Made by a program: the position numbers and the translations under genes. 63,341 nt of DNA, taken from Bacteroidota bacterium. Its GTDB lineage: Bacteria > Bacteroidota > Ignavibacteria > Ignavibacteriales > Ignavibacteriaceae. This document shows, one piece after another, positions 1-63,341 of the stretch; within the stretch, counting starts at the first letter, position 1; each line of letters begins with the position of its first letter. The notes under the pieces are model-generated. The model saw only the letters and a list, made by a program, of their open reading frames with translations. It did no database searches and was not told the origin of the DNA. The stretch spans positions 1-63,341 of the forward strand of contig JAKAKL010000127.1 in assembly GCA_021824565.1 (NCBI GenBank), in the 5' to 3' direction.

Positions 1-32
1 CTAATGAAGTAATCTTAAGATTACTTCATTAG
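1..32. repeat. Perfect 32-bp palindrome at the contig start
   Basis: The first 16 bases are the exact reverse complement of bases 17-32. The right arm reads in frame into the kdsD tail, whereas the left arm puts two stop codons (2-4 and 5-7) into that frame. This is most simply a fold-back or assembly artefact at the contig edge, with genuine sequence starting near base 17. A natural palindrome inside kdsD is unlikely because it would break the reading frame. Confidence 0.85.
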
Positions 33-112
33 TGATCATCGATGATGAGAATAAGCCGAAGGGAATAGTTCATTTACATGATTTGATAAACCTCGGTCTC
101 CGCCAGAGATGA
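8..112 (+). CDS. kdsD: Arabinose-5-phosphate isomerase, C-terminal end only
   Basis: Only the last ~31 codons are present. They encode the end of a CBS domain (IDDENKPKGIVHLHDL), a tail typical of KdsD/KpsF, which converts ribulose 5-phosphate to arabinose 5-phosphate for Kdo synthesis. The stop TGA (110-112) overlaps the ATG of lptC (109-111), so the genes are translationally coupled. Kdo synthesis next to LPS transport is a common arrangement. Codons before base 17 lie in the palindrome and are probably not genuine. Confidence 0.75.
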   Translation, partial: SNLKITSLVIIDDENKPKGIVHLHDLINLGLRQR

Positions 113-687
113 AAATAATATTTTTTCTAATAATGATTTTTATAGTTGCAGGCTGCGGCGATCAAAAGATAAAGCCCTCTGTTGACGCTTCGCTTCAGGT
201 ATCAAAACTGCCGCTTCAGGAGAGCTGGAAAGATACTGTGGCGTTCAGTGATTCAGGCAGAACAAAAGCAGTATTAATTGCCGGTCATTTAAGAATGTTC
301 GATCAGCCGAACGAAACGCTTCTTGACAGTTCTATTCAAGTCGATTTTTATAATAATGCCGGAATAAAAACAACCACATTAACCGCATTACAAGGTAAAG
401 TGGATAACAACACAAATAACCTCTATGCAATTGACAGCGTAGTTGCAGTAAACGACAGCGGCATCATTCTGCATACACAGGAATTAATGTGGAATAACAA
501 CCAGCAGAAAATACAGTCGGATAAATTTGTAACAATAGTATCGCCAAAAGAAAAAATTCAAGGATACGGTTTTGAATCCGATCAGAGTTTAAGAAATTAC
601 ACGATATATAATATTACATACGAAACGAGAGTTGATACCGTTAAAAAAGGAGATAAACAAATTTCTAAAACAGCAGGCAAGAAATAA
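109..687 (+). CDS. lptC: LptC-like LPS export lipoprotein
   Basis: This 192-residue protein has a short hydrophobic N-terminus ending in a lipobox (VAGC, Cys16), suggesting an anchored periplasmic lipoprotein. The body is beta-rich and has the length and pattern of the LptC/YrbK family, which passes LPS from the inner-membrane ABC transporter to the LptA bridge. Identification leans on context: kdsD overlaps it upstream, and an OstA-like gene and lptB follow immediately. E. coli LptC has a transmembrane anchor instead of a lipobox, but lipoprotein forms are usual in Bacteroidota relatives. The lysine-rich C-terminus looks disordered. Confidence 0.85.
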   Translation: MKIIFFLIMIFIVAGCGDQKIKPSVDASLQVSKLPLQESWKDTVAFSDSGRTKAVLIAGHLRMFDQPNETLLDSSIQVDFYNNAGIKTTTLTALQGKVDNNTNNLYAIDSVVAVNDSGIILHTQELMWNNNQQKIQSDKFVTIVSPKEKIQGYGFESDQSLRNYTIYNITYETRVDTVKKGDKQISKTAGKK

Positions 688-692
688 TTTTG

Positions 693-2144
693 ATGAAAGC
701 CAATCTTCTGAAAATATTTTTATTATTATTTATTATAACCGGGACTGCTATTTCGCAGCAGCAGGAAACTATAACAGTCACCGGAGGGAAACAGGTTCAT
801 CATACGATCAACGGTGAATCGATTGACACAGTATACGGACCGGTTACAATAACACAGGGGAACGTTATAATAACCTGCGATAAGGCAGTACGCTACGTCA
901 TCGAAAATAACGCAGAACTTATCGGTCATGTTGTGGTTAGGCAGGATACTCTTACGATCACTACCGATCACGGGTTTTATTATGGTGATGAAAGAAAAGC
1001 GGAGTCAAATTCAGGAGTAAAGCTTACGGATAAAAAAGTAATTCTAACTGCCGACTCAGGCGATTACTTTTTTGATCTTGATAAAGCAGTCTTTAAAAGC
1101 CGCGTTACTCTGATCGATACATCGTCTGTACTTACATCCAGCAGGCTCATCTATTTCAAAAATGAAGGCAAAGCGATTGCTTCCGGAAGCGTGAAGATCG
1201 TTGAATCTCAAAATATAATTAAAGCGGACAGCCTGATTCATTTTAGAGAATCAAAAATAAGCTACGCGTTTAATGATGTGAGAATTACCAACACAACAAA
1301 TAACACCAAAATATTCGGCGATCATCTTGAAGATTATCCGAACACGTTTTATACTTTGATTGACAAGAATCCGATCCTAGTCCAGGTCGATACTTCTTAT
1401 GAAAATAAAATTGATACTTTAGCCTCAGGAAATGTTGATACGTCGAAAGTTATCAAACTAGATACTCTAATAATTAAGTGTATGAAAATGGAAGCTTACC
1501 GCGATACTATAAATATTTTTAAAGCGGAAGATTCCGTTAAAATAGTAAGGGGAAGCTTCGCATCGAGAAATGACTTCTCAAAATATTTTAGAAATGAAGG
1601 AAAGATAATTACTGAAAAGATAAAGCAGAATTCGGCGCAGCCAATAATATGGTATGAAAACTCTCAATTGACCGGCGATTCGGTGACTATATTCCTGCAT
1701 GAAAATAAAATTAATCTAATGGACGTTGATAAAGACGCTTTTATCGTATCTAACGATGAAAAATATCCATCAAGGTACAGCCAGATATCAGGAGATAAAT
1801 TCATAATTCATTTTGGCGACGATGGAATTGAAGAGACCGAAGTCTATGGTAAAGTTTACAGCATTTATTATCTTTATGATGATAATTCTCCAAATGGCCT
1901 GGTGAAGTCTTCTTCACAGACAGCGAAAATATTTTTTAAAGACAAGAAAGTTGATCAGGTAAAATTATACGGAACTCCAACGAGTGAATATTATCCTGAG
2001 GTCAAAGTGCAAGGAAATGAATTAGCTTTTACGCTTCCGGGATTTGTTTTATATAAAAACAAACCGGATAAAAAGGAACTGCTGGAAAGCATTGCTGTAA
2101 ACGCGGATCAGGATGCAAGCTCGAGAATAAAAAAACAAGATTAG
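693..2144 (+). CDS. lptA: Long LptA/OstA-like periplasmic LPS-transport protein
   Basis: The protein has a signal peptide (hydrophobic core followed by TAIS-Q near residue 21) and then repeated short beta-strand segments of the OstA/LptA type, such as GNVIITCDKAVRY and GHVVVRQDTLTI. At 483 residues it is much longer than the ~180-residue E. coli LptA, so it could form an extended beta-jellyroll or combine several OstA repeats. ATG 693 is preferred over TTG 690; it lies 5 nt after the lptC stop. The neighbours lptC and lptB support a role in carrying LPS across the periplasm. No separate lptD or lptFG is visible in this window. Confidence 0.8.
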   Translation: MKANLLKIFLLLFIITGTAISQQQETITVTGGKQVHHTINGESIDTVYGPVTITQGNVIITCDKAVRYVIENNAELIGHVVVRQDTLTITTDHGFYYGDERKAESNSGVKLTDKKVILTADSGDYFFDLDKAVFKSRVTLIDTSSVLTSSRLIYFKNEGKAIASGSVKIVESQNIIKADSLIHFRESKISYAFNDVRITNTTNNTKIFGDHLEDYPNTFYTLIDKNPILVQVDTSYENKIDTLASGNVDTSKVIKLDTLIIKCMKMEAYRDTINIFKAEDSVKIVRGSFASRNDFSKYFRNEGKIITEKIKQNSAQPIIWYENSQLTGDSVTIFLHENKINLMDVDKDAFIVSNDEKYPSRYSQISGDKFIIHFGDDGIEETEVYGKVYSIYYLYDDNSPNGLVKSSSQTAKIFFKDKKVDQVKLYGTPTSEYYPEVKVQGNELAFTLPGFVLYKNKPDKKELLESIAVNADQDASSRIKKQD

Positions 2145-2159
2145 AATCTAAAAAAATTT

Positions 2160-2894
2160 ATGGCGCAGAAATTAAGAAGTGAAAGTTTAATAAAAATTTA
2201 TAAGAAGCGAACGGTGGTGAACGGCGCTTCAATTGAAGTATCCAAAGGCGAAATAGTTGGGCTGCTTGGTCCAAACGGCGCGGGTAAAACTACGACTTTC
2301 TATATGATAGTAGGCATGATAAAACCAGACGGGGGAAAAGTATTTTTAGATGAAACTGAAATTACAAAAGTACCAATGTATAAGCGTGCAAGAATGGGGA
2401 TAGGATATTTGCCGCAGGAGGCTTCAATATTTAGGAGACTTTCAGTTGAAGATAATCTAACGGCAATACTTGAAATGATTCAGATCAGTCCTAAAGAAAA
2501 AAAAGAAAAATGTGAAAAGCTTTTGGAAGACTTAAGCATAACTCATATCAGAAAAAGCATGGGATTCCAGCTAAGCGGAGGAGAGAGAAGGAGAACGGAA
2601 ATAGCACGAGCGCTTGCAACCGATCCGAGCTTTATTTTGCTTGATGAACCTTTTGCTGGTGTTGATCCTATTGCAGTTGAAGATATTATGAACATAGTTG
2701 CGAATTTAAAAAACCGCGGTATCGGCGTTCTTATAACCGATCATAATGTGCATGAAACTTTAAGCATCGTAGACAATGGTTATATTCTTATCAACGGACT
2801 AATTTTTAAGCAGGGTAAAGCCGAAGAGCTTGCGGACGATGCGGAAGTAAGAAAACTTTATCTCGGCGAGAAATTCAGGCTAGACAGGTATTGA
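2160..2894 (+). CDS. lptB: LPS export ABC transporter ATP-binding protein
   Basis: This 244-residue cytoplasmic ATPase powers LPS extraction from the inner membrane with LptF/LptG. Visible motifs are Walker A GPNGAGKTT (37-45), signature LSGGERRRTE (about 138), Walker B FILLDEPFAGVDP (about 158-170) and the H-loop region ITDHNVHETL. The DHNV motif and the ~240-residue length without accessory domains are typical of LptB rather than other ABC ATPases. It follows the OstA-like gene by 15 nt and is the last gene of the kdsD-lptC-lptA-lptB cluster, running convergently with the esterase gene. Confidence 0.95.
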   Translation: MAQKLRSESLIKIYKKRTVVNGASIEVSKGEIVGLLGPNGAGKTTTFYMIVGMIKPDGGKVFLDETEITKVPMYKRARMGIGYLPQEASIFRRLSVEDNLTAILEMIQISPKEKKEKCEKLLEDLSITHIRKSMGFQLSGGERRRTEIARALATDPSFILLDEPFAGVDPIAVEDIMNIVANLKNRGIGVLITDHNVHETLSIVDNGYILINGLIFKQGKAEELADDAEVRKLYLGEKFRLDRY

Positions 2895-2933
2895 AAAATT
2901 TAATACATGTCTAAATATAAAAGAAAAAGATTA

Positions 2934-4076
2934 TTATTTACCAAACATGAATTCAAGATATCTCCAATTTCTTTTTGACCAGGCGGCTTCATTATGCGTA
3001 GCGCCTTTCGCAAAATAGAACTCGATATCCTTTCCTAATTTATAGCCTTTATTTTCAAGGGCGGAAATCATTTCTTTTGTTCCCGGTAGAAGTAAAGAAT
3101 CAATACCTTTTGTGCCGTTATCAATGTAACATCGAATTTGTTTTTTCTTGCCGGAGTAATTCAAAACATTTTTTACGAAATTAATCCTATCGATATGAAA
3201 AGCCGGAGACAGGCAGGCTGCTTGCGAAAAAACATCCGGATAATCCCAGAGCAGCATAAACGAAATAAGTCCTCCAGCAGAAGAGCCGCCGGTAGCAGTA
3301 TTATCTCTATCCGGAAGAGTTCTAAAATTTTTATCGATAAACGGTTTAAGTTTTGTAACAATGAAATTCATATAAGCGTGACCAAGAGGAGTGTCGAGAT
3401 ATTCCGTCATTCGATCAGGCGTATTATAAATTCCTACGATAATAATTTCTTTAATAGAATTTGATTTGATGAGACTGTCCGCTGACTCATCAAGCTGCCA
3501 GTCAACGCCGAAGGAGGCTGTATTGGGATCAAAAAGATTTTGTCCGTCATGCATATAAAGCACAGGGTATCTTTTAGCTTGATCTGTTTTGTAAGAAGGA
3601 GGAAGCCAAACTATTATATCACGCGGCTTAATTCCATTGCCTTTCATATTTCTAAAATATTTTACTGTGCCGGTGATTTGTCCTTTAAAACCGACATCAA
3701 TGTTTCCTTTTTTCCAGCTATTTATTTTAAGCTTTATAGTTGTATCCTTGCTGACTATTAGTTGTAAGTTCGGCGGAAGATTTCCGTTAGAATCGAGTGC
3801 TTCATTTTGCCAAGAGCCGAGTGTAAATTTGTATTCGATAGATTCATCATCGTTGAATCTTATTTCCTTTGACCATGTAGAATCATTTAATTTTTTTAAT
3901 TGAATTGAGCCGGGATTCCAGTTGCCGAGCCGGGGATTATTACCTGTAATATAAACCTTCGCTTCTTTTGACAGTCCCCTGGCGGTTACAACAAACTTTA
4001 CAATTTTCGAATTGGTTTGCGCTGGAGAGATTGAAGCAAGAACAAAAATTAAAAGTACAATAAAATATTTTTTCAT
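2934..4076 (-). CDS. Secreted esterase with N-terminal starch-binding-like domain
   Basis: The 380-residue protein has a signal peptide (cleavage about residue 19, ISPAQ). Residues ~25-120 resemble a CBM20/CBM48 beta-sandwich (VYITGNNPRLGNWNP), and an esterase-D-type alpha/beta-hydrolase domain follows from ~135. The nucleophile motif GSSAG has Ser266; Asp319 and His361 (THNEAAW) are plausible triad partners. Homologues include bacterial enterochelin-esterase-like and carbohydrate-ester hydrolases, so the substrate may be a glycan ester or siderophore. It is monocistronic and divergent from pdxJ. The substrate cannot be read from sequence. Confidence 0.8.
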   Translation of the reverse strand: MKKYFIVLLIFVLASISPAQTNSKIVKFVVTARGLSKEAKVYITGNNPRLGNWNPGSIQLKKLNDSTWSKEIRFNDDESIEYKFTLGSWQNEALDSNGNLPPNLQLIVSKDTTIKLKINSWKKGNIDVGFKGQITGTVKYFRNMKGNGIKPRDIIVWLPPSYKTDQAKRYPVLYMHDGQNLFDPNTASFGVDWQLDESADSLIKSNSIKEIIIVGIYNTPDRMTEYLDTPLGHAYMNFIVTKLKPFIDKNFRTLPDRDNTATGGSSAGGLISFMLLWDYPDVFSQAACLSPAFHIDRINFVKNVLNYSGKKKQIRCYIDNGTKGIDSLLLPGTKEMISALENKGYKLGKDIEFYFAKGATHNEAAWSKRNWRYLEFMFGK

Positions 4077-4173
4077 GTCAAAATAACAATTTATTTTAGT
4101 TCAAATATAATTCAAAAAAGTAATTGCAGCCAAAATAAATTATTTTGTTTTAGTTAAGCGCCGCGGCAATTTA

Positions 4174-4201
4174 TTGATACGCGGTGATATTTTTATCTTT
4201 G
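4174..4201 (+). promoter_or_regulatory. Bacteroidota-type promoter for pdxJ
   Basis: A TTG at 4174-4176 and TATCTTTG at 4194-4201 match the -33 TTG / -7 TAnnTTTG consensus, with a 17-bp gap. The predicted start of transcription is near 4208, about 75 nt before the pdxJ ATG. The same -7 sequence occurs before the ilv leader. Confidence 0.55.
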
Positions 4202-4283
4202 TAAAAAATATTTAATTTTGAACGTATATTCTTTTCAATTCAATAAAAACGAAAAATAAAAATTAAAAACTATCGAGGTACGA

Positions 4284-4994
4284 ATGAGATTTTCATTGAA
4301 TGTAGATCATATAGCGACGTTGAGAAATGCGAGAGGGGAAAATCAGCCGGACCCTGTAACAGCAGCATTAATAGCGGAACAGGCGGGAGTTGACGGTATA
4401 GTTGTTCATCTTAGAGAGGACAGACGCCACATAAATGAACGGGATGTAAGGCTGCTTAGAGAATTAATTACAACTAAGCTTGATCTGGAAATGGCGGCAA
4501 CGGATGAAATAATAAAAATCGCATGCGATGTTGGACCTGAATTATCTACCATTGTGCCTGAACGCCGGCAAGAGTTAACTACCGAAGGCGGTATAAACGT
4601 AATCGATAACATATCAAGACTTAAAGATGCTATAAAAGATTTGCACAAAGCGGAGGTTGAAGTATCGCTCTTTATTGAACCATCCACAGATCAGATAGAT
4701 GCCGCTGCCGAAATCGATTCTGATTTTATAGAAATTCATACGGGGATTTTTGCAAATGCGATTTCTGAAGAAGAGCAATTTGATGAGCTAGAAAAAATTA
4801 GACTGGCGGTAAAGCAGGCAAAAAAACTCGGGCTTGGCGTGAATGCAGGACACGGGCTTGATTACAACAATATGAAAATCTTTCGCGAGGTTAGCGGCAT
4901 AGATGAAGTAAGCATTGGTCATGCTGTAATTTCAAGGGCATTGTTTGTTGGCTTGAAGGAAGCAATTCGAGAAATGATGATGCTGACCAAATAA
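4284..4994 (+). CDS. pdxJ: Pyridoxine 5'-phosphate synthase
   Basis: PdxJ condenses 3-amino-1-hydroxyacetone phosphate with 1-deoxyxylulose 5-phosphate to make pyridoxine 5'-phosphate, the last ring-forming step of DXP-dependent vitamin B6 synthesis. The 236-residue length matches the family. Diagnostic stretches are LNVDHIATLRNARG at the N-terminus, VHLREDRRHI (42-50), the IEPS and EIHTG phosphate/substrate loops, and NAGHGLDY near the C-terminus. It has its own candidate promoter and is followed after 51 nt by the TIGR02757 gene. No other B6 genes are in the window. Confidence 0.97.
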   Translation: MRFSLNVDHIATLRNARGENQPDPVTAALIAEQAGVDGIVVHLREDRRHINERDVRLLRELITTKLDLEMAATDEIIKIACDVGPELSTIVPERRQELTTEGGINVIDNISRLKDAIKDLHKAEVEVSLFIEPSTDQIDAAAEIDSDFIEIHTGIFANAISEEEQFDELEKIRLAVKQAKKLGLGVNAGHGLDYNNMKIFREVSGIDEVSIGHAVISRALFVGLKEAIREMMMLTK

Positions 4995-5045
4995 ATTAGT
5001 TTATGTTTAACTGTTAAGAGCATGCTTTTGGGATTACCGAATTAA

Positions 5046-5834
5046 ATGATGACGCTGAAACAGAAATTAGATTATCACTACAAGGCTTTTGGCAAATCTC
5101 AGCTTTCTCCTGATCCACTGCAGTTTTTACACTTATATGATGACGAAAAAGATATTGAAGCTGTAGGATTTCTCGCTTCTATTTTTGCGTATGGAAATGT
5201 TAAGCAGATTGTTAATACTCTTAACAAAGTTTTATCATTAACAGAAAATCATCCTTATGATTTTATAATAAATTTTAATTGGCGGGAAAAAGAAAATCAT
5301 TTAGGAAATATAAAACACAGGTTTTATACCGCTGAAGATATAACAGTGCTCTTCCGTTTGATGAACGAAATATATATGCAGTATGGTTCCATAAAAAATC
5401 TTTTCCTAAAGTTCTATAACAGAAATGAGCCGCATATAAAAAATGTATTGAATGGGTTTTCAAATGAGCTGCTTCAAACTGCTAAGAATAATTCAAGAAG
5501 AAAAAAAATAACTCATGGGATAAAATTTATGTTCCCGCTGCCCGAACACGGCAGTGCGTGCAAAAGGATGAATCTTTTTTTAAGATGGATGGTAAGAAAA
5601 GACGATTTAGATTTTGGAATTTGGGGAGATAAAATTTCAAAAGAAAAATTAATAATTCCTGTTGACACTCACGTTGCAAGAATATGTAAATCACTCAAGC
5701 TAACAACTCTGGAAAACGTAAGCTGGAAGATGGCGGAAGAAATAACATTTAATTTAAAAAAGTTTGATCGGGAAGATCCGGTAAAATATGATTTTGCTAT
5801 CTGCCATATAGGAATGAGGAAGTTGAAGTTCTAA
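5046..5834 (+). CDS. TIGR02757 (DUF2400) family protein
   Basis: This 262-residue soluble protein belongs to the TIGR02757/DUF2400 family, recognisable from the ASIFAYGNVKQI segment near the N-terminus and the conserved C-terminal block PVDTHVARICKSL, KMAEEITFNLKKFD and DFAICHIG. The C-terminal half resembles the helix-hairpin-helix arrangement of DNA glycosylases of the EndoIII type, but function is not established for the family. It starts with two consecutive ATGs (5046 and 5049); either could be used. It probably sits in the pdxJ transcript. Confidence 0.8.
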   Translation: MMTLKQKLDYHYKAFGKSQLSPDPLQFLHLYDDEKDIEAVGFLASIFAYGNVKQIVNTLNKVLSLTENHPYDFIINFNWREKENHLGNIKHRFYTAEDITVLFRLMNEIYMQYGSIKNLFLKFYNRNEPHIKNVLNGFSNELLQTAKNNSRRKKITHGIKFMFPLPEHGSACKRMNLFLRWMVRKDDLDFGIWGDKISKEKLIIPVDTHVARICKSLKLTTLENVSWKMAEEITFNLKKFDREDPVKYDFAICHIGMRKLKF

Positions 5835-5957
5835 AGTTAATACGAAACTATAAGGGTATAAGAAAAAAAAATATAGAAAAAAGTGTTTGCTTTTGTAGGC
5901 AATTATTCAAATATTCACCATCATTTTTCTCCAAATTTTGATAAGGAGCTGTAATAT

Positions 5958-7979
5958 ATGGCAGAACAAAAACCTACTACTACGGGATTTAAACCATACA
6001 TCCCGTCAAGTCAAATCTTACCTGAATTCACACTTAAAGCAATTCTTCTTGGTGCTGTATTCGGAGTAATATTTGGCGCCGCTTCCGTATATCTCGGACT
6101 AAAAGTCGGATTAACAGTAAGCGCATCAATTCCAATTGCTGTTTTAGCTATTTCAATTTTTAAAAAGATCGGCAACTCATCGATCTTAGAAAATAATATA
6201 GTACAAACAATCGGCTCTGCCGGTGAATCAATAGCTGCCGGAGTTGTTTTTACTTTGCCGGCGCTTTTATTTTTACCTGGCGGAAGAAACTATTTTCAGT
6301 ATTTCCAGATATTCGTACTCGCATTAGCCGGCGGAATACTTGGAATTTTATTTATGATTCCTTTAAGGCGATCTTTAATTGTAAAGGAACACGGTGTACT
6401 TCCATATCCCGAAGGAACGGCTTGTGCAGACGTTTTAGTTGCCGGTGAAAAAGGCGGGAATCTTGCGAAGAAAGTTTATTATGGTTTGGGCATCGCTTTT
6501 CTTTACAAATTATTCATGTCAATTTTTGGACTGTGGAAAGATGTACCAGCTTATGTTTTTGGAAAAAATTCTGCTTTGCCGAACGGCACTATCAATGGCG
6601 AGATTACACCAGAATTGTTAGGAGTTGGATATATCATTGGTCCAAAGATCGCCGGTATTATGGTTGCAGGCGGAGTGCTTTCCTGGATAGTTTTAATTCC
6701 TTTGATTACTCTTTTAGGAAACAGCCTGCCGACAATATTTCCTCCGGGAAAAGTTTTAATTTCCCAAATGTCTGCGAGCGATATTTGGAGCAATTATATT
6801 AGATACATCGGCGCCGGTGCAGTTACATTCGGCGGTGTTGTTACACTAATAAAAACTTTGCCGACTATTGTCAGCGCTTTTAGAGATTCATTTAAGGACT
6901 TAAAAGAAAGCAGAGCTAACAACTCAAACGGAACAGAGAGAAAAGAGAGAACAGCCAAAGACATGCCGTTGGTTTTTGTGTTAGGAGGAAGCTTGGTGCT
7001 AATTCTTTTTATGGCATTGATACCTACAATACCAACAAACTTATTATCATCGGTGATGGTAGTAGTATTTGGATTTTTCTTCGTAACGGTTTCATCACGA
7101 ATAGTGGGTATTATCGGATCGTCGTCTAATCCAATTTCCGGAATGACCATTGCAACATTGATGGCGACATCATTAATATTTGTCGGCATAGGCTGGACCG
7201 GTGATTATTATGAGCCTTTAGCTTTAGTCGTCGGCTCAATAGTCTGTATCGCTGCTGCAAATGCCGGTGCAACTTCACAGGATTTAAAAACCGGCTACAT
7301 AGTTGGCGCTACTCCGATAAAACAGCAGATTGGATTAATTATCGGCGTACTGGCTTCGGTAGTTGCAATTGGATTTACTTTGCTTCTGCTAGAAAGAACA
7401 GTTGGCATCGGACCAATTACACCTGCTCATCCTGAACCATTGCCTGCACCGCAAGCAACTTTAATGGCTACAGTAATCAAAGGATTATTAAGCCAAAATT
7501 TGCCCTGGGCGCTTGTAATAATTGGAATGGGAATATCGTTAGTTATGGAATTGAGCGGAGTATCATCATTAGCCTTTGCTGTCGGCGCGTACCTGCCTCT
7601 TTCATCAACGACTCCAATTTTTATCGGCGGATTAGTAAAATGGTTTGTTGATAAAAAGAAAAAATCGAAAGAAGCAGAATCAGATATTGGTCCAGGCGCT
7701 TTATTCAGTTCAGGTTTAATAGCAGGCGGAGCAATCACCGGTATCTTGATTGCCGTTTTAGTTGGATGGACGGTTGGAAAAGATTCAGCCGGCAACCCAA
7801 TTTCATTTATTGATCAACTTCATAAATCCATATTAGGATTATTTGTAGGCGGCAGTACTGCTTCATCGATCGCTGACGCATTCGGCGGCTGGGGAGACTT
7901 AACCGCATTAATATTATTTGCTTTGCTGGCATTCATACTATTTAAAAATGCTATGAGCAAAGAAGAAACTCTAAGTTAA
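5958..7979 (+). CDS. OPT family oligopeptide transporter
   Basis: The 673-residue integral membrane protein has about 14-16 hydrophobic segments, consistent with the OPT superfamily of proton-coupled peptide or metal-chelate importers. Family signals are the N-terminal FTLKAILLGAVFGVIFG, the segment HGVLPYPEGTACADVL and the late glycine-rich SGLIAGGAITG. It belongs to the prokaryotic OPT group that is longer than 600 residues. AAGGAG at 5943-5948 sets ATG 5958 as the start. It is monocistronic, with a strong terminator downstream. The transported substrate (peptides or siderophore-like chelates) cannot be decided. Confidence 0.92.
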   Translation: MAEQKPTTTGFKPYIPSSQILPEFTLKAILLGAVFGVIFGAASVYLGLKVGLTVSASIPIAVLAISIFKKIGNSSILENNIVQTIGSAGESIAAGVVFTLPALLFLPGGRNYFQYFQIFVLALAGGILGILFMIPLRRSLIVKEHGVLPYPEGTACADVLVAGEKGGNLAKKVYYGLGIAFLYKLFMSIFGLWKDVPAYVFGKNSALPNGTINGEITPELLGVGYIIGPKIAGIMVAGGVLSWIVLIPLITLLGNSLPTIFPPGKVLISQMSASDIWSNYIRYIGAGAVTFGGVVTLIKTLPTIVSAFRDSFKDLKESRANNSNGTERKERTAKDMPLVFVLGGSLVLILFMALIPTIPTNLLSSVMVVVFGFFFVTVSSRIVGIIGSSSNPISGMTIATLMATSLIFVGIGWTGDYYEPLALVVGSIVCIAAANAGATSQDLKTGYIVGATPIKQQIGLIIGVLASVVAIGFTLLLLERTVGIGPITPAHPEPLPAPQATLMATVIKGLLSQNLPWALVIIGMGISLVMELSGVSSLAFAVGAYLPLSSTTPIFIGGLVKWFVDKKKKSKEAESDIGPGALFSSGLIAGGAITGILIAVLVGWTVGKDSAGNPISFIDQLHKSILGLFVGGSTASSIADAFGGWGDLTALILFALLAFILFKNAMSKEETLS

Positions 7980-8001
7980 TTATTTAGAAATAGATTTTCT
8001 G

Positions 8002-8033
8002 GAAAGCCATCCAAAAAATCCGGATGGCTTTTC
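8002..8033 (+). terminator. Intrinsic terminator after the OPT transporter
   Basis: AAAGCCATCC and GGATGGCTTT form a 10-bp stem around a loop of about 9 nt, followed by TTC. It lies 23 nt after the OPT stop codon. It lacks a long U-run but is GC-rich for this genome. Confidence 0.75.
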
Positions 8034-8116
8034 AATATAAAATATTTTGTTACTTTCTAATCAGTTCCTTTTTTAGGATAATATTATTAAGTTGCTTATG
8101 ATTGCATAGAGGATTT

Positions 8117-8875
8117 ATGTCATCAAAAAAATTTGCCGTAATTATTTATCTTGTCCTTACTCCAGCGATTATAAACGCACAATCATTCGGTTTTGGCTGT
8201 CTCGGATTTGTCGGCGGATACGGCGGATATAGTTATCAGCAGTATAATCCGAACGGACTTAACGACTACATACAATCATTTAATTCGATTCGTACTGACT
8301 CACTTAATTCTCCGATGGCTAAATTCGGTAAAGCACAGGGCTACAGATTTGGAATAAATTTTTTTAGGGCTAATTTCAAAGGCTTCATACTTACTACAAA
8401 AGGATTTTATCAGAAACTTTCTGAAGAAAATAAATCTTCTATTAACTCCTTTGACGGAACAACAAGTGAGATTTATGAACTTGAGTTAACTAACTGGGGA
8501 CTTGGGATTGACCTCGGAACTACTATTACGAAAGGATTAAGCTGGAAAGTGATTGATGCCGCTTTACTTTATAACACGGCTACTTTCACCGATACTAGAA
8601 ATGCTCCCGGACCAAGTACAGTTATAAAAAAATTCGACAGCGAAAACCCAACATTCGGCTATACTGTGGGAACTGGATTTATTTTAGCATTAGTGGAACA
8701 GTATATTAGCCTTGAAGGAGTTGCAGGTTACACGGTCTTAACAATTAATAAAATGAAAGCCGCCGATGGTACGGAGTTGACATCAAGCGAAAATTCACAT
8801 TCGGTAATGAATAATTTTATCAGCGGCGGAGGATTTAACGCGGTCGTTCAATTAAATATCGGATTTCCTCTTTAA
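8117..8875 (+). CDS. Exported protein, possible outer-membrane beta-barrel
   Basis: ATG 8117 is chosen over an upstream TTG (8102) because AGAGGA at 8108-8113 is correctly placed and the resulting N-terminus is a clean signal peptide ending ...IINAQ. The mature ~230 residues are rich in glycine and aromatic residues and alternate in short strands (YGGYSYQQY, NWGLGIDLGTTI, GYTVGTGFILAL), ending in a strand with terminal Leu (NIGFPL). This pattern fits a small outer-membrane beta-barrel, but no specific family is recognised. It ends 17 nt before the aminopeptidase gene. Confidence 0.6.
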   Translation: MSSKKFAVIIYLVLTPAIINAQSFGFGCLGFVGGYGGYSYQQYNPNGLNDYIQSFNSIRTDSLNSPMAKFGKAQGYRFGINFFRANFKGFILTTKGFYQKLSEENKSSINSFDGTTSEIYELELTNWGLGIDLGTTITKGLSWKVIDAALLYNTATFTDTRNAPGPSTVIKKFDSENPTFGYTVGTGFILALVEQYISLEGVAGYTVLTINKMKAADGTELTSSENSHSVMNNFISGGGFNAVVQLNIGFPL

Positions 8876-8892
8876 TAAAATTTTTTCTGCTT

Positions 8893-9855
8893 ATGAGTTT
8901 AACGAAATTAGATAAAGCCTCTCGGATTGCAATACGAGATTGTATGGGAGCTAAAAGAAATGAAAAAATCTTGGTCGTTGCAGACTCTGTGACAAAAAAT
9001 ATCGGATATTCGCTATACAAGAATGCCTTGAAGCTAGGACATAATACTTTATACGTTGAGATGAAGCCGCTAAATGTAAGCGGTGAAGAACCACCCAAAG
9101 AAGTAGCAAAATTGATGCAGGATTTTGATATCGTATTGTGTCCTACTTTAAAATCTTTAACGCATACAAAAGCCAGGCGAGATGCTTCTGCAATAGGTGT
9201 TCGTGTGGCTACATTTCCCGGCATAACAGAATCAGTAATGATCAGAGGGATGAGCGCAGACTACAAGAAAATTTCTTCTTTATCAATTAAGCTTAAAAAG
9301 ATTTTAGATAAAGGGAGTTTTGTTAGGATCGTTTCGCCCGCCGGTACTGATTTATCATTCAGCATTAAAGGTAGAAATGCAATTGCAAGCAAAGGTTTAT
9401 TTCATCAGAAAAGCGATAGCGGAAATCTTCCTACCGGCGAGACATTTTTAGCTCCAATTGAAGGTACTACAAACGGCGTTTTAATTGTCGACGGTTCGAT
9501 GGGAGGATTCGGACTTATAAAAAATGCTGATCTAAAAATTATAGTTAAGAAAGGATACGCTGTTAAAATTTCGGGAGGAAGTTTAGCCGCGAAGTTAAAT
9601 AAATTATTAAATAAGGTTGGAAGGAAATCCCGCAATATTGCAGAGTTTGGAATAGGGACAAACGATAAAGCAAAGTTAAGCGGAATACTTTTAGAAGATG
9701 AGAAAGTACTTGGAACCATTCACATTGCATTGGGAAATAATTTATCGATGGGAGGAAATGTCGATGTTCCGCTTCACCTAGACGGTGTTGTAAAAAGACC
9801 GACAGTTATTGTTGATTCCCAAACGATTATGCAAGACGGGAGATTATTTATTTGA
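8893..9855 (+). CDS. M29-like aminopeptidase family protein
   Basis: This 320-residue soluble protein resembles the M29 (AmpS/PepS, aminopeptidase T) superfamily, which uses two metal ions to remove N-terminal residues. The C-terminal half has the expected metal-ligand landmarks: NLPTGETFLAP, the E-F-G-I-G-T-N stretch, and HIALGNN...GG...PLHLDG. It is shorter than classical ~410-residue M29 peptidases, and the N-terminal part (KRNEKILVVADS) resembles the family's nucleotide-like fold. Family members also include ring-cleaving dioxygenase relatives (NicX-like), so peptidase activity is inferred. Confidence 0.7.
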   Translation: MSLTKLDKASRIAIRDCMGAKRNEKILVVADSVTKNIGYSLYKNALKLGHNTLYVEMKPLNVSGEEPPKEVAKLMQDFDIVLCPTLKSLTHTKARRDASAIGVRVATFPGITESVMIRGMSADYKKISSLSIKLKKILDKGSFVRIVSPAGTDLSFSIKGRNAIASKGLFHQKSDSGNLPTGETFLAPIEGTTNGVLIVDGSMGGFGLIKNADLKIIVKKGYAVKISGGSLAAKLNKLLNKVGRKSRNIAEFGIGTNDKAKLSGILLEDEKVLGTIHIALGNNLSMGGNVDVPLHLDGVVKRPTVIVDSQTIMQDGRLFI

Positions 9856-9919
9856 ATAATTACGGAAATTATAGAAACACATACCACAGTTATAGTAAAT
9901 AAAAGGGAAAGGTTCTGTC

Positions 9920-11734
9920 ATTCTTTATAAAATAAAAATTTTAATATTTGTTTTGTTAGTAATTTCGAGTGCGGCAAAAAGTCAATCTTCGGCTCCCAAA
10001 AGAGAAATGCGCGGAGTATGGATTGCTACTATCGCAGATTTAGATTGGCCTTCATCAAATAGGATTTCTTCCGGTGAACAGCAAGCAGAACTTAAATCGA
10101 TGATAGACAGTTTGAAGCTGATGGGATTCAATGCAATATTTTTCCAGGTAAGATCTGAGTGCGATGCAATGTATAAATCGAAAATTGAACCATGGTCTTA
10201 CTGGCTAACTGGAGTTCAGGGAGAAGCACCGCATCCTTTTTTCGATCCGTTAGAAACCGCTATTGAAGAAGCACATAAAAACGGAATGGAACTTCATGCA
10301 TGGTTTAATCCGTTCCGTGCGGTTAATAATTTAAGTAAATCTTACCATGAAGCATTTAATCATATTACTAAGACACATCCTGATTGGATAATAACATACG
10401 GAAATATAAAGCTGCTGAACCCGGGCTTGCCGCAGGTAAGAAAATATGTAGTATCGGTTATTATGGATGTAGTGAGGCGCTACGATATTGACGGAGTTCA
10501 TCTCGATGATTATTTCTATCCTTATCCTAACGGAAGGTACAGAATAAATGACAATGGCGCTTTTAGAAAATATCCAAACGGATTTTCCAAAACGCAAAAA
10601 GATGATTGGAGAAGAAATAATATTAACCAGTTTATAGAAATGCTGCATGACAGCATAAGCGCTGTTAAACCATTTTTGAAGTTTGGCGTCAGTCCTTTTG
10701 GAATATGGAAAAGTGGTGAGCCTGAAGGCGTAACAGGGTTATCTTCATACAATCAACTTTATGCCGATGCATTATACTGGTTAAGCCATAAGATTATTGA
10801 CTACGTCGCTCCACAATTATACTGGTCGTTTGGAGGGAAACAGGATTACGGTAAATTATTAAATTGGTGGGCGTCAAATACAGATGGAAGAGATTTATAT
10901 TCCGGACAAGCCGCGTATAAGATTAATAATTTTGGTGCCGATGAAATTCTTAATCAAATAAGAGCCGATAGGAAAAACGAAAAAGTTCAAGGAAGTATTT
11001 TTTTCAGAGCTCGAGACGGTATTTTAGATAATCCAGATGGAATTCTTGACAGCCTTCACAGCGGCTTATATCGATATCCTGCGCTAATACCCGTGATGTC
11101 ATGGAAAAATATGATTCAGCCCAATCCGCCCACGAGTCTTACATATCTTGTCTCAAATGATAAGGGCTATGTTGAACTGAACTGGAAGTCTCCCAAAAAA
11201 AAGGATGGAGAAAAATATTATCGGTACGCTGTATATGAATGCAAACACTACCCAATTTCTGCGAAAGAACTTGACGCAAAAAATTTGGTAGATGTCGTTG
11301 GCGACAATAAAATAATTCTGGACAATTTTTCTGCAGCACAATATTATTATGCTGTAACTGCACTTGATAGGAACTGGAATGAAAGCGCGATGAGCAATGT
11401 TGTCAGTGTTGCAACTCCATATTACTTATCTTTTGAGCGGGGAAATCCATTTAACATAAGATACTTTCAAAATTATTTTAATCCGTTTGATAGTATTATG
11501 ACGGTAAATTATTCGGTAAAAAAAAACGTATCAACTTTAGTAGATGTTTATAATCAGTTCGGCAAAAAAATATTTTCAATCGGCGGAGTATTTGCTTCTA
11601 GAAAAAATTCCGTTGATCTAAATTTAAATCAGCTTGCCTCCGGCGTTTATTTTATTAGGATTATCTCAGCCAGTACCACCTATTACGGAAAAATATTTTT
11701 GTCTGCAAAGTTTATTTCTTTATCAAGAAAATAA
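9920..11734 (+). CDS. Secreted GHL10/DUF187-type glycoside hydrolase-like protein with T9SS tail
   Basis: The core (about residues 30-400) is a GHL10-like TIM barrel: REMRGVWIATIADLDWPS, FFQVRSECDA, HAWFNPFRA, DGVHLDDYFYPYP, APQLYWSF. A fibronectin-III-like region follows, then a C-terminal sorting domain (FNPFDSIMTVNYS...GVYFIRI) of the type IX secretion kind. The protein therefore probably reaches the cell surface and acts on polysaccharide or cell-wall glycan. The canonical start TTG 9953 would cut off the signal peptide. Starting at ATT 9920, 7 nt after the GGAAAGG at 9907-9913, gives a full signal sequence ending SSAAKSQ, so an ATT start is proposed. Confidence 0.75.
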   Translation: MLYKIKILIFVLLVISSAAKSQSSAPKREMRGVWIATIADLDWPSSNRISSGEQQAELKSMIDSLKLMGFNAIFFQVRSECDAMYKSKIEPWSYWLTGVQGEAPHPFFDPLETAIEEAHKNGMELHAWFNPFRAVNNLSKSYHEAFNHITKTHPDWIITYGNIKLLNPGLPQVRKYVVSVIMDVVRRYDIDGVHLDDYFYPYPNGRYRINDNGAFRKYPNGFSKTQKDDWRRNNINQFIEMLHDSISAVKPFLKFGVSPFGIWKSGEPEGVTGLSSYNQLYADALYWLSHKIIDYVAPQLYWSFGGKQDYGKLLNWWASNTDGRDLYSGQAAYKINNFGADEILNQIRADRKNEKVQGSIFFRARDGILDNPDGILDSLHSGLYRYPALIPVMSWKNMIQPNPPTSLTYLVSNDKGYVELNWKSPKKKDGEKYYRYAVYECKHYPISAKELDAKNLVDVVGDNKIILDNFSAAQYYYAVTALDRNWNESAMSNVVSVATPYYLSFERGNPFNIRYFQNYFNPFDSIMTVNYSVKKNVSTLVDVYNQFGKKIFSIGGVFASRKNSVDLNLNQLASGVYFIRIISASTTYYGKIFLSAKFISLSRK

Positions 11735-11844
11735 AATTCAAGATAAAGTACTCACGGCATATCCTTTATAGTCAATAGTGTAATACAGCTTACACGACTT
11801 GCTTTTTTAATTTAACATATTTACAAAAATTATTTGGAGTGTTA

Positions 11845-14475
11845 ATGACAGCCGAAGGCGCGAGGCTTAATGAGATCAAAAATGGAAATTCAAATTGGCT
11901 AAAATGGGGACCGTATTTAAGTGACAGGCAATGGGGAACCGTAAGAGAAGACTACTCTTCAAACGGCGATGCATGGAATTATATTTCTCACGATGCAGCT
12001 CGCAGCAAAGCATACCGCTGGGGCGAGGAAGGTATCGCCGGCATTAGCGATAATAAACAAATAATTTGTTTTGCCATGTCTTTCTGGAATACGAAAGATC
12101 CAATCTTAAAAGAAAGATACTTCGGATTAACCGGTCAACAGGGCAATCATGGAGAAGATGTTAAAGAATATTTTTACTACTTAGATAACGTTCCGACTCA
12201 TTCATATATGAAAATGCTCTACAAGTATCCTCAAAATGAATTTCCTTACAGCCTGTTGGTACAAGAGAGCTCAAAGAGAAGTAAATTTGATCCGGAGTTT
12301 GAATTGATCGACTCCGGCATTTTTAATGATGATGAATACTTTGACGTTTTTGTTGAGTACGCAAAAGAAGATACTGAAAATATTTTTATTAAAATTACAG
12401 TTATCAACCGTGCAAATAAATCAGCAGCCCTTAATTTAATTCCCCAAATCTGGTTTAGAAATACATGGTCATGGGGCTACGATAATTATAAACCTATAAT
12501 AACATCAGCAGGGAATAATTTAATTCAGCTAAATCATAATCATTTTGGAAATTATAAACTTTACATTGAAGGGAATGCGGAAACAATATTTTGTGAAAAC
12601 GAAACCAACTTAAAAAAATTATATAATGTTGATATAAAAAGTTTTTTTAAAGACGGTATTAATGATTACATAGTTTCAGGAAATAATAAATTTATCAATC
12701 ATGACTCGGGAACTAAAGCCGGTATTAATTATGAATTGCAATTCAGTTCTAATGAATCGAAAACTATAAGACTGAGATTGACTGCAGACCCAAAGAAAAC
12801 TTTTAATAAAAATATTTTTGACAATTTTGATCTTATCGTTAGTACAAAGATTTCCGAAGCGGATGAGTTTTATAAAGAACTGCAGTCCAGATTAAAAAAT
12901 GAAGATGAGAAAAATATTCAGCGTCAAGCGTTAGCCGGGATGCTTTGGTGCAAACAATTTTATTACTACGACGTTCGTCATTGGCTTAGGGGTGATCCCG
13001 CACAGCCTGCGCCTCCAGATGAAAGATTAAATGGGAGGAACTATGATTGGGCTCATTTAAATAATGCTGACATTGTTTCAATGCCGGATAAGTGGGAATA
13101 TCCGTGGTATGCGTCATGGGACTTGGCTTTTCATTGCATTGCCTTTTCATTGATTGATCCTGAATTTGCAAAACATCAGCTTAGACTTTTGACTAAGGAA
13201 TGGTACATGCATCCTAACGGTCAATTACCGGCATATGAATGGAATTTTTCAGACGTTAATCCTCCAGTACATGCCTGGGCTGCCTGGCGTGTTTATAAAA
13301 TTGATAAGAAAAAAAATAATGGAACCGGTGATATTGTTTTTCTTGAATCAATTTTTCACAAGCTGCTTCTTAATTTTACATGGTGGGTAAATAAAAAAGA
13401 TGAAGACAATAGAAATATTTTTCAAGGAGGATTCTTGGGGCTTGATAACATCGGAGTGTTTGACAGAAGCGCGAAGCTGCCTGGCGGCGGACATCTAGAA
13501 GAAGCGGACGCTACAAGCTGGATGGCAATGTACTCGCTCAACCTATTAAGAATTTCACTTGAACTTTCGAAGTACAATCATGTGTATCAAGATGTGGCTA
13601 CAAAGTTTTTGGAACATTTCCTTTACATTGCCGGAGCCATGACGGATATAGCAGGAGAGGGAATTGATCTCTGGGATAATGAAGATGAATTTTTTTATGA
13701 CGTACTTCATATGCCGGATGGCGATTATATGCGTCTAAAGGCAAGATCGATGGTTGGTTTAATTCCTCTGTTTGCAGTTGAAGTGCTTGAGCCGGAAATA
13801 ATGGAGACGTGTCCTAAATTTTCAGAACGTCTCGATTGGTTTTTGAATTATAGACCGGACCTGGCAAACTTAGTTTCCAGATGGAGAGACAAAGGAATGA
13901 AAGAGACCCGGCTATTTTCTTTGCTTCGCGGACACAGGTTAAAATGTATTTTAAAACGAATGCTCGATGAAACTGAATTTCTTTCTGATTACGGTATAAG
14001 GGCATTATCAAAATTTCACGAAATGAATCCATATAATTTTTCTATTGACGGAAATACGTTTTCCGTTAATTACGAACCGGCAGAATCTCAGACCGGATTG
14101 TTCGGCGGAAACTCAAACTGGCGCGGACCAATTTGGTTCCCGGTAAATTTTTTAATCATAGAATCTCTTCAGAGATTTCATCATTACTACGGAGATGATT
14201 TTAAAGTCGAATATCCTACTCGTTCCGGGAAATTTTATACACTAAAAGAGATAGCATCCGAACTCACGGACCGGTTGATAAAAATATTTACAAGAAATGA
14301 TAATGGAATTAGACCGGTATTTGGAGAGAATCAAAAAATGCAAAACGATCCGAATTTTAAGGATTATATTTTATTCCATGAATATTTCAATGGCGATTCC
14401 GGGAAAGGATTGGGAGCTTCTCATCAAACCGGTTGGACTGGCTTAATAGCTAAATTACTGCAGCCGAGAGATTGA
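11845..14475 (+). CDS. GH63-like glucosidase
   Basis: This large (876-residue) cytoplasmic-looking protein has no signal peptide. It belongs to the bacterial 'glucosidase' group with an (alpha/alpha)6 barrel related to GH63/MGH1. Recognisable blocks are NGNSNWLKWGPYLSDRQWG at the N-terminus, LRGDPAQPAPP, YPWYASWDLAFHC with probable catalytic-region acids, LPAYEWNFSDVNPPVHAWA, and FGGNSNWRGPIWFP near the C-terminus. Relatives hydrolyse glucosylglycerate, mannosylglycerate or trehalose-like solutes. GGAG at 11836-11839 supports ATG 11845 over GTG 11839. It is followed after 29 nt by an SDR dehydrogenase, so a small carbohydrate operon is likely. Confidence 0.88.
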   Translation: MTAEGARLNEIKNGNSNWLKWGPYLSDRQWGTVREDYSSNGDAWNYISHDAARSKAYRWGEEGIAGISDNKQIICFAMSFWNTKDPILKERYFGLTGQQGNHGEDVKEYFYYLDNVPTHSYMKMLYKYPQNEFPYSLLVQESSKRSKFDPEFELIDSGIFNDDEYFDVFVEYAKEDTENIFIKITVINRANKSAALNLIPQIWFRNTWSWGYDNYKPIITSAGNNLIQLNHNHFGNYKLYIEGNAETIFCENETNLKKLYNVDIKSFFKDGINDYIVSGNNKFINHDSGTKAGINYELQFSSNESKTIRLRLTADPKKTFNKNIFDNFDLIVSTKISEADEFYKELQSRLKNEDEKNIQRQALAGMLWCKQFYYYDVRHWLRGDPAQPAPPDERLNGRNYDWAHLNNADIVSMPDKWEYPWYASWDLAFHCIAFSLIDPEFAKHQLRLLTKEWYMHPNGQLPAYEWNFSDVNPPVHAWAAWRVYKIDKKKNNGTGDIVFLESIFHKLLLNFTWWVNKKDEDNRNIFQGGFLGLDNIGVFDRSAKLPGGGHLEEADATSWMAMYSLNLLRISLELSKYNHVYQDVATKFLEHFLYIAGAMTDIAGEGIDLWDNEDEFFYDVLHMPDGDYMRLKARSMVGLIPLFAVEVLEPEIMETCPKFSERLDWFLNYRPDLANLVSRWRDKGMKETRLFSLLRGHRLKCILKRMLDETEFLSDYGIRALSKFHEMNPYNFSIDGNTFSVNYEPAESQTGLFGGNSNWRGPIWFPVNFLIIESLQRFHHYYGDDFKVEYPTRSGKFYTLKEIASELTDRLIKIFTRNDNGIRPVFGENQKMQNDPNFKDYILFHEYFNGDSGKGLGASHQTGWTGLIAKLLQPRD

Positions 14476-14504
14476 ATTTATATAAAAAAATATTTGGAGA
14501 AAAA

Positions 14505-15359
14505 ATGGAAACGAAAAATAACAATTTGCCTGAAGTAGTTATGCCTGAAACTGAACCTATTAAAATATTAGCAGGACAAAAAGCTTTGGTAACTGGCGCT
14601 AATTCAGGAATAGGCGAAGGTATTGCGCTTGAGCTTGGCAAAGCCGGTGCTGATATCGTAGTAAATTATGTGACTAATCCTGATCAAGCCGAGGCAGTTG
14701 TTGAAAAAATAAAAATGACGGGAGCAAAAGCAATTGCAGTTAAAGCTGACGTAAGTAAAGAAGATGAAGTTGGGTCAATGTTTGAAGAGATGTTTAAGCA
14801 TTTTGGAACAATAGATATTCTGATTAACAACGCGGGCTTGCAGCAAGATTCTCAATTCGACATGATGTCAATTGATAAATGGGATAAAGTAATCGGAGTA
14901 AACTTGACAGGACAGTTTTTATGTGCACGTGAAGCGATAAAAGAATTCAAAAGACGCGGAGTAAAAAAAGAGGTTTCCTGTGCTGCGGGAAAAATAATTC
15001 ACATCAGTTCTGTACACGAAGTTATTCCCTGGGCGGGACATGTAAATTATGCTTCGTCAAAAGGCGGAATAATGATGCTCATGAAAAGCATAGCGCAGGA
15101 AGTTGCACCATATAGAATACGCGTTAACAGTATTTGCCCCGGCGCTATTCGAACTCCGATAAATAAACAGGCCTGGGACACGCCGGAAGCATACAATAAA
15201 CTTATGGAATTAATTCCTTACGGAAGAATTGGAGAAGTGGATGATATAGGAAGAGCAGCCGTGTGGTTAGCCTCGGATCATGCAGATTATATTACAGGTA
15301 CCAGTATTTTTATCGACGGCGGAATGACCCTTTATCCAGGGTTTGCTACCGGCGGATAG
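14505..15359 (+). CDS. SDR family oxidoreductase, glucose 1-dehydrogenase-like
   Basis: A classical short-chain dehydrogenase of 284 residues: TGANSGIGEG dinucleotide-binding motif near the N-terminus, NNAG, catalytic Ser in IISSVHEV-type context (HISSVHEV), and the catalytic YASSK. The C-terminal VWLASDHADYITGTSIFIDGG is typical of glucose/ribitol dehydrogenase-like SDRs. The start at 14505 has GGAG just upstream and avoids a TTG that would overlap the previous stop. Its position after the glucosidase suggests oxidation of the released sugar; that is inference. Confidence 0.88.
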   Translation: METKNNNLPEVVMPETEPIKILAGQKALVTGANSGIGEGIALELGKAGADIVVNYVTNPDQAEAVVEKIKMTGAKAIAVKADVSKEDEVGSMFEEMFKHFGTIDILINNAGLQQDSQFDMMSIDKWDKVIGVNLTGQFLCAREAIKEFKRRGVKKEVSCAAGKIIHISSVHEVIPWAGHVNYASSKGGIMMLMKSIAQEVAPYRIRVNSICPGAIRTPINKQAWDTPEAYNKLMELIPYGRIGEVDDIGRAAVWLASDHADYITGTSIFIDGGMTLYPGFATGG

Positions 15360-15423
15360 ACAAGAAGAATTCAGTTTAGAATATATACCAGAATGACTTA
15401 CTTTTAGTTTTTCTCTAATTGCT

Positions 15424-15449
15424 AATTTTGCTTTTTGAAAAGCAAAATT
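15424..15449 (+). terminator. AT-rich hairpin after the SDR gene
   Basis: A perfect 12-bp inverted repeat (15424-15435 and 15438-15449) centred on TTTTTGAAAA lies 65 nt downstream of the SDR stop and is followed by ATTTCA. It could work as a terminator in either direction; the remainder of 15360-15587 shows nothing else. Confidence 0.5.
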
Positions 15450-15587
15450 ATTTCAAAATTTCATTTATAGGTTAATCATATCTTTTTAATTATGAATTAA
15501 TGATTAAACCGTATGAGCTTTCATATTGTTTAATTATAGGTTCATATTTTATATTTTTACCAACTGAAAAATTTATAATTGAAATAA

Positions 15588-16682
15588 ATGACTCAAAGCC
15601 CCAAGAAAAACAGAATTATTTTTATAGATCTAATGAGAGCCTTCGCTGTTTTACAAATGGTTCAGGGGCATACAGTTGACGCACTGCTTGCTAATAATTA
15701 CAGGGATATTAATTCACCTGTCTTTGCGTTTTGGCTTTTTATGCGCGGCATGACAGCTCCAATCTTTATGTTTACCTCAGGCACTGTCTTTATGTATTTA
15801 TTTAAACTTGTGGGAGAACCGTTTGATACAAATCCGAGAGTAAAAAAAGGCTTGAAAAGATTTTTGTTATTATTATTCCTCGGATATATGCTGCGTTATC
15901 CAACGCCAACTCTTGTTTATTTCTCAAATGTTACAAAAGAGCAATGGCAAATTTTCTTTGCTGTTGATGTTCTTCATCTCATAGGATTTGGTATCTTGTT
16001 TTTGATTTTATGCGCGTATATAATAGAAAAATTTAAAATAAATGATTATTTGGTTTTTGCAATTGTTAGTTTAATTTTCTTTGGACTTTATCCTCCCTTC
16101 AGCAAAATTGATTGGCTAAAAATATTTCCTGCTCCAATAGCCGGATATTTTTACACCGGCACAGGATCGAATTTCCCGTTGTTTCCGTGGGCAGGTTATG
16201 TAGTTGCAGGCGGCGTGCTTGGTACTTATCTTGCCAAGCATCCAATGGTTTTTAAAACTCCTAAGCTGAGCATAAAATTGCTCGGCTTTGGACTGCTGTT
16301 TATTTTAATAGCGCTGTTAGGAAATGAAATTGAAGTCTTTACTTATCACAAAAGTAGTCTTTGGACCACAAGTCCAAATTTAATTTTTTACAGAATGGGC
16401 ATAGTTCTTATTTTAAATTCCGTGCTTTCGTTTATTACAATTAAAATTGATACTATCCCTCGAATATTTATTTTAATTGGAAGAAATACTTTGCTAATTT
16501 ATATTGTACACTTAGTAATTTTGTTTGGCAGCGCATGGAACCCAGGTTTGGATACTTTTTATGATAAAAGCCTTGGAGTGTGGAATACAGTTGGAACGGC
16601 AATATTGATGATAATTACAATGACCTTGATGGTGGTTGTCATCCATTATTTTAAAATTAGGAACAAAGAAGTAGTAACTTAA
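15588..16682 (+). CDS. Membrane acyltransferase, DUF1624/HGSNAT-like
   Basis: A 364-residue protein with about ten transmembrane segments. The opening IFIDLMRAFAVLQMVQGHT matches the [R/D-L-M-R-xx-x-x-x-M-xx-GH] signature of the heparan-alpha-glucosaminide N-acetyltransferase catalytic family and related DUF1624 proteins, in which the GH histidine sits in the active site. It presumably acylates a sugar or envelope component in the inner membrane. It ends 39 nt before ruvB. The acceptor is unknown. Confidence 0.75.
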   Translation: MTQSPKKNRIIFIDLMRAFAVLQMVQGHTVDALLANNYRDINSPVFAFWLFMRGMTAPIFMFTSGTVFMYLFKLVGEPFDTNPRVKKGLKRFLLLLFLGYMLRYPTPTLVYFSNVTKEQWQIFFAVDVLHLIGFGILFLILCAYIIEKFKINDYLVFAIVSLIFFGLYPPFSKIDWLKIFPAPIAGYFYTGTGSNFPLFPWAGYVVAGGVLGTYLAKHPMVFKTPKLSIKLLGFGLLFILIALLGNEIEVFTYHKSSLWTTSPNLIFYRMGIVLILNSVLSFITIKIDTIPRIFILIGRNTLLIYIVHLVILFGSAWNPGLDTFYDKSLGVWNTVGTAILMIITMTLMVVVIHYFKIRNKEVVT

Positions 16683-16721
16683 AACTAATAACAAAACGAA
16701 ATTATTTTTCTTTTAAATAAT

Positions 16722-17750
16722 ATGAGAAAATCATTATCTACAAATCCCGCAGCAAGCGAAGAAGAGAAACAATTTGAGCAGTCTCTGCGCCCGTTGCGGT
16801 TATCTGATTTTGTCGGTCAAAATAAAATTACTGATAATCTTAACGTGTTTATTTCAGCCGCATGTAAAAGAGGCGAAGCGCTGGACCATGTTCTTCTTAC
16901 AGGTCCTCCGGGATTAGGAAAAACGACATTAGCCCATATTATCGCGCATGAACTCGGTGTTAAATTGAAGATAACTTCTGGACCGGTTTTGGAAAAGCCT
17001 GGCGATCTTGCGGGGCTTTTAACAACGCTCGAAGAAAAATCAATTCTATTTATAGATGAAATTCACCGCCTTAGTCCTGTCGTTGAAGAATATCTTTATT
17101 CTGCAATGGAAGATTATAAACTTGATATAATGATCGACAGCGGACCAAATGCAAGATCGGTACAGATTAGTCTTCCAAAGTATACACTGGTAGGCGCAAC
17201 AACAAGAGCCGGGATGCTTACCTCACCATTACGTGATAGATTTGGAATTAAATTCCGCCTGGATTATTACGAAGCTGAAACCTTGAATAAAATTGTTTTG
17301 CGCTCCGCACAAATTCTTGATCTTAAAATAAAAGAAGATGCCTCTTTTGAGATTGCAAAGCGTTCACGCGGAACTCCGAGAATTGCAAACAGACTTTTGA
17401 GAAGAACCCGCGACTTTGCTGACTTTGAAGATAAAAAAAATATTGATATTGATATTTCAAAAAAAGCTTTAACCGCCCTGGAAGTTGATGAATACGGTCT
17501 CGATGAAATGGACAAAGATATTATTCTTGCTATTATCGAAAAATATAAAGGCGGTCCGGTTGGCTTAGGAACACTTGCCGTAGCCGTCAATGAAGATCCG
17601 GGTACAATTGAAGAAGTGTATGAGCCGTTTTTAATTCAGCAGGGCTTCATCCAAAGAACGCCGCGCGGAAGAGAAGCTACGGAGCTTGCTTACAAGCGCT
17701 TTAATAAAAATAAATTTGATTCGGAAAAATCACGATCCTTGTTTGACTGA
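16722..17750 (+). CDS. ruvB: Holliday junction branch migration helicase RuvB
   Basis: The 342-residue AAA+ motor drives RuvA-bound Holliday junctions. It shows [12 protein letters not shown], Walker [10 protein letters not shown] (about 64), Walker [10 protein letters not shown] (about 113), sensor 1 VGATTRAG, the arginine-finger region SPLRDRFG, sensor 2 [12 protein letters not shown], and the winged-helix C-terminal domain beginning around [11 protein letters not shown]. Length and all motifs are complete. No ruvA or ruvC is adjacent. Confidence 0.98.
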
Positions 17751-17863
17751 AAGATTTTAATTGTCAATTCTCAATAAATTAATAACTAAAATTTAATATA
17801 AGAATAAGTTTTTTATTTGTGCCGCTTATCTTGAATTAGCATATTTGCTGTCGGAAAAATTTT

Positions 17864-18790
17864 ATGAAAATATTAAAATATCTTTTTTATCTTTTGCCGC
17901 TGATAGTTTTTGTCTTAGCAATTACCGTAAGGCAATTAAACGAAGGTGCTCTCGGAACAAAACTAAATCCGATAAAAATTTATTTTACTCCTTCTGTTGA
18001 TGCTAATCGAATTTCGTTTAATGCAAAGTCACTTACCGATTTTTTGCATAATGAAACCGGCTGGTATTTTATTACTGCGGTACCGGCAAGCTACATCGCC
18101 GTTGTAGAAGCCTTTGGAACAGATAAATGCGATATTGCAGCTATAAATACTTTTTCATATTTAATGGCTAATGCAAAATACGGCGCTCAGGCAAAATTAA
18201 GAGTTGTACGCGAAGGGAATGAAACAACGTACAAAGGTCAAATTATTACAAGATATGATTCCGGAATTAATACTATAGCTGACATTAATGGTAGGTCGAT
18301 GGCTTACGTCGATCCTTCTTCTACATCAGGATATCTTCTTCCGAAAGCCTTGTTAGACAGCAAGGGCATTCATCCAAGCGAGACTGTTTTTGCAATGAGG
18401 CACGACAATGTGGTTACCATGGTTTACCAGCGTCAGGTTGATGCTGGGGCAACTTATTACTCGCCGCCGGATTCTATCACTGGAGAAGTGATGGATGCCC
18501 GCGGCAGAGTGTTAAAGCAATTCCCGGACGTTGTAAAAAAAGTGAAGATCATAGGTTTTACTCAGGACATTCCGAACGATCCATGGGTGTTTAGAAAAAA
18601 TATGAACGAAGATATGAAAGAAAAAATAATAAAAGCTATTTTAGATTTTGCTGCAACTAAAGAAGGGAAGCAGGCTTTGTTTGATATCTACGATATTACC
18701 GGTCTTGTCCGCACAAAAGACAGCGACTATGACGGCATTCGGAAGTTGTTAGAGCAGCAGCATATTTCATTTGAAAAATTGGTGAAGTAA
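17864..18790 (+). CDS. phnD: PhnD-family phosphate/phosphonate-binding protein
   Basis: A 308-residue exported binding protein: an N-terminal hydrophobic segment anchors or exports it, and there is no lipobox cysteine. The PhnD-like fold is indicated by YFTPSVDANRI, the conserved FGTDKCDIAAINTFSYL, GRSMAYVDPSSTSGYLLP (the oxyanion-binding loop) and IPNDPWVFRK. Family members bind phosphonates, phosphite or inorganic phosphate. Its stop codon overlaps the phnC start by one base (TAATG), so expression is coupled. The presence of pstB and phoU downstream suggests inorganic phosphate as the ligand, by inference. Confidence 0.88.
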   Translation: MKILKYLFYLLPLIVFVLAITVRQLNEGALGTKLNPIKIYFTPSVDANRISFNAKSLTDFLHNETGWYFITAVPASYIAVVEAFGTDKCDIAAINTFSYLMANAKYGAQAKLRVVREGNETTYKGQIITRYDSGINTIADINGRSMAYVDPSSTSGYLLPKALLDSKGIHPSETVFAMRHDNVVTMVYQRQVDAGATYYSPPDSITGEVMDARGRVLKQFPDVVKKVKIIGFTQDIPNDPWVFRKNMNEDMKEKIIKAILDFAATKEGKQALFDIYDITGLVRTKDSDYDGIRKLLEQQHISFEKLVK

Positions 18791-19551
18791 TGATTTTAGA
18801 AATTCAGAATCTGCATAAAGTTTATAATAACGGAACACATGCTCTCAAAGGCGTCAGTTTCAGCGTTAAAGAAGGAGAATTTCTTGTTGTCATCGGTTTG
18901 AGCGGATCAGGTAAATCAACTTTACTTCGCTCGATTAACCGTTTAATTGAACCAACATCAGGGACAGTTCGTTTTCTCGGGAAAGATATTACTCACATTA
19001 AAGGTGAAGAATTAAGAAAGATTAAATCTCAAATTGGAATGGTCTTTCAGCAATTTAATTTGATAAAAAGGCGGTCGGTTCTTTCCAATGTTATAAATGG
19101 AAAGCTGGGCTCTCTCGGAACTTTTAATTCTATTATTGAAAAGTATTCAGATGAAGTTTATAAAGAAGCATATAACTGTCTCGATATTGTTGGTATTGGA
19201 GACAAAGCAAAAGTTAGATCTGATTCGCTTAGCGGAGGGCAGCAGCAGCGAGTAGCAATTGCGAGAAGCTTGATGCAGAATCCTAAATTACTGCTTGCTG
19301 ATGAGCCGGTTGCTTCGCTTGATCCGGCGACGTCAAATTCAATCATGCAGTACTTTGAAAGAATAAATAAAGATTTCGGAACTACGGTAATTTGCAACTT
19401 ACATTTTCTAAGCCTCGTTAGAAGATACGCAACAAGAGTTATTGCTCTTAAAGCCGGAGAGATTATTTATGAAGGTGCGCCGTCCGACATAAATGAAGCC
19501 TGGTTCAAAACAATTTATGGAGAAGAAGCAGAAGAGGTTGAAATAAGATGA
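18790..19551 (+). CDS. phnC: PhnC-type ABC transporter ATP-binding protein
   Basis: This 253-residue ATPase energises the PhnDE importer. It has Walker A GLSGSGKST, Q-loop MVFQQFNLI, signature [15 protein letters not shown], Walker B LLLADEPVASLDP, and the PhnC-typical H-loop HFLSLVRRYATRVIALKAG. The N-terminus ILEIQNLHKVYNNGTHALKGV is also characteristic. It starts within the phnD stop and its own stop overlaps the permease start (ATGA at 19548-19551), indicating one tightly coupled operon. Confidence 0.93.
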   Translation: MILEIQNLHKVYNNGTHALKGVSFSVKEGEFLVVIGLSGSGKSTLLRSINRLIEPTSGTVRFLGKDITHIKGEELRKIKSQIGMVFQQFNLIKRRSVLSNVINGKLGSLGTFNSIIEKYSDEVYKEAYNCLDIVGIGDKAKVRSDSLSGGQQQRVAIARSLMQNPKLLLADEPVASLDPATSNSIMQYFERINKDFGTTVICNLHFLSLVRRYATRVIALKAGEIIYEGAPSDINEAWFKTIYGEEAEEVEIR

Positions 19552-20624
19552 TTAATAATTCGGAAGTCGATTTATTTCCTCAAAAAATAATCTCGGATAA
19601 AAAAAAGAAAAGCGATAAATTAAACCTTGTCAAGGCTGTCCTGCTCGACATCTTTTTTGTATTTTATTCAATCGTGGTTGTGCAGCGAGCGATATATTTA
19701 AAATACATTCTTGAGATCCGTGATCTTCCTTTTTCATGGAATCAAATTTTTATTCTTTTTGTTGCTAGCATTTTTATTGGAACGGCGTGGGCTCTTTCAA
19801 GAACTTCGCTTTCATGCAAACTTTTTGGAATAGCAAAAGATAATAAGACAACTAAATGGACAGTAGAAATATTTGCGTGGTTCCTTTTCGATATTACTTT
19901 TATTGCTGGATGGATAGTTACAAAAATTTCTATCGTTAGTATTTTTAGTGGCGAGGGTTTAGCGGGCGCTGAAAGGCTTTTCGGCGCAATGTTCCGACCA
20001 GAGTTCGGAATATTTGATGACGCTCTTTTTGCGATGATTGAAACTATTTATATAGCATTAATTGCTACTCTTATTTCAATTCCTCCGACTTTAATTCTAA
20101 GTTTTTTTACTGCAAGAAATTTGATGAAAGATAATAAAATATCTTTTACAATTTATTATGTACTTAGAATAATTTTAAATTTTATCCGTTCGATAGAACC
20201 TCTTATTTGGGCAATAATTTTTTCTGTTTGGGTTGGGATTGGACCATTTGCAGGAATGATTGCGCTGCTCGTCCATACTATTGCTTCAAATGCAAAATTA
20301 TATTCGGAGGCGATAGAAGGCATTGAAGAAGGTCCGGTTGAAGCAATATCAGCTACTGGAGCAAATAAAATTCAAATTGTGTGGCACGCAGTTGTACCGC
20401 AGATAATATTGCCGTTTCTCTCATTTACAATTTATAGATGGGACATAAACGTTAGAATGGCGACGATCATCGGGTTAGTAGGCGGCGGCGGCATCGGAAC
20501 AATGTTAATGCAATATCAAGGGCTTGCTCGCTGGCATGAAGTCGGTTTGATAATTTTAATGATTGCGTTTGTTGTTTGGATAATGGATTATATTAGTGCA
20601 AAGATTCGTGAAGCAATATATTGA
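19548..20624 (+). CDS. phnE: PhnE-type ABC transporter permease
   Basis: A 358-residue inner-membrane permease with an N-terminal transmembrane pair, then the MetI-like permease domain. The cytoplasmic coupling loop reads EGIEEGPVEAISATGANK, followed by IVWHAVVPQIILPFLSF and the glycine-rich GLVGGGGIGT, both hallmarks of PhnE. It is longer than the ~260-residue minimal PhnE because of the N-terminal extension. The start overlaps phnC by 4 nt. A single permease gene implies a homodimer. Confidence 0.92.
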   Translation: MINNSEVDLFPQKIISDKKKKSDKLNLVKAVLLDIFFVFYSIVVVQRAIYLKYILEIRDLPFSWNQIFILFVASIFIGTAWALSRTSLSCKLFGIAKDNKTTKWTVEIFAWFLFDITFIAGWIVTKISIVSIFSGEGLAGAERLFGAMFRPEFGIFDDALFAMIETIYIALIATLISIPPTLILSFFTARNLMKDNKISFTIYYVLRIILNFIRSIEPLIWAIIFSVWVGIGPFAGMIALLVHTIASNAKLYSEAIEGIEEGPVEAISATGANKIQIVWHAVVPQIILPFLSFTIYRWDINVRMATIIGLVGGGGIGTMLMQYQGLARWHEVGLIILMIAFVVWIMDYISAKIREAIY

Positions 20625-20645
20625 CCTAATGTGAGTTTGATTTAA

Positions 20646-21404
20646 ATGAATGATATAAAAGTCAAAGTAAATAATCTAAATTTATTTTACAGCGGCAAGC
20701 AGGCGCTCAAAAATATTTCTTTGGAAATGGAGACAAACAGAGTTACGGCTTTAATAGGGCCTTCCGGCTGCGGAAAATCCACTTTCATAAGAACGTTAAA
20801 CCGGATGAATGAATTAATACGAGGAGTAAAAATTAGAGGCGAAGTTAAAATTGACGGTCAGAATATTTATGATTCAAGCGTTGATGTTGTTAGTCTTCGT
20901 AAAAAGATAGGAATGGTTTTTCAAAAAGCTAATCTATTTCCGAAGAGCATTTATGATAATCTTGTCTATGGTCCAAAGATCAACGGTTTAAGAAACAAAA
21001 AAAAATTGAATGAGGTTGTGGAAAAAACTTTAAAGTATGCCGCCCTGTGGGATGAAGTAAAAGACAGGCTGAATAGCTCAGCTTTAAGTTTGTCCGGCGG
21101 ACAGCAGCAGAGGCTTTGCATTGCACGTGCATTGACTATTGAACCGGAAATAATTTTAATGGATGAGCCAGCTAGCGCGCTCGATCCGATTGCAACAGCA
21201 AAAATTGAAGAATTAATTTTCGAACTGAAAAAAAATTATACAGTTGTAATTGTTACCCACAATATGCAGCAGGCAGCCCGCGTTAGCGACCAAACAGCTT
21301 TCTTTTATGTTGGCGAGTTAATTGAATTCGATAAAACCACAAAAATCTTTACCAACCCTTCTAAGAAACAGACTGAAGATTATATTTCCGGAAGATTTGG
21401 TTAA
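20646..21404 (+). CDS. pstB: PstB-type phosphate ABC ATPase
   Basis: A 252-residue ATPase with PstB-specific features: Walker [19 protein letters not shown], signature [15 protein letters not shown], Walker [14 protein letters not shown]-loop [15 protein letters not shown], and the C-terminal [19 protein letters not shown] that is nearly diagnostic of PstB. It follows phnE by 21 nt and precedes phoU by 16 nt. No pstS, pstC or pstA is present here, so it is either an accessory ATPase for the PhnDE permease, a partner of a Pst permease elsewhere, or a regulatory remnant. Confidence 0.93.
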
Positions 21405-21420
21405 TCAAACAAGGAAATAA

Positions 21421-22149
21421 ATGGAACGTCAATTTGATATTCAGGTCGATAAGCTAAAGAAAAAAATACTTAAAATGTGCAGCCTAGTTGATGAGCAAGT
21501 TGAGTTTGCTATTAAAGCAGTCGACAATAACGATGCGGAGCTTGCCAGACTTGTGATTGACAGAGACGTGAAGGTAGATAAGTACGATATTAAGATTGAA
21601 AAAATTTGTCAAAAAATTTTCGCTCTTAATCAGCCTGTAGCAATGGACTTAAGACTAATTATGTCGGCAATAACTATCAACACGAACCTAGAGCGCATTG
21701 GAGATATAGCAGTTAATATTGCGGAAAATTTTTTGATTCTAAAATCCAAACCGGACTTCATCAGCCGCACAAAGTATTTGGAGATGGCGAAGATTGTAAA
21801 AGATATGATCCGCAATGCTATTGATTCTTTTATACAAAATGACGCCAAGCTTGCACAGAAGGTAATCCAGACCGATCCAATCATTGACAGCTACAATGTA
21901 GAGAACCATCAAATCCTTATAAATATTATGAAAGAGGACGCGAAAAATATTGAACAGGCTGTCGCTCTAATAGTAATTTCACGTCAGCTCGAAAGACTCG
22001 GCGATCACGCTACTAACATTGCCGAAGATGTCTTCTTCATTGTTGAGGCACAAATGATCAAACATAAATATGAAAAATATATTTTAGATGACTATTCTGA
22101 TGATGAAGACGATGACGATGAAAAAATTACTACTAAAAGTCAGCAGTAA
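21421..22149 (+). CDS. phoU: PhoU-like phosphate uptake regulator
   Basis: A 242-residue all-helical protein with two PhoU repeats. The paired motifs NTNLERIGDIAVNIAE (first repeat) and RQLERLGDHATNIAEDV (second repeat) carry the conserved E-R-[IL]-G-D metal-binding pattern. PhoU links the phosphate transporter to the PhoR kinase and limits phosphate uptake. The C-terminus has a run of Asp/Glu (DDYSDDEDDDDE), an unusual acidic tail. It is the last gene of the phn-pst-pho operon; no two-component genes are adjacent, and no Pho-box-like repeat was found upstream of phnD. Confidence 0.95.
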   Translation: MERQFDIQVDKLKKKILKMCSLVDEQVEFAIKAVDNNDAELARLVIDRDVKVDKYDIKIEKICQKIFALNQPVAMDLRLIMSAITINTNLERIGDIAVNIAENFLILKSKPDFISRTKYLEMAKIVKDMIRNAIDSFIQNDAKLAQKVIQTDPIIDSYNVENHQILINIMKEDAKNIEQAVALIVISRQLERLGDHATNIAEDVFFIVEAQMIKHKYEKYILDDYSDDEDDDDEKITTKSQQ

Positions 22150-22164
22150 TGCTCACCATTTCAA

Positions 22165-22734
22165 TTAAAGATTTTCAATAATTGATAATAAAGATTCTTT
22201 TATAGATCCCTCGTTGACGGGCTGAAGAACTTGATTGATCTTCCCTGTAAATACTAGCCCCCAGCTTTGATAAATAAGGAGCGAAATAGATGACGCATGC
22301 TGAAAAATTTTCTTCTCACTAAAGTTCTTTCTTATAAATGCGCTCAAAATTTCTTCTTCATCAATAAATAAATTTTTTATCTGTTCAACTTCGTTTTCAA
22401 AATTATTTTCCTTTAAAATAACCAGGAGCGCATCATACAATAGATTATACTTCTGATTCAGCGTCACTTTGAACATAAAATATTCAGTCAATTTATTAAT
22501 GGCATTTGTATCTTCTTTTGAAAAAATATTTTTTATCTCCTCCAAAAATTGCTGGCATTCCCAGGCGAGCGCAGCATAAAACAATTCATCTTTAGAATTA
22601 AAATAATGATAGATAGTTGCCTTTCCGATCCGCAAGTCTCTAGCAATTTCATCGAGCGTAGTTTTATTTATGCCGTGCCTTGCAAATCTTTTTTCAGCCA
22701 TTCGTATTATCTGGAGCTTTCTTTCCTTTTCCAT
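22165..22734 (-). CDS. TetR/AcrR family transcriptional regulator
   Basis: A 189-residue regulator: residues ~8-55 form the TetR helix-turn-helix (RMAEKRFARHGINKTTLDEI, LRIGKATIYHYFNSKDEL). The C-terminal ligand-binding region is poorly conserved, as usual. It lies 33 nt downstream of cstA on the same strand and is probably cotranscribed, so it may autoregulate the pair or respond to peptide or pyruvate availability. The effector is unknown. It converges on phoU with only 15 nt between stops. Confidence 0.9.
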   Translation of the reverse strand: MEKERKLQIIRMAEKRFARHGINKTTLDEIARDLRIGKATIYHYFNSKDELFYAALAWECQQFLEEIKNIFSKEDTNAINKLTEYFMFKVTLNQKYNLLYDALLVILKENNFENEVEQIKNLFIDEEEILSAFIRKNFSEKKIFQHASSISLLIYQSWGLVFTGKINQVLQPVNEGSIKESLLSIIENL

Positions 22735-22767
22735 TAAATTCTTCTAATTTATTTTTGTTGAAAAATA

Positions 22768-24591
22768 TTAATAAGCAGCAAGAACTGTTTCAAGGTTCCT
22801 AATAGTTCTTATCCACTTTGGAACTGCACTAGCAAAAATAGTCACAGCGCATAACATAATTAAACTTGTTACCGAAAGATTTATTATTCCTTGAATCATC
22901 GTGCCTGATCTCAAAGCTTGAGGGTAATAAATATTAGTGATATTTTCTAAACCAGCGGTTAAGGTTGTCGTAAGGACAAAAATCATCGGGACGATTGTAA
23001 TCCATGAATAACGCGCTTTGCCTTTATTAATTAAATATGAAGTTCCTATTATCAGCGCAATACCGGCAAGCAGTTGATTAGCAGTACCGAACAATGGCCA
23101 GATTGTAGAAACAGTTCCGGTATAAATAAAATAACCCCAAGCGAAAACTACTAATAAGCTTGCAATAATATTCCCGGGCAGCCAATCCGTTTTAGCAAAA
23201 GGCTTGTAAAATTTTCCAAAAGATTCTTGAAGAACAAATCTTGCAATTCTTGTTCCGGCATCAACTGTGGTGAGAATAAAAAGAGCCTCAAACATGATTG
23301 CAAAGTGATACCAATACGACATCAAGCCTTTCATTCCCGGTATTGCCGAAAATATTTGAGCCATACCCACTGCAAGAGATACAGCTCCTCCTGTTCGTCC
23401 AGCAATTTTTTCTCCCACTTCGGCGGACAATGTTTTTAATGCAGAAACATTAAAACCCATTGCATGAAGCTGCGGAAGAATACTTTGGAATTTTTCAATC
23501 GGTACATTTATCTGAAAATAATCAAGCGGGAATAAACTCGAAGCAGCAATAAGAGCAAGAATGCTTACTATTCCTTCGGTAAGCATGGCACCGACTGCAA
23601 TAGATTTTATATGAGCTTCGCTCATCAGCATTTTTGGGGTGGTGCCCGAGCTTACTACCGAATGGAATCCGGAAATCGCTCCGCAAGCAATTGTTATAAA
23701 TAAGTAAGGAAATAAAGTGCCCGGGATTATCGGTCCGCCTCCATTAATGTAATTTGTAAATGCCGGCATTTTTAAATTTGGCGCAACTATAATAATTCCG
23801 ATTGCGAGAAGCGCTATAACGCTTATTTTCATTATTGAACTTAAATAATCTCTTGGCGAAAGCAAAACCCACACCGGTAATACCGATGCCAAAAAACCGT
23901 ATGAAGCTAAAAGAATAGTTAAAGTATGATGATCAAAAGTAAACCATGATGCTAAAGGAGAACCAGGAATGTCTTTGCCGAAAATTACAGATGCAGAAAG
24001 TAAAATTACACCGAAAATTGTAGCTTCAATTGTTTTTCCTTTTCTGATTTTAAACATCCAGAAACCCATAATCACTGCAATAGGAATTGTAGCTGCAATT
24101 GTAAAAGTTCCCCACGAGCTTTCCGCAAGAGAATTAACGACAACTAAACCTAAACCGGCTAAAGCAATAATTAAAATAATTAATACTGCTACGCTTGTAG
24201 TAATGCTGCTTACCTTTCCAATTTCATATTTCGCAATTTCAACGATAGACTTCCCGTCATGTCTTACTGATGCAACTAAAATTATAAGGTCATGCACTGA
24301 GCCAGCCAGAACTGCTCCAAACAACATCCACAAAAAGCCCGGGAAATATCCGAACTGCGTCGCCAACACAGGACCAACCAACGGACCAGCGCCTGCAATT
24401 GCGGCAAAATGATGCCCAAACAAAACCCATTTGTTCATAGGATAATAATTTTGTCCATCGAATAATCTTTTAGAAGGTGTCTCGTTAGCAGAATTAATAA
24501 CGGCTACTTTGGCAACGATAAAGCCAAAATAAAATCTGTAAGCGATTGTGAAAAAAACAATCGCTATAAGGATCAAAGGCATAGCATTCAT
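22768..24591 (-). CDS. cstA: Carbon starvation protein CstA (peptide/pyruvate transporter)
   Basis: A 607-residue membrane protein with about 15-16 transmembrane segments, matching CstA/BtsT transporters that import peptides or pyruvate under carbon limitation. The conserved [49 protein letters not shown] and [15 protein letters not shown]-like ([15 protein letters not shown]) motifs are present. AAAGGGA is spaced correctly before the ATG. Its 5' end faces the ilv leader promoter across a 226-bp AT-rich divergent region, and a tetR gene follows. Confidence 0.95.
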
Positions 24592-24768
24592 AAAAATTAT
24601 CCCTTTAATTTTTTTGAATTATTAATATCCTAAAAATAAAACCAGTTTGAAAATTTTCCAACTGAAATAAAAAATAAGATTTTAAGAAAATTTCCAGGTA
24701 TTAAATTACGAATAATTGAATAAATAATATGATTTATCTCAATTTCATAATAATTATTGAAAATTATC

Positions 24769-24799
24769 TTGACATTAAATTACTCGGCTCTTATCTTTG
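24769..24799 (+). promoter_or_regulatory. Promoter of the ilv-leu leader transcript
   Basis: TTGACA at 24769-24774 and TATCTTTG at 24792-24799 match the -33 and TAnnTTTG -7 elements with a 20-bp gap after TTG. Transcription would start near 24806, placing the leader-peptide ATG about 12 nt into the transcript, as in classical attenuated operons. Confidence 0.6.
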
Positions 24800-24817
24800 C
24801 ATTAAAATTTTAATAAA

Positions 24818-24976
24818 ATGTATAACACGACAGCAAATAGAAAAATGAACTTAATCGCTTTAACAAGAAGCGGTCGCCGTGTTGTATTAACTTATTCAAA
24901 AAATAACCTTTCTTTAGACGTTATCCTAGGGATTTCAATTATTATTAGCTTGCTAGGTATTATTATTCTAGGCTAA
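24818..24976 (+). CDS. Leader peptide of the ilv-leu operon (Ile/Leu/Val-rich)
   Basis: This 52-codon ORF starts just after the promoter and ends 427 nt before ilvB. The last 19 residues (DVILGISIIISLLGIIILG) contain 13 branched-chain residues, including III, LL and III runs, immediately before the stop at 24974-24976. This is the layout of attenuation leader peptides such as ilvL and leuL, where ribosome stalling at scarce charged tRNAs controls a terminator. An internal ATG at 24845 would give a 43-residue form with the same control region. A membrane micro-protein is the alternative, since the tail is also hydrophobic. No strong Shine-Dalgarno is visible. Confidence 0.75.
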   Translation: MYNTTANRKMNLIALTRSGRRVVLTYSKNNLSLDVILGISIIISLLGIIILG

Positions 24977-24983
24977 TAGCATA

Positions 24984-25050
24984 GTCAATCCCAAATCATC
25001 AAACAAAATTAAAAATAAAAGATTCGGGATTGACGAAGCCCCGAAGTTTT
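24984..25050 (+). promoter_or_regulatory. Attenuator: competing antiterminator and terminator hairpins
   Basis: GTCAATCCC (24984-24992) pairs with GGGATTGAC (25026-25034), extendable to 24997:25021 with one mismatch. The competing hairpin TTCGGG (25023-25028) with CCCGAA (25040-25045), followed by GTTTTGT, shares bases 25026-25028 with the first. The two cannot coexist. A ribosome at the leader stop (24976) would cover the 24984 strand and favour the terminator; a ribosome stalled on the Ile/Leu codons would leave it free. The switching model is inference; the pairings are direct. Confidence 0.6.
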
Positions 25051-25077
25051 GTCTGAAGCGATTTTTCAGAGGCATTA

Positions 25078-25310
25078 GTGAGATCTCGATTCGAAAATAG
25101 CGGCAATCAAAATACTTCCATAAGAAGAGTTGATAGCTATGCCGTTCTCACCACAAGTGTTGTATATCTAAAACAACATCTCACCAAAAGCTTTTTTATT
25201 AAGGCGCTTTTCGCTGATTTAAAAATATTCTTTCTAAAAGATATTTGTGAATTGATGATTAGCTGCATCTAAGTATAAGAAGTTAATAATAATTTCTTTT
25301 ATTTAGATGC
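25078..25310 (+). promoter_or_regulatory. Structured 5' leader upstream of ilvB
   Basis: Nested pairings form one long hairpin: GTGAGA 25078-25083 with TCTCAC 25146-25151, then CGGCA/TGCCG, ATCAA/TTGAT and CTTC/GAAG. The segment TCTCACCA occurs twice (25146-25153 and 25179-25186) around a TGTTGT/ACAACA hairpin, and the second copy is followed by AAAAGCTTTTTT. Another hairpin, GCATCTAA 25265-25272 with TTAGATGC 25303-25310, lies nearer ilvB. No T-box or known riboswitch signature was recognised. A 64-codon GTG ORF here has no coding support. Confidence 0.45.
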
Positions 25311-25403
25311 CTTTCAACTAAAATTAAGCTTTCTAAGCAATACTAAAATTAAATAATTTATTTATACGACATATTTTTCTTATAAAATTTTGAAAGGAAA
25401 ATT

Positions 25404-27122
25404 ATGAGGACAGTAACTCCTAAAATGACTGGTGCAGAAATATTTTTTGAATCTTTAAAAAAAGAAAAGGTAGAATATGTTTTCGGCTATCCTGGCGGAG
25501 CTGTATTAAAAATTTACGAAAAACTTTATGATGTAGACTTTCTGAAACACATTCTTGTTCGTCACGAGCAAGGTGCGACACACATGGCTGAAGGTTATGC
25601 AAAAGCTACTGGCAAGGTCGGAGTTGTGCTCGTTACATCAGGCCCGGGCGCTACAAATACTGTTACAGGCATAGCTGACGCTTATATGGATTCTGTACCA
25701 ATAGTGGTTTTCACCGGACAGGTGCCGACGCATCTAATCGGTAACGATGCTTTTCAAGAAGCCGACATTGTAGGTATTACGCGTCCAATTACCAAGCATA
25801 ATTTTCTTGTTCGTGATGTAAACGAACTTGCGTTAACAATTAAAAAAGCGTTTTATATTGCTTCAACCGGAAGACCCGGTCCGGTGCTTGTTGATCTTCC
25901 GAAAGATGTAATTAATTCTGTCTGCGAATTCGACTATCCTGAAAAAATTGAGCTTCGCGGATATAAACCGACTTTTCTCGGTCACCAAAACCAAATTAAA
26001 AAAGCCGCCGAAATTTTAAAGAAAGCTAAACGTCCTTTACTTTATGTCGGAGGCGGTGTAATTATGTCCAACGGCGATAGGGAACTTAGACTTTTTGCAA
26101 AAGAAAATAATTTGCCTGTAACGATGACACTCCAGGGATTAGGCGCTTTCCCGATGACCGACACGCAATCTCTCGGAATGCTTGGAATGCATGGAACTTA
26201 TTGGGCAAATCAAGCTGTCAATAATTGCGACGTGCTCGTTTCGCTTGGTGCCCGTTTTGATGACCGCGTTACCGGCAAGGTTGATGCATTTGCTACTAAA
26301 GCCTACAAAATTCATGTGGATATTGATCCTACATGCATTGATAAAAATATTGTCGTAGATCTTCCAATCGTCGGAGACGTTAAACACGTACTTGCAGAAC
26401 TGGCTGCGGAAATGGATGAAGCTCCGGATCTTACCGAATGGTGGCAGCAGATAAATACCTGGCGCGAAGAATGTCCGCTCCATTATGAAAAAAATGATGG
26501 AAAATTAAGATCGGAGTTTATTATAGAAAAAATTTCTGAAAAGACTAAAGGAGAAGCTGTCGTCATTACAGATGTGGGGCAGCATCAAATGTGGGTTTCA
26601 CAATATTATAAATTTACTAACCCGCGTTCGCACATAACAAGCGGCGGATTAGGAACTATGGGATTTTCACTTCCCGCTTCAATAGGTGCGGCTTTTGGAA
26701 TTAAAGACCGTCCGATTGTTTCGATTAGCGGAGACGGAGGCTTCCAGATGAACATTCAAGAACTGGTAACGGCTGCTTATAATAAGCTTCCTATAAAATT
26801 TATAATTCTTAATAACAGCTTTTTAGGAATGGTCAGACAGTGGCAGGAGTTATTCCACGCTGAAAAATATAGCTTTACTGATTTATCTGACAGCAACCCT
26901 AATTTTGTGAAAGTTGGAGAAGCATTCGGATTAAAATCCTTTTCTACAAACTCTCCAAACAATGTTGATGATATTTTAGAGCAGGCTTTTTCATATAACG
27001 CCGGGCCTGTATTAATTGAATTTAAAGTTGTAAAAGAAGATATGGTTTTCCCTATTATACCAGCGGGACAATCAGTAAAAGAAATAATGACTAAAAGACT
27101 TGATCCAAAGGAGATGGTGTAA
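25404..27122 (+). CDS. ilvB: Acetolactate synthase large (catalytic) subunit
   Basis: The 572-residue thiamine-diphosphate enzyme joins two pyruvates, or pyruvate and 2-oxobutyrate, in the first common step of Val/Leu and Ile synthesis. The catalytic Glu55 lies in HEQGATHMAEGYA; FAD/pyrimidine region GPGATNTVTGIADA follows; the ThDP motif starts at GDGGFQMN (about 443) and continues to NNSFLGMVRQWQ. GAAAGGA just upstream of ATG 25404 supports the start. It opens the eight-gene ilv-leu-cim operon, behind the attenuated leader. The regulatory subunit is encoded 3 nt downstream. Confidence 0.97.
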   Translation: MRTVTPKMTGAEIFFESLKKEKVEYVFGYPGGAVLKIYEKLYDVDFLKHILVRHEQGATHMAEGYAKATGKVGVVLVTSGPGATNTVTGIADAYMDSVPIVVFTGQVPTHLIGNDAFQEADIVGITRPITKHNFLVRDVNELALTIKKAFYIASTGRPGPVLVDLPKDVINSVCEFDYPEKIELRGYKPTFLGHQNQIKKAAEILKKAKRPLLYVGGGVIMSNGDRELRLFAKENNLPVTMTLQGLGAFPMTDTQSLGMLGMHGTYWANQAVNNCDVLVSLGARFDDRVTGKVDAFATKAYKIHVDIDPTCIDKNIVVDLPIVGDVKHVLAELAAEMDEAPDLTEWWQQINTWREECPLHYEKNDGKLRSEFIIEKISEKTKGEAVVITDVGQHQMWVSQYYKFTNPRSHITSGGLGTMGFSLPASIGAAFGIKDRPIVSISGDGGFQMNIQELVTAAYNKLPIKFIILNNSFLGMVRQWQELFHAEKYSFTDLSDSNPNFVKVGEAFGLKSFSTNSPNNVDDILEQAFSYNAGPVLIEFKVVKEDMVFPIIPAGQSVKEIMTKRLDPKEMV

Positions 27123-27125
27123 ATA

Positions 27126-27635
27126 ATGAAACATACAATTTCGGTTCATGTAGAAAACCATTACGGCGCATTTAACCGTGTTGCTACTATGTTCAGCGGC
27201 AAAGGCTTTAACATTCACAGCATTTCAATTGGCGAAACTGAAGTCCCCGAAGTTTCGAGAATGACCATCGTAACTGAAGGTGAAGACAAAATTATTGAAC
27301 AGGTTGTTAAACAATTAAATAGATTAATTGATACGATTAAAGTCATTGACTTAACAGGACAGTCGCGAGTTGAAAGAGAGTTAGCACTTATAACAGTTTT
27401 TTATCAGAAGGGCACCCGCGCAGAAATAACGAACATCTGCAATATATTTAGAGGGAATGTAGTTGATATAAACAATAAAACAATTACCTTGGAAGTTACC
27501 GGTCCGCCGGATAAGATCGATGCAGTAATAAATGTTCTCGCCCCTTACGGTATAAAAGAAATGGCTCGCTCAGGAACGGTTGCTTTAAAGAGAGGCGAGC
27601 AGTTAAAACAAGATAAAAAAGAAACAGTAATTTAA
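27126..27635 (+). CDS. ilvN: Acetolactate synthase small (regulatory) subunit
   Basis: A 169-residue protein with an N-terminal ACT domain ([29 protein letters not shown]) and a C-terminal ALS small-subunit domain. In the family it binds valine and confers feedback inhibition on IlvB. Length matches the IlvH/IlvN class. It starts 3 nt after ilvB and ends 14 nt before ilvC, with a purine-rich AAAAAGGAAAAATG spacing preceding the next gene. Confidence 0.95.
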
Positions 27636-27649
27636 AAAGGAAAAATGAA

Positions 27650-28666
27650 ATGAAAGTTTATTATGATAGTGATGCTTCGTTAGATTATTTATTAAATAAA
27701 AAAATTGCGGTGCTTGGTTTCGGAAGCCAAGGGCATGCACATGCGTTGAATTTAAAAGAGAGCGGCTGCAATGTCGTCGTCGGACTTCGCAAAGGAAGCG
27801 ATAGATGGGCAAAGGCAGAAGCTGTAGGTCTAACAGTTAAAACTGTTCCCGAAGCCGCTGAATGGGGCGACGTTGTAATGGTGTTGCTGCCGGATCAAAA
27901 TCAAAAAGCTGTTTATGATCAGGATATTGCTCCTCACCTCAAACCAGGAAACACTTTGGCTTTTGGTCATGGGTTCAATATTCACTACAAGCAAATTGTT
28001 CCTTCGCCGGATATTAATGTTATGATGATAGCTCCTAAAAGCCCAGGGCATCTTGTTCGCAGAACATATATTGAAGGAAGCGGCGTTCCATGTTTAATTG
28101 CTGTTCATCAGGATCCAAGCGGTGAAACCAAGCAATTGGCTCTTGCATGGGCGAAAGGAATCGGCGGTACTAAAGCCGGTGTTATAGAAACTAATTTTAA
28201 AGACGAAACCGAAACAGATTTATTTGGAGAGCAGGCTGTTCTTTGCGGCGGTTCGGCAGAATTAATTAAAGCCGGTTTTGAAACTCTTGTCAATGCGGGT
28301 TATCCTCCCGAGCTTGCTTATTTCGAATGTATGCATGAGATGAAGCTGATAGTTGATCTTTATTACGAAGGCGGACTTTCAAGAATGAATTATTCTGTCA
28401 GCGATACTGCTGAATACGGTGGAATGACAAGAGGGAGCAGATTAATAACCGATGAGACTCGTAAAGAAATGAAAAAAATATTAGGTGAAATTCAAAGCGG
28501 TCAGTTCGCAAATGAATGGTTGACAGAATATAAAAATGGTCAACCGCTGATGGAAAAATTAAGAAAAGAAAACAGGGAGCATGAAATTGAAAAAGTTGGA
28601 GGCAAGCTTAGACAAATGATGAGCTGGCTGTTCAAGAAAAATTCCAAAGAAGAGGTCGGTGTATGA
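27650..28666 (+). CDS. ilvC: Ketol-acid reductoisomerase
   Basis: A class I (short) KARI of 338 residues. It isomerises and reduces acetolactate or acetohydroxybutyrate. The Rossmann motif [13 protein letters not shown] starts at residue 23, the cofactor-specificity loop reads [11 protein letters not shown], and the metal-binding residues appear in [15 protein letters not shown] and later [13 protein letters not shown]. The stop overlaps the leuB start (ATGA, 28663-28666). No ilvD follows, which is unusual for such an operon. Confidence 0.97.
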
Positions 28667-29760
28667 ATTTCAAAGTAACACTTCTTCCCGGAGATGGAAT
28701 AGGACCGGAAGTAGTTAACTCTGCTATTTCGGTAATGAAAGTTGCCGGAGAAAAATTTAATGTAACATTTAAATTTAATGAGCAGCTTGTGGGCGGCTGT
28801 TCTTATGATAAAAACGGTACTCCGCTTACGGATGAAGTATTAAGCGCGTGCTATGGTTCCGACGCGGTTCTGCTTGGCGCTGTCGGCGGATATAAATGGG
28901 AATCTCTTCCGCAAAATTTAAAACCTGAAGCTGCTTTGTTAAAATTAAGGAAAGCTTTGGGACTTTATACGAACATTCGTCCTGCAAAAGTTTATTCCGC
29001 TTTGCTTTCAGCTTCTACCTTAAAGCCTGAAGTCCTGGATGGAACAGACTTTATAATATTGAGAGAACTTACCGGTGATGTCTATTTCGGTGAACCGCGC
29101 GGCTTTAATGATGAAAAAGGCTGGAACACGATGGTATATACCCGTGAAGAAGTTGAGCGTATTGCTAGATACGGTTTTGAGCTTGCACGAAAGCGAGCGA
29201 AAAAGATTACTTCTGTTGATAAGGCAAACGTTCTCGATTGTTCGCAGTTTTGGAGAAAAATTGTTCATGAGATTCATAAAGATTTTCCGGATGTCGAATT
29301 AAGCGATATGTATGTTGACAATGCGGCAATGCAGATCGTTCGTAACCCAAAACAATTTGATGTAATTCTCACACAAAATTTATTCGGAGATATTTTAAGC
29401 GATATAGCTGCGATGATTACGGGCAGCCTCGGCATGCTTCCATCTGCAAGCCTGGGAAAAAATTATGCTTTGTACGAACCCGTTCACGGAAGCGCGCCTG
29501 ATATAGCAGGGCAGAGCAAAGCAAATCCTCTCGCTACAATATCTTCCATCGCGATGATGTTTGGGCTTTCGTTCCAGATGTCTAAGGCTTCGGAACTGAT
29601 CGAAGCGGCAATCGACAGGACTTTAACCATGGGATATAGAACTGCTGATATTTATTCGCCTGATACTATACTTGTTTCTACTGCTCAAATGACTGAGGCA
29701 GTCATAGAAAATTTTAATCAAATATATGACGAACAGGCTTTAGGAGTTTTTACACTTTAG
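28663..29760 (+). CDS. leuB: 3-isopropylmalate dehydrogenase
   Basis: A 365-residue NAD-dependent oxidative decarboxylase. It begins [13 protein letters not shown], has the substrate-recognition segment [17 protein letters not shown], the lysine/tyrosine region [15 protein letters not shown], the NLFGDILSD metal-binding aspartates, and [11 protein letters not shown] for NAD binding. In this operon it may also oxidise erythro-3-methylmalate in the citramalate route to 2-oxobutyrate, as LeuB-type enzymes do in other bacteria. It overlaps ilvC by 4 nt. Confidence 0.97.
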
Positions 29761-29795
29761 TAATTTCAAAATGAATTTAATCATCGAGGCAAAAT

Positions 29796-31391
29796 ATGAG
29801 TAATAGAGTTATTGTTTTTGATACAACATTAAGAGACGGCGAACAATCGCCCGGTGCTTCCTTAAATGTTTTTGAAAAATTTGAAATTGCAAGACAGTTA
29901 GTAAAGCTAAATGTAGATGTTATTGAAGCGGGATTCCCGGTCTCATCTCCTGCGCAGTTTGAAGCTGTGCAAAGAATTTCCGGAGAACTTGATGTGGTGG
30001 TAGCAGGCCTGGCGCGCGCTAAGGAAATAGATGTTAAATCCGCGTACGACGCTCTACACGAAGCGAAAAAATTTAGGATACATACGTTTTCCAGCACTTC
30101 TGATATTCATATCCTTGGGAAGTTCGGAGACGATCGCTACGGCAAGACTTTGAAAGAAAAAAGAAAAACCATTATTAAAATGTCTTATGATGCTGTCGCA
30201 TATGCGAAAACTTTTACGGAAGACGTTGAATTCTCTGCTGAAGATGCCGGCAGGACTGATCTCGGCTATCTTTCTGAAGTTATTGAGGCTGCGATAGAAG
30301 CCGGCGCAACAACCGTGAATATTCCGGATACTACGGGCTATACTTTTCCATCAGAGTTTGGAGCTAAGATCGCTGAGCTTAAAAAAAGAGTAAAGAATAT
30401 CGATAAAGCAATCATAAGTGTTCATTGCCATGACGATCTTGGGCTTGCTGTAGCAAATTCTTTGAGCGGAATTGAAAACGGCGCGCGTCAAGTTGAATGC
30501 ACGATCAATGGTATCGGCGAACGTGCAGGAAACGCTTCTCTTGAAGAAATCGTAATGGCATTAAAAGTAAGAAAAGATCTCGTAAAATATTTTACAAAAA
30601 TAAAGACTGAAGAAATATTTAATACGAGCAAAATGGTTTCTTCTTTTACTGGAATAATAGTTCAGCCGAATAAAGCGCTTGTCGGCGAAAATGCTTTTGC
30701 ACATGAATCCGGGATTCATCAAGACGGCATGTTGAAGAACAGGCAGACTTATGAAATCATGACCCCTGAAAGTGTTGGCGTTAATAAAACTAAGATTGTA
30801 TTGGGAAGGCATTCCGGCAGACATGGCTTGAAATCTCGTTTGAAAGAATTAGGCTACTCGATCAGTGAAAAAGAGCTTCATCAAGTTTATGATAAATTCG
30901 TAGCGCTCGCAGATAAAAAGAAAGAAGTCTTTGACGACGATTTAAGAATTATGATGGGTGATCAAGTTGTAGATAAGAAGGACGAGTTCTTCGAGCTGGA
31001 ATATCTCCATGTCAGCATGGGAACTAATTCTATCCCAACGGCTACTGTAAGAATTAAATCAAAAGAAATTGTCCTGCAGGAATCAGCGACCGGCGATGGT
31101 GCAGTGGACGCTTGTTTTAATGCAATTGAGCGCGCACTTGATTTGAAGCCGCAGCTTGAATCATATAATGTCCGCTCTGTTACTTCGGGAAGACAGGCGA
31201 TGGGCGAAGTGATCGTAAGGCTTCGTGAAAAAGAACATTCGTTCACAGGCAGAGGAATTTCTACAGATGTTATAGAAGCCAGCGCCAAGGCTTATATTCA
31301 AGCGCTTAATCAGCAGCAAGTTTATTTAAGGATGATTAAGGAAGAAAAATTACTTGATCATTCGTTATCCGATTTATCACAAGCAGTTTAA
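29796..31391 (+). CDS. leuA: 2-isopropylmalate synthase
   Basis: A 531-residue enzyme joining acetyl-CoA to 2-oxoisovalerate, the first committed step to leucine. The catalytic motif DTTLRDGEQSPGAS lies at the N-terminus and HCHDDLGLAVANS carries the metal-binding histidines; a C-terminal LeuA dimerisation/feedback domain starts around residue 385 (FELEYLHVSMGTNS). It is distinguished from the cimA product later in the operon by GEQSPGAS rather than GTQGEAIN. Confidence 0.96.
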   Translation: MSNRVIVFDTTLRDGEQSPGASLNVFEKFEIARQLVKLNVDVIEAGFPVSSPAQFEAVQRISGELDVVVAGLARAKEIDVKSAYDALHEAKKFRIHTFSSTSDIHILGKFGDDRYGKTLKEKRKTIIKMSYDAVAYAKTFTEDVEFSAEDAGRTDLGYLSEVIEAAIEAGATTVNIPDTTGYTFPSEFGAKIAELKKRVKNIDKAIISVHCHDDLGLAVANSLSGIENGARQVECTINGIGERAGNASLEEIVMALKVRKDLVKYFTKIKTEEIFNTSKMVSSFTGIIVQPNKALVGENAFAHESGIHQDGMLKNRQTYEIMTPESVGVNKTKIVLGRHSGRHGLKSRLKELGYSISEKELHQVYDKFVALADKKKEVFDDDLRIMMGDQVVDKKDEFFELEYLHVSMGTNSIPTATVRIKSKEIVLQESATGDGAVDACFNAIERALDLKPQLESYNVRSVTSGRQAMGEVIVRLREKEHSFTGRGISTDVIEASAKAYIQALNQQQVYLRMIKEEKLLDHSLSDLSQAV

Positions 31392-31402
31392 GGAAAAAAT
31401 TT

Positions 31403-32698
31403 ATGTCAATGACAATAACAGAAAAAATATTAGCGAAAGCATCCGGCAGAAGAAAAGTCGATCCTGGCGAAAATGTTTGGCTCGATGTGGATGTATTAAT
31501 GACTCACGATGTTTGCGGACCTCCGACAATTGGAATCTGGAAACGCGAGTTCGGCAAGGATGCAAAGATCTGGAATAAGGATAAACTTGTAATTTTCCCT
31601 GATCATTATATCTTTACTAAAAATCCGCAGGCGAATAGAAACGTTGAAATCCTTCGCGAGTTCGCTAAAGAGTTTAATGTCCAAAATTATTATGATGTTG
31701 GAACGGAGCGGTATAAAGGAGTTTGTCATATTGCTCTTGCGGAAGAAGGCTATAATATTCCGGGTACTGTTTTGTTTGGTACCGACTCTCATACATGTAC
31801 TTCCGGAGCGTTCGGAATGTTTTCAACCGGCGTTGGCAATACCGATGCAGCGTTCATTCTAGGCACGGGAAAAATTTGGGAGAAAATTCCGCAGTCGTTA
31901 AAATTTACTTTTGAAGGAAAGCTTCCGGCGTATCTTACTGCAAAAGATCTAATCTTAAAAGTTTTGGGCGAAATTACAACTGACGGCGGAACCTACTGCG
32001 CATTAGAATTTGACGGCGATGCAGTTTTTGATTTGTCGATGGATGAAAGAATGACGTTGACAAATATGGCTATCGAAGCAGGAGCAATGAACGGAATTAT
32101 TGCTGCCGATGCAGTCACTGAGGCATACGTTAAAAGAAGGACAAATAAATCGTATGAGATTTACAACAGCGATGCAGATGCAAGCTATAAATCAAAGTTT
32201 GTTATAGATGCAAGCAAGCTTGAGCCTTCTGTCGCCAAGCCCCACAGCCCGGATAATTATGATTCTGTAAGAAATGTTAAAGGGACTAAACTTACAAAGT
32301 CTTACATCGGTTCATGTACCGGTGGGAAATTAAGCGACTTTATTTCAGCGGCAAAAATTCTGCTTGGTCAAAAAGTTAAAATTCCAACTTTCATAGTTCC
32401 CGCAAGCACTTCTGTAGCGCAGCAGCTTGACGAAGAAACAATAAGCGGAATAACATTGAAACAAATTTTTGAAAATGCCGGTTGTGCAATTGCGCAGTCT
32501 TCCTGCGCGGCTTGTCTCGGCGGACCAATGGATACTACCGGACGGGCTGTTGATGGAGAAACAATTATTTCTACTACTAATAGAAATTTCCCGGGAAGAA
32601 TGGGAAGTAAGAAATCTGCTGTTTATCTAGCTTCGCCGCTGACAGTGGCCGCATCAGCAATAAATGGTGTAATTACTGATCCACGGGATTTTTTGTAG
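31403..32698 (+). CDS. leuC: 3-isopropylmalate dehydratase large subunit
   Basis: A 431-residue aconitase-family protein that holds a [4Fe-4S] cluster. The three ligands are Cys305 (GSCTGG) and Cys368/Cys371 (SSCAACLGG). Its length is that of the short archaeal/bacterial-type enzyme (~420), not the ~470-residue enterobacterial LeuC. Short forms often also isomerise citramalate, which suits the cimA gene in the same operon. It begins 11 nt after leuA and works with the leuD product 48 nt downstream. Confidence 0.95.
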   Translation: MSMTITEKILAKASGRRKVDPGENVWLDVDVLMTHDVCGPPTIGIWKREFGKDAKIWNKDKLVIFPDHYIFTKNPQANRNVEILREFAKEFNVQNYYDVGTERYKGVCHIALAEEGYNIPGTVLFGTDSHTCTSGAFGMFSTGVGNTDAAFILGTGKIWEKIPQSLKFTFEGKLPAYLTAKDLILKVLGEITTDGGTYCALEFDGDAVFDLSMDERMTLTNMAIEAGAMNGIIAADAVTEAYVKRRTNKSYEIYNSDADASYKSKFVIDASKLEPSVAKPHSPDNYDSVRNVKGTKLTKSYIGSCTGGKLSDFISAAKILLGQKVKIPTFIVPASTSVAQQLDEETISGITLKQIFENAGCAIAQSSCAACLGGPMDTTGRAVDGETIISTTNRNFPGRMGSKKSAVYLASPLTVAASAINGVITDPRDFL

Positions 32699-32746
32699 GA
32701 AACTAATTTTGAAAAAGTTATAAGAAATTTACGGAGAATTTATTTA

Positions 32747-33307
32747 ATGGAAAAAATAATAAAAGGAAAAGCCTTCGTGCTTGGAAATAATATCGATACG
32801 GATCAGATTATTCCTGCAGAGCATTTAGTATACAGCATGACTGATCCGGAAGAAATAAAGAAGTACGGACATTTTGCTTTCTCAGGTGTGCCGGCTTCGC
32901 AGGCAGGCTTGCCTCAAGGCGGTGTACAATTTATTGAAGGCGAGAATCATATTTCTGAATTTAGTATTGTTATAGGCGGCGCAAATTTTGGCTGCGGCTC
33001 TTCAAGAGAGCATGCTCCGTTTGCTCTACAAGTAGCAGGTGTTAAAGCTATTGTTGCTGAGTCCTATGCGAGAATATTCTTTAGAAATTCTGTTGACGGA
33101 GGGTTTCTTCTTCCTTATGAAACTCCCGTTAAGTTAAATGATAAGATTAAAACCGGCGATGAACTTGAAATAGAAGTCGCCTCAAATATCTTAAAAAATG
33201 TAACGACCGGCGAATCATTCAATCTTAGAGCGCTTGGCGATATTCTTCCAATAATTGAAGCGGGAGATATATTTAAGTATGCGAGACAATCAGGCATGCT
33301 AGCGTAA
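32747..33307 (+). CDS. leuD: 3-isopropylmalate dehydratase small subunit
   Basis: A 186-residue swivelling-domain subunit. Signals are GNNIDTDQIIPAEHL at the N-terminus, GANFGCGSSREHAPFAL, and ESYARIFFRNSVDGG, all substrate-binding segments of the aconitase small domain. Its length and the adjacent short LeuC again indicate the archaeal-like isopropylmalate isomerase type. GGAG lies upstream of the ATG. Confidence 0.95.
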   Translation: MEKIIKGKAFVLGNNIDTDQIIPAEHLVYSMTDPEEIKKYGHFAFSGVPASQAGLPQGGVQFIEGENHISEFSIVIGGANFGCGSSREHAPFALQVAGVKAIVAESYARIFFRNSVDGGFLLPYETPVKLNDKIKTGDELEIEVASNILKNVTTGESFNLRALGDILPIIEAGDIFKYARQSGMLA

Positions 33308-33343
33308 TTATTATTTAATTTATTATTAATAATCGGAACAGCC

Positions 33344-34933
33344 ATGAACCATCAAATAGAAATTTTTGATACGACACTTAGAGACGGAACGCAAGGTGAA
33401 GCGATCAATCTTTCAGTACAGGATAAAATTTTAATAGCGCAGCATCTCGATGAGTTCGGAATTGATATTATTGAAGGAGGCTGGCCCGGCAGCAATCCGC
33501 GCGATGAGGAATTTTTCCAGAGGGTTAAAAGCCTTCACTTAAAAAATGCGAAGGTATGCGCGTTCGGCTCAACAGCCCGCTCGTTAGCAGGAATTAATAC
33601 TGACCTAAATTTACAGGCGTTGATTAAGGCTGAAACTGAAGTTGTTTCCATATTCGGTAAGACGTGGAAACTGCATTCACAAAAAGGATTGGGTATTACA
33701 GAAGATGAAAATGCGGAACTGATTTTTAAATCGGTTGAGTTTCTTAAAAAGCACGGTAAAAAAGTTGTTTACGATGCGGAGCATTTTTTCGACGGTTATA
33801 AAGACGATAAAGATTTCGCAATAAAGATGATTAGAGCCGCCGAAGCTGCCGGAGCAGATGTCATAGTTCTTTGCGATACAAACGGCGGCACTTTAACGAA
33901 TGAGGTATTTAATATTGTATCATGGATAAAAAGCCAGATGAAATCATCAATCGGAATTCACACACATAATGATTCGGAACTTGCTGTTGCAAATTCATTA
34001 GCGGCTATTGAAGCGGGCGCTGTTCATGTTCAAGGTACGATAAATGGTGTCGGCGAGAGGTGCGGCAACGCGAATCTTTGTAGTATTATTCCAAACATTA
34101 TTTTGAAGCTGAAGAAAGAAACTGTTTCCCAAATCAATCTTGAACACTTGACTTCACTTTCAAATTATGTTTATGAACTTATGAATCTGGCGCCGAATTC
34201 CCGGATGGCTTTTGTCGGCAAATCCGCATTTGCGCACAAAGGCGGAATACACGTCAGCGCCGTGCTAAAGGACAGCAAAATGTATGAACACATTGAACCA
34301 AAAATAGTCGGCAACAGCCAGCGTGTTTTAGTTTCAGATTTGTCAGGTCAAAGCAACATTCATTATAAAGCCAAAGAACTTGGGATTGATCTTTCAGATA
34401 AAAAAGAGTTAAGCAAAAAGTTAGTAAGCTATATTAAAGATTTAGAATACAACGGATTTCAATTTGACGGAGCTGAAGCGTCGTTTGAACTGCTGCTTCG
34501 CTCCGAGCTTAATGAATTCACGCCGTTCTTTGATGTCCTTGATTCGAAGGTTAATGTTTTTTATGATAATCAAGGAAAATCAAAAGCGGAAGCCGTTCTC
34601 AAAATAAAAGTAGACGGAGAAATTGAACATACAGCCTCCGATGGTGATGGTCCTGTTAATGCGCTGGACAATGCTTTGAGAAAAGCTTTGCTGAGATTTT
34701 ATCCCGACATTGCATTAATAAAGCTTGTTGATTATAAAGTAAGAGTGCTTAACGAAAAAGAAGGTACCGCCGCCAAGGTAAGAGTAATAATTGAGTCGAG
34801 CGACGGCACTGAAACCTGGAGCACTGTCGGTGTTTCTGAAGATATTATTGAGGCAAGTTTTCAGGCTTTAAGCGATAGTATAAATTATAAGCTTTTTAAA
34901 TTTCAAACGGCAAAAGCTAAATTAACGGCGTGA
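33344..34933 (+). CDS. cimA: (R)-citramalate synthase
   Basis: A 529-residue LeuA-like enzyme joining acetyl-CoA and pyruvate to citramalate, the threonine-independent entry to isoleucine. Residues DTTLRDGTQGEAINLSVQDK and HTHNDSELAVANS match the CimA (TIGR00977-type) subgroup rather than LeuA, and the C-terminal LeuA dimer domain (SDGDGPVNALDNALRKAL) is present. It is the last biosynthetic gene of the operon. With LeuCD and LeuB it would deliver 2-oxobutyrate to IlvBN. No ilvA is seen in the window. Confidence 0.92.
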   Translation: MNHQIEIFDTTLRDGTQGEAINLSVQDKILIAQHLDEFGIDIIEGGWPGSNPRDEEFFQRVKSLHLKNAKVCAFGSTARSLAGINTDLNLQALIKAETEVVSIFGKTWKLHSQKGLGITEDENAELIFKSVEFLKKHGKKVVYDAEHFFDGYKDDKDFAIKMIRAAEAAGADVIVLCDTNGGTLTNEVFNIVSWIKSQMKSSIGIHTHNDSELAVANSLAAIEAGAVHVQGTINGVGERCGNANLCSIIPNIILKLKKETVSQINLEHLTSLSNYVYELMNLAPNSRMAFVGKSAFAHKGGIHVSAVLKDSKMYEHIEPKIVGNSQRVLVSDLSGQSNIHYKAKELGIDLSDKKELSKKLVSYIKDLEYNGFQFDGAEASFELLLRSELNEFTPFFDVLDSKVNVFYDNQGKSKAEAVLKIKVDGEIEHTASDGDGPVNALDNALRKALLRFYPDIALIKLVDYKVRVLNEKEGTAAKVRVIIESSDGTETWSTVGVSEDIIEASFQALSDSINYKLFKFQTAKAKLTA

Positions 34934-34951
34934 TTTAATTTTATATATAAG

Positions 34952-35710
34952 ATGAAGATCGGACTAGTTCAATATAATCCTGCCTGGGAAAACAAAGAAG
35001 AAAATAAGATAAAAATTTATTCTCTTCTTGGAGATATGAAAGCAAATGCCGATCTCTTAATTTTCCCGGAGATGACGTTAACCGGCTTTACAATGCAAGC
35101 CGGGAAATATTCTGAACCAATAGAAGGCGATTCGTATAAGTTTTTTTCCGGCGCCGCTGTAAAGTATAATTCCCATTTAATGTTCGGCATGATAGAATCA
35201 TCAGGCGGGCATTATTTTAACACGTTGGTTCATGTTGATTCTAACGGCGGATTTGTAAATAAGTACAGAAAGATTCATCCGTTCGGTTATTTGTCGGAAG
35301 ATAAACATTATACAAAAGGCGAACTGCCGGTAGCAACAGAAATTAATGGCTGGAATGTCGGCTTGTCAATCTGTTATGATCTTCGATTTCCCGAACTGTA
35401 TAGATACTACGGAAAGTCTAAAGCTGAATTAATAATTGTTGCCGCCAACTGGCCCGACACAAGAATTGAGCATTGGAAAATTCTTCTCAAGGCGCGCGCT
35501 ATAGAAAACCAGTGCTTTGTAGCCGGTGTTAATAGAGTTGGTACCGATCCAAAACTTTTTTATCCGGGTTTCAGCATGGTTATAAGCCCGATGGGTAAAG
35601 AAATTATTTCCTCTAACGATGAGGGAATTTTTCTTTGCGATATTGAGAAGCAAGAGACTGATGAGGTAAGGAGCAAGCTGCCTTTTCTCAAAGATATTAC
35701 AATGATTTAA
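34952..35710 (+). CDS. Nitrilase-family omega-amidase-like hydrolase
   Basis: A 252-residue carbon-nitrogen hydrolase with the complete Glu-Lys-Cys triad: Glu in FPEMTLTGF, Lys in YRKIHPFGY and Cys in SICYDLRFPELY. The sequence is closest in style to YafV/Nit2 omega-amidases, which hydrolyse 2-oxoglutaramate or 2-oxosuccinamate. It sits 18 nt after cimA and before gltBD, consistent with recycling keto-acid amides made when glutamine is the transamination donor. Specificity is inferred from family and context. Confidence 0.85.
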   Translation: MKIGLVQYNPAWENKEENKIKIYSLLGDMKANADLLIFPEMTLTGFTMQAGKYSEPIEGDSYKFFSGAAVKYNSHLMFGMIESSGGHYFNTLVHVDSNGGFVNKYRKIHPFGYLSEDKHYTKGELPVATEINGWNVGLSICYDLRFPELYRYYGKSKAELIIVAANWPDTRIEHWKILLKARAIENQCFVAGVNRVGTDPKLFYPGFSMVISPMGKEIISSNDEGIFLCDIEKQETDEVRSKLPFLKDITMI

Positions 35711-35769
35711 TTAATAAAAATTTTGTAACGTGAGATTATTTTTATCCTTAATTAAGGAGACTTATTCAG

Positions 35770-38700
35770 ATGAACGATAATACAAATATGAACGATGAAA
35801 CTAATCTAAATATAAATTCTTACTTTCCATCTCAGCAGGGAATGTACGAACCTCGCTGGGAGCACGACGCCTGCGGTATGGGATTCGTTGCGGATGTCAG
35901 AGGCAAGAAGTCGCGTCATATAATCGAGAAGGGAATAGAAGTCTTAAATAATCTCGAACACAGAGGTGCAGTCGGCGCAGATCCATTTACAGGCGACGGT
36001 GCTGGAATTTTAATTCAGATGCCGGATGAGTTTATGCGCAGAGCTGCAGCAGAAAAAAATATTACTCTTCCTAAAGAAGGAAAATACGGCGTTGGCGTAA
36101 TGTTTCTGCCTCAGAATCCGATTCTAAGAAAATCTGTGGAAAATATCGTCGAGAAAATTGTAATCGACGAGGATCAAATTTTTCTCGGCTGGAGAGATGT
36201 GCCTGTCGATCCTAATGTACCGGGTGAAGGAGCAAGGGCAACACAGCCTTTTATTAGACAATGTTTCGTGGGAGCAGATAAGCATCTCAAAACCCAAGAA
36301 GAATTTGAAAGGAAACTTTATTTAATTCGGAGAATTATTGATCATAGAATCAGAACGGAATTAAAATGCGATAGAAGCAAATACTATGTTCCGTCCTTTT
36401 CAAGCAAGGTGCTGATCTATAAAGGAATGCTTCTCGCTCCCCAGATGACGGCATTTTACAAAGACCTCTTAGCCGAGGATATGAAGTCAGCAATGGCAAT
36501 GATTCACATGCGTTTTTCTACAAATACATTTCCGACATGGGACCTTGCTCATCCTTTCAGAATGATTGCGCATAACGGAGAAATTAATACGCTACAGGGA
36601 AATAAGAATTGGATGAAAGCACGCGAAGCTGTAATGGAATCTCCGTATTACGGTAGAGATCTAAAAAGAATGCTTCCGATAATTATGGATGGACAAAGCG
36701 ACTCCGCAACTTTTGATACTGTGCTCGAACTCCTTGTAATGAGCGGCAGAAGTCTTCCTCATGCTATGATGATGATGATTCCTGAAGCCTGGTCAAAAAA
36801 TGATCTTATGGATCCGGATAGAAAAGCTTTTTATGAATTCCACGCTACGATGATGGAACCGTGGGATGGACCTGCTGCTGTAGTATTTACGGACGGCAAT
36901 GTCATCGGTGCGACGCTTGATAGAAATGGTTTGCGTCCCGCAAGATATACAATAACAAAAGACAACTTAGTAATTCTAACTTCGGAAGCAGGAACATTAG
37001 ATGTTGATCCGGAAAATGTTTTGTCAAAAGGAAAACTTCAGCCGGGAAGAATGTTTTTACTTGATCTGAAGCAGGGAAAAATTCTCGACGATGAAGAAGT
37101 GAAAAAAGAAATTGTAACCCGCAAACCGTATCGTCAGTGGATTACAGAAAATATGCTGAAGATGAATCATCTTCCCACTCCGAACCAAATTTCAAATGCG
37201 AACCCTGAAACATTAGTCAGCAGGCAAAGAATTTTCGGCTACACAAAAGAAGATGTAAACAACATAATTATTCCAATGGCTTCTAAAGGCGAAGAAGCTG
37301 TTGGTTCAATGGGAACTGACGCCGCATTAGCAGTCCTATCGGACCGTCCGCAGGTTTTATTTAGATATTTTAAACAAATGTTTGCTCAGGTAACAAATCC
37401 TCCCATTGATCCGATTAGAGAAGAATTGGTAATGGAACTGACGACTTACATTGGTCCTGAACAAAATCTACTTGACGAAACCCCTAAACATGCGCATCGC
37501 CTTGAACTTGAACATCCTCTTCTTTCAAATTCGCAGCTTGAAAAAATTAGACACATTACAAGAGGACACTATAAAGCTATAACTATATCGCTTCTGTTCG
37601 ATCCGGGTATAAGACATGACATGCGTGAAAGGCTGGATCAAATTTGCAACGAATCTGTTGAAGCTGTTAAATCAGGAGTCTCATTAATAATTTTATCAGA
37701 CAAAGGTGTTGATGATAAACATGCCGCGATACCAAGCCTTCTGGCAGTTTCCGGTGTACATCAATTTTTAATAAGAGCGGGTTTAAGAACAAAGACTGGA
37801 TTAATAATAGAAAGCGGCGAGCCGAGAGAAGTTTCACACTTCGCATTATTGTGCGGCTACGGAGCCAATGCAATCAATCCTTATCTTGCTTATGAAACTT
37901 TAGCCGATCTGTGCAAAAATAGTTTCCTTCAAGTTGATTATAAGACAGCTAAGAAAAATTTTGTAAAAGCTGTAAGCAAAGGTCTGTTTAAAATATTCAG
38001 CAAGATGGGGATAAGTACATTGCAGTCTTATTGCGGCGCTCAAATATTTGAAGCAATAGGTCTTGATACAGAAATTGTAAATAATTATTTCACTGGAACT
38101 GCTACACGCATTGAAGGATTAAGCCTGGAAATGCTGGAAGAGGAAACCGTAGCGAGACATCAAAATTCATTTAGCTCTCTTAATAGAACAAATTCACTTG
38201 ATGCCGGCGGCTTATACAGCTATAGAAGGGACGGAGAAAAACATTTATGGAATCCTTTAACGATCTCAAAGCTCCAGCAAAGCACAAGGAACAATGATTA
38301 TAAAACTTTTAAAGAATATACGCAGTTAATAAACGATCAAAGCAAAGAGAGAGTTACACTGAGAAGTTTATTCAACCTTGATACAAACGGAGAGCAAGTT
38401 CCTCTGGAAGAAGTTGAACCCGCTTCGGAAATTGTAAAAAGATTTGCTACCGGTGCGATGAGCTATGGTTCTATTTCCTGGGAAGCGCACACATCTCTTG
38501 CAATTGCGATGAACAGGATCGGCGGTAAATCAAACACAGGTGAAGGCGGCGAATCTGAAGAAAGATATATACAGCTTCCTAACGGCGACAGCCTGCGTTC
38601 GGCTATTAAACAAGTTGCTTCCGGAAGATTCGGAGTGACAGCACATTACCTGGTTAATGCAGATGAACTGCAAATAAAGATGGCGCAGGGTGCGAAGCCC

Positions 38701-40362
38701 GGAGAAGGCGGACAGCTTCCCGGATTTAAAGTCGATAAAATAATTGCGAAGGTAAGACACAGCACTCCTGGCGTTACTTTAATAAGCCCGCCGCCTCATC
38801 ACGATATTTATTCCATCGAAGATTTGAAACAACTAATTTTTGATCTGAAAAATATTAATCCGAAAGCCCGGGTTAGCGTGAAGTTAGTTTCTGAAGTAGG
38901 AGTTGGCACAATCGCCGCCGGAGTTGCAAAGGCTCATGCAGATCATATTTTAATTAGCGGTCATGACGGCGGAACCGGAGCAAGCCCGGTAACATCAATC
39001 CAATATGCCGGCTCGCCCTGGGAATTAGGCTTGAGCGAAACTCATCAGACCTTAGTTCTTAACGGATTGAGAGACCGGGTTTACGTCGCGGTTGACGGTC
39101 AAATGAAAACCGGAAGAGATGTTGTAATCGCCGCTCTGCTCGGTGCTGAAGAATTTGGATTTGCCACTGCGCCGTTAGTAACGCAGGGATGCATTATGAT
39201 GCGCAAATGTCATCTCAACACTTGCCCTGTAGGTGTTGCAACACAGGACCCGGAATTAAGAAAGAAGTTTACGGGCAAGCCTGAATATGTTGTAAACTTT
39301 ATGTTTTACATTGCCGAAGAAGTCCGTGAGCTGATGGCACAGTTGGGCTTTAGGAATTTCAATGATATGATCGGTCAGACCGACAAGATAATTCCAAAGA
39401 GATTGAACAATCATTGGAAGGCGCGCGGTATTGATATGAGCAAGCCGTTATTCAAACCAACTCCGTTATATAATACCGATCTTCATAGAACTCGCGATCA
39501 AAATCATGCGCTGGAAGAACAACTGGACCATGAATTAATAAAGCAAGCTCAGCCTGCAATTGAAAATGGAATCCCGGTAAAAATAGAAATGCCGGTTAGA
39601 AATATTAATAGAACTGTCGGTACAATGCTTTCAGGCGAGATAGCCAAGCGTTATGGTCATGTAGGGCTGCCTGATGGAACTATAAAAATATTTATGAGCG
39701 GAACAGCAGGACAAAGTTTCGGAACTTTTTTAGCGCATGGAATTGAACTTCATCTCACCGGTGAGTCAAACGACTATACAGGCAAAGGACTATCGGGAGG
39801 AAGATTAATAGTAAAGACACCTCCGTCTGCAACATACGACGCTGCCGAGAATATTATAATCGGTAACACATGTCTTTATGGAGCTACAAGCGGAGAAATG
39901 TTTATCAATGGAGTTGCCGGCGAGAGATTTGCGGTGCGTAATTCAGGCGCAAAGACTGTAATAGAAGGCGTAGGTGATCATGGATGCGAGTATATGACCG
40001 GAGGAACTGTAGTAATCCTTGGAAAGACCGGAAGAAATTTTGCGGCGGGTATGTCAGGCGGCGTTGCTTACGTCTGGGATCCGAAACATGAATTCAATAA
40101 ATACATTAACCAGTCGCTTGTTGAAATGGAATATTTAGTTAATGATGAAGACGTGGATGAAGTTTACGATCTTGTCAGAAGACATTATGAATATACCGGT
40201 TCAAAGAGGGCAGAACATATTATAAATAATTGGGACGATGAAGTTGAAAATTTCTGGAAGGTAATTCCCGAAGAATACAAGAAAGCGTTAGCCAAGTTAA
40301 AAGAAGATGAGAAAAAAACATCGTCTGATCTTCAAGAGTATAAGGAGGTTGTCAATGGGTAA
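35770..40362 (+). CDS. gltB: Glutamate synthase large subunit
   Basis: A 1530-residue multidomain enzyme making two glutamates from glutamine and 2-oxoglutarate. The N-terminal glutaminase starts at Cys35 (HDACGMGFV), so a ~34-residue propeptide should be removed. The central and FMN-binding domains follow ([24 protein letters not shown]), a 3Fe-4S cluster motif [14 protein letters not shown] lies near residue 1141, and the C-terminal domain ends with glycine-rich beta-helix repeats. The stop overlaps the gltD start by 8 nt, with AAGGAGG inside the gltB coding region. Confidence 0.97.
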
Positions 40363-41809
40363 GTCGACAGGTTTCAAAGAATTTAAAAGAGAAACTCCTA
40401 AAAAAGATCCTGTTTCTGACAGAGTAAAACATTATAAAGAATTTGAGCATTCATTTAAGGATGAGCAGGCTACGACTCAAGCATCCCGCTGTATGGACTG
40501 CGGAATTCCATTCTGCCACGGCGATACCGGCTGTCCGGTTCAAAACTATATTCCCGAGTGGAATGATTTGATTTATAAAGGACACTGGAAAGAAGCTCTT
40601 GATAATCTTCATTCAACGAATAATTTCCCGGAGTTCACAAGCAGGCTTTGTCCCGCACCGTGCGAGTCCGCTTGCACTTTAGGTATTAATGAATTGCCGG
40701 TTACAATAAAATCAATTGAACGAAGCATCATTGATAAAGGTTTTAAGGAAGGCTGGATTCAACCGCTTCCGCCAAAAGAACTAACAGGAAAGACTGTAGC
40801 TGTAGTCGGCTCAGGACCTTCTGGGCTGGCGGCGGCTCAGCAATTAGCAAGAGCAGGACATTCCGTAACTGTGTTTGAGAAAAACGATAGGATCGGCGGG
40901 TTATTGAGATATGGTATTCCGGATTTTAAATTAGAAAAATGGGTAATCGACCGACGCCTTGAGCAAATGTCTGCAGAAGGAGTTGTCTTTAAAACCAATG
41001 TGCATGTAGGTGTAGATATTTCTGCCAAAGAATTAGTTGAAAATTTTGACGCGGTAGTTTTAGCAGGCGGTTCAGAGAAGCCAAGAGATATTGCTATCCC
41101 CGGCAGAGAATTAAAGGGAATTTATTTTGCGATGGAATTTCTTCCGCTGCAGAACAAAGTAAATGCCGGTGACGGTGTAGAAGATCAAATTGTAGCAGCA
41201 GGGAAAGACGTTGTAATTATCGGAGGCGGCGATACCGGCTCGGACTGTGTGGGCACATCAAACAGGCAGGGAGCAAAGTCGGTAACTCAATTAGAAGTTC
41301 TTCCAATGCCTCCTCTGGAAAGAGCAAAGAGTACGCCCTGGCCTTATTGGCCTTTGATGCTAAGAACGTCTTCGAGCCATGAAGAAGGCGCAGAAAGAAA
41401 ATTCAGTGTTAATACAAAGCAGTTCATCGGCAATGGCAGCGGCGAGGTAAAATCATTGTTATGCAATGAAGTGAAGTTCGAAGACGGAAAACTAGTAGAT
41501 GTTCCCGGCAGTGAGTTTGAAATCCCTGCTGACTTAGTTTTGATCGCAGCAGGATTTTTGCATCCCGTACATCAAGGTATGCTTGATCAGTTGAAGGAAG
41601 AAGGACTTGAACTTGATACGCGCGGAAATGTAAAAGCTGTTTTTGGAGATGATGATAATGCGCATACAACTTCTCTGGGAAAAGTTTTTGCATGCGGTGA
41701 TATGCGACGCGGGCAATCGCTTATAGTTTGGGCAATAGCAGAAGGCAGAAAGTGTGCTGCGTCTGTTCATAAAGCTCTTACGGAAATCGTTTCTGAAGAA
41801 GCCGCTTAG
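40355..41809 (+). CDS. gltD: Glutamate synthase small subunit
   Basis: The 484-residue flavoprotein passes electrons from NAD(P)H to GltB. Cysteine clusters CMDCGIPFC and [13 protein letters not shown] bind [4Fe-4S] centres; [19 protein letters not shown] binds FAD, and [14 protein letters not shown] binds NAD(P)H. A longer frame from 40307 exists, but ATG 40355 has AAGGAGG at 40342-40348 and matches the family N-terminus ([10 protein letters not shown]). A 21-bp tandem array begins about 30-50 nt after the stop. Confidence 0.97.
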
Positions 41810-41837
41810 GTTGATGAAATAAATCATTTTGGACGGT

Positions 41838-42165
41838 TAAATAAGCTTTAGCGAGCTTAACAAAGCATTCTGAAGACTTAACAAAGCATTCTGAAGACTT
41901 AACAAAGCTTTCTGAAGAGCTAACAAAGCTTTCTGAAGGGCTAACAAAGCATTCTGAAGACTTAACAAAGCATTCTGAAGACTTAGCAAAGCATTCTGAA
42001 GACTTAGCAAAGCTTTCTGAAGAGCTAACAAAGCTTTCTGAAGACTTAACAAAGCTTTCCGAAGACTTAACAAAGCTTTCTGAAGACTTAACAAAGCTTT
42101 CTGAAGACTTAACAAAGCTTTCCGAAGACTTAACAAAGCTTTCTGAAGACTTAGCAAAGCTTTTT
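41838..42165 (+). repeat. 21-bp tandem array, 14 intact units plus partial/degenerate ends
   Basis: Units beginning AACAAAG (or AGCAAAG) occur exactly every 21 bp from 41859 to 42132, with a truncated unit at 42153 and a degenerate one at 41838. There are no indels. Variation is confined to a few positions: GCATTC/GCTTTC, GACTT/GAGCT/GGGCT, AAC/AGC. The + frame reads as LTKLSED-type heptads from 41845 to 42189 but has no ATG, GTG or TTG start; the opposite strand also stays open. A gene is therefore not called. Confidence 0.95.
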
Positions 42166-42305
42166 AAACACTTCTTAGATGTTCATTGATCACACACTTA
42201 GTTCTAAAAAATATATTATTTGGCTGAAAACGCATATTCCATATTGCGCTCATGTTTTGAATATAAGCAAAAGCAATTAATCTTTATCAATCTTGTAAAA
42301 CCCGC

Positions 42306-42773
42306 TTACAGATATAAATGATAAATGCTTGTTTGTCTCCATTTGCCTGGTTCTATTTCTACATTACGAGTGGCTAACAGAATTGCGCCAATCGACTCTA
42401 TAGTTTTAACAGAAGGAATGTTTCCGGGGGCGCAAGTAATAACAACCGGTTGGATACCTAATTTACGTATAAGAGGGAAAAGAAGTCTGCAGCTTCGTGC
42501 GGCGTATTTATGACCGCGATATTCTTCAAATACTTCATAGCCAATATGCCCGCCGTACATTTTTAGTTTTTCAGTCAAGCCCACGCGAAGATCAACTGTT
42601 CCCATTACAGCTTTGCTCATTGCGTGAATCATTTCAAATTTATATGCAGGCACATAACCAGTTTCGGAATTATATGGGCGAGTTTCTTTTACGCGCAATT
42701 CAAGATCGTAGTCTTTCAAGATGCCGGCTTCGATGAATTGAAAATTTTCAAATGAGTATTGTATGTCCTGCAT
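42306..42773 (-). CDS. GNAT family N-acetyltransferase
   Basis: A 155-residue protein with the GNAT fold: strand VMGTVDLRVG, then GGHIGYEVFEEYRGHKYAARSCRLL, where EYRGHKYA fits the acetyl-CoA pyrophosphate loop (R/Q-x-x-G-x-A/G), and the C-terminal NIPSVKTIESIGAI, a typical GNAT alpha4 motif. It is similar in layout to uncharacterised single-domain acetyltransferases of the RimJ-like group. The substrate is unknown. It is monocistronic and divergent from the ClC gene. Confidence 0.85.
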   Translation of the reverse strand: MQDIQYSFENFQFIEAGILKDYDLELRVKETRPYNSETGYVPAYKFEMIHAMSKAVMGTVDLRVGLTEKLKMYGGHIGYEVFEEYRGHKYAARSCRLLFPLIRKLGIQPVVITCAPGNIPSVKTIESIGAILLATRNVEIEPGKWRQTSIYHLYL

Positions 42774-42947
42774 TTCGATATCTCGCGCTAATCTTGGTTA
42801 AAAAAATCTTACGTTTCTTTTGTTAAGGTTTAGACCACTACATTTTTATTGAAAATAAAAAATCGAACTTCTCTTCTTCCCTTTAAAAAAATTTTATATT
42901 AATAATAATAATTGATGATCAACTCGTGTTAATAAAATAACTTTTTA

Positions 42948-42955
42948 TATATTTG
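42948..42955 (+). promoter_or_regulatory. Candidate -7 element for the ClC gene
   Basis: TATATTTG at 42948-42955 matches TAnnTTTG and would start transcription about 26 nt before the ATG. No clear TTG is found at the -33 position, so this is weaker than the pdxJ and ilv promoters. Confidence 0.4.
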
Positions 42956-42987
42956 TAAAAAAGTAATATACAGTAATTATTTTCAAA

Positions 42988-44787
42988 ATGTTGTACAAGT
43001 TAAAGTTTCTAAAGGTTAATCTTCGAATTTTTGTTCGCAAAGTAATTTCTCTAATCTACTCTAAAGTTGAACTCAGAACTTTCGTTATATTAGCAAGCCT
43101 TGTGGTTGGCGTGTTATCCGGGCTTGCTTCAGCTCTGCTTAAGAACATGGTCCATTTTTTAGAAGTTGAGCCGAAATATTATTTCCATTTATGGGGCATA
43201 GGTTTTTTGCTGCCTTTTACTCCACTCATTGGAATTATTTTATCCGTTCTTGTAGTGAATTTATTCTTCAACGGGAAAATAAGCAAAGGTATTTCCAACG
43301 TAATATATATAATAATGAGAAAGGCTTCCGCTATTCCGAAAGTAGATATGATTTCGCATTTTATTACAAGCGGAATTTCTGTCGGGTTAGGAGGATCAGC
43401 GGGACTGGAAGCTCCTATCGTAGTTACAGGCGCAGCATTCGGCTCAAACATAGCACGGGAATTAAAATTTAATTATAAGACGCGAACGCTTCTATTAGCA
43501 TGCGGATCAGCTGCAGGTATATCGGCTATTTTCAACAGCCCTGTCGGCGGGGTTATCTTTGCTATAGAAGTTTTATTGCCCGAATTTTCAATCCCTGCAT
43601 TTATACCGCTGTTAATATCTTCTGCTTCAGCAGCAGTTGTTTCAAGATTTTTGTACAGCGGACAATTGTTCTTTTTAGTTACTCATGGATGGGACCTAAA
43701 CGCAATTCCGTTTTATATTATTTTAGGGATATTATCAGGTATCATTTCGCTGTACAATATTAAAGCAACTTTTTTCATAGAAGAATATTTTGAAAAAATA
43801 AAGAAGCCTTATACACGAGCCATAATTGGCGGTACTCTTCTTTGCGTTCTAATTTTCCTATTTCCTTCGCTGTACGGCGAAGGATATATTACTGTAATGA
43901 ATCTGCTTGCCGGTCATTATGAAAATATAATTCCATATAGTTTTTTATTAAGCTTTTTTGATAAAAATCTTCTTCTGATTTTAGTAGCATTCTTTATAAT
44001 TATTACTAAAGTCTTTGCAACTTCACTTACTATTTCTTCCGGCGGCAATGGAGGAATTATTGCTCCCGCATTATTTATAGGAGCTATTGTAGGATTCTTT
44101 CTTGCTGTTCTGATGAAATACCTGGGGATTTCAAATCTTAACTATGCAAATTTTATAGTTGTAGGTATGGCTGGCGTTTTAGCAGGTACTTTGCATGCTC
44201 CTTTAACCGGAATATTTTTAATTGCCGAAGTAACAGGCGGATACATTCTTGTAGTGCCATTAATGATCGTTACAGCTCTCTCGTTTTTTATTTCAAGGCA
44301 TTATCATCCGCACTCTATTTACACGGCTCCGCTAATTGAGCGAGGCATAAAATTTAGGTCTGAAAAAGAAAAATATTATATCCAGCAGATTAGTATAAGG
44401 GATATAATTGAAAATGATTTTCTTATTCTAAATCCTAACATGACCTTAGGCGAAATTGTAAAAGACATTACACAATCGCATCGAAATTTATTCCCGGTGC
44501 TGGACGATAATAAAAACATTGTTGGCATAATAACGCTTGATAATATAAGAGAGATAATGCTAAACTCAGATGTTTATGATATAATTTTAGCTTATGAAAT
44601 TATGGATAGAAATTTTCACTCTATCGACTTAAACGCGGACATCAATACAGCGCTTGAAATATTTGAAGCTCACGACGTTTGGAATCTTGTAGTAACTGAT
44701 AATGGCAAGTATTGCGGCTTCATTTCAAAGTCGAATATCTTTAATAGATATCTTACATCGATAGTAAAGCAGGGAGAAGAGATATAG
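42988..44787 (+). CDS. ClC-family chloride channel/antiporter with C-terminal CBS pair
   Basis: The 599-residue protein has about 10-12 hydrophobic helices followed by two CBS domains (about 475-595). ClC signatures are GSAGLEAPIV starting at residue 136, with the gating Glu141, and TISSGGNGGIIAPALFIGA near 348. The second 'proton glutamate' of exchangers could not be assigned with confidence, so channel versus H+/Cl- antiporter is open. CBS pairs in this family commonly bind adenine nucleotides and tune gating. It is convergent with the MFS gene. Confidence 0.9.
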   Translation: MLYKLKFLKVNLRIFVRKVISLIYSKVELRTFVILASLVVGVLSGLASALLKNMVHFLEVEPKYYFHLWGIGFLLPFTPLIGIILSVLVVNLFFNGKISKGISNVIYIIMRKASAIPKVDMISHFITSGISVGLGGSAGLEAPIVVTGAAFGSNIARELKFNYKTRTLLLACGSAAGISAIFNSPVGGVIFAIEVLLPEFSIPAFIPLLISSASAAVVSRFLYSGQLFFLVTHGWDLNAIPFYIILGILSGIISLYNIKATFFIEEYFEKIKKPYTRAIIGGTLLCVLIFLFPSLYGEGYITVMNLLAGHYENIIPYSFLLSFFDKNLLLILVAFFIIITKVFATSLTISSGGNGGIIAPALFIGAIVGFFLAVLMKYLGISNLNYANFIVVGMAGVLAGTLHAPLTGIFLIAEVTGGYILVVPLMIVTALSFFISRHYHPHSIYTAPLIERGIKFRSEKEKYYIQQISIRDIIENDFLILNPNMTLGEIVKDITQSHRNLFPVLDDNKNIVGIITLDNIREIMLNSDVYDIILAYEIMDRNFHSIDLNADINTALEIFEAHDVWNLVVTDNGKYCGFISKSNIFNRYLTSIVKQGEEI

Positions 44788-44816
44788 ATACTCTGTTCCT
44801 CCTTGCGTTTATACCG

Positions 44817-46112
44817 CTATAATTTGCCGCCTTCTTTTTCAACTACAATAGGATTAGCCGAAGGTTCCTTTTTATAATAATGAACTTGAGCATTCCTTAA
44901 GAATATTAATCCGTATATTGCTGCTGCAATTGCAGCAAGACCGCTAACTGTTAAGCCCCAGCGAGGATTTGCATGTTCGCCAATCCAGCCGACTATTGGA
45001 CCGCCTATCGGTGTCGATCCTAAAAACGCAACAGACCAAAGTGAAATTACTCTGCTGCGCATAGTTGGCGCGCTTTCTAATTGAAGCAAAGTTTCACCCA
45101 TCGAAGTAAATCTTATCGAGAAAAAGCCGACAACTACCATAGCCATAATCGCAATATGAAGGCTTGGAGATACCGCTACAAAAACTACCGCAGAGCCAAA
45201 TGCAAAGATTGTTTTGATCATACTTTTGGGCAGCACGTTTTTACTGCTTGCCGCAGCAAGCCCGCCAAGGACAGCTCCAATTCCCATGGCTGAATTCAAC
45301 AAAGCAAATCCGGCGGCATTGCTGAAAAAAGTATACTTTGCAAGTAAGGGCAAGTTAACCTGAAACTCATAAGTAAGCGTTCCGATAATTGCCATCATAA
45401 TTAATAAATTCCTGAGGAAAGGAGTATTGCGGACGTATTTAAATCCTTCTCGCAGCTGACCCTTGGATTTCTTAATTGGCTCTGTTGTATGAAGTTCTTT
45501 AGCATTCATCAAGAAAAGACAAATGAGTACAGCAATAAATGAAAAGGCATTTAGATAAAAGCAAGATGCAAGTCCGGCGCCCGCGATAATAGCGCCGGCT
45601 ATTGCCGGACCTATAATTCTGCTTAAGTTAAAAACTGTAGAAAACAAAGTCACAGCATTTCCTAATTCTTTTTTACCAACCATTTCCATAACAAATGTTC
45701 TGCGAGTCGGATTATCAACGGCATTAAAAAGCCCTGCCACTGCGGCTAAAATATATATCATCCAAAGTTGTATTGTATTAGTTGAAATCAGTACAGCAAG
45801 TATCAAAGCTTGTAAGCCGGCGCCTGATTGAGTAATAAAAAGAAGCTTTCGTTTTTGGAATCGGTCTCCCATTACGCCTCCTAACGGACCAAAGAACAGA
45901 ACCGGTAATGTTTGAAGAGCTGTAACAAGCCCTAATGCTGTACCTGAGTTAGTGAGTTTTAAGACGAGCCATGCTTGCCCGATAGTCTGCATCCATGTAC
46001 CGGGAAGGGAAATGCTTTGTCCGACAAAATAAAGACGATAATTGCGAATCTTTAAGGATGAAAAAGTATTATTTCTATACGAAATAAGTCGAGTTAATAA
46101 CCTTTTTGACAT
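44817..46112 (-). CDS. MFS transporter, EntS-like
   Basis: A 431-residue major facilitator protein with about 12 transmembrane segments. Opening FSSLKIRNYRLYFVGQSISLPGTWMQ and the loop GPLGGVMGDRFQKRKLL (MFS motif A-like) are typical of the MFS_3/EntS group, which exports siderophores or other small molecules. No biosynthetic genes adjoin it, so the substrate is not predictable. A divergent-type promoter lies upstream at 46202-46229. Confidence 0.85.
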   Translation of the reverse strand: MSKRLLTRLISYRNNTFSSLKIRNYRLYFVGQSISLPGTWMQTIGQAWLVLKLTNSGTALGLVTALQTLPVLFFGPLGGVMGDRFQKRKLLFITQSGAGLQALILAVLISTNTIQLWMIYILAAVAGLFNAVDNPTRRTFVMEMVGKKELGNAVTLFSTVFNLSRIIGPAIAGAIIAGAGLASCFYLNAFSFIAVLICLFLMNAKELHTTEPIKKSKGQLREGFKYVRNTPFLRNLLIMMAIIGTLTYEFQVNLPLLAKYTFFSNAAGFALLNSAMGIGAVLGGLAAASSKNVLPKSMIKTIFAFGSAVVFVAVSPSLHIAIMAMVVVGFFSIRFTSMGETLLQLESAPTMRSRVISLWSVAFLGSTPIGGPIVGWIGEHANPRWGLTVSGLAAIAAAIYGLIFLRNAQVHYYKKEPSANPIVVEKEGGKL

Positions 46113-46201
46113 TAGAGAAGTAACAATGGAAATTAAAGTTCTACACTGATTATAGCTTATGTCTTATTTATAAGATAATAACCAACAATTTTTTTGTATG
46201 A

Positions 46202-46229
46202 CAAATATATTAGCAAATAGTATTAACAA
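46202..46229 (-). promoter_or_regulatory. Promoter for the MFS gene
   Basis: Read on the minus strand, TATATTTG (46209-46202) is preceded 17 bp upstream by TTG (46229-46227), the same spacing as the pdxJ promoter. Transcription would start near 46195, about 80 nt before the start codon. Confidence 0.5.
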
Positions 46230-46389
46230 AAATATTAAAAAATGTTTTTAGTTATTTGGGTTCATAATGGATAAGGGTATCATAGTTAATTTATCGGAGT
46301 TAGTATACTAAGAGAAACAACTTTGAGGTGTAAATAGTGACCAGGTTTAATTTGATTTAGTAAAATTCTCGCCTACTTCTTGAAATGAG

Positions 46390-46482
46390 TGGCGGAGAGG
46401 CCGGGATTCGAACCCGGGGTAGAGCTTTACACCCTACGACGGTTTAGCAAACCGTTGGTTTCAGCCACTCACCCACCTCTCC
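46390..46482 (-). tRNA. tRNA-Ser(GCU)
   Basis: A 93-nt class II tRNA with encoded CCA. The acceptor GGAGAGG pairs with CCTCTCC, the anticodon loop TTGCTAA gives anticodon GCU (reads AGC/AGU), a long variable arm is present, and the T-loop GTTCGAATC is standard. Nothing else is seen in the flanks 46113-46389 and 46483-46675 apart from promoter candidates. Confidence 0.97.
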
Positions 46483-46570
46483 ATGCTGAAATAGTAATAA
46501 TTTTTCTTAATGCTTAATTCTATAATCCAATCAAATAATAAAGCAATAATATAATTCCTCTTTGTGGTTA

Positions 46571-46578
46571 CAAAGATA
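46571..46578 (-). promoter_or_regulatory. Possible -7 element for tRNA-Ser
   Basis: TATCTTTG on the minus strand, identical to the pdxJ and ilv -7 boxes, lies about 90 nt upstream of the tRNA. The -33 element is not clear, so this is tentative. Confidence 0.3.
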
Positions 46579-46675
46579 ACATTTCATATCCAATATTAAA
46601 ATAACCATCAAAGAAATTCCAAATATTTTTTTGGACACATTAACTTTTTTTAATAGCGACGATAGTTTCAAATTA

Positions 46676-46706
46676 TTGCTTGTCTAAGCGCTATACTTTA
46701 AATTTG
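46676..46706 (+). promoter_or_regulatory. Promoter for the acyl-CoA dehydrogenase gene
   Basis: TTG at 46676-46678 and TAAATTTG at 46699-46706, with a 20-bp gap, fit the TTG/TAnnTTTG consensus. Transcription would start about 20 nt before ATG 46733. Confidence 0.5.
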
Positions 46707-46732
46707 AATGTCAATTTATTAACGAGATTTTT

Positions 46733-47902
46733 ATGGAGAACTTCCGAGGAGTAGATTATTTCGCTGTAGAATCATTATTTTCTGAAGATGAATTAATGAT
46801 CAGGAATACTGTGCGCGATTTTGTATCCTCAGAAGTTATTCCAATTATTGAAAAACATAACCGCGAAGCTACATTTCCTCTTCACCTAATTCAAAAGATG
46901 GGTGAACTTGGATTGTTCGGGAGCACCTTGCCTCAAAAATATAATTGCGCCGAACTTAATAATATTTCGTATGGTTTGATAATGCAGGAACTTGAAAGAG
47001 GCGACAGCGGTATCAGGAGTTTTGTCTCGGTGCAAAGTTCGTTGGTAATGTATCCGATTTTTGCATTTGGCAGCGAAGAGCAAAAAGATTATTGGCTTCC
47101 TTTGCTTGCTAAAGGAGATAAGGTTGGCTGTTTTGGTTTAACTGAACCGGACTTTGGTTCTAATCCGGGTGGTATGGTTACTAAAGCAGAAAAGGTTGCA
47201 GACGGCTATATAATTAACGGCGCCAAAATGTGGATAACAAACGGCAGTATTGCTGATGTAGCTGTCGTTTGGGCGAAGTTAGATGGAGTTGTAAGAGGTT
47301 TTTTAGTCGAGAAAGGATTAAAAGGTTTTACAGCACCCGAAATGAAAAATAAACTTTCTTTACGGGCATCGGTAACTTCTGAGTTGATATTTGATAATGT
47401 GTTTGTTCCCGAGAAAAACATTCTTCCCAAAACAACCGGTTTAAAAAATGCTCTAATGTGTTTGAACCAGGCGAGATATGGAATAGCCTGGGGAGTTGTA
47501 GGAGCAATGATGGCTTGCTATGATTCATCTTTGAATTATGCCAAAACAAGAATTCAGTTTAGTAAGCCTATAGCTGCTTACCAAATTACACAGACAAAAT
47601 TGGTTTACATACTGACTGAAATAACGAAGGCTCAACTCTTAAATTATCAATTAGGAAAATTAAAAGACGCGGGTACCTTAAAGCATACTCAGGTATCAAT
47701 GGCAAAAAGAAATAATTGCGAAAAGGCTTTGGAGATAGCTCACATTGCAAGAGAGATACTTGGAGCAAACGGAATTATTGACGAATATCCAATCATGAGG
47801 CACGCTGCGAATCTTGAAGCAGTTAAAACTTATGAAGGTACTCATGAAATGCATACTCTTATTATAGGAGAAGATATTACGGGCTTTGCCGCCTACGATT
47901 AA
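46733..47902 (+). CDS. Acyl-CoA dehydrogenase, glutaryl-CoA dehydrogenase-like
   Basis: A 389-residue flavoprotein of the acyl-CoA dehydrogenase superfamily. FGLTEPDFGSNPGGM binds FAD, ARYGIAWGVVGAM and RIQFSKPIAAYQ are conserved, and the catalytic base Glu lies in TYEGTHEMHTLIIG, the context seen in glutaryl-CoA dehydrogenases. RSFVSVQSSLVMYPI also favours that subgroup. It would oxidise a dicarboxyl or acyl-CoA and feed electrons to ETF. It is 30 nt upstream of guaB and may be cotranscribed, though no functional link is evident. Confidence 0.88.
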   Translation: MENFRGVDYFAVESLFSEDELMIRNTVRDFVSSEVIPIIEKHNREATFPLHLIQKMGELGLFGSTLPQKYNCAELNNISYGLIMQELERGDSGIRSFVSVQSSLVMYPIFAFGSEEQKDYWLPLLAKGDKVGCFGLTEPDFGSNPGGMVTKAEKVADGYIINGAKMWITNGSIADVAVVWAKLDGVVRGFLVEKGLKGFTAPEMKNKLSLRASVTSELIFDNVFVPEKNILPKTTGLKNALMCLNQARYGIAWGVVGAMMACYDSSLNYAKTRIQFSKPIAAYQITQTKLVYILTEITKAQLLNYQLGKLKDAGTLKHTQVSMAKRNNCEKALEIAHIAREILGANGIIDEYPIMRHAANLEAVKTYEGTHEMHTLIIGEDITGFAAYD

Positions 47903-47932
47903 AAATTTTGTATAATTAAAACTGGAAAAATA

Positions 47933-49399
47933 ATGAGTGAAAATTTGAATATTAGGGTAGGATTAACTTTTGATGATGTTTTACTGGAGCCGGGAAAATC
48001 CAATGTGCTGCCAAGAGAGGTTGACACAACAACATTGTTGACCCCTCAAATCAAATTAAATATTCCAATAATTTCGGCAGCTATGGATACTGTAACAGAA
48101 TCAGCAATGGCAATTGCGATGGCGAGAGAAGGCGGGATCGGAATACTTCACAAGAATATGACAATCGAAGAACAATGTGAAGAAGTAGATAAAGTTAAAC
48201 GTTCTGAAAGCGGAATGATCCTAAACCCTGTCACATTATCACCGGAGCAAACGATAGGCGACGCGCTGAGTCTTATGAAAAAATACAGCATATCAGGAAT
48301 TCCGGTTGTTGACTCTGCGGGCAAGTTAGTTGGAATCCTTACGAATAGAGATTTAAGATTCGAGCCGAATAAAAATCAAAAAGTAAAAGATTTAATGACT
48401 AAGGAAAATCTAATTACTGCGCCTGTTCACACTGATTTAGAAAAAGCGGAAACGATTTTACAAAAATATAAAATTGAAAAATTACCAGTAGTTGATAGTA
48501 AAAATATTTTGAAAGGGCTCATTACTTTTAAAGATATTCAAAAGAAAAAGAAACATCCGAATGCATGCAAGGATGAGCATGGAAGACTTCGCGTCGGTGC
48601 GGCAGTTGGAATAACGTTAGACACTATGGACAGAATAAGCGCGCTTTCTAAAGCCGGCGCTGATGTTATTATAATTGATACCGCACACGGACACTCAGCA
48701 GGAGTGTTGAAGGCAATTAAAGAGGCAAGAAAAAAATTCAAATATGAACAGATTATTGCCGGAAATATAGGAACTTACGAAGCTGCTCTTGATTTGCTGG
48801 ATTGCGGTGTTGACGCTGTAAAAGTCGGAATCGGTCCCGGTTCAATTTGTACAACACGTATAGTGGCGGGAATTGGTGTTCCTCAGATTACCGCAGTTTC
48901 TGACGTATTTAAAGCGGTTAAGAATAAAGGTATTCCTTTGATTGCAGATGGAGGAATTAAACAAACCGGAGATGTTGCGAAAGCGATTGCAGCCGGAGCC
49001 GATTCGGTTATGATCGGCGGATTGTTTGCAGGCGTTGAAGAAAGCCCGGGCGAAACAATATTATATGAAGGAAGAAGTTTCAAATCTTATCGCGGGATGG
49101 GTTCACTTTCTGCGATGAAGAAAGGCAGTAAGGATCGTTATTTCCAGGACGCGGAAGACGACATTGCTAAATTAGTTCCCGAAGGAGTTGAAGGCAGAGT
49201 GCCTTTTAAAGGACCGCTATCCAATACTGTTTACCAGCTAATCGGCGGATTAAGAGCGGCGATGGGCTACTGCGGCGTCAAAAATATTCATCAGCTTAAA
49301 ACTAAAACTAAATTTATAAGAATAACTTTGGCAGGATTACGCGAGTCTCATCCACACGATGTAATCATTACGAAAGAAGCTCCAAATTATCATTCTTAA
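47933..49399 (+). CDS. guaB: Inosine-5'-monophosphate dehydrogenase
   Basis: A 488-residue enzyme oxidising IMP to XMP, the committed step to GMP. The TIM barrel opens with [21 protein letters not shown] and is interrupted by two CBS domains (about 95-210). The catalytic cysteine lies in [15 protein letters not shown] (about residue 306), and the flap carries [14 protein letters not shown] and [12 protein letters not shown] with the conserved Arg. Full length. Purine context continues two genes on with purD. Confidence 0.97.
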
Positions 49400-49472
49400 A
49401 AATTGATTTTTTTCAGTAGTAAAATATTTTCTAAAGGGACATTGTTAAATTACGCAATTTTATAAAAGTAAA

Positions 49473-50759
49473 ATGTTTAAAGTATTAGTTATATCATATT
49501 ATTTTCCGCCGATGGGTTTAAGCGGCGTGCAAAGAACTCTTAAGTTTGTTAAATATATGAAGAGTAATAACTGGGAACCGACTGTACTAACAGCGGCTTC
49601 TACAGGTTACTATGCGCACGACTCATCGCTTCTTAACGAAGCTAAAAATTCCAACGTAAGAATTATAAGAGTAAACGGCAATGATTTTAATTCAAGATTT
49701 TCCAAACTTGGTACTGTTAAAATCCCGGCGGAAATTATTAGAAAGACATTGAGCAGATTAAGCAACACGTTCTTCATCCCGGATAACAAAAACGGCTGGG
49801 CTAAAAAAGCATTTATAGCCGCAAGCAAATTGCTTTCTGAAGAAAAATACGATATGATATTTGTAAGCGCCCCGCCATTCTCTTCAATAAATATGGCTGT
49901 CAATCTTAAAAAGAAATTCCAAATCCCATTAGTTATAGATTACCGCGACCTTTGGTACGGAAATCAATTCGGATTTTATCCTACGCCGCTTCACAGCTAT
50001 CTGCATAAAAAGATGGAATACAAAGCGCTTAAATTAGCGGATAAAGTGATTGCTACTAACCGGAAAATGAAAGAGAAAATTATTAACCGGTACCAGTTCT
50101 TAACCTTCGAAGATATTTATATTATTCCTCACGGTTATGATCCGGCAGATTTTGAAGATCTTAAAGTTGAAAAGAAGCCTAATGATAAAATGCGTCTAAC
50201 TTATTCGGGAATATTTTACGAGTTCATTACTCCTAAATATTTGATAAATGCATTTAAAAAACTTTCAATTGAAAGACCGGATGTAACCGCAAATATTGAA
50301 CTTCATTTTATCGGATTCCTTAGAAATGAAAATAAAAAAATAATCAAGAAGTTGGGGCTCCAGGACTCGGTAAAAGAATACGGATATTTGGATCATAAAA
50401 CCGCGCTTGCTAAACTTATGTCAAGCGATGTACTGTGGATGATGGTAGGTTACGGCAGAAACGCAGATACAATTTCCAGCGGTAAATTATATGAATATTT
50501 TGGAACAAGAAAACCGGTATTAACCTGTCTGCCTGAAGGATCATTGAAAGCTGCCGCTGCGGAGTACAAGGCTTCATTTATTACTAAGCCCGACGACGTT
50601 GAGGAAATAAAAAATACTTTGCTCAAAATCTATGAGTTGTATATTAAAAATGAATTGCCTGTTCCAGACGAAGAATTTATATTGAAACATCGCAGAGATT
50701 TTCTAACGGAACAATTAACAAAGCAATTCCAGTTTGTCGTTAAGGAGGAAGTGATATGA
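49473..50759 (+). CDS. Glycosyltransferase family 4-like protein
   Basis: A 428-residue GT-B glycosyltransferase. The N-terminus VLVISYYFPPMGLSGVQRTLKFVKYM is the acceptor-side Rossmann fold, and a C-terminal GT1-like domain contains the conserved region around LYEYFGTRKPVLTCLPEGS. A hydrophobic internal stretch (DMIFVSAPPFSSI) suggests membrane association. It probably transfers a nucleotide-activated sugar to a surface polysaccharide or lipid. Its stop overlaps the purD start (ATGA), an odd pairing for a sugar-transfer gene. Confidence 0.85.
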   Translation: MFKVLVISYYFPPMGLSGVQRTLKFVKYMKSNNWEPTVLTAASTGYYAHDSSLLNEAKNSNVRIIRVNGNDFNSRFSKLGTVKIPAEIIRKTLSRLSNTFFIPDNKNGWAKKAFIAASKLLSEEKYDMIFVSAPPFSSINMAVNLKKKFQIPLVIDYRDLWYGNQFGFYPTPLHSYLHKKMEYKALKLADKVIATNRKMKEKIINRYQFLTFEDIYIIPHGYDPADFEDLKVEKKPNDKMRLTYSGIFYEFITPKYLINAFKKLSIERPDVTANIELHFIGFLRNENKKIIKKLGLQDSVKEYGYLDHKTALAKLMSSDVLWMMVGYGRNADTISSGKLYEYFGTRKPVLTCLPEGSLKAAAAEYKASFITKPDDVEEIKNTLLKIYELYIKNELPVPDEEFILKHRRDFLTEQLTKQFQFVVKEEVI

Positions 50760-52030
50760 ACGTTCTGTTGATCGGCTCAGGCGGAAGAGAACACGCGTTA
50801 GCTTATAAAATAAAAGAAAGCCCATCTTTAAATAAGCTTTATATTCTTCCTGGAAATCCTGGGACACAAACTCTCGGTGAGAATATTTCCGCCAAAGCTG
50901 ATGACAAACAATTCATATTATCTTTTTGCAAAGAAAAAAACATTGATCTTGTTGTAATCGGACCTGAAAAGCCGCTGGTGGAAGGTCTCTCTGATATATT
51001 AATTGAAAATAATTTAAAAGTCTTCGGACCGAAAATGAATGCTGCTGAGATTGAAGCCCATAAATCTTTTGCGAAATGGCTCATGGCAAAGTATAATATT
51101 CCCACTGCAGGTTACAGAGAATTTAATTCATCATCGTTTGATGAAGCGGTCGAATATTTATCAAGCAGTAATTATCCCTGCGTAATTAAAGCCGACGGGC
51201 TTGCCGCCGGGAAAGGCGTTATTATCTGTAATGATTTTAGCGAAGCTAAGTCAGCTATTGAAGATTTATTTGTGAAAAAAATATTCGGGACAGCAGGCGA
51301 GAAGATTGTTGTTGAAGAATTCTTACAAGGTGAAGAAGCTTCCATCTTCGCCATTACTGATGGAGATGATTTTATTTGCCTTCCTGCGGCACAAGACCAT
51401 AAACGAATCGGGAATAATGATACCGGCAAAAACACCGGTGGAATGGGAGCATATTCTCCTGCTCCGTTAGTAACAAATGTGATTTTAGAAAAAGTGAAGA
51501 ACGAAATTATCAAACCGACTCTCGCAGCGTTGAGAAAAGAAGATCGTAAATTTGTCGGATGTCTATACTGTGGACTAATGATTAAAAATGAAGTACCAAA
51601 GGTTGTTGAATTCAACTGCCGCTTCGGAGATCCGGAGACTCAAGCGGTTTTGTTTTTACTTGAAGGAGATTTCTTAAAACTTTTATATTCTGCTGCTTCC
51701 GGCAGGATAGATAAACAATCAGTTAGATATAACGGCGGAGCGTCGGTTTGTGTTGTCGCAGCTTCAAGCGGATATCCTGACTCATATAAAACCGGTTATA
51801 AAATTTCCGGTTTAACTGAGGCTTCAAATGATGCAATAGTATTTCATGCAGGAACCAAATCGGAAGGCGATTATGTTTTAACAAATGGAGGAAGAGTTCT
51901 TGGCGTTACTTCTTTTGTTGCAGAAAATAATTTAAAGCTTGCCAAAGAAAAAGCATACTCTGCTTTGTCTAAAATTTCTTTTGAAAATATTTATTACCGT
52001 ACTGATATTTCAGACAAAGCATTGAAATAA
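50756..52030 (+). CDS. purD: Phosphoribosylamine-glycine ligase
   Basis: A 424-residue ATP-grasp enzyme of de novo purine synthesis. It shows the N-terminal VLLIGSGGREHALAYKI, PEKPLVEGLSD, ADGLAAGKGVIIC of the ATP-grasp, QDHKRIGNNDTGKNTGGMGAYSPAP, and the C-terminal hybrid-barrel domain. AAGGAGG at 50742-50748 sets ATG 50756, which overlaps the upstream glycosyltransferase stop by 4 nt. A terminator follows, then the integrated element. Confidence 0.97.
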   Translation: MNVLLIGSGGREHALAYKIKESPSLNKLYILPGNPGTQTLGENISAKADDKQFILSFCKEKNIDLVVIGPEKPLVEGLSDILIENNLKVFGPKMNAAEIEAHKSFAKWLMAKYNIPTAGYREFNSSSFDEAVEYLSSSNYPCVIKADGLAAGKGVIICNDFSEAKSAIEDLFVKKIFGTAGEKIVVEEFLQGEEASIFAITDGDDFICLPAAQDHKRIGNNDTGKNTGGMGAYSPAPLVTNVILEKVKNEIIKPTLAALRKEDRKFVGCLYCGLMIKNEVPKVVEFNCRFGDPETQAVLFLLEGDFLKLLYSAASGRIDKQSVRYNGGASVCVVAASSGYPDSYKTGYKISGLTEASNDAIVFHAGTKSEGDYVLTNGGRVLGVTSFVAENNLKLAKEKAYSALSKISFENIYYRTDISDKALK

Positions 52031-52031
52031 A

Positions 52032-52064
52032 AAAGCTCAACCTAAAAAAAGATTGAGCTGCTTT
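52032..52064. terminator. Bidirectional terminator between purD and the truncated tRNA-Leu
   Basis: AGCTCAA and TTGAGCT form a 7-bp stem around an A-rich loop, flanked by AAAAA on one side and GCTTT on the other, so it can terminate on both strands. Before the element inserted, it would have ended both purD and the tRNA-Leu transcript. Confidence 0.7.
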
Positions 52065-52128
52065 AGTACCGAAGGCCGGACTCGAACCGGCACCTGGTGT
52101 GAGCCAGACTGGATTTTGAGTCCAGCGC
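52062..52128. repeat. attR-like direct repeat: 3' fragment of tRNA-Leu
   Basis: These 67 bases are identical to 57482-57548. They contain the 3' part of the minus-strand tRNA-Leu(CAA), from the anticodon stem to the acceptor end, and then diverge into TACGTG. The fragment lacks the D arm and 5' acceptor strand, so it cannot be a functional tRNA. It marks the integrase-proximal end of the inserted element. Confidence 0.93.
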
Positions 52129-52218
52129 TACGTGTTTATTTCAAATAAGTTATAATTGGGTGATATGTTTTTTGATTAAAGATTCTCAATTCTTTGAGCT
52201 TGGATTGGAGTTATTCAA

Positions 52219-53229
52219 ATGTATCTATCTAAGCGGTCAAACGGTATTTATTATATTTTCTACCGGCAGCTAAGCGGTAAATTAACCTGCATATCTACAA
52301 AAGAAAAAACTAAATCAGAGGCTTTGAAATTCTTATCCAATTTTGAAAACGAAATAAAAACAAGAAAAGATGCCAAAGCCTTACCTATTCCAGTAAGACA
52401 ATTCTTTGATAAATTTCTCAAATACTCTGAGTCGGTTCACTCACCTAAGCACACGGAAAGTCTGAAAGCTACATTTAGCAAGTTCATTCAGCATTTTGGA
52501 AATGTGCTTCTTAGCGAATTGAAAAGAGAAGATATTATTCATTTCAAGGAATTACGGTTGAAGGAAGTTTCGGAATTTTCAGTCAAAAGGGATTTAGCGG
52601 ATTTATCTTCGTTGTTTAATTGGGGCATAACAAAAGGCTACTTAAAACAAAACTTAGCTCACGGTATAAAGAAACCAAAGCTCCCGGAGAAACAGCCCTT
52701 ATTTTTTGATGAAATTAGCTTTCAAATCTTGTTAAAGCAGATAGATGATAAAGACCTATATGATTTGACTGAGTTTGCCGTTAATACAGGATTAAGGCAA
52801 GGTGAATTGATTACCCTCGAATGGAATCAGATAAATTTCAAAGAAAGGTTTTTAATTCTCGATAACAGGAACCATTTAACAAAGTCAAAGAAGGTTAGAA
52901 CTGTCCCTCTTAATATTAAAGCTTTGCAAATTCTTACAAAGAGAGAAGGAATCAAAAAGGGAAATAATGTTTTCACCTTACATGACGAGTTAATCAATCC
53001 AGATTTCCTTTCAAGAAAATTTAAGCAGTATATTATAAAGGCAAAGCTTAATGATAAATTAAATTTTCATTCACTCCGGCATACATTCGCAAGTTGGCTT
53101 GTACAAAGGAATGTACCTATACAGCAGGTTCAACAGTTACTCGGTCACTCTGATTTACGTATTACTCTAATATACTCGCATCTAAGAGCGGAAGATTTAA
53201 GAAATGCAGTAAATCTTATACATAATTGA
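52219..53229 (+). CDS. int: Tyrosine recombinase (site-specific integrase)
   Basis: A 336-residue phage-type integrase. Catalytic residues are complete: Arg193 (TGLRQGEL), Lys225 in the beta-hairpin (KSKKVRTVPL), His284 and Arg287 (HSLRHTF), His310 (LLGHSD) and Tyr319 (IYSHL). The N-terminal ~60 residues (LSKRSNGIYYIFYRQLSGK) resemble an arm-binding beta-sheet domain, followed by a SAM-like core-binding domain. It starts 91 nt from the truncated tRNA repeat, the usual position for an integrase that recognises a tRNA 3' end. Confidence 0.95.
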   Translation: MYLSKRSNGIYYIFYRQLSGKLTCISTKEKTKSEALKFLSNFENEIKTRKDAKALPIPVRQFFDKFLKYSESVHSPKHTESLKATFSKFIQHFGNVLLSELKREDIIHFKELRLKEVSEFSVKRDLADLSSLFNWGITKGYLKQNLAHGIKKPKLPEKQPLFFDEISFQILLKQIDDKDLYDLTEFAVNTGLRQGELITLEWNQINFKERFLILDNRNHLTKSKKVRTVPLNIKALQILTKREGIKKGNNVFTLHDELINPDFLSRKFKQYIIKAKLNDKLNFHSLRHTFASWLVQRNVPIQQVQQLLGHSDLRITLIYSHLRAEDLRNAVNLIHN

Positions 53230-53315
53230 TGTTTTGGAATGGAAATTCTTGATACCAAGATAAAGCCAAGAAAATAGAAAGAAGAAGCCAATCATATTAT
53301 GCTTATAAAATCGAT

Positions 53316-53364
53316 TTTAAGCCGTCATACGTGCCCTATGCGGGGTTTTTATTCCAGGCTTAAA
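53316..53364 (+). terminator. Terminator-like hairpin after the integrase
   Basis: TTTAAGCC (53316-53323) pairs perfectly with GGCTTAAA (53357-53364); inside the loop CCC-TATGC-GGG is followed by GTTTTT. It separates int from the toxin-antitoxin pair. The remaining bases of 53230-53448 hold no recognisable gene. Confidence 0.5.
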
Positions 53365-53448
53365 CTTCTCTTGTGGTAATTGAAGTTGTTCCTATAATTG
53401 GCTATATTGTTCCACAAAAAAGAAACATTAAATTATTGAGATGGAATT

Positions 53449-53709
53449 ATGAAAACGGCAGAAGTAAGAACAAGAGTAGAACCGAAATTAAAAAAGGAAT
53501 CCAACAAAATTTTTAAGAAGCTTGGATTGACTGAGAGTGAGGGTGTCCGGCTTTTGTTAAAAGGAGTGGTGATTCATAAAGGAATTCCTTTTGAGTTTAA
53601 GATTCCTAATGAGGAAACAATTGAAGCCATAGAAGATGCCCGCAATAGAATAAATCTTTCCAAAGCTTATACGGATATTGACGAGATGTTTGAGGATTTA
53701 ACTAAGTGA
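53449..53709 (+). CDS. dinJ: DinJ/RelB-family antitoxin
   Basis: An 86-residue ribbon-helix-helix antitoxin. The N-terminal TAEVRTRVEPKLKKESNKIFKKLGLTESEGVRLLL is the RHH DNA-binding and dimerisation part, and GIPFEFKIPNEETIEAIEDA is the typical linker into the toxin-wrapping C-terminus. It should bind the YafQ-like toxin and repress the operon. Its stop TGA overlaps the toxin start as GTGA (53706-53709). Confidence 0.9.
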   Translation: MKTAEVRTRVEPKLKKESNKIFKKLGLTESEGVRLLLKGVVIHKGIPFEFKIPNEETIEAIEDARNRINLSKAYTDIDEMFEDLTK

Positions 53710-53978
53710 AATATTCTGTAAGGAATACTAAAAAATTCAGGAAAGATTTTGAAAGGATTATATCTCAAAGTAAAGATTTAGAAAAGCTTCATAAGGTTGT
53801 GGTTAAATTGAGAGATGGCGAACAATTGGAAAAAGCATTTCGCAATCATTCACTTAAAGGTGAATATGAGGATTGTATGGAATGCCATATTTCGCCCGAT
53901 TGGCTTTTAATTTATCGTATCGAAGGTGATGAAATTGTTTTATTAAGAACCGGTTCTCATTCGGAGTTGTTTAAATGA
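53706..53978 (+). CDS. yafQ: YafQ-family mRNA interferase toxin
   Basis: A 90-residue RelE/YafQ-fold ribonuclease starting at GTG inside the antitoxin stop. Residues His48 (HSLKG), His61, Asp65 and Trp66 (HISPDW), Arg81, His85 and Phe89 align, with an offset of two, with the known active-site residues of E. coli YafQ (H50, H63, D67, H87). All appear intact, so an active ribosome-dependent RNase is expected. Start overlap and order antitoxin-toxin are typical of dinJ-yafQ. Confidence 0.92.
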   Translation: MKYSVRNTKKFRKDFERIISQSKDLEKLHKVVVKLRDGEQLEKAFRNHSLKGEYEDCMECHISPDWLLIYRIEGDEIVLLRTGSHSELFK

Positions 53979-54047
53979 AAATATCGTTACTGTATCTAAC
54001 ATTGATTTTAGAGGCTGTGTTTATAAATATGTCATAAAGGTATTATT

Positions 54048-54428
54048 ATGAAAAAATTTTTAAGTCTAACTGTTATCGTCACTCTCGTTATTCTTCATAC
54101 TGCATTTCCTCAAAACAAAATAAAGACAAGTGAAGCTGAAAACTATATCGGCAAAATTGAAATTGTTGAAGGTTTTGCTAATCAAGTATACCACGCAAGA
54201 GGCGGAACGTGTTTTATTGACATGGACGGAGATTATCTAAACAATGTTTTCGCTGCCGTTATTTTCAAGTCCGACCTTAAAAAATTCAAGGACATTGATG
54301 AATACGAAGGTAAAGAAGTCGAAGTAAAAGGGACGATTAAGGAGTATGGAGGTAAACCGGAAATAGTTCTTAGAAGTGTAAAGCAAATTAAAATAATAGA
54401 TAATGGAGAGAAGTTAAATGAAAAATAA
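54048..54428 (+). CDS. Exported small OB-fold-like protein
   Basis: A 126-residue protein with a signal peptide (ending TAFPQ, about residue 22). The mature part, GKIEIVEGFANQVYHARGGTCFIDMD...VFAAVIF...YEGKEVEVKGTIKEYGGKPEIVLRSVKQIKII, has the strand order and terminal 'G-K-P-E-I' pattern of OB-fold nucleic-acid or nuclease-associated domains often exported in bacteria. No catalytic residues are identifiable. It overlaps the following lipoprotein gene by 11 nt, so the two are probably coexpressed cargo of the element. Confidence 0.6.
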   Translation: MKKFLSLTVIVTLVILHTAFPQNKIKTSEAENYIGKIEIVEGFANQVYHARGGTCFIDMDGDYLNNVFAAVIFKSDLKKFKDIDEYEGKEVEVKGTIKEYGGKPEIVLRSVKQIKIIDNGEKLNEK

Positions 54429-55158
54429 TCTATTATTATATATATTCTTAATGACTTTTATTATATCGGGATGTGACACCGTTTCTTTTGTTGTATATAA
54501 AACTTATTTGAAAGACTCAACTATTGATTCTTTGCATTATAATGATTCTAGGTTCTCATTTGATTTTTTACCAGTGGCAAATAGTATATACTTTAAAATT
54601 ACAAATTTGTTAGATACGACAGCATTTTTAATTTGGGATAAAAGTTATTTTATTGAGCCTGATGGGAACTCTTATAATGCTTTAAACACAGATTTACTTC
54701 AAGAAAATGAAACTGTCGCTAATAAAGAAGATAATAAGTCTATAATTCCCCAACATGGAACCCTTTTAAGATTTACAACTTCAGCAACTAACTATAAAAA
54801 ATTTACTGCATATACTACACAAACTGTAAATAATTTGTATTATAATTTTAGCATTTCTAATATGTCTTCTAATTCTTTTTATACAATCGGAAATTATTGG
54901 CCTGAGACAATCGAAAATTTAAATTCTCAGCCTCATGACATAAGCAACTATGTTATTAATAATAATAATCTTGGCTTAGGTTTAACGATAAGAGTAAATG
55001 ATGAAACTTGTGAATATAAATTTGATTTTAAAATAAAAGAGTTAAGAATTTATTCGTTTTATTCAGATATTAATAATAACAAAGAAACAAAACTAATTGC
55101 AGTTGCAAAGTTACCTGATTTAAGTAATTGGGAAGTAATTAATCAAACGGTAAAGTAA
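54418..55158 (+). CDS. Hypothetical lipoprotein
   Basis: A 246-residue protein with a lipobox (IISGC, Cys19). The mature region has the pattern ITNLLDTTAFLIWDKSYFIEPDGNSYNALN, seen in small periplasmic beta-sandwich lipoproteins of Bacteroidota. No enzyme motif is recognised. Composition is very AT-rich with many Asn, Tyr and Thr residues. It overlaps the upstream exported OB-fold gene, suggesting a shared envelope-related role, but its function is unknown. The intergenic space to the next ORF shows no terminator I can support. Confidence 0.6.
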   Translation: MKNNLLLYIFLMTFIISGCDTVSFVVYKTYLKDSTIDSLHYNDSRFSFDFLPVANSIYFKITNLLDTTAFLIWDKSYFIEPDGNSYNALNTDLLQENETVANKEDNKSIIPQHGTLLRFTTSATNYKKFTAYTTQTVNNLYYNFSISNMSSNSFYTIGNYWPETIENLNSQPHDISNYVINNNNLGLGLTIRVNDETCEYKFDFKIKELRIYSFYSDINNNKETKLIAVAKLPDLSNWEVINQTVK

Positions 55159-55297
55159 TTTTAGTTTATAACTTAGCAATATTGCCAAAATAGAAATTTC
55201 AATTAATCCTTCATTTGTGTTCCGATTTAATCGGAAGGCTTTGATGTAATTATTCTTTGTCTATTAATAGAAAAAACAATCAAAAGTAATTTCAATA

Positions 55298-55555
55298 ATG
55301 AACAGCTTAGTTAATCGCTTGGAGAAAATAGAGGAAATTATATTACTTAAAAGGAGAAAGGTCTTGATACTTGATTATGTTACATCCGAACCGGAATCTT
55401 GGATAGAAGTAAATAAAGAAAAATATGAAATTTTACCCAATGAAGATATTGAAGCATTCATTCACGAAAAGATAATGTTGATTAGAGGTATTCATGTATG
55501 TGCTCTCTACTTATCAAAGCTGGCGTATCCAGGCTTGCTGCAAATGCAAGAATGA
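55298..55555 (+). CDS. Small hypothetical protein
   Basis: An 85-residue ORF with no signal peptide and no family I recognise. The N-terminus is helical and lysine-rich (LVNRLEKIEEIILLKRRK), and the middle is acidic (NKEKYEILPNEDIEAFIHEK). Coding status is uncertain: it sits alone between the lipoprotein and the TAC cluster, and the codon pattern is like its AT-rich neighbours. Confidence 0.35.
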   Translation: MNSLVNRLEKIEEIILLKRRKVLILDYVTSEPESWIEVNKEKYEILPNEDIEAFIHEKIMLIRGIHVCALYLSKLAYPGLLQMQE

Positions 55556-55831
55556 TGTTATGGGACTATATTAAGTAATAAATATGTTTATTAAAATACT
55601 TTAATATTATTTAGTATTAGTATTTATCTATTGATGTGAATATTCGATTTTATATATTGCCATTTTGCTTAAATAAAGTTTTTGAAAGGAAGTGGATTAA
55701 ACTGTTTCTTTATATTAAAAAGCCATTAGCCAGCTTTGATTAAGTGAGTAAAAACAATATATTTCTTACACTTTTCATTTTCAGCTTGATTATTGTTAAG
55801 CTATATATTAACATTGTAGTAATCGTTTTGA
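55556..55831. other. AT-rich promoter/operator region of the TAC cluster
   Basis: No ORF. AAAGCCATTAGCCAGCTTT (about 55719-55737) could form a short hairpin ending the upstream unit. An inverted repeat AGCTT-N10-AAGCT lies at 55783-55802, 30 nt before the higB start, a plausible operator for the downstream HTH antitoxin. No exact TAnnTTTG was found. Confidence 0.3.
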
Positions 55832-56251
55832 ATGAGTTCGCTAAAAAGTAATATAAAATTTAATGAAATTACTATTAAAGCTATTTATGGTAATCCAAAA
55901 TATAAAGTTTATTTTGTAGTTGAAAATAATAAATCAAAAGTAATATCTACTTTTAATAATTTACCTAACAAAATGAAAGTCTTCATTAAGGATTTAATTA
56001 CTAAAATGGCAACAGTTAATGAATTCGTCTCCCCACATATTAAATATTCTATTAAGCATTATAACTATGGCGAGATTAGACCAATGCCTCATCGTTTTTT
56101 TTTCTTTCAAAAATGTGGAAATAATTATATTTTTTTCGATTATATCCTTAAAAAAGTTGATTCATTACCCGATAGTATTTATAAATCAATAAATAAAAAA
56201 AAGAAAGTTTATGAAAAGGAATTTCAAAGATACTCTGAAGGACTTCAATAA
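55832..56251 (+). CDS. higB: HigB/Gp49-like RelE-fold toxin
   Basis: A 139-residue protein whose C-terminal half follows the HigB/Gp49 pattern: HYNYGEIRPMPHRFFFFQKCGNNYIFFDYILKK-type sequence (short segments GEIRPMPHRFFFF and YIFFDYILKK) then a helical KSINKKKKVYEKEF. RelE-superfamily members of this kind cleave mRNA on ribosomes. It is AT-rich. Its 3' end overlaps the HTH antitoxin start by 41 nt, giving the toxin-first order typical of higBA. Catalytic residues were not assigned with certainty. Confidence 0.65.
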   Translation: MSSLKSNIKFNEITIKAIYGNPKYKVYFVVENNKSKVISTFNNLPNKMKVFIKDLITKMATVNEFVSPHIKYSIKHYNYGEIRPMPHRFFFFQKCGNNYIFFDYILKKVDSLPDSIYKSINKKKKVYEKEFQRYSEGLQ

Positions 56252-56654
56252 TTTTTTTGAAAAAGAAGCTTCAAAAGAAATGCAGTCGTGGTCACTTTTA
56301 AATGATTTTTATCATTTAATTTTAACTTATATGAAGGAAAAAAATATTAACCAAGCCCAATTAGCAAGAAAATTAAATATTTCTCGTTCTGCGGTTTCAC
56401 AATTATTCAATAAAGAACCAAATATTTCTCTGAAAAAAATTTCAGAAATTGCAAATGCAATTGGGTTAAAAATGAAGTTAACATCTGAACAGGTAGAATT
56501 ACCTGAAGTAAAAAAAGTAATTTATGTAAAATATCCAAATACATCATTTACGCCATATACTGAAACTAAAGAAAGCAGTAAAGATAGAAATAACGGAATT
56601 GTGATTACTCCTAATTCTATAAAAGAAAAATATCCTCAATTAAGTAACAGATAG
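56211..56654 (+). CDS. higA: HTH antitoxin HigA with C-terminal extension (possible chaperone-addiction tail)
   Basis: A 147-residue protein. The XRE/Cro helix-turn-helix lies at about residues 43-95 (NINQAQLARKLNISRSAVSQLF, LKKISEIANAIGLKMKL). After it come about 50 residues (VKKVIYVKYPNTSFTPYTETK...) that are not part of the HTH domain and look disordered with short hydrophobic patches. TAC antitoxins carry such a chaperone-binding 'ChAD' tail. It lies between the HigB-like toxin and a SecB-like protein, so the three fit a toxin-antitoxin-chaperone operon. The start is inside the toxin gene; ATG 56280 is an alternative. Confidence 0.7.
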   Translation: MKRNFKDTLKDFNNFFEKEASKEMQSWSLLNDFYHLILTYMKEKNINQAQLARKLNISRSAVSQLFNKEPNISLKKISEIANAIGLKMKLTSEQVELPEVKKVIYVKYPNTSFTPYTETKESSKDRNNGIVITPNSIKEKYPQLSNR

Positions 56655-56657
56655 TTT

Positions 56658-57098
56658 ATGATAGTAAATAATGATAAGAAAATAGAATTTCAAATTAGCG
56701 AATTAAAAATTTTATCTTTTTTTGAAAATAGCACTCATAAATTGAAGTTGACAAAAAAGCAAGTTGAAAAAGGTGATGTATATACTAATTCTAATATAGC
56801 TATTTATGAAAAAGAAAAATTTATTGATTTTACGATAGAAGGTATTTTTTCAATCAAGAAGGGGGGAAAAAGAATTGAATTATTTGGGGCAAAGACATTT
56901 AATTCTTTTTTTATTAAGAATTTTAAAGAAACTGTAATAAAAGATAAGCATGGTAAATTTGTAAAATCAAACTCGTTATTTATTCCTTTGATTGATTGTT
57001 CATTATCTGCACTTAGGGGTATTTTAGTTGCTTTACCAAAAGATAGTTACTACCAGGATATTATATTACCTCATCTTGATTCAACAAAATTTATTTAG
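56658..57098 (+). CDS. SecB-like chaperone candidate of a TAC module
   Basis: A 146-residue protein without signal peptide. The predicted pattern is a beta-sheet (IEFQISELKILSFFEN, VYTNSNIAIYEKEKFIDFTIEGIFSIKK) followed by a helix and an extended hydrophobic tail (FIPLIDCSLSALRGILVAL, IILPHLDSTKFI). The final 'xPLxxxSxxxxRGxx...iLPxxD' block is reminiscent of the C-terminal helix and strand of SecB-family chaperones. Starting 4 nt after higA, it occupies the third position of a TAC operon. Assignment is tentative; an unrelated immunity or accessory protein is possible. Confidence 0.45.
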   Translation: MIVNNDKKIEFQISELKILSFFENSTHKLKLTKKQVEKGDVYTNSNIAIYEKEKFIDFTIEGIFSIKKGGKRIELFGAKTFNSFFIKNFKETVIKDKHGKFVKSNSLFIPLIDCSLSALRGILVALPKDSYYQDIILPHLDSTKFI

Positions 57099-57264
57099 TG
57101 CACTTTCATTATTTAAAGTTAATAATATTTTTCTCCTTTAACTCATTTAAGATTAATGTATTAGTCTACTGTCTTCTTTACTGAATATTGACAAAAGCAA
57201 TTTGAAGGATTAAGTTTGCAGAAAAATCTTAACGACTAATTAAAAAATATTTTCATATCGAATT

Positions 57265-57320
57265 ACCCTTATCGGTTGTTATAGCTTTAGTCGGCTAAGA
57301 TTTTCCGGTAAGGGTTTTTC
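57265..57320 (+). terminator. Terminator after the TAC cluster
   Basis: ACCCTTATCGG (57265-57275) pairs with CCGGTAAGGGT (57305-57315) over 11 bp with one G-U, followed by TTTTCGTTTTT. It closes the three-gene cluster inside the element. The stretch 57099-57264 has no other feature. Confidence 0.7.
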
Positions 57321-57362
57321 GTTTTTAAGCTCATTGAATAGCTGAATCTTTACTCTAAAAAA

Positions 57363-57419
57363 TTGATTTGCATTTTGATTTGTAAAATGACAAATCAATA
57401 GACAAATCACTTATTTGAA
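57363..57419. repeat. Clustered TTGATTTG/ACAAATCA repeats and arm-like site near attL
   Basis: Two TTGATTTG copies (57363-57370, 57375-57382) face two inverted copies (57390-57398, 57402-57409), with an exact 9-bp inverted repeat at 57375-57383/57390-57398. Next to them, ACTTATTTGAA (57409-57419) is the inverse of TTCAAATAAGT at 52140-52150 near the other end. These are candidate integrase arm or excision-factor sites. Confidence 0.45.
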
Positions 57420-57447
57420 GCTTAAAATCCTAAGTGAGTACAAACAA

Positions 57448-57486
57448 AAAAAGATTAGAAAACTAAACGAATTCTAATCTTTTTAG
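57448..57486. terminator. Strong hairpin adjoining the tRNA-Leu 3' end
   Basis: AAAAAGATTAGAA and TTCTAATCTTTTT form a perfect 13-bp stem around an 11-nt loop, with T-runs on both strands. It lies directly downstream of the tRNA-Leu on the minus strand and inside the element, so it probably replaces the tRNA's original terminator (52032-52064). Confidence 0.75.
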
Positions 57487-57548
57487 TACCGAAGGCCGGA
57501 CTCGAACCGGCACCTGGTGTGAGCCAGACTGGATTTTGAGTCCAGCGC
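57482..57548. repeat. attL-like direct repeat within intact tRNA-Leu
   Basis: These 67 bases are identical to 52062-52128. Here they continue into the complete tRNA-Leu, so this is the reconstituted target side. Strand exchange probably took place within the anticodon or T-arm part of this identity block. Confidence 0.93.
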
Positions 57549-57572
57549 GTCTACCAATTCCGCCACTTCGGC
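57487..57572 (-). tRNA. tRNA-Leu(CAA)
   Basis: An 86-nt class II tRNA. The 5' acceptor GCCGAAG pairs with CTTCGGT (final pair G-U), the anticodon loop CTCAAAA gives CAA, reading UUG, with a long variable arm and T-loop TTCGAGT. CCA is not encoded (the genome reads CTA). It is the integration target of the adjacent element and is still intact. Confidence 0.95.
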
Positions 57573-57646
57573 TTAAATGTTTCCAAATTTTGTGGCGTAA
57601 ATCTATGCTTAATTCATTTTATATTCAAGTAAGTCTGCACTTAAAT

Positions 57647-57677
57647 TTGAGCCTCTAACTATATTTCCGTAATTTTG
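57647..57677 (+). promoter_or_regulatory. Promoter for glnS
   Basis: TTG at 57647-57649 and TAATTTTG at 57670-57677, with a 20-bp gap, match the TTG/TAnnTTTG pattern. Transcription would start about 30 nt before the glnS ATG. Confidence 0.5.
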
Positions 57678-57714
57678 CTCTCAATTATTTTACATCTTAA
57701 AATCAATCAGCTGT

Positions 57715-59406
57715 ATGGAAGAGAAAAAGAATTCTGAAGAACTTCAAAATAAACCTAAGAATTTTATATACGAAATTATCGATGGGGACATGGAAACCGG
57801 GAAATTTGGAAATAAAGTTCATACTCGTTTCCCTCCCGAACCTAACGGCTATCTGCACATCGGGCATGCTGCTTCGATATGCTTGAATTACGGCATAGCA
57901 AGAGACTACAACGGCAAGTTCAATCTTCGGTTTGACGATACAAACCCTGAGAAAGAAGAAGTGGAATATGTTGAGTCAATTATTGAAGACGTTAAATGGC
58001 TCGGCGGTAATTTTGAGGATAGAATTTTCTATGCTTCCGATTATTTTGATAAGATGTACAACTGGGCTGTCGAGCTTATTAAAAATGGCAAAGCTTACGT
58101 TGATGATTTAAGCGCGGATGAAATTAGAGCATACAGAGGAACTTTAACAGAGCCTGGAAAGGAAAGTCCATCCCGTAATAGACCGGCAGAAGAAAATCTT
58201 TCGTTGTTCGAGAAGATGAAGAACGGCGAATTTAAAAACGGAGAGAAGGTCCTGCGCGCAAAGATCGATATGACTTCTCCTAATCTAAACCTGCGCGATC
58301 CAATAATGTACCGCATTGTTCACGCAGAACACCACAGGCAGGGAAATAAATGGTGTATTTATCCGACTTACGATTGGGCGCACGGTCTGGAAGATTCAAT
58401 CGAAGGCATTACGCACTCAATTTGTACTCTTGAGTTTGAAAATCATCGACCACTCTACGATTGGTTTTTGAATGAGCTTGGTGTTTATCATCCGCAGCAG
58501 ATAGAATTTGCGAGAATAAATTTGAATTACACTGTTATGAGCAAGCGTAAGCTGCTTAAGCTTGTTCAAGAAAAATATGTCGACGGCTGGGATGATCCGC
58601 GAATGCCAACCGTTTCCGCGCTGCGCAGGAGAGGATATACGCCGGAGGCAATTAGAAACTTTACAGATAATTCCGGTATTGCTAAGCGCGATAAAGTAAG
58701 CGAATATGCTCTGCTTGAATTTTCTATCCGGGAAGATTTAAATAAACATGCGAACCGTGTTATGGCTGTGCTTCATCCTCTAAAAGTTGTAATTACTAAT
58801 TATCCCGGTACGGTGGAAGAACTTGACGCGGTGAATAATCCCGAAGACCCATCAGCGGGAACACGAAAAATTCCTTTCTCTAAAGAAATTTTTGTCGAGC
58901 AAAGCGACTTTATGGAGAATCCGCCGAAAGGCTATCACCGGCTTGTCCCTGGCGGTGAAGTAAGGCTTCGCTACGCTTACATAATTAAATGTGAAGAAGT
59001 AATAAAGAACGAAAACGGGGAAGTGACTGAGCTTCGATGCAGCTACGACGCCGAAACAAGAAGCGGTACCGGAACAAGTAATAAAAAAGTCAAGGGAACT
59101 ATACACTGGGTTTCTGCCGCGCACGCCGTTGAAGCCGAAGTAAGATTATACGACAGACTTTTCACAGCCGAATCGCCTGATTCTGATAAGGAAAAAGATT
59201 TTTTAGAGTTTATTAATCCTAATTCTCTCGAGCTAATACCTAAAGCTTATTTAGAACCGTCATTGAAGAACGCCAAGCCAGGAGAACGTTTCCAGTTTGA
59301 ACGCAACGGTTATTTTTGTGTCGATACAAAATATACAACTAAAGATAAGCTTGTCTTTAATCGAACAGTTACTCTAAAAGACAGCTGGGGTAAAAAAGCT
59401 AATTAA
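57715..59406 (+). CDS. glnS: Glutaminyl-tRNA synthetase
   Basis: A 563-residue class I synthetase. The HIGH motif is [13 protein letters not shown] (40-52), and the KMSKS equivalent is VMSKRK near 274. [18 protein letters not shown] and the C-terminal anticodon-binding beta-barrels are present. Its presence implies direct Gln-tRNA charging rather than the Glu-tRNA amidotransferase route for tRNA-Gln. The 3' end overlaps the convergent helicase gene by 8 nt. Confidence 0.96.
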
Positions 59407-61042
59407 ACTTCTTTGACGGCTTTGCAATTTCAACTAAAGGACGTTCCTTTTTATCTTTTGAATTCAACCGCGATAAAATTAAATCGCATGCTCCCGTCGG
59501 TACGTTAAAGAAAGAATATGAATCCATTATTTGTATCCCTTCAACTTTGTCCGGTTCTACGTCGGCTTTCTTATTTAATAATTTTAATAGTTGTTTCGGG
59601 CTAAGACTGTCTTTTTTCCCCAAGGCAATGAACATTCTGGAATATCCTTTTCCTTCTTTATTTTTTTTCTTCTTCTTTTTACCGCCGGAATTTTCATTCT
59701 TCTTTTCAGTCGATTCAAAAAGATCGTGGATATGAGCATAGCTGTCTTCGTTAAGAGTATCCTTAAAAGCGTAACTGATAAGAGAAGCTACTACCTCTTC
59801 GGGAATCCTATCTCTCAATAGTTCTTCGGCTAAGGATATGTGAGTGTCAGACAATCCTGATTCTATAATATCATTCAACTCAGTTAATATTTTTTCTTTC
59901 TTGAATCTAATAACATCTTTAACGTGCGGGATTCTTTCTTTTCTGATTTCCGTCTTAGTAATATTTTTTATAAAAGTAAGCTTGCGGTGCTCTTCCGAAT
60001 TAACAAAAGTAATTGCCTTGCCTTCTTTGCCTGCTCTTCCTGTTCTTCCAATTCTGTGCAGATATGATTCCGGGTCCTGCGGAAGGGAATAATTGATAAC
60101 GTGTGTTAAGTCGTAAATATCAAGACCGCGGGCGGCAACGTCGGTAGCAACGAGAACATTTATTTTTCTCATCTTAAATTTGCTTAAGACTTTTTCCCTT
60201 TGCACCTGGGAAATATCTCCGTGCAATCCTTCAGCATCGTAACCTCTGTTCAGAAGCTTTCTTGTAATTGTATCGACGTCGTTTTTTGTCCTGCAAAAGA
60301 TTAATCCGTAAAATTCAATTGTAGTGTCAATTATTCTGCAAAGCGAATCGAACTTATCGGATTCTCTAACTTCAAAATAAATTTGGTCAGTCAGATCGGC
60401 AGTTAGCCCGGCTCTTTCCGCTTTAATTATTTTATGCTCGCGCATATATTTTTTTGCAAGCTTTATAATTCTTTCCGGCATTGTAGCAGAGAATAAAAGG
60501 GTTCTTCTAACCGGGTTAGTCTTGCCTAAGATTTCTTCAATGTCGTCGATGAATCCCATGTTTAGCATCTCGTCCGCTTCGTCGAGAATAACGTAGGAAA
60601 CTTTATTGAACAGCAGGCTTTTGCGGTTTAGATGATCGATCACGCGCCCGGGAGTGCCGACGATAATATCCACGCCTTTTTTAAGAATTCTAAATTGAGT
60701 TTCATAAGATTGTCCGCCGTAGATTGGAGCGATGTGAATATTCTTATGACCTTTAAGCGAGTTAAATTCTTCTGCCACTTGAACCGCAAGCTCGCGAGTG
60801 GGTACAAGTATTACAGCCTGCAGATGTCCGGCGTGCGGCTGAATGCTGTCAATTAAAGGCAGAGCGAAAGCCGCCGTTTTGCCCGTGCCGGTTTGTGCCT
60901 GCCCGATCAAGTCCATATCATTTTTTAATATCAGCGGTATCATGCGCCGCTGAATTTCCGTCGGCTCTTCAAAGCCTTTCATTTGTATTGAGCGAAGGCT
61001 TTCTTCAGATAGACCAAGCCCGTCAAAACTATTGTTATCCAT
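59399..61042 (-). CDS. deaD: DEAD-box RNA helicase, DeaD/CsdA-like
   Basis: A 547-residue ATP-dependent RNA helicase: Q-motif GFEEPTEIQ, motif I AQTGTGKT (49-56), Ia PTRELA, DEAD (154-157), SAT, ARGLD and [10 protein letters not shown], all intact. A basic linker ([13 protein letters not shown]) leads to a C-terminal DbpA-type RNA-binding domain ([30 protein letters not shown]). Proteins of this class assist ribosome assembly and cold adaptation. A candidate promoter about 140 nt upstream suggests a long 5' leader, as seen for deaD genes. Confidence 0.95.
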
Positions 61043-61189
61043 AGCTAATTGCCTGTATAGAATTTTTTAGTTAAAATTTGTTGTGAATTTAATTTATACT
61101 TTGATAACGTTTTGGTTCTCTGCGAAGTGACTGAGAAATGAATTAACTGAGAATAACAAAATTTATATCGAAGGTTAATATTTTGAATG

Positions 61190-61197
61190 CAAAGATA
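61190..61197 (-). promoter_or_regulatory. Candidate -7 element for deaD
   Basis: On the minus strand this is TATCTTTG, identical to the ilv and pdxJ -7 boxes. Transcription would start near 61183, leaving a ~140-nt leader before deaD. No clear TTG lies 17-20 bp upstream. Confidence 0.35.
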
Positions 61198-61269
61198 GAT
61201 TAAATCTTCCGTAATTCATAACTAAGAGCGAGTTTAAGTTTAATTCAATAAAATGAAAAGGAAAATTAT

Positions 61270-61635
61270 ATGCCTGAATTCATTAAGCAGCCGTCGATAA
61301 TTAAAGCGGCGGGAAATAAACCGAAAATAATAGAAGAGTATTTCGGTCGTGTTAATTCGAAGACGGAGGCGGTGAGCATCGCGAGGATGCAAAGTCCCGC
61401 GGGTTGGATCGAGCCGGGGCAAACACCGGAGTTCGATGAATATACTGTGGTGCTTAAAGGAACTTTGCGCGTTACTCATAAGGACGGATTTTTCGATGTG
61501 CATGAAAGACAGGCTGTCATTGTTCCGAAGGGCGAATGGGTAAAATACAGTTCTCCGGAAGAAGGCGGAGCCGAATATATCGCTGTATGTCTGCCGGCTT
61601 TTTCTCCCGGTACAGTGCATCGCGATCAGGAATAG
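61270..61635 (+). CDS. Cupin-domain protein
   Basis: A 121-residue single-domain cupin. Residues about 50-105 carry the two cupin motifs in altered form: FDEYTVVLKGTLRVTHKDG (motif 1 lacking the usual first histidine pair) and VIVPKGEWVKYSSPEEGGAEYIAVCLPAF (motif 2). The weak metal-ligand set makes enzymatic dioxygenase activity doubtful; a small-molecule-binding or isomerase-like role is possible. AAAAGGAAAA precedes ATG 61270. It is the last protein-coding gene supported in the window. Confidence 0.8.
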   Translation: MPEFIKQPSIIKAAGNKPKIIEEYFGRVNSKTEAVSIARMQSPAGWIEPGQTPEFDEYTVVLKGTLRVTHKDGFFDVHERQAVIVPKGEWVKYSSPEEGGAEYIAVCLPAFSPGTVHRDQE

Positions 61636-62300
61636 TTTGGATTAACCGCGGATTAGGCTTTGTCTTTACTTTGTGTCTTTGTGACTTTGTGGCAAGGTTT
61701 TTTGTTAAGTCACCTTTGCCGCGAAGACACTAAGTCACTAAGATTCACAAAGAAATTAATGTTTATTCATGATCAGCATTTGTATTCATAAACGGCAGTG
61801 AGATAAATAATTTCTTTAAAAAGTATTTGTTATTTAAAAAAGAAATAAATATTTTAATCACGGATTAAATTACTTAATTGATAAGGGATATAATTTGTTT
61901 AATCTTTTTTTATTCACTAACGCACATAACAACTACGAGAGACGCAGGAACTAATTGCCTGCTGATCTTATTGATGGCAGTTAGTTCACAACTTAGGGTA
62001 CGCAGCTTTATTCCGGGCTTTAGGTCCGTGTTCCATATTTATAAAATGATTTGATGTTTTTAGGTTAAGATAATACGATGTATTTGTAAGACGATCCGGC
62101 TTTAAGGCACCGCTGCGTTGTTCTTTGAAATATTGATAATTGTTTTGAGAATTTTAATTGAAGATTACTTTCTCAAAACTTAGTGATCGGAAAATTATTT
62201 TTGGCTTTGAAGTAATAAGAATCCGTATCTTAAAATTTTATCCGGTAATACGAATTTTACAATTTGCTATTGAAATCTCGATTGAAAAAATAGAGAAATT
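61636..62300. other. Gene-free region with two inverted-repeat elements
   Basis: No ORF here looks coding. At 61669-61752, repeated CTTTGTG/GTGACTTTGTG words face ACACTAAGTCACTAAG/CACAAAG words, an imperfect inverted repeat of a kind often dispersed in related genomes. At 61949-61986, AACTAATTGCC pairs with GGCAGTTAGTT (11 bp, one G-U), followed by TTCCGGGCTTTAGGTCCG. GTTCTTTGAAATATTG at 62120-62135 resembles an rRNA-leader boxA, but no rRNA follows. Confidence 0.5.
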
Positions 62301-62320
62301 AAAGTAAGATATTCAAAGCT

Positions 62321-62879
62321 CAAAATTGGTTTTTGACAGCTCAAAGTCGGTAAAACACATCTCGATGTTGGTTTTTTAAAAGTAAAATCGGTTATTGACA
62401 TCTTCAAATCGGTTTTTTAAATATTAAAATTGGTTATTGACAGCTCAAAATCGGTAAAACACATCTCGATGTCTGTTTTTTAAATGTAAAATCTGTTTTT
62501 GACATCTCAAAATTGGTCGACGTCACATTAAAATCTGTTTTTGACAGCTTAAAATTGGTCGATGTCACATCAATGTTGGTAAAACTCATCTCAAAATTGG
62601 TCGACGTCACATTAAAGTCGGTAAAACTCATCTCAAAATTGGTCGACGTCACATTAAAGTTGGTAAAACTCATCTCAAAATTGGTCGACGTCACATTGAT
62701 GTCGGTAAAACTCATCTCGGTGTTGGTTTTTTAAATGTAAAATCGGTTTTTGACAGCTCAAAATTGGTCGACGTCACATTAAAATTGGTAAAACTCATCT
62801 CAAAATTGGTCGACGTCACATCAAAATTGGTCGACGTCACATCAAAATTGGTCGACGTCACATCAAAATTGGTTTTTTA
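62321..62879. repeat. 21-bp mosaic tandem array built from four words
   Basis: About 27 units of 20-21 bp each start with an AAAATTGGT-like head followed by one of four 12-nt words: A (TTTTGACAGCTC), B (AAAACTCATCTC), C (TTTTTAAATGTA) or D (CGACGTCACATT). The order is A B C A C A B C A D A D B D B D B D B C A D B D D D C. Short ORFs on both strands simply reflect the 7-codon period. It is not a CRISPR, since there are no unique spacers. Confidence 0.92.
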
Positions 62880-63258
62880 AGAAGAAAAAAGAAGGGAAAG
62901 CGCAAAATCTGCAAAAATTAAAAGAATTTGAAAAAAATACAGCCGTGACTTTCAGAAGGAGGTCGTGCTGAATATAAAAATACTGTGTTGAAGCGGGAAA
63001 TAGTCAATGGTCATTGGTCAATCGGAAGATGGTTTTAGGATGCGATGAATGATAGTTCTGCGGTCTTTGCGGGAAGTTAGATTGGTTGTAGTGGGTGGTT
63101 TGTTGTCTGTTGTCTGTTGTGTGTTGTTTGTGGTGTGTTGTTGGAATTATCTGTGAGCTTCAAGGTTGCAAAAATAGATTTGTAATCTTTATAGGCGAAT
63201 ATTTCTCATTAGTAATCTTGAAGGTCGCGCTTAATTATTTTTTTGTATTAACTCTTTA
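62880..63258. other. Gene-free tail with low-complexity sequence
   Basis: No coding ORF is supported. CAATGGTCATTGGTCAAT lies near 63005-63022. A nearly pure G/T stretch (63082-63144) of GTTGTCT/GTGTTGT words follows. Nothing else is recognised. Confidence 0.6.
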
Positions 63259-63320
63259 AAAATGTCAGTATATAAAACTATTTAGAAATGTCAGTAATAA
63301 AGTTAATAAATATGTTAGTT
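63259..63320. repeat. Three imperfect direct repeats, possible IS end
   Basis: ATGTCAGTA occurs at 63262-63270 and 63288-63296, and ATGTTAGTT at 63312-63320, each after an A/T-rich segment, with 24-26-nt spacing. Multiple short terminal repeats of this type are a feature of IS21-family ends, and the contig stops 21 nt later, as often happens at multicopy ISs. No transposase is visible. Confidence 0.3.
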
Positions 63321-63341
63321 AAAGTACTGCATTCGGGTAAC

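Follow-up and report, generated by a model that had tools for sequence, protein, structure and literature searches.

The question raised by this locus is how the branched-chain amino acid operon of an Ignavibacteriales bacterium is controlled from the DNA in front of its first gene. The window, the whole 63,341-nucleotide contig analysed here, carries on its forward strand ilvB, encoding the acetolactate synthase large subunit (25404-27122), and the rest of the operon (27126-34933), in the order ilvB-ilvN-ilvC-leuB-leuA-leuC-type-leuD-cimA. The genes were named by NCBIfam search, except for a 186-aa ORF with no NCBIfam match at 1e-40, which we take to be leuD from its position. The best named relatives of IlvB were a ‘Bacteroidetes bacterium’ MAG (80% identity), a Caldithrix abyssi-labelled MAG (73%) and a Chlorobaculum-labelled MAG (68%). 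An earlier note on this DNA had proposed classical leader-peptide attenuation of the operon, with ribosome release at the leader stop favouring a terminator and stalling on branched-chain codons allowing read-through. Conservation, covariation and codon choice strongly support the attenuation; the terminator is probably not the one it described but a better supported long-range helix followed by a T tract.

The leader ORF, ORF1 (24818-24976, + strand), was found by ORF scan and has homologous leaders in relatives. It encodes 52 aa, ends in a TAA stop (24974-24976) and lies between a promoter-like site (24769-24799) and the ilvB start at 25404. As the note had read it, 13 of the last 19 residues are Ile, Leu or Val, the C-terminal end being ILGISIIISLLGIIILG. 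ORF1 is thus short and carries the cluster of cognate codons that characterizes leader-peptide attenuators. Of the 378 ORFs in the window, both strands counted, that start with ATG and encode 20-100 aa, it ranked first; an ORF1-like ORF arose on the + strand in 2 of 2000 dinucleotide shuffles of 24592-25403. The stem that the note had placed 7 nt past the stop is also there: segment c (GTCAATCCC, 24984-24992) pairs at 9 of 9 positions with segment d (GGGATTGAC, 25026-25034), whose 5' flank GATT (25021-25024) pairs with AATC (24994-24997), and the fold of 24980-25060 has an energy of -17.8 kcal/mol (z -3.76). Given the shuffle count and this z score, a chance origin of ORF1 and its stem is unlikely. 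The promoter-like site joins TTGACA (24769-24774) to TATCTTTG (24792-24799). TTGACA-17-TATCTT scored 10/12 in a motif scan that returned 65 sites in 17000-36000 vs 54.1 in shuffles, and by eye a TTGAC and a TA..TT box recur 5' of many relatives' leaders. Near the ORF1 start, a hairpin (h0, 24821-24829 with 24878-24886) surrounds Arg-Val-Val codons. It shows some covariation, with 124 of 168 cells paired in register in 19 leaders vs at most 105 of 171 when slid, and might serve to pause the polymerase and so couple it to the ribosome.

We compared the leader among relatives. Close IlvB matches (E up to 1e-150) occurred in 27 of the 80 family genomes searched, and the leader element was present in 23 of these 27, two of them imperfect: an early in-frame stop breaks the leader of G014 (L004), and a contig end cuts that of G015. 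Among the other four, one genome has a distant IlvB, at 46% identity, the IlvB matches of two are partial, and in one the region retrieved ends ~1.2 kb 5' of ilvB. The first 19 leaders, from the family, encode 50-55 aa; L004 and L005, the latter cut by a contig end, stand outside them. A covariance model built from the 19 matched 44 of the 391 genomes of the class; every one of these belongs to the order of the window, and together they represent three families. Adding 34 of the 35 later leaders gave a comparison set of 53 from the order; L201, which has no Ile/Leu/Val leader and like the broken L004 counts against the attenuator reading, was dropped, and L231, found afterwards, lies outside the set. 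Forty of the 53 leaders have ilvD as the first biosynthetic gene 3' of them (a fragment in one case), 12 have ilvB and one has leuB. Leader-peptide attenuation of branched-chain synthesis thus appears, from these sequence comparisons, to be conserved across a poorly studied order.

Several loci depart from the usual arrangement. At L202 (G113) the same leader element precedes leuB-leuA, where ilvD is usual. Genome G069 holds two different leaders (L195 and L200); 3' of each, close to a contig end, lies a short match to ilvB. A second leader copy, at L199 (G123), has an ilvD match of 46 residues behind it and may belong to a decaying operon.

The stem c:d was paired in 86.8% of 689 cells over the 53 leaders, and in at most 53.7% in slid registers. 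Nine of its 13 pairs had changed on both sides (31 such cells). On four of the five measures no shuffle of 500 reached these values, and on the fifth, pair types, 28 did; here, as in all codon and covariation probabilities below, shared ancestry is ignored. Segment c has a second partner within the leader codons: segment b (GGGATT, codons Gly-Ile, 24929-24934) pairs with AATCCC of c. All six b:c pairs were present in 46 of the 53 leaders, five in 6 and four in 1, and matched changes were seen as GGAATT:AATTCC (L204) and GGGATC:GATCCC (L209, L222). The region from d to TATATCTG might alternatively be read as a second promoter and not as RNA structure, since TTGAC and TATATCTG resemble the boxes of the leader's own promoter. 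Their spacing, by eye in the rows measured, is ~13-15 nt vs 17 in the leader promoter, and TTGAC changes together with its pairing partner in several relatives, which makes a promoter here hardly credible.

A third helix reaches from the coding sequence to the far side of the stem. Segment a (CTTTAGAC, codons Ser-Leu-Asp, 24912-24919) pairs with segment f (GTCTGAAG, 25051-25058), linking the codons just 5' of the Ile/Leu/Val run to the TATATCTGAAG region across a 131-nt loop, with about 8 core pairs in the window. In an alignment made without structure, a:f was paired in 77.2% of 565 cells vs at most 46.9% for slides, and no shuffle of 500 reached its percentage, its 31 cells changed on both sides or its score. 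On the other two measures it did not beat shuffles: seven of its pairs had changed on both sides, a number that 254 of 500 shuffles equalled, and 142 of 500 did so for pair types. Slid versions had 5-9 such pairs and 10-30 such cells vs 7 and 31 in register. Leader-f duplexes had a mean z of -1.87 (below -1 in 40 of 53, below 0 in 47, not below 0 in 6), foreign partners equalled the leader's own in a mean fraction of 0.28 (0.5 expected), and the duplex of L210 runs to 18 consecutive pairs. Segment f is followed by a T tract (25062-25066 in the window); T content 3' of f averaged 5.58/10 over the 53 leaders vs 3.31/10 in upstream control DNA, with at least 6 T of 10 in 29 leaders and fewer than 6 in 24. 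On this evidence the helix a:f is rather likely to be the base of a terminator, and a:f with the T tract is the best-supported terminator candidate; the terminator probably differs from the hairpin of the earlier note. A local helix between the bases just 5' of d and f, at first taken as the terminator base, was rejected (mean z -0.38; foreign partners equalled its own, 0.45). A generic terminator scan of 17000-36000 returned 14 sites vs 16.8 in shuffles, with none at the leader; this result, the 131-nt loop and the imperfect T tract of 24 leaders weigh against a:f as an intrinsic terminator.

The hairpin that the note had taken as the terminator pairs TTCGGG (25023-25028) with segment e (CCCGAA, 25040-25045). 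It lies where the note had put it, overlapping the c:d stem and followed by GTTTTGT. In that account a ribosome at the stop masks c, so that d forms TTCGGG:CCCGAA as a terminator with GTTTTGT, and stalling leaves c:d as the antiterminator. The geometry of d:e is as described; it was paired in 73.0% of 477 cells vs at most 61.6% for slides, with 27 both-side cells (2 of 500 shuffles as high) and a score that 9 of 500 reached. Against it, 393 of 500 shuffles had as many pairs changed on both sides, its energetic excess was small (mean z -0.39, below 0 in 34 of 53) and it rarely won in the models below. The T run after it is not general in relatives, where at least 5 T within 8 nt of the last predicted pair occurred in just 3 of 53 leaders (in some rows that pair belongs to another hairpin); the T-rich tract further on is general. 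The alignment of relatives that the note had proposed as its own check shows conserved branched-chain codons and, among the competing helices, strong covariation for c:d, conservation of b:c and a:f, and weaker support for d:e. As a general mechanism the masking of c at the stop is unlikely.

Codon choice in the leaders bears on the roles of the codons and of the peptide. CTA makes up 50% of the 311 Leu codons in the tails of the 53 leaders, and 5% of 2291 Leu codons in adjacent genes at 50 loci. At the Gly position of segment b, 48 of 53 leaders have GGG (the rest are three GGA and two TGG, Trp), and GGG is used in just 2 of the 74 other Gly codons of the same tails. These skews fit a sensor of tRNA charging and a constraint from RNA pairing, and not a function of the peptide; codon choice thus supports codon-based ribosomal attenuation. 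ORF1 might instead act through its product, either a small hydrophobic protein working in the membrane or an arrest peptide that senses the free amino acid; the hydrophobic tail kept within the genus would fit this. ORF1 had no Pfam match at E up to 1, the residues encoded by segment a shift with the RNA partner (Ser-Leu-Asp, Ser-Ser-Glu, Pro-Ser), and the synonymous choices are strongly skewed, so that we regard such a product as very improbable. That the element is a leader-translation attenuator is very likely in our judgement.

Each leader was then modelled up to the T tract by partition function with a ribosome footprint at each codon. Over the 53 leaders a:f had 8.9 mean expected pairs without a ribosome and 8.6 with one at the stop, and dropped to less than 3 when the A site stood at any codon from -23 to -16; positions -24 to -13 were the only ones at which fewer than half of the leaders kept it (at least 5 pairs). 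In the window fewer than 3 a:f pairs were left at A-site positions from -23 to -13, which include Leu -22, -20 and -16, Val -18 and Ile -17 and -14, and fewer than 1 from -20 to -13 (Leu, Asp, Val, Ile, Leu, Gly, Ile, Ser; 24914-24937). A ribosome on the first branched-chain codons would therefore block the 5' strand of a:f. Codons -12 to -1, which are also rich in Ile, Leu and Val, barely alter a:f, and this counts against the proposed sensor. The stem c:d formed in 75-100% of leaders at every ribosome position, together with a:f, and so is not a simple antiterminator. The switch that the note had drawn between the stem and the hairpin stands insofar as c:d overlaps d:e; c:d does not exclude a:f. 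What the modelled stall does is block a:f directly. At A-site positions -22 to -19 of the window, c:d lost ground to b:c and d:e (at -19, 8.6 pairs for b:c, 4.0 for d:e and 3.6 for c:d).

The models also bear on the ribosome at the stop, where the note had expected d:e. One of the 53 leaders showed 3 or more expected d:e pairs when no ribosome was present. A ribosome placed at the stop gave this hairpin a share of 0.02-0.06, 0.19-0.21 and 0.34 for footprints reaching 9, 12 and 15 nt past the stop codon; as footprints widened c:d dropped and d:e climbed, with a:f kept in 0.77 of leaders. The window behaves differently: a 12-15-nt downstream footprint at the stop lowered a:f to 0.4-0.9 expected pairs, and at 15 nt d:e had 6.0 pairs, with a:f at 0.9 and no c:d. 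In the window, then, either a:f or the d:e version may hold.

For the element as a whole, sequence comparison and models together favour a ribosome-mediated transcription attenuator that senses charged Ile, Leu and Val tRNAs and in which a:f and the T tract terminate; we consider this likely. That the output lies at transcription termination we hold with somewhat greater confidence. The leader ORF, the rare-codon use, c:d, a:f, b:c and the T-rich tract rest on comparison, and from them we infer the switching steps. When amino acids are plentiful, the ribosome would run through the leader and leave segment a exposed behind it, a would pair with f, and transcription would end at a:f and the T tract. 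When charged tRNA is short, the ribosome would halt at the first Leu, Val and Ile codons (24914-24937), on or just past a, covering it directly; a:f would be blocked and RNA polymerase would proceed into ilvB. Segments b, c, d and e would supply alternatives within the loop, b:c and d:e vs c:d.

A different output was considered from the sequence just 3' of f. Segment g (25065-25072) holds TTCAG, which pairs with CTGAA of f, and the Shine-Dalgarno (SD)-like AGAGG of a second ORF, ORF2. The hairpin f:g might thus conceal the SD of whichever gene comes first, ilvD or, in the window's genus, ORF2, and leader translation would open or close it. Consistent with this, the best fold paired half of the SD or more in 37 of 50 regions (three of the 53 have no recognised start), with a mean z of -1.05 and values below 0 in 36. 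The helix f:g was weak or absent in many leaders (z not below 0 in 14 of 50), and the sign speaks against it: with the ribosome gone by, a:f would form and so release the SD when amino acids are plentiful. The target in the window would be ORF2 and not ilvB, and the T tract would be left unexplained. We therefore think translational control improbable, and retain termination at a:f as the preferred output.

ORF2 (25078-25272, 64 aa from GTG) has a history of its own. In the sister genera seen, ilvD mostly lies directly 3' of the attenuator; it does not do so in the 11 genomes of the window's genus with the leader region seen. The first ~29 codons of ORF2, which lies between the attenuator and ilvB, match ilvD starts in register and appear to be what is left of an ilvD that has gone from the operon. 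Compared with 37 ilvD starts, the first 9 nt excluded, ORF2 had a mean identity of 0.39-0.50 at the 11 genus loci vs 0.27-0.28 when slid, and 0-0.9% of slides scored as high; L013, from another genus, failed this identity test. An IlvD match was found elsewhere in 12 of 13 genus genomes, mostly ~45% identical to the sister-genus query; two genomes have a 79% match besides. It seems that the ~45%-identical copy elsewhere (as at G000:C20:221772-223118) has taken the place of the native ilvD in this genus.

The ORF2 tail is rich in Ile, Leu and Val at L007, L008, L009 and L011 (13-14 of the last 20 residues). Around the ORF2 stop (25265-25310), GCATCTAA (25265-25272) pairs with TTAGATGC (25303-25310). 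Drawn from L008, this stem was paired in 93.8% of 144 cells with 13 both-side cells in an alignment of 9 of the 11 genus loci, and no shuffle of 500 equalled it on four of the five measures, while 4 did on the remaining one. The other two loci, L005 and L010, stand outside the alignment; by eye the GCATCTAA stem is absent from their sequences, which counts against its universality. At the nine loci we also noted that GTGAGAT at the ORF2 start matches ATCTCAC ~100 alignment columns on (61 of 63 cells), and TGTTGT matches ACAACA (51 of 54). ORF2 is possibly a second regulatory leader built on the ilvD start, making a tandem attenuator, and it looks decayed in the window, where its tail is poorer in Ile, Leu and Val. 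The full combination, an order-wide attenuator with the ribosome as antiterminator and the terminator 5' strand inside the sensor ORF, joined in one genus by a second attenuator from an ilvD stump as tandem leader peptides, the second decayed in the window, we put forward tentatively and at somewhat less than even chances.

Related forms were sought in other groups. The Caldithrix abyssi-labelled MAG (L033) has a:f-, b:c- and c:d-like pairings 5' of ilvD and ilvB, and in a model search of six named records that genome alone scored (E 0.0146). A leader-plus-stem filter was passed by 7 of 80 ilvB loci, five of them convincing on inspection. The Balneolales-labelled L039 and L041 have leaders with a different stem, GCCAGAGGTTAG, and b:c helices of 12-13 pairs. 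A phylum search found the GCCAGAGGTTAG stem in 10 of 395 genomes, nine with leader and IlvB downstream; among the ten, L256 is a chance match and L249 has the same sequence as L039. These loci (L247-L255, L039 and L041) represent another type of branched-chain leader, built around the stem GCCAGAGGT..ACCTCTGGC, in which the leader codons CTA ATT TCT GGC (or close) pair over 9-14 bases with the stem 5' arm. CTA accounts for 60 of the 80 Leu codons in the last 30 codons of the 12 Balneolales-type rows, the duplicate L249 and the chance match L256 included. In some rows, by eye, CCTC of the stem could pair with GAGG 5' of ilvB, a hint of translational control.

If correct, this reading would mean that branched-chain synthesis is widely controlled by leader-peptide attenuation in a large lineage, most of it uncultured. 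The 53 leaders would form a clean natural series for asking how the 5' strand of a terminator can lie inside coding sequence, and ORF2 would be a case of a regulatory ORF apparently made from the start of a lost gene. An Rfam scan of the window returned two tRNAs only, with no T-box or other leader RNA, and a permissive scan of 24700-25420 gave five sub-threshold matches, none a bacterial amino-acid leader.

The attenuators of the enterobacterial ilv, leu, thr and his operons combine a short ORF rich in cognate codons, the rare Leu codon CTA as sensor and alternative helices. The present element shares these features and the amino-acid operon downstream. Unlike in those systems, the supported terminator 5' strand here lies within the leader codons, 131 nt 5' of its partner; the length of the 19 family leaders, 50-55 aa, is a further difference. 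In the pyrBI and Streptomyces trp attenuators the ribosome can block the terminator directly, as proposed here, while the sensor and the RNA layout differ. Closer to the present lineage, leader-peptide attenuation has been suggested 5' of amino-acid operons in Flavobacterium psychrophilum (PMC9723704), and leader-peptide-like small ORFs have been suggested in long 5' UTRs of Bacteroides thetaiotaomicron (PMC7366714), both members of the Bacteroidetes. The earlier note's remark that it knew of no such description in the lineage is to be read with caution accordingly. The element itself is not described in the open-licence literature searched, and the main text of PMC9723704 does not contain ‘ilv’. 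The Corynebacterium ilvBNC attenuator and ilvB-II motif (PMC10272879, PMC11857589) likewise place a uORF or leader with several hairpins 5' of ilvB; they belong to another phylum, and no Rfam family matched the window there. In Salmonella mgtCBR, tandem attenuators with two short ORFs in one leader serve one operon (PMC3641672), resembling ORF1 and ORF2 in number and differing in operon and signals, and here ORF2 starts as an ilvD remnant. Set beside these systems, the element is most probably a leader-peptide attenuator, a known kind of regulator, with a new RNA layout.
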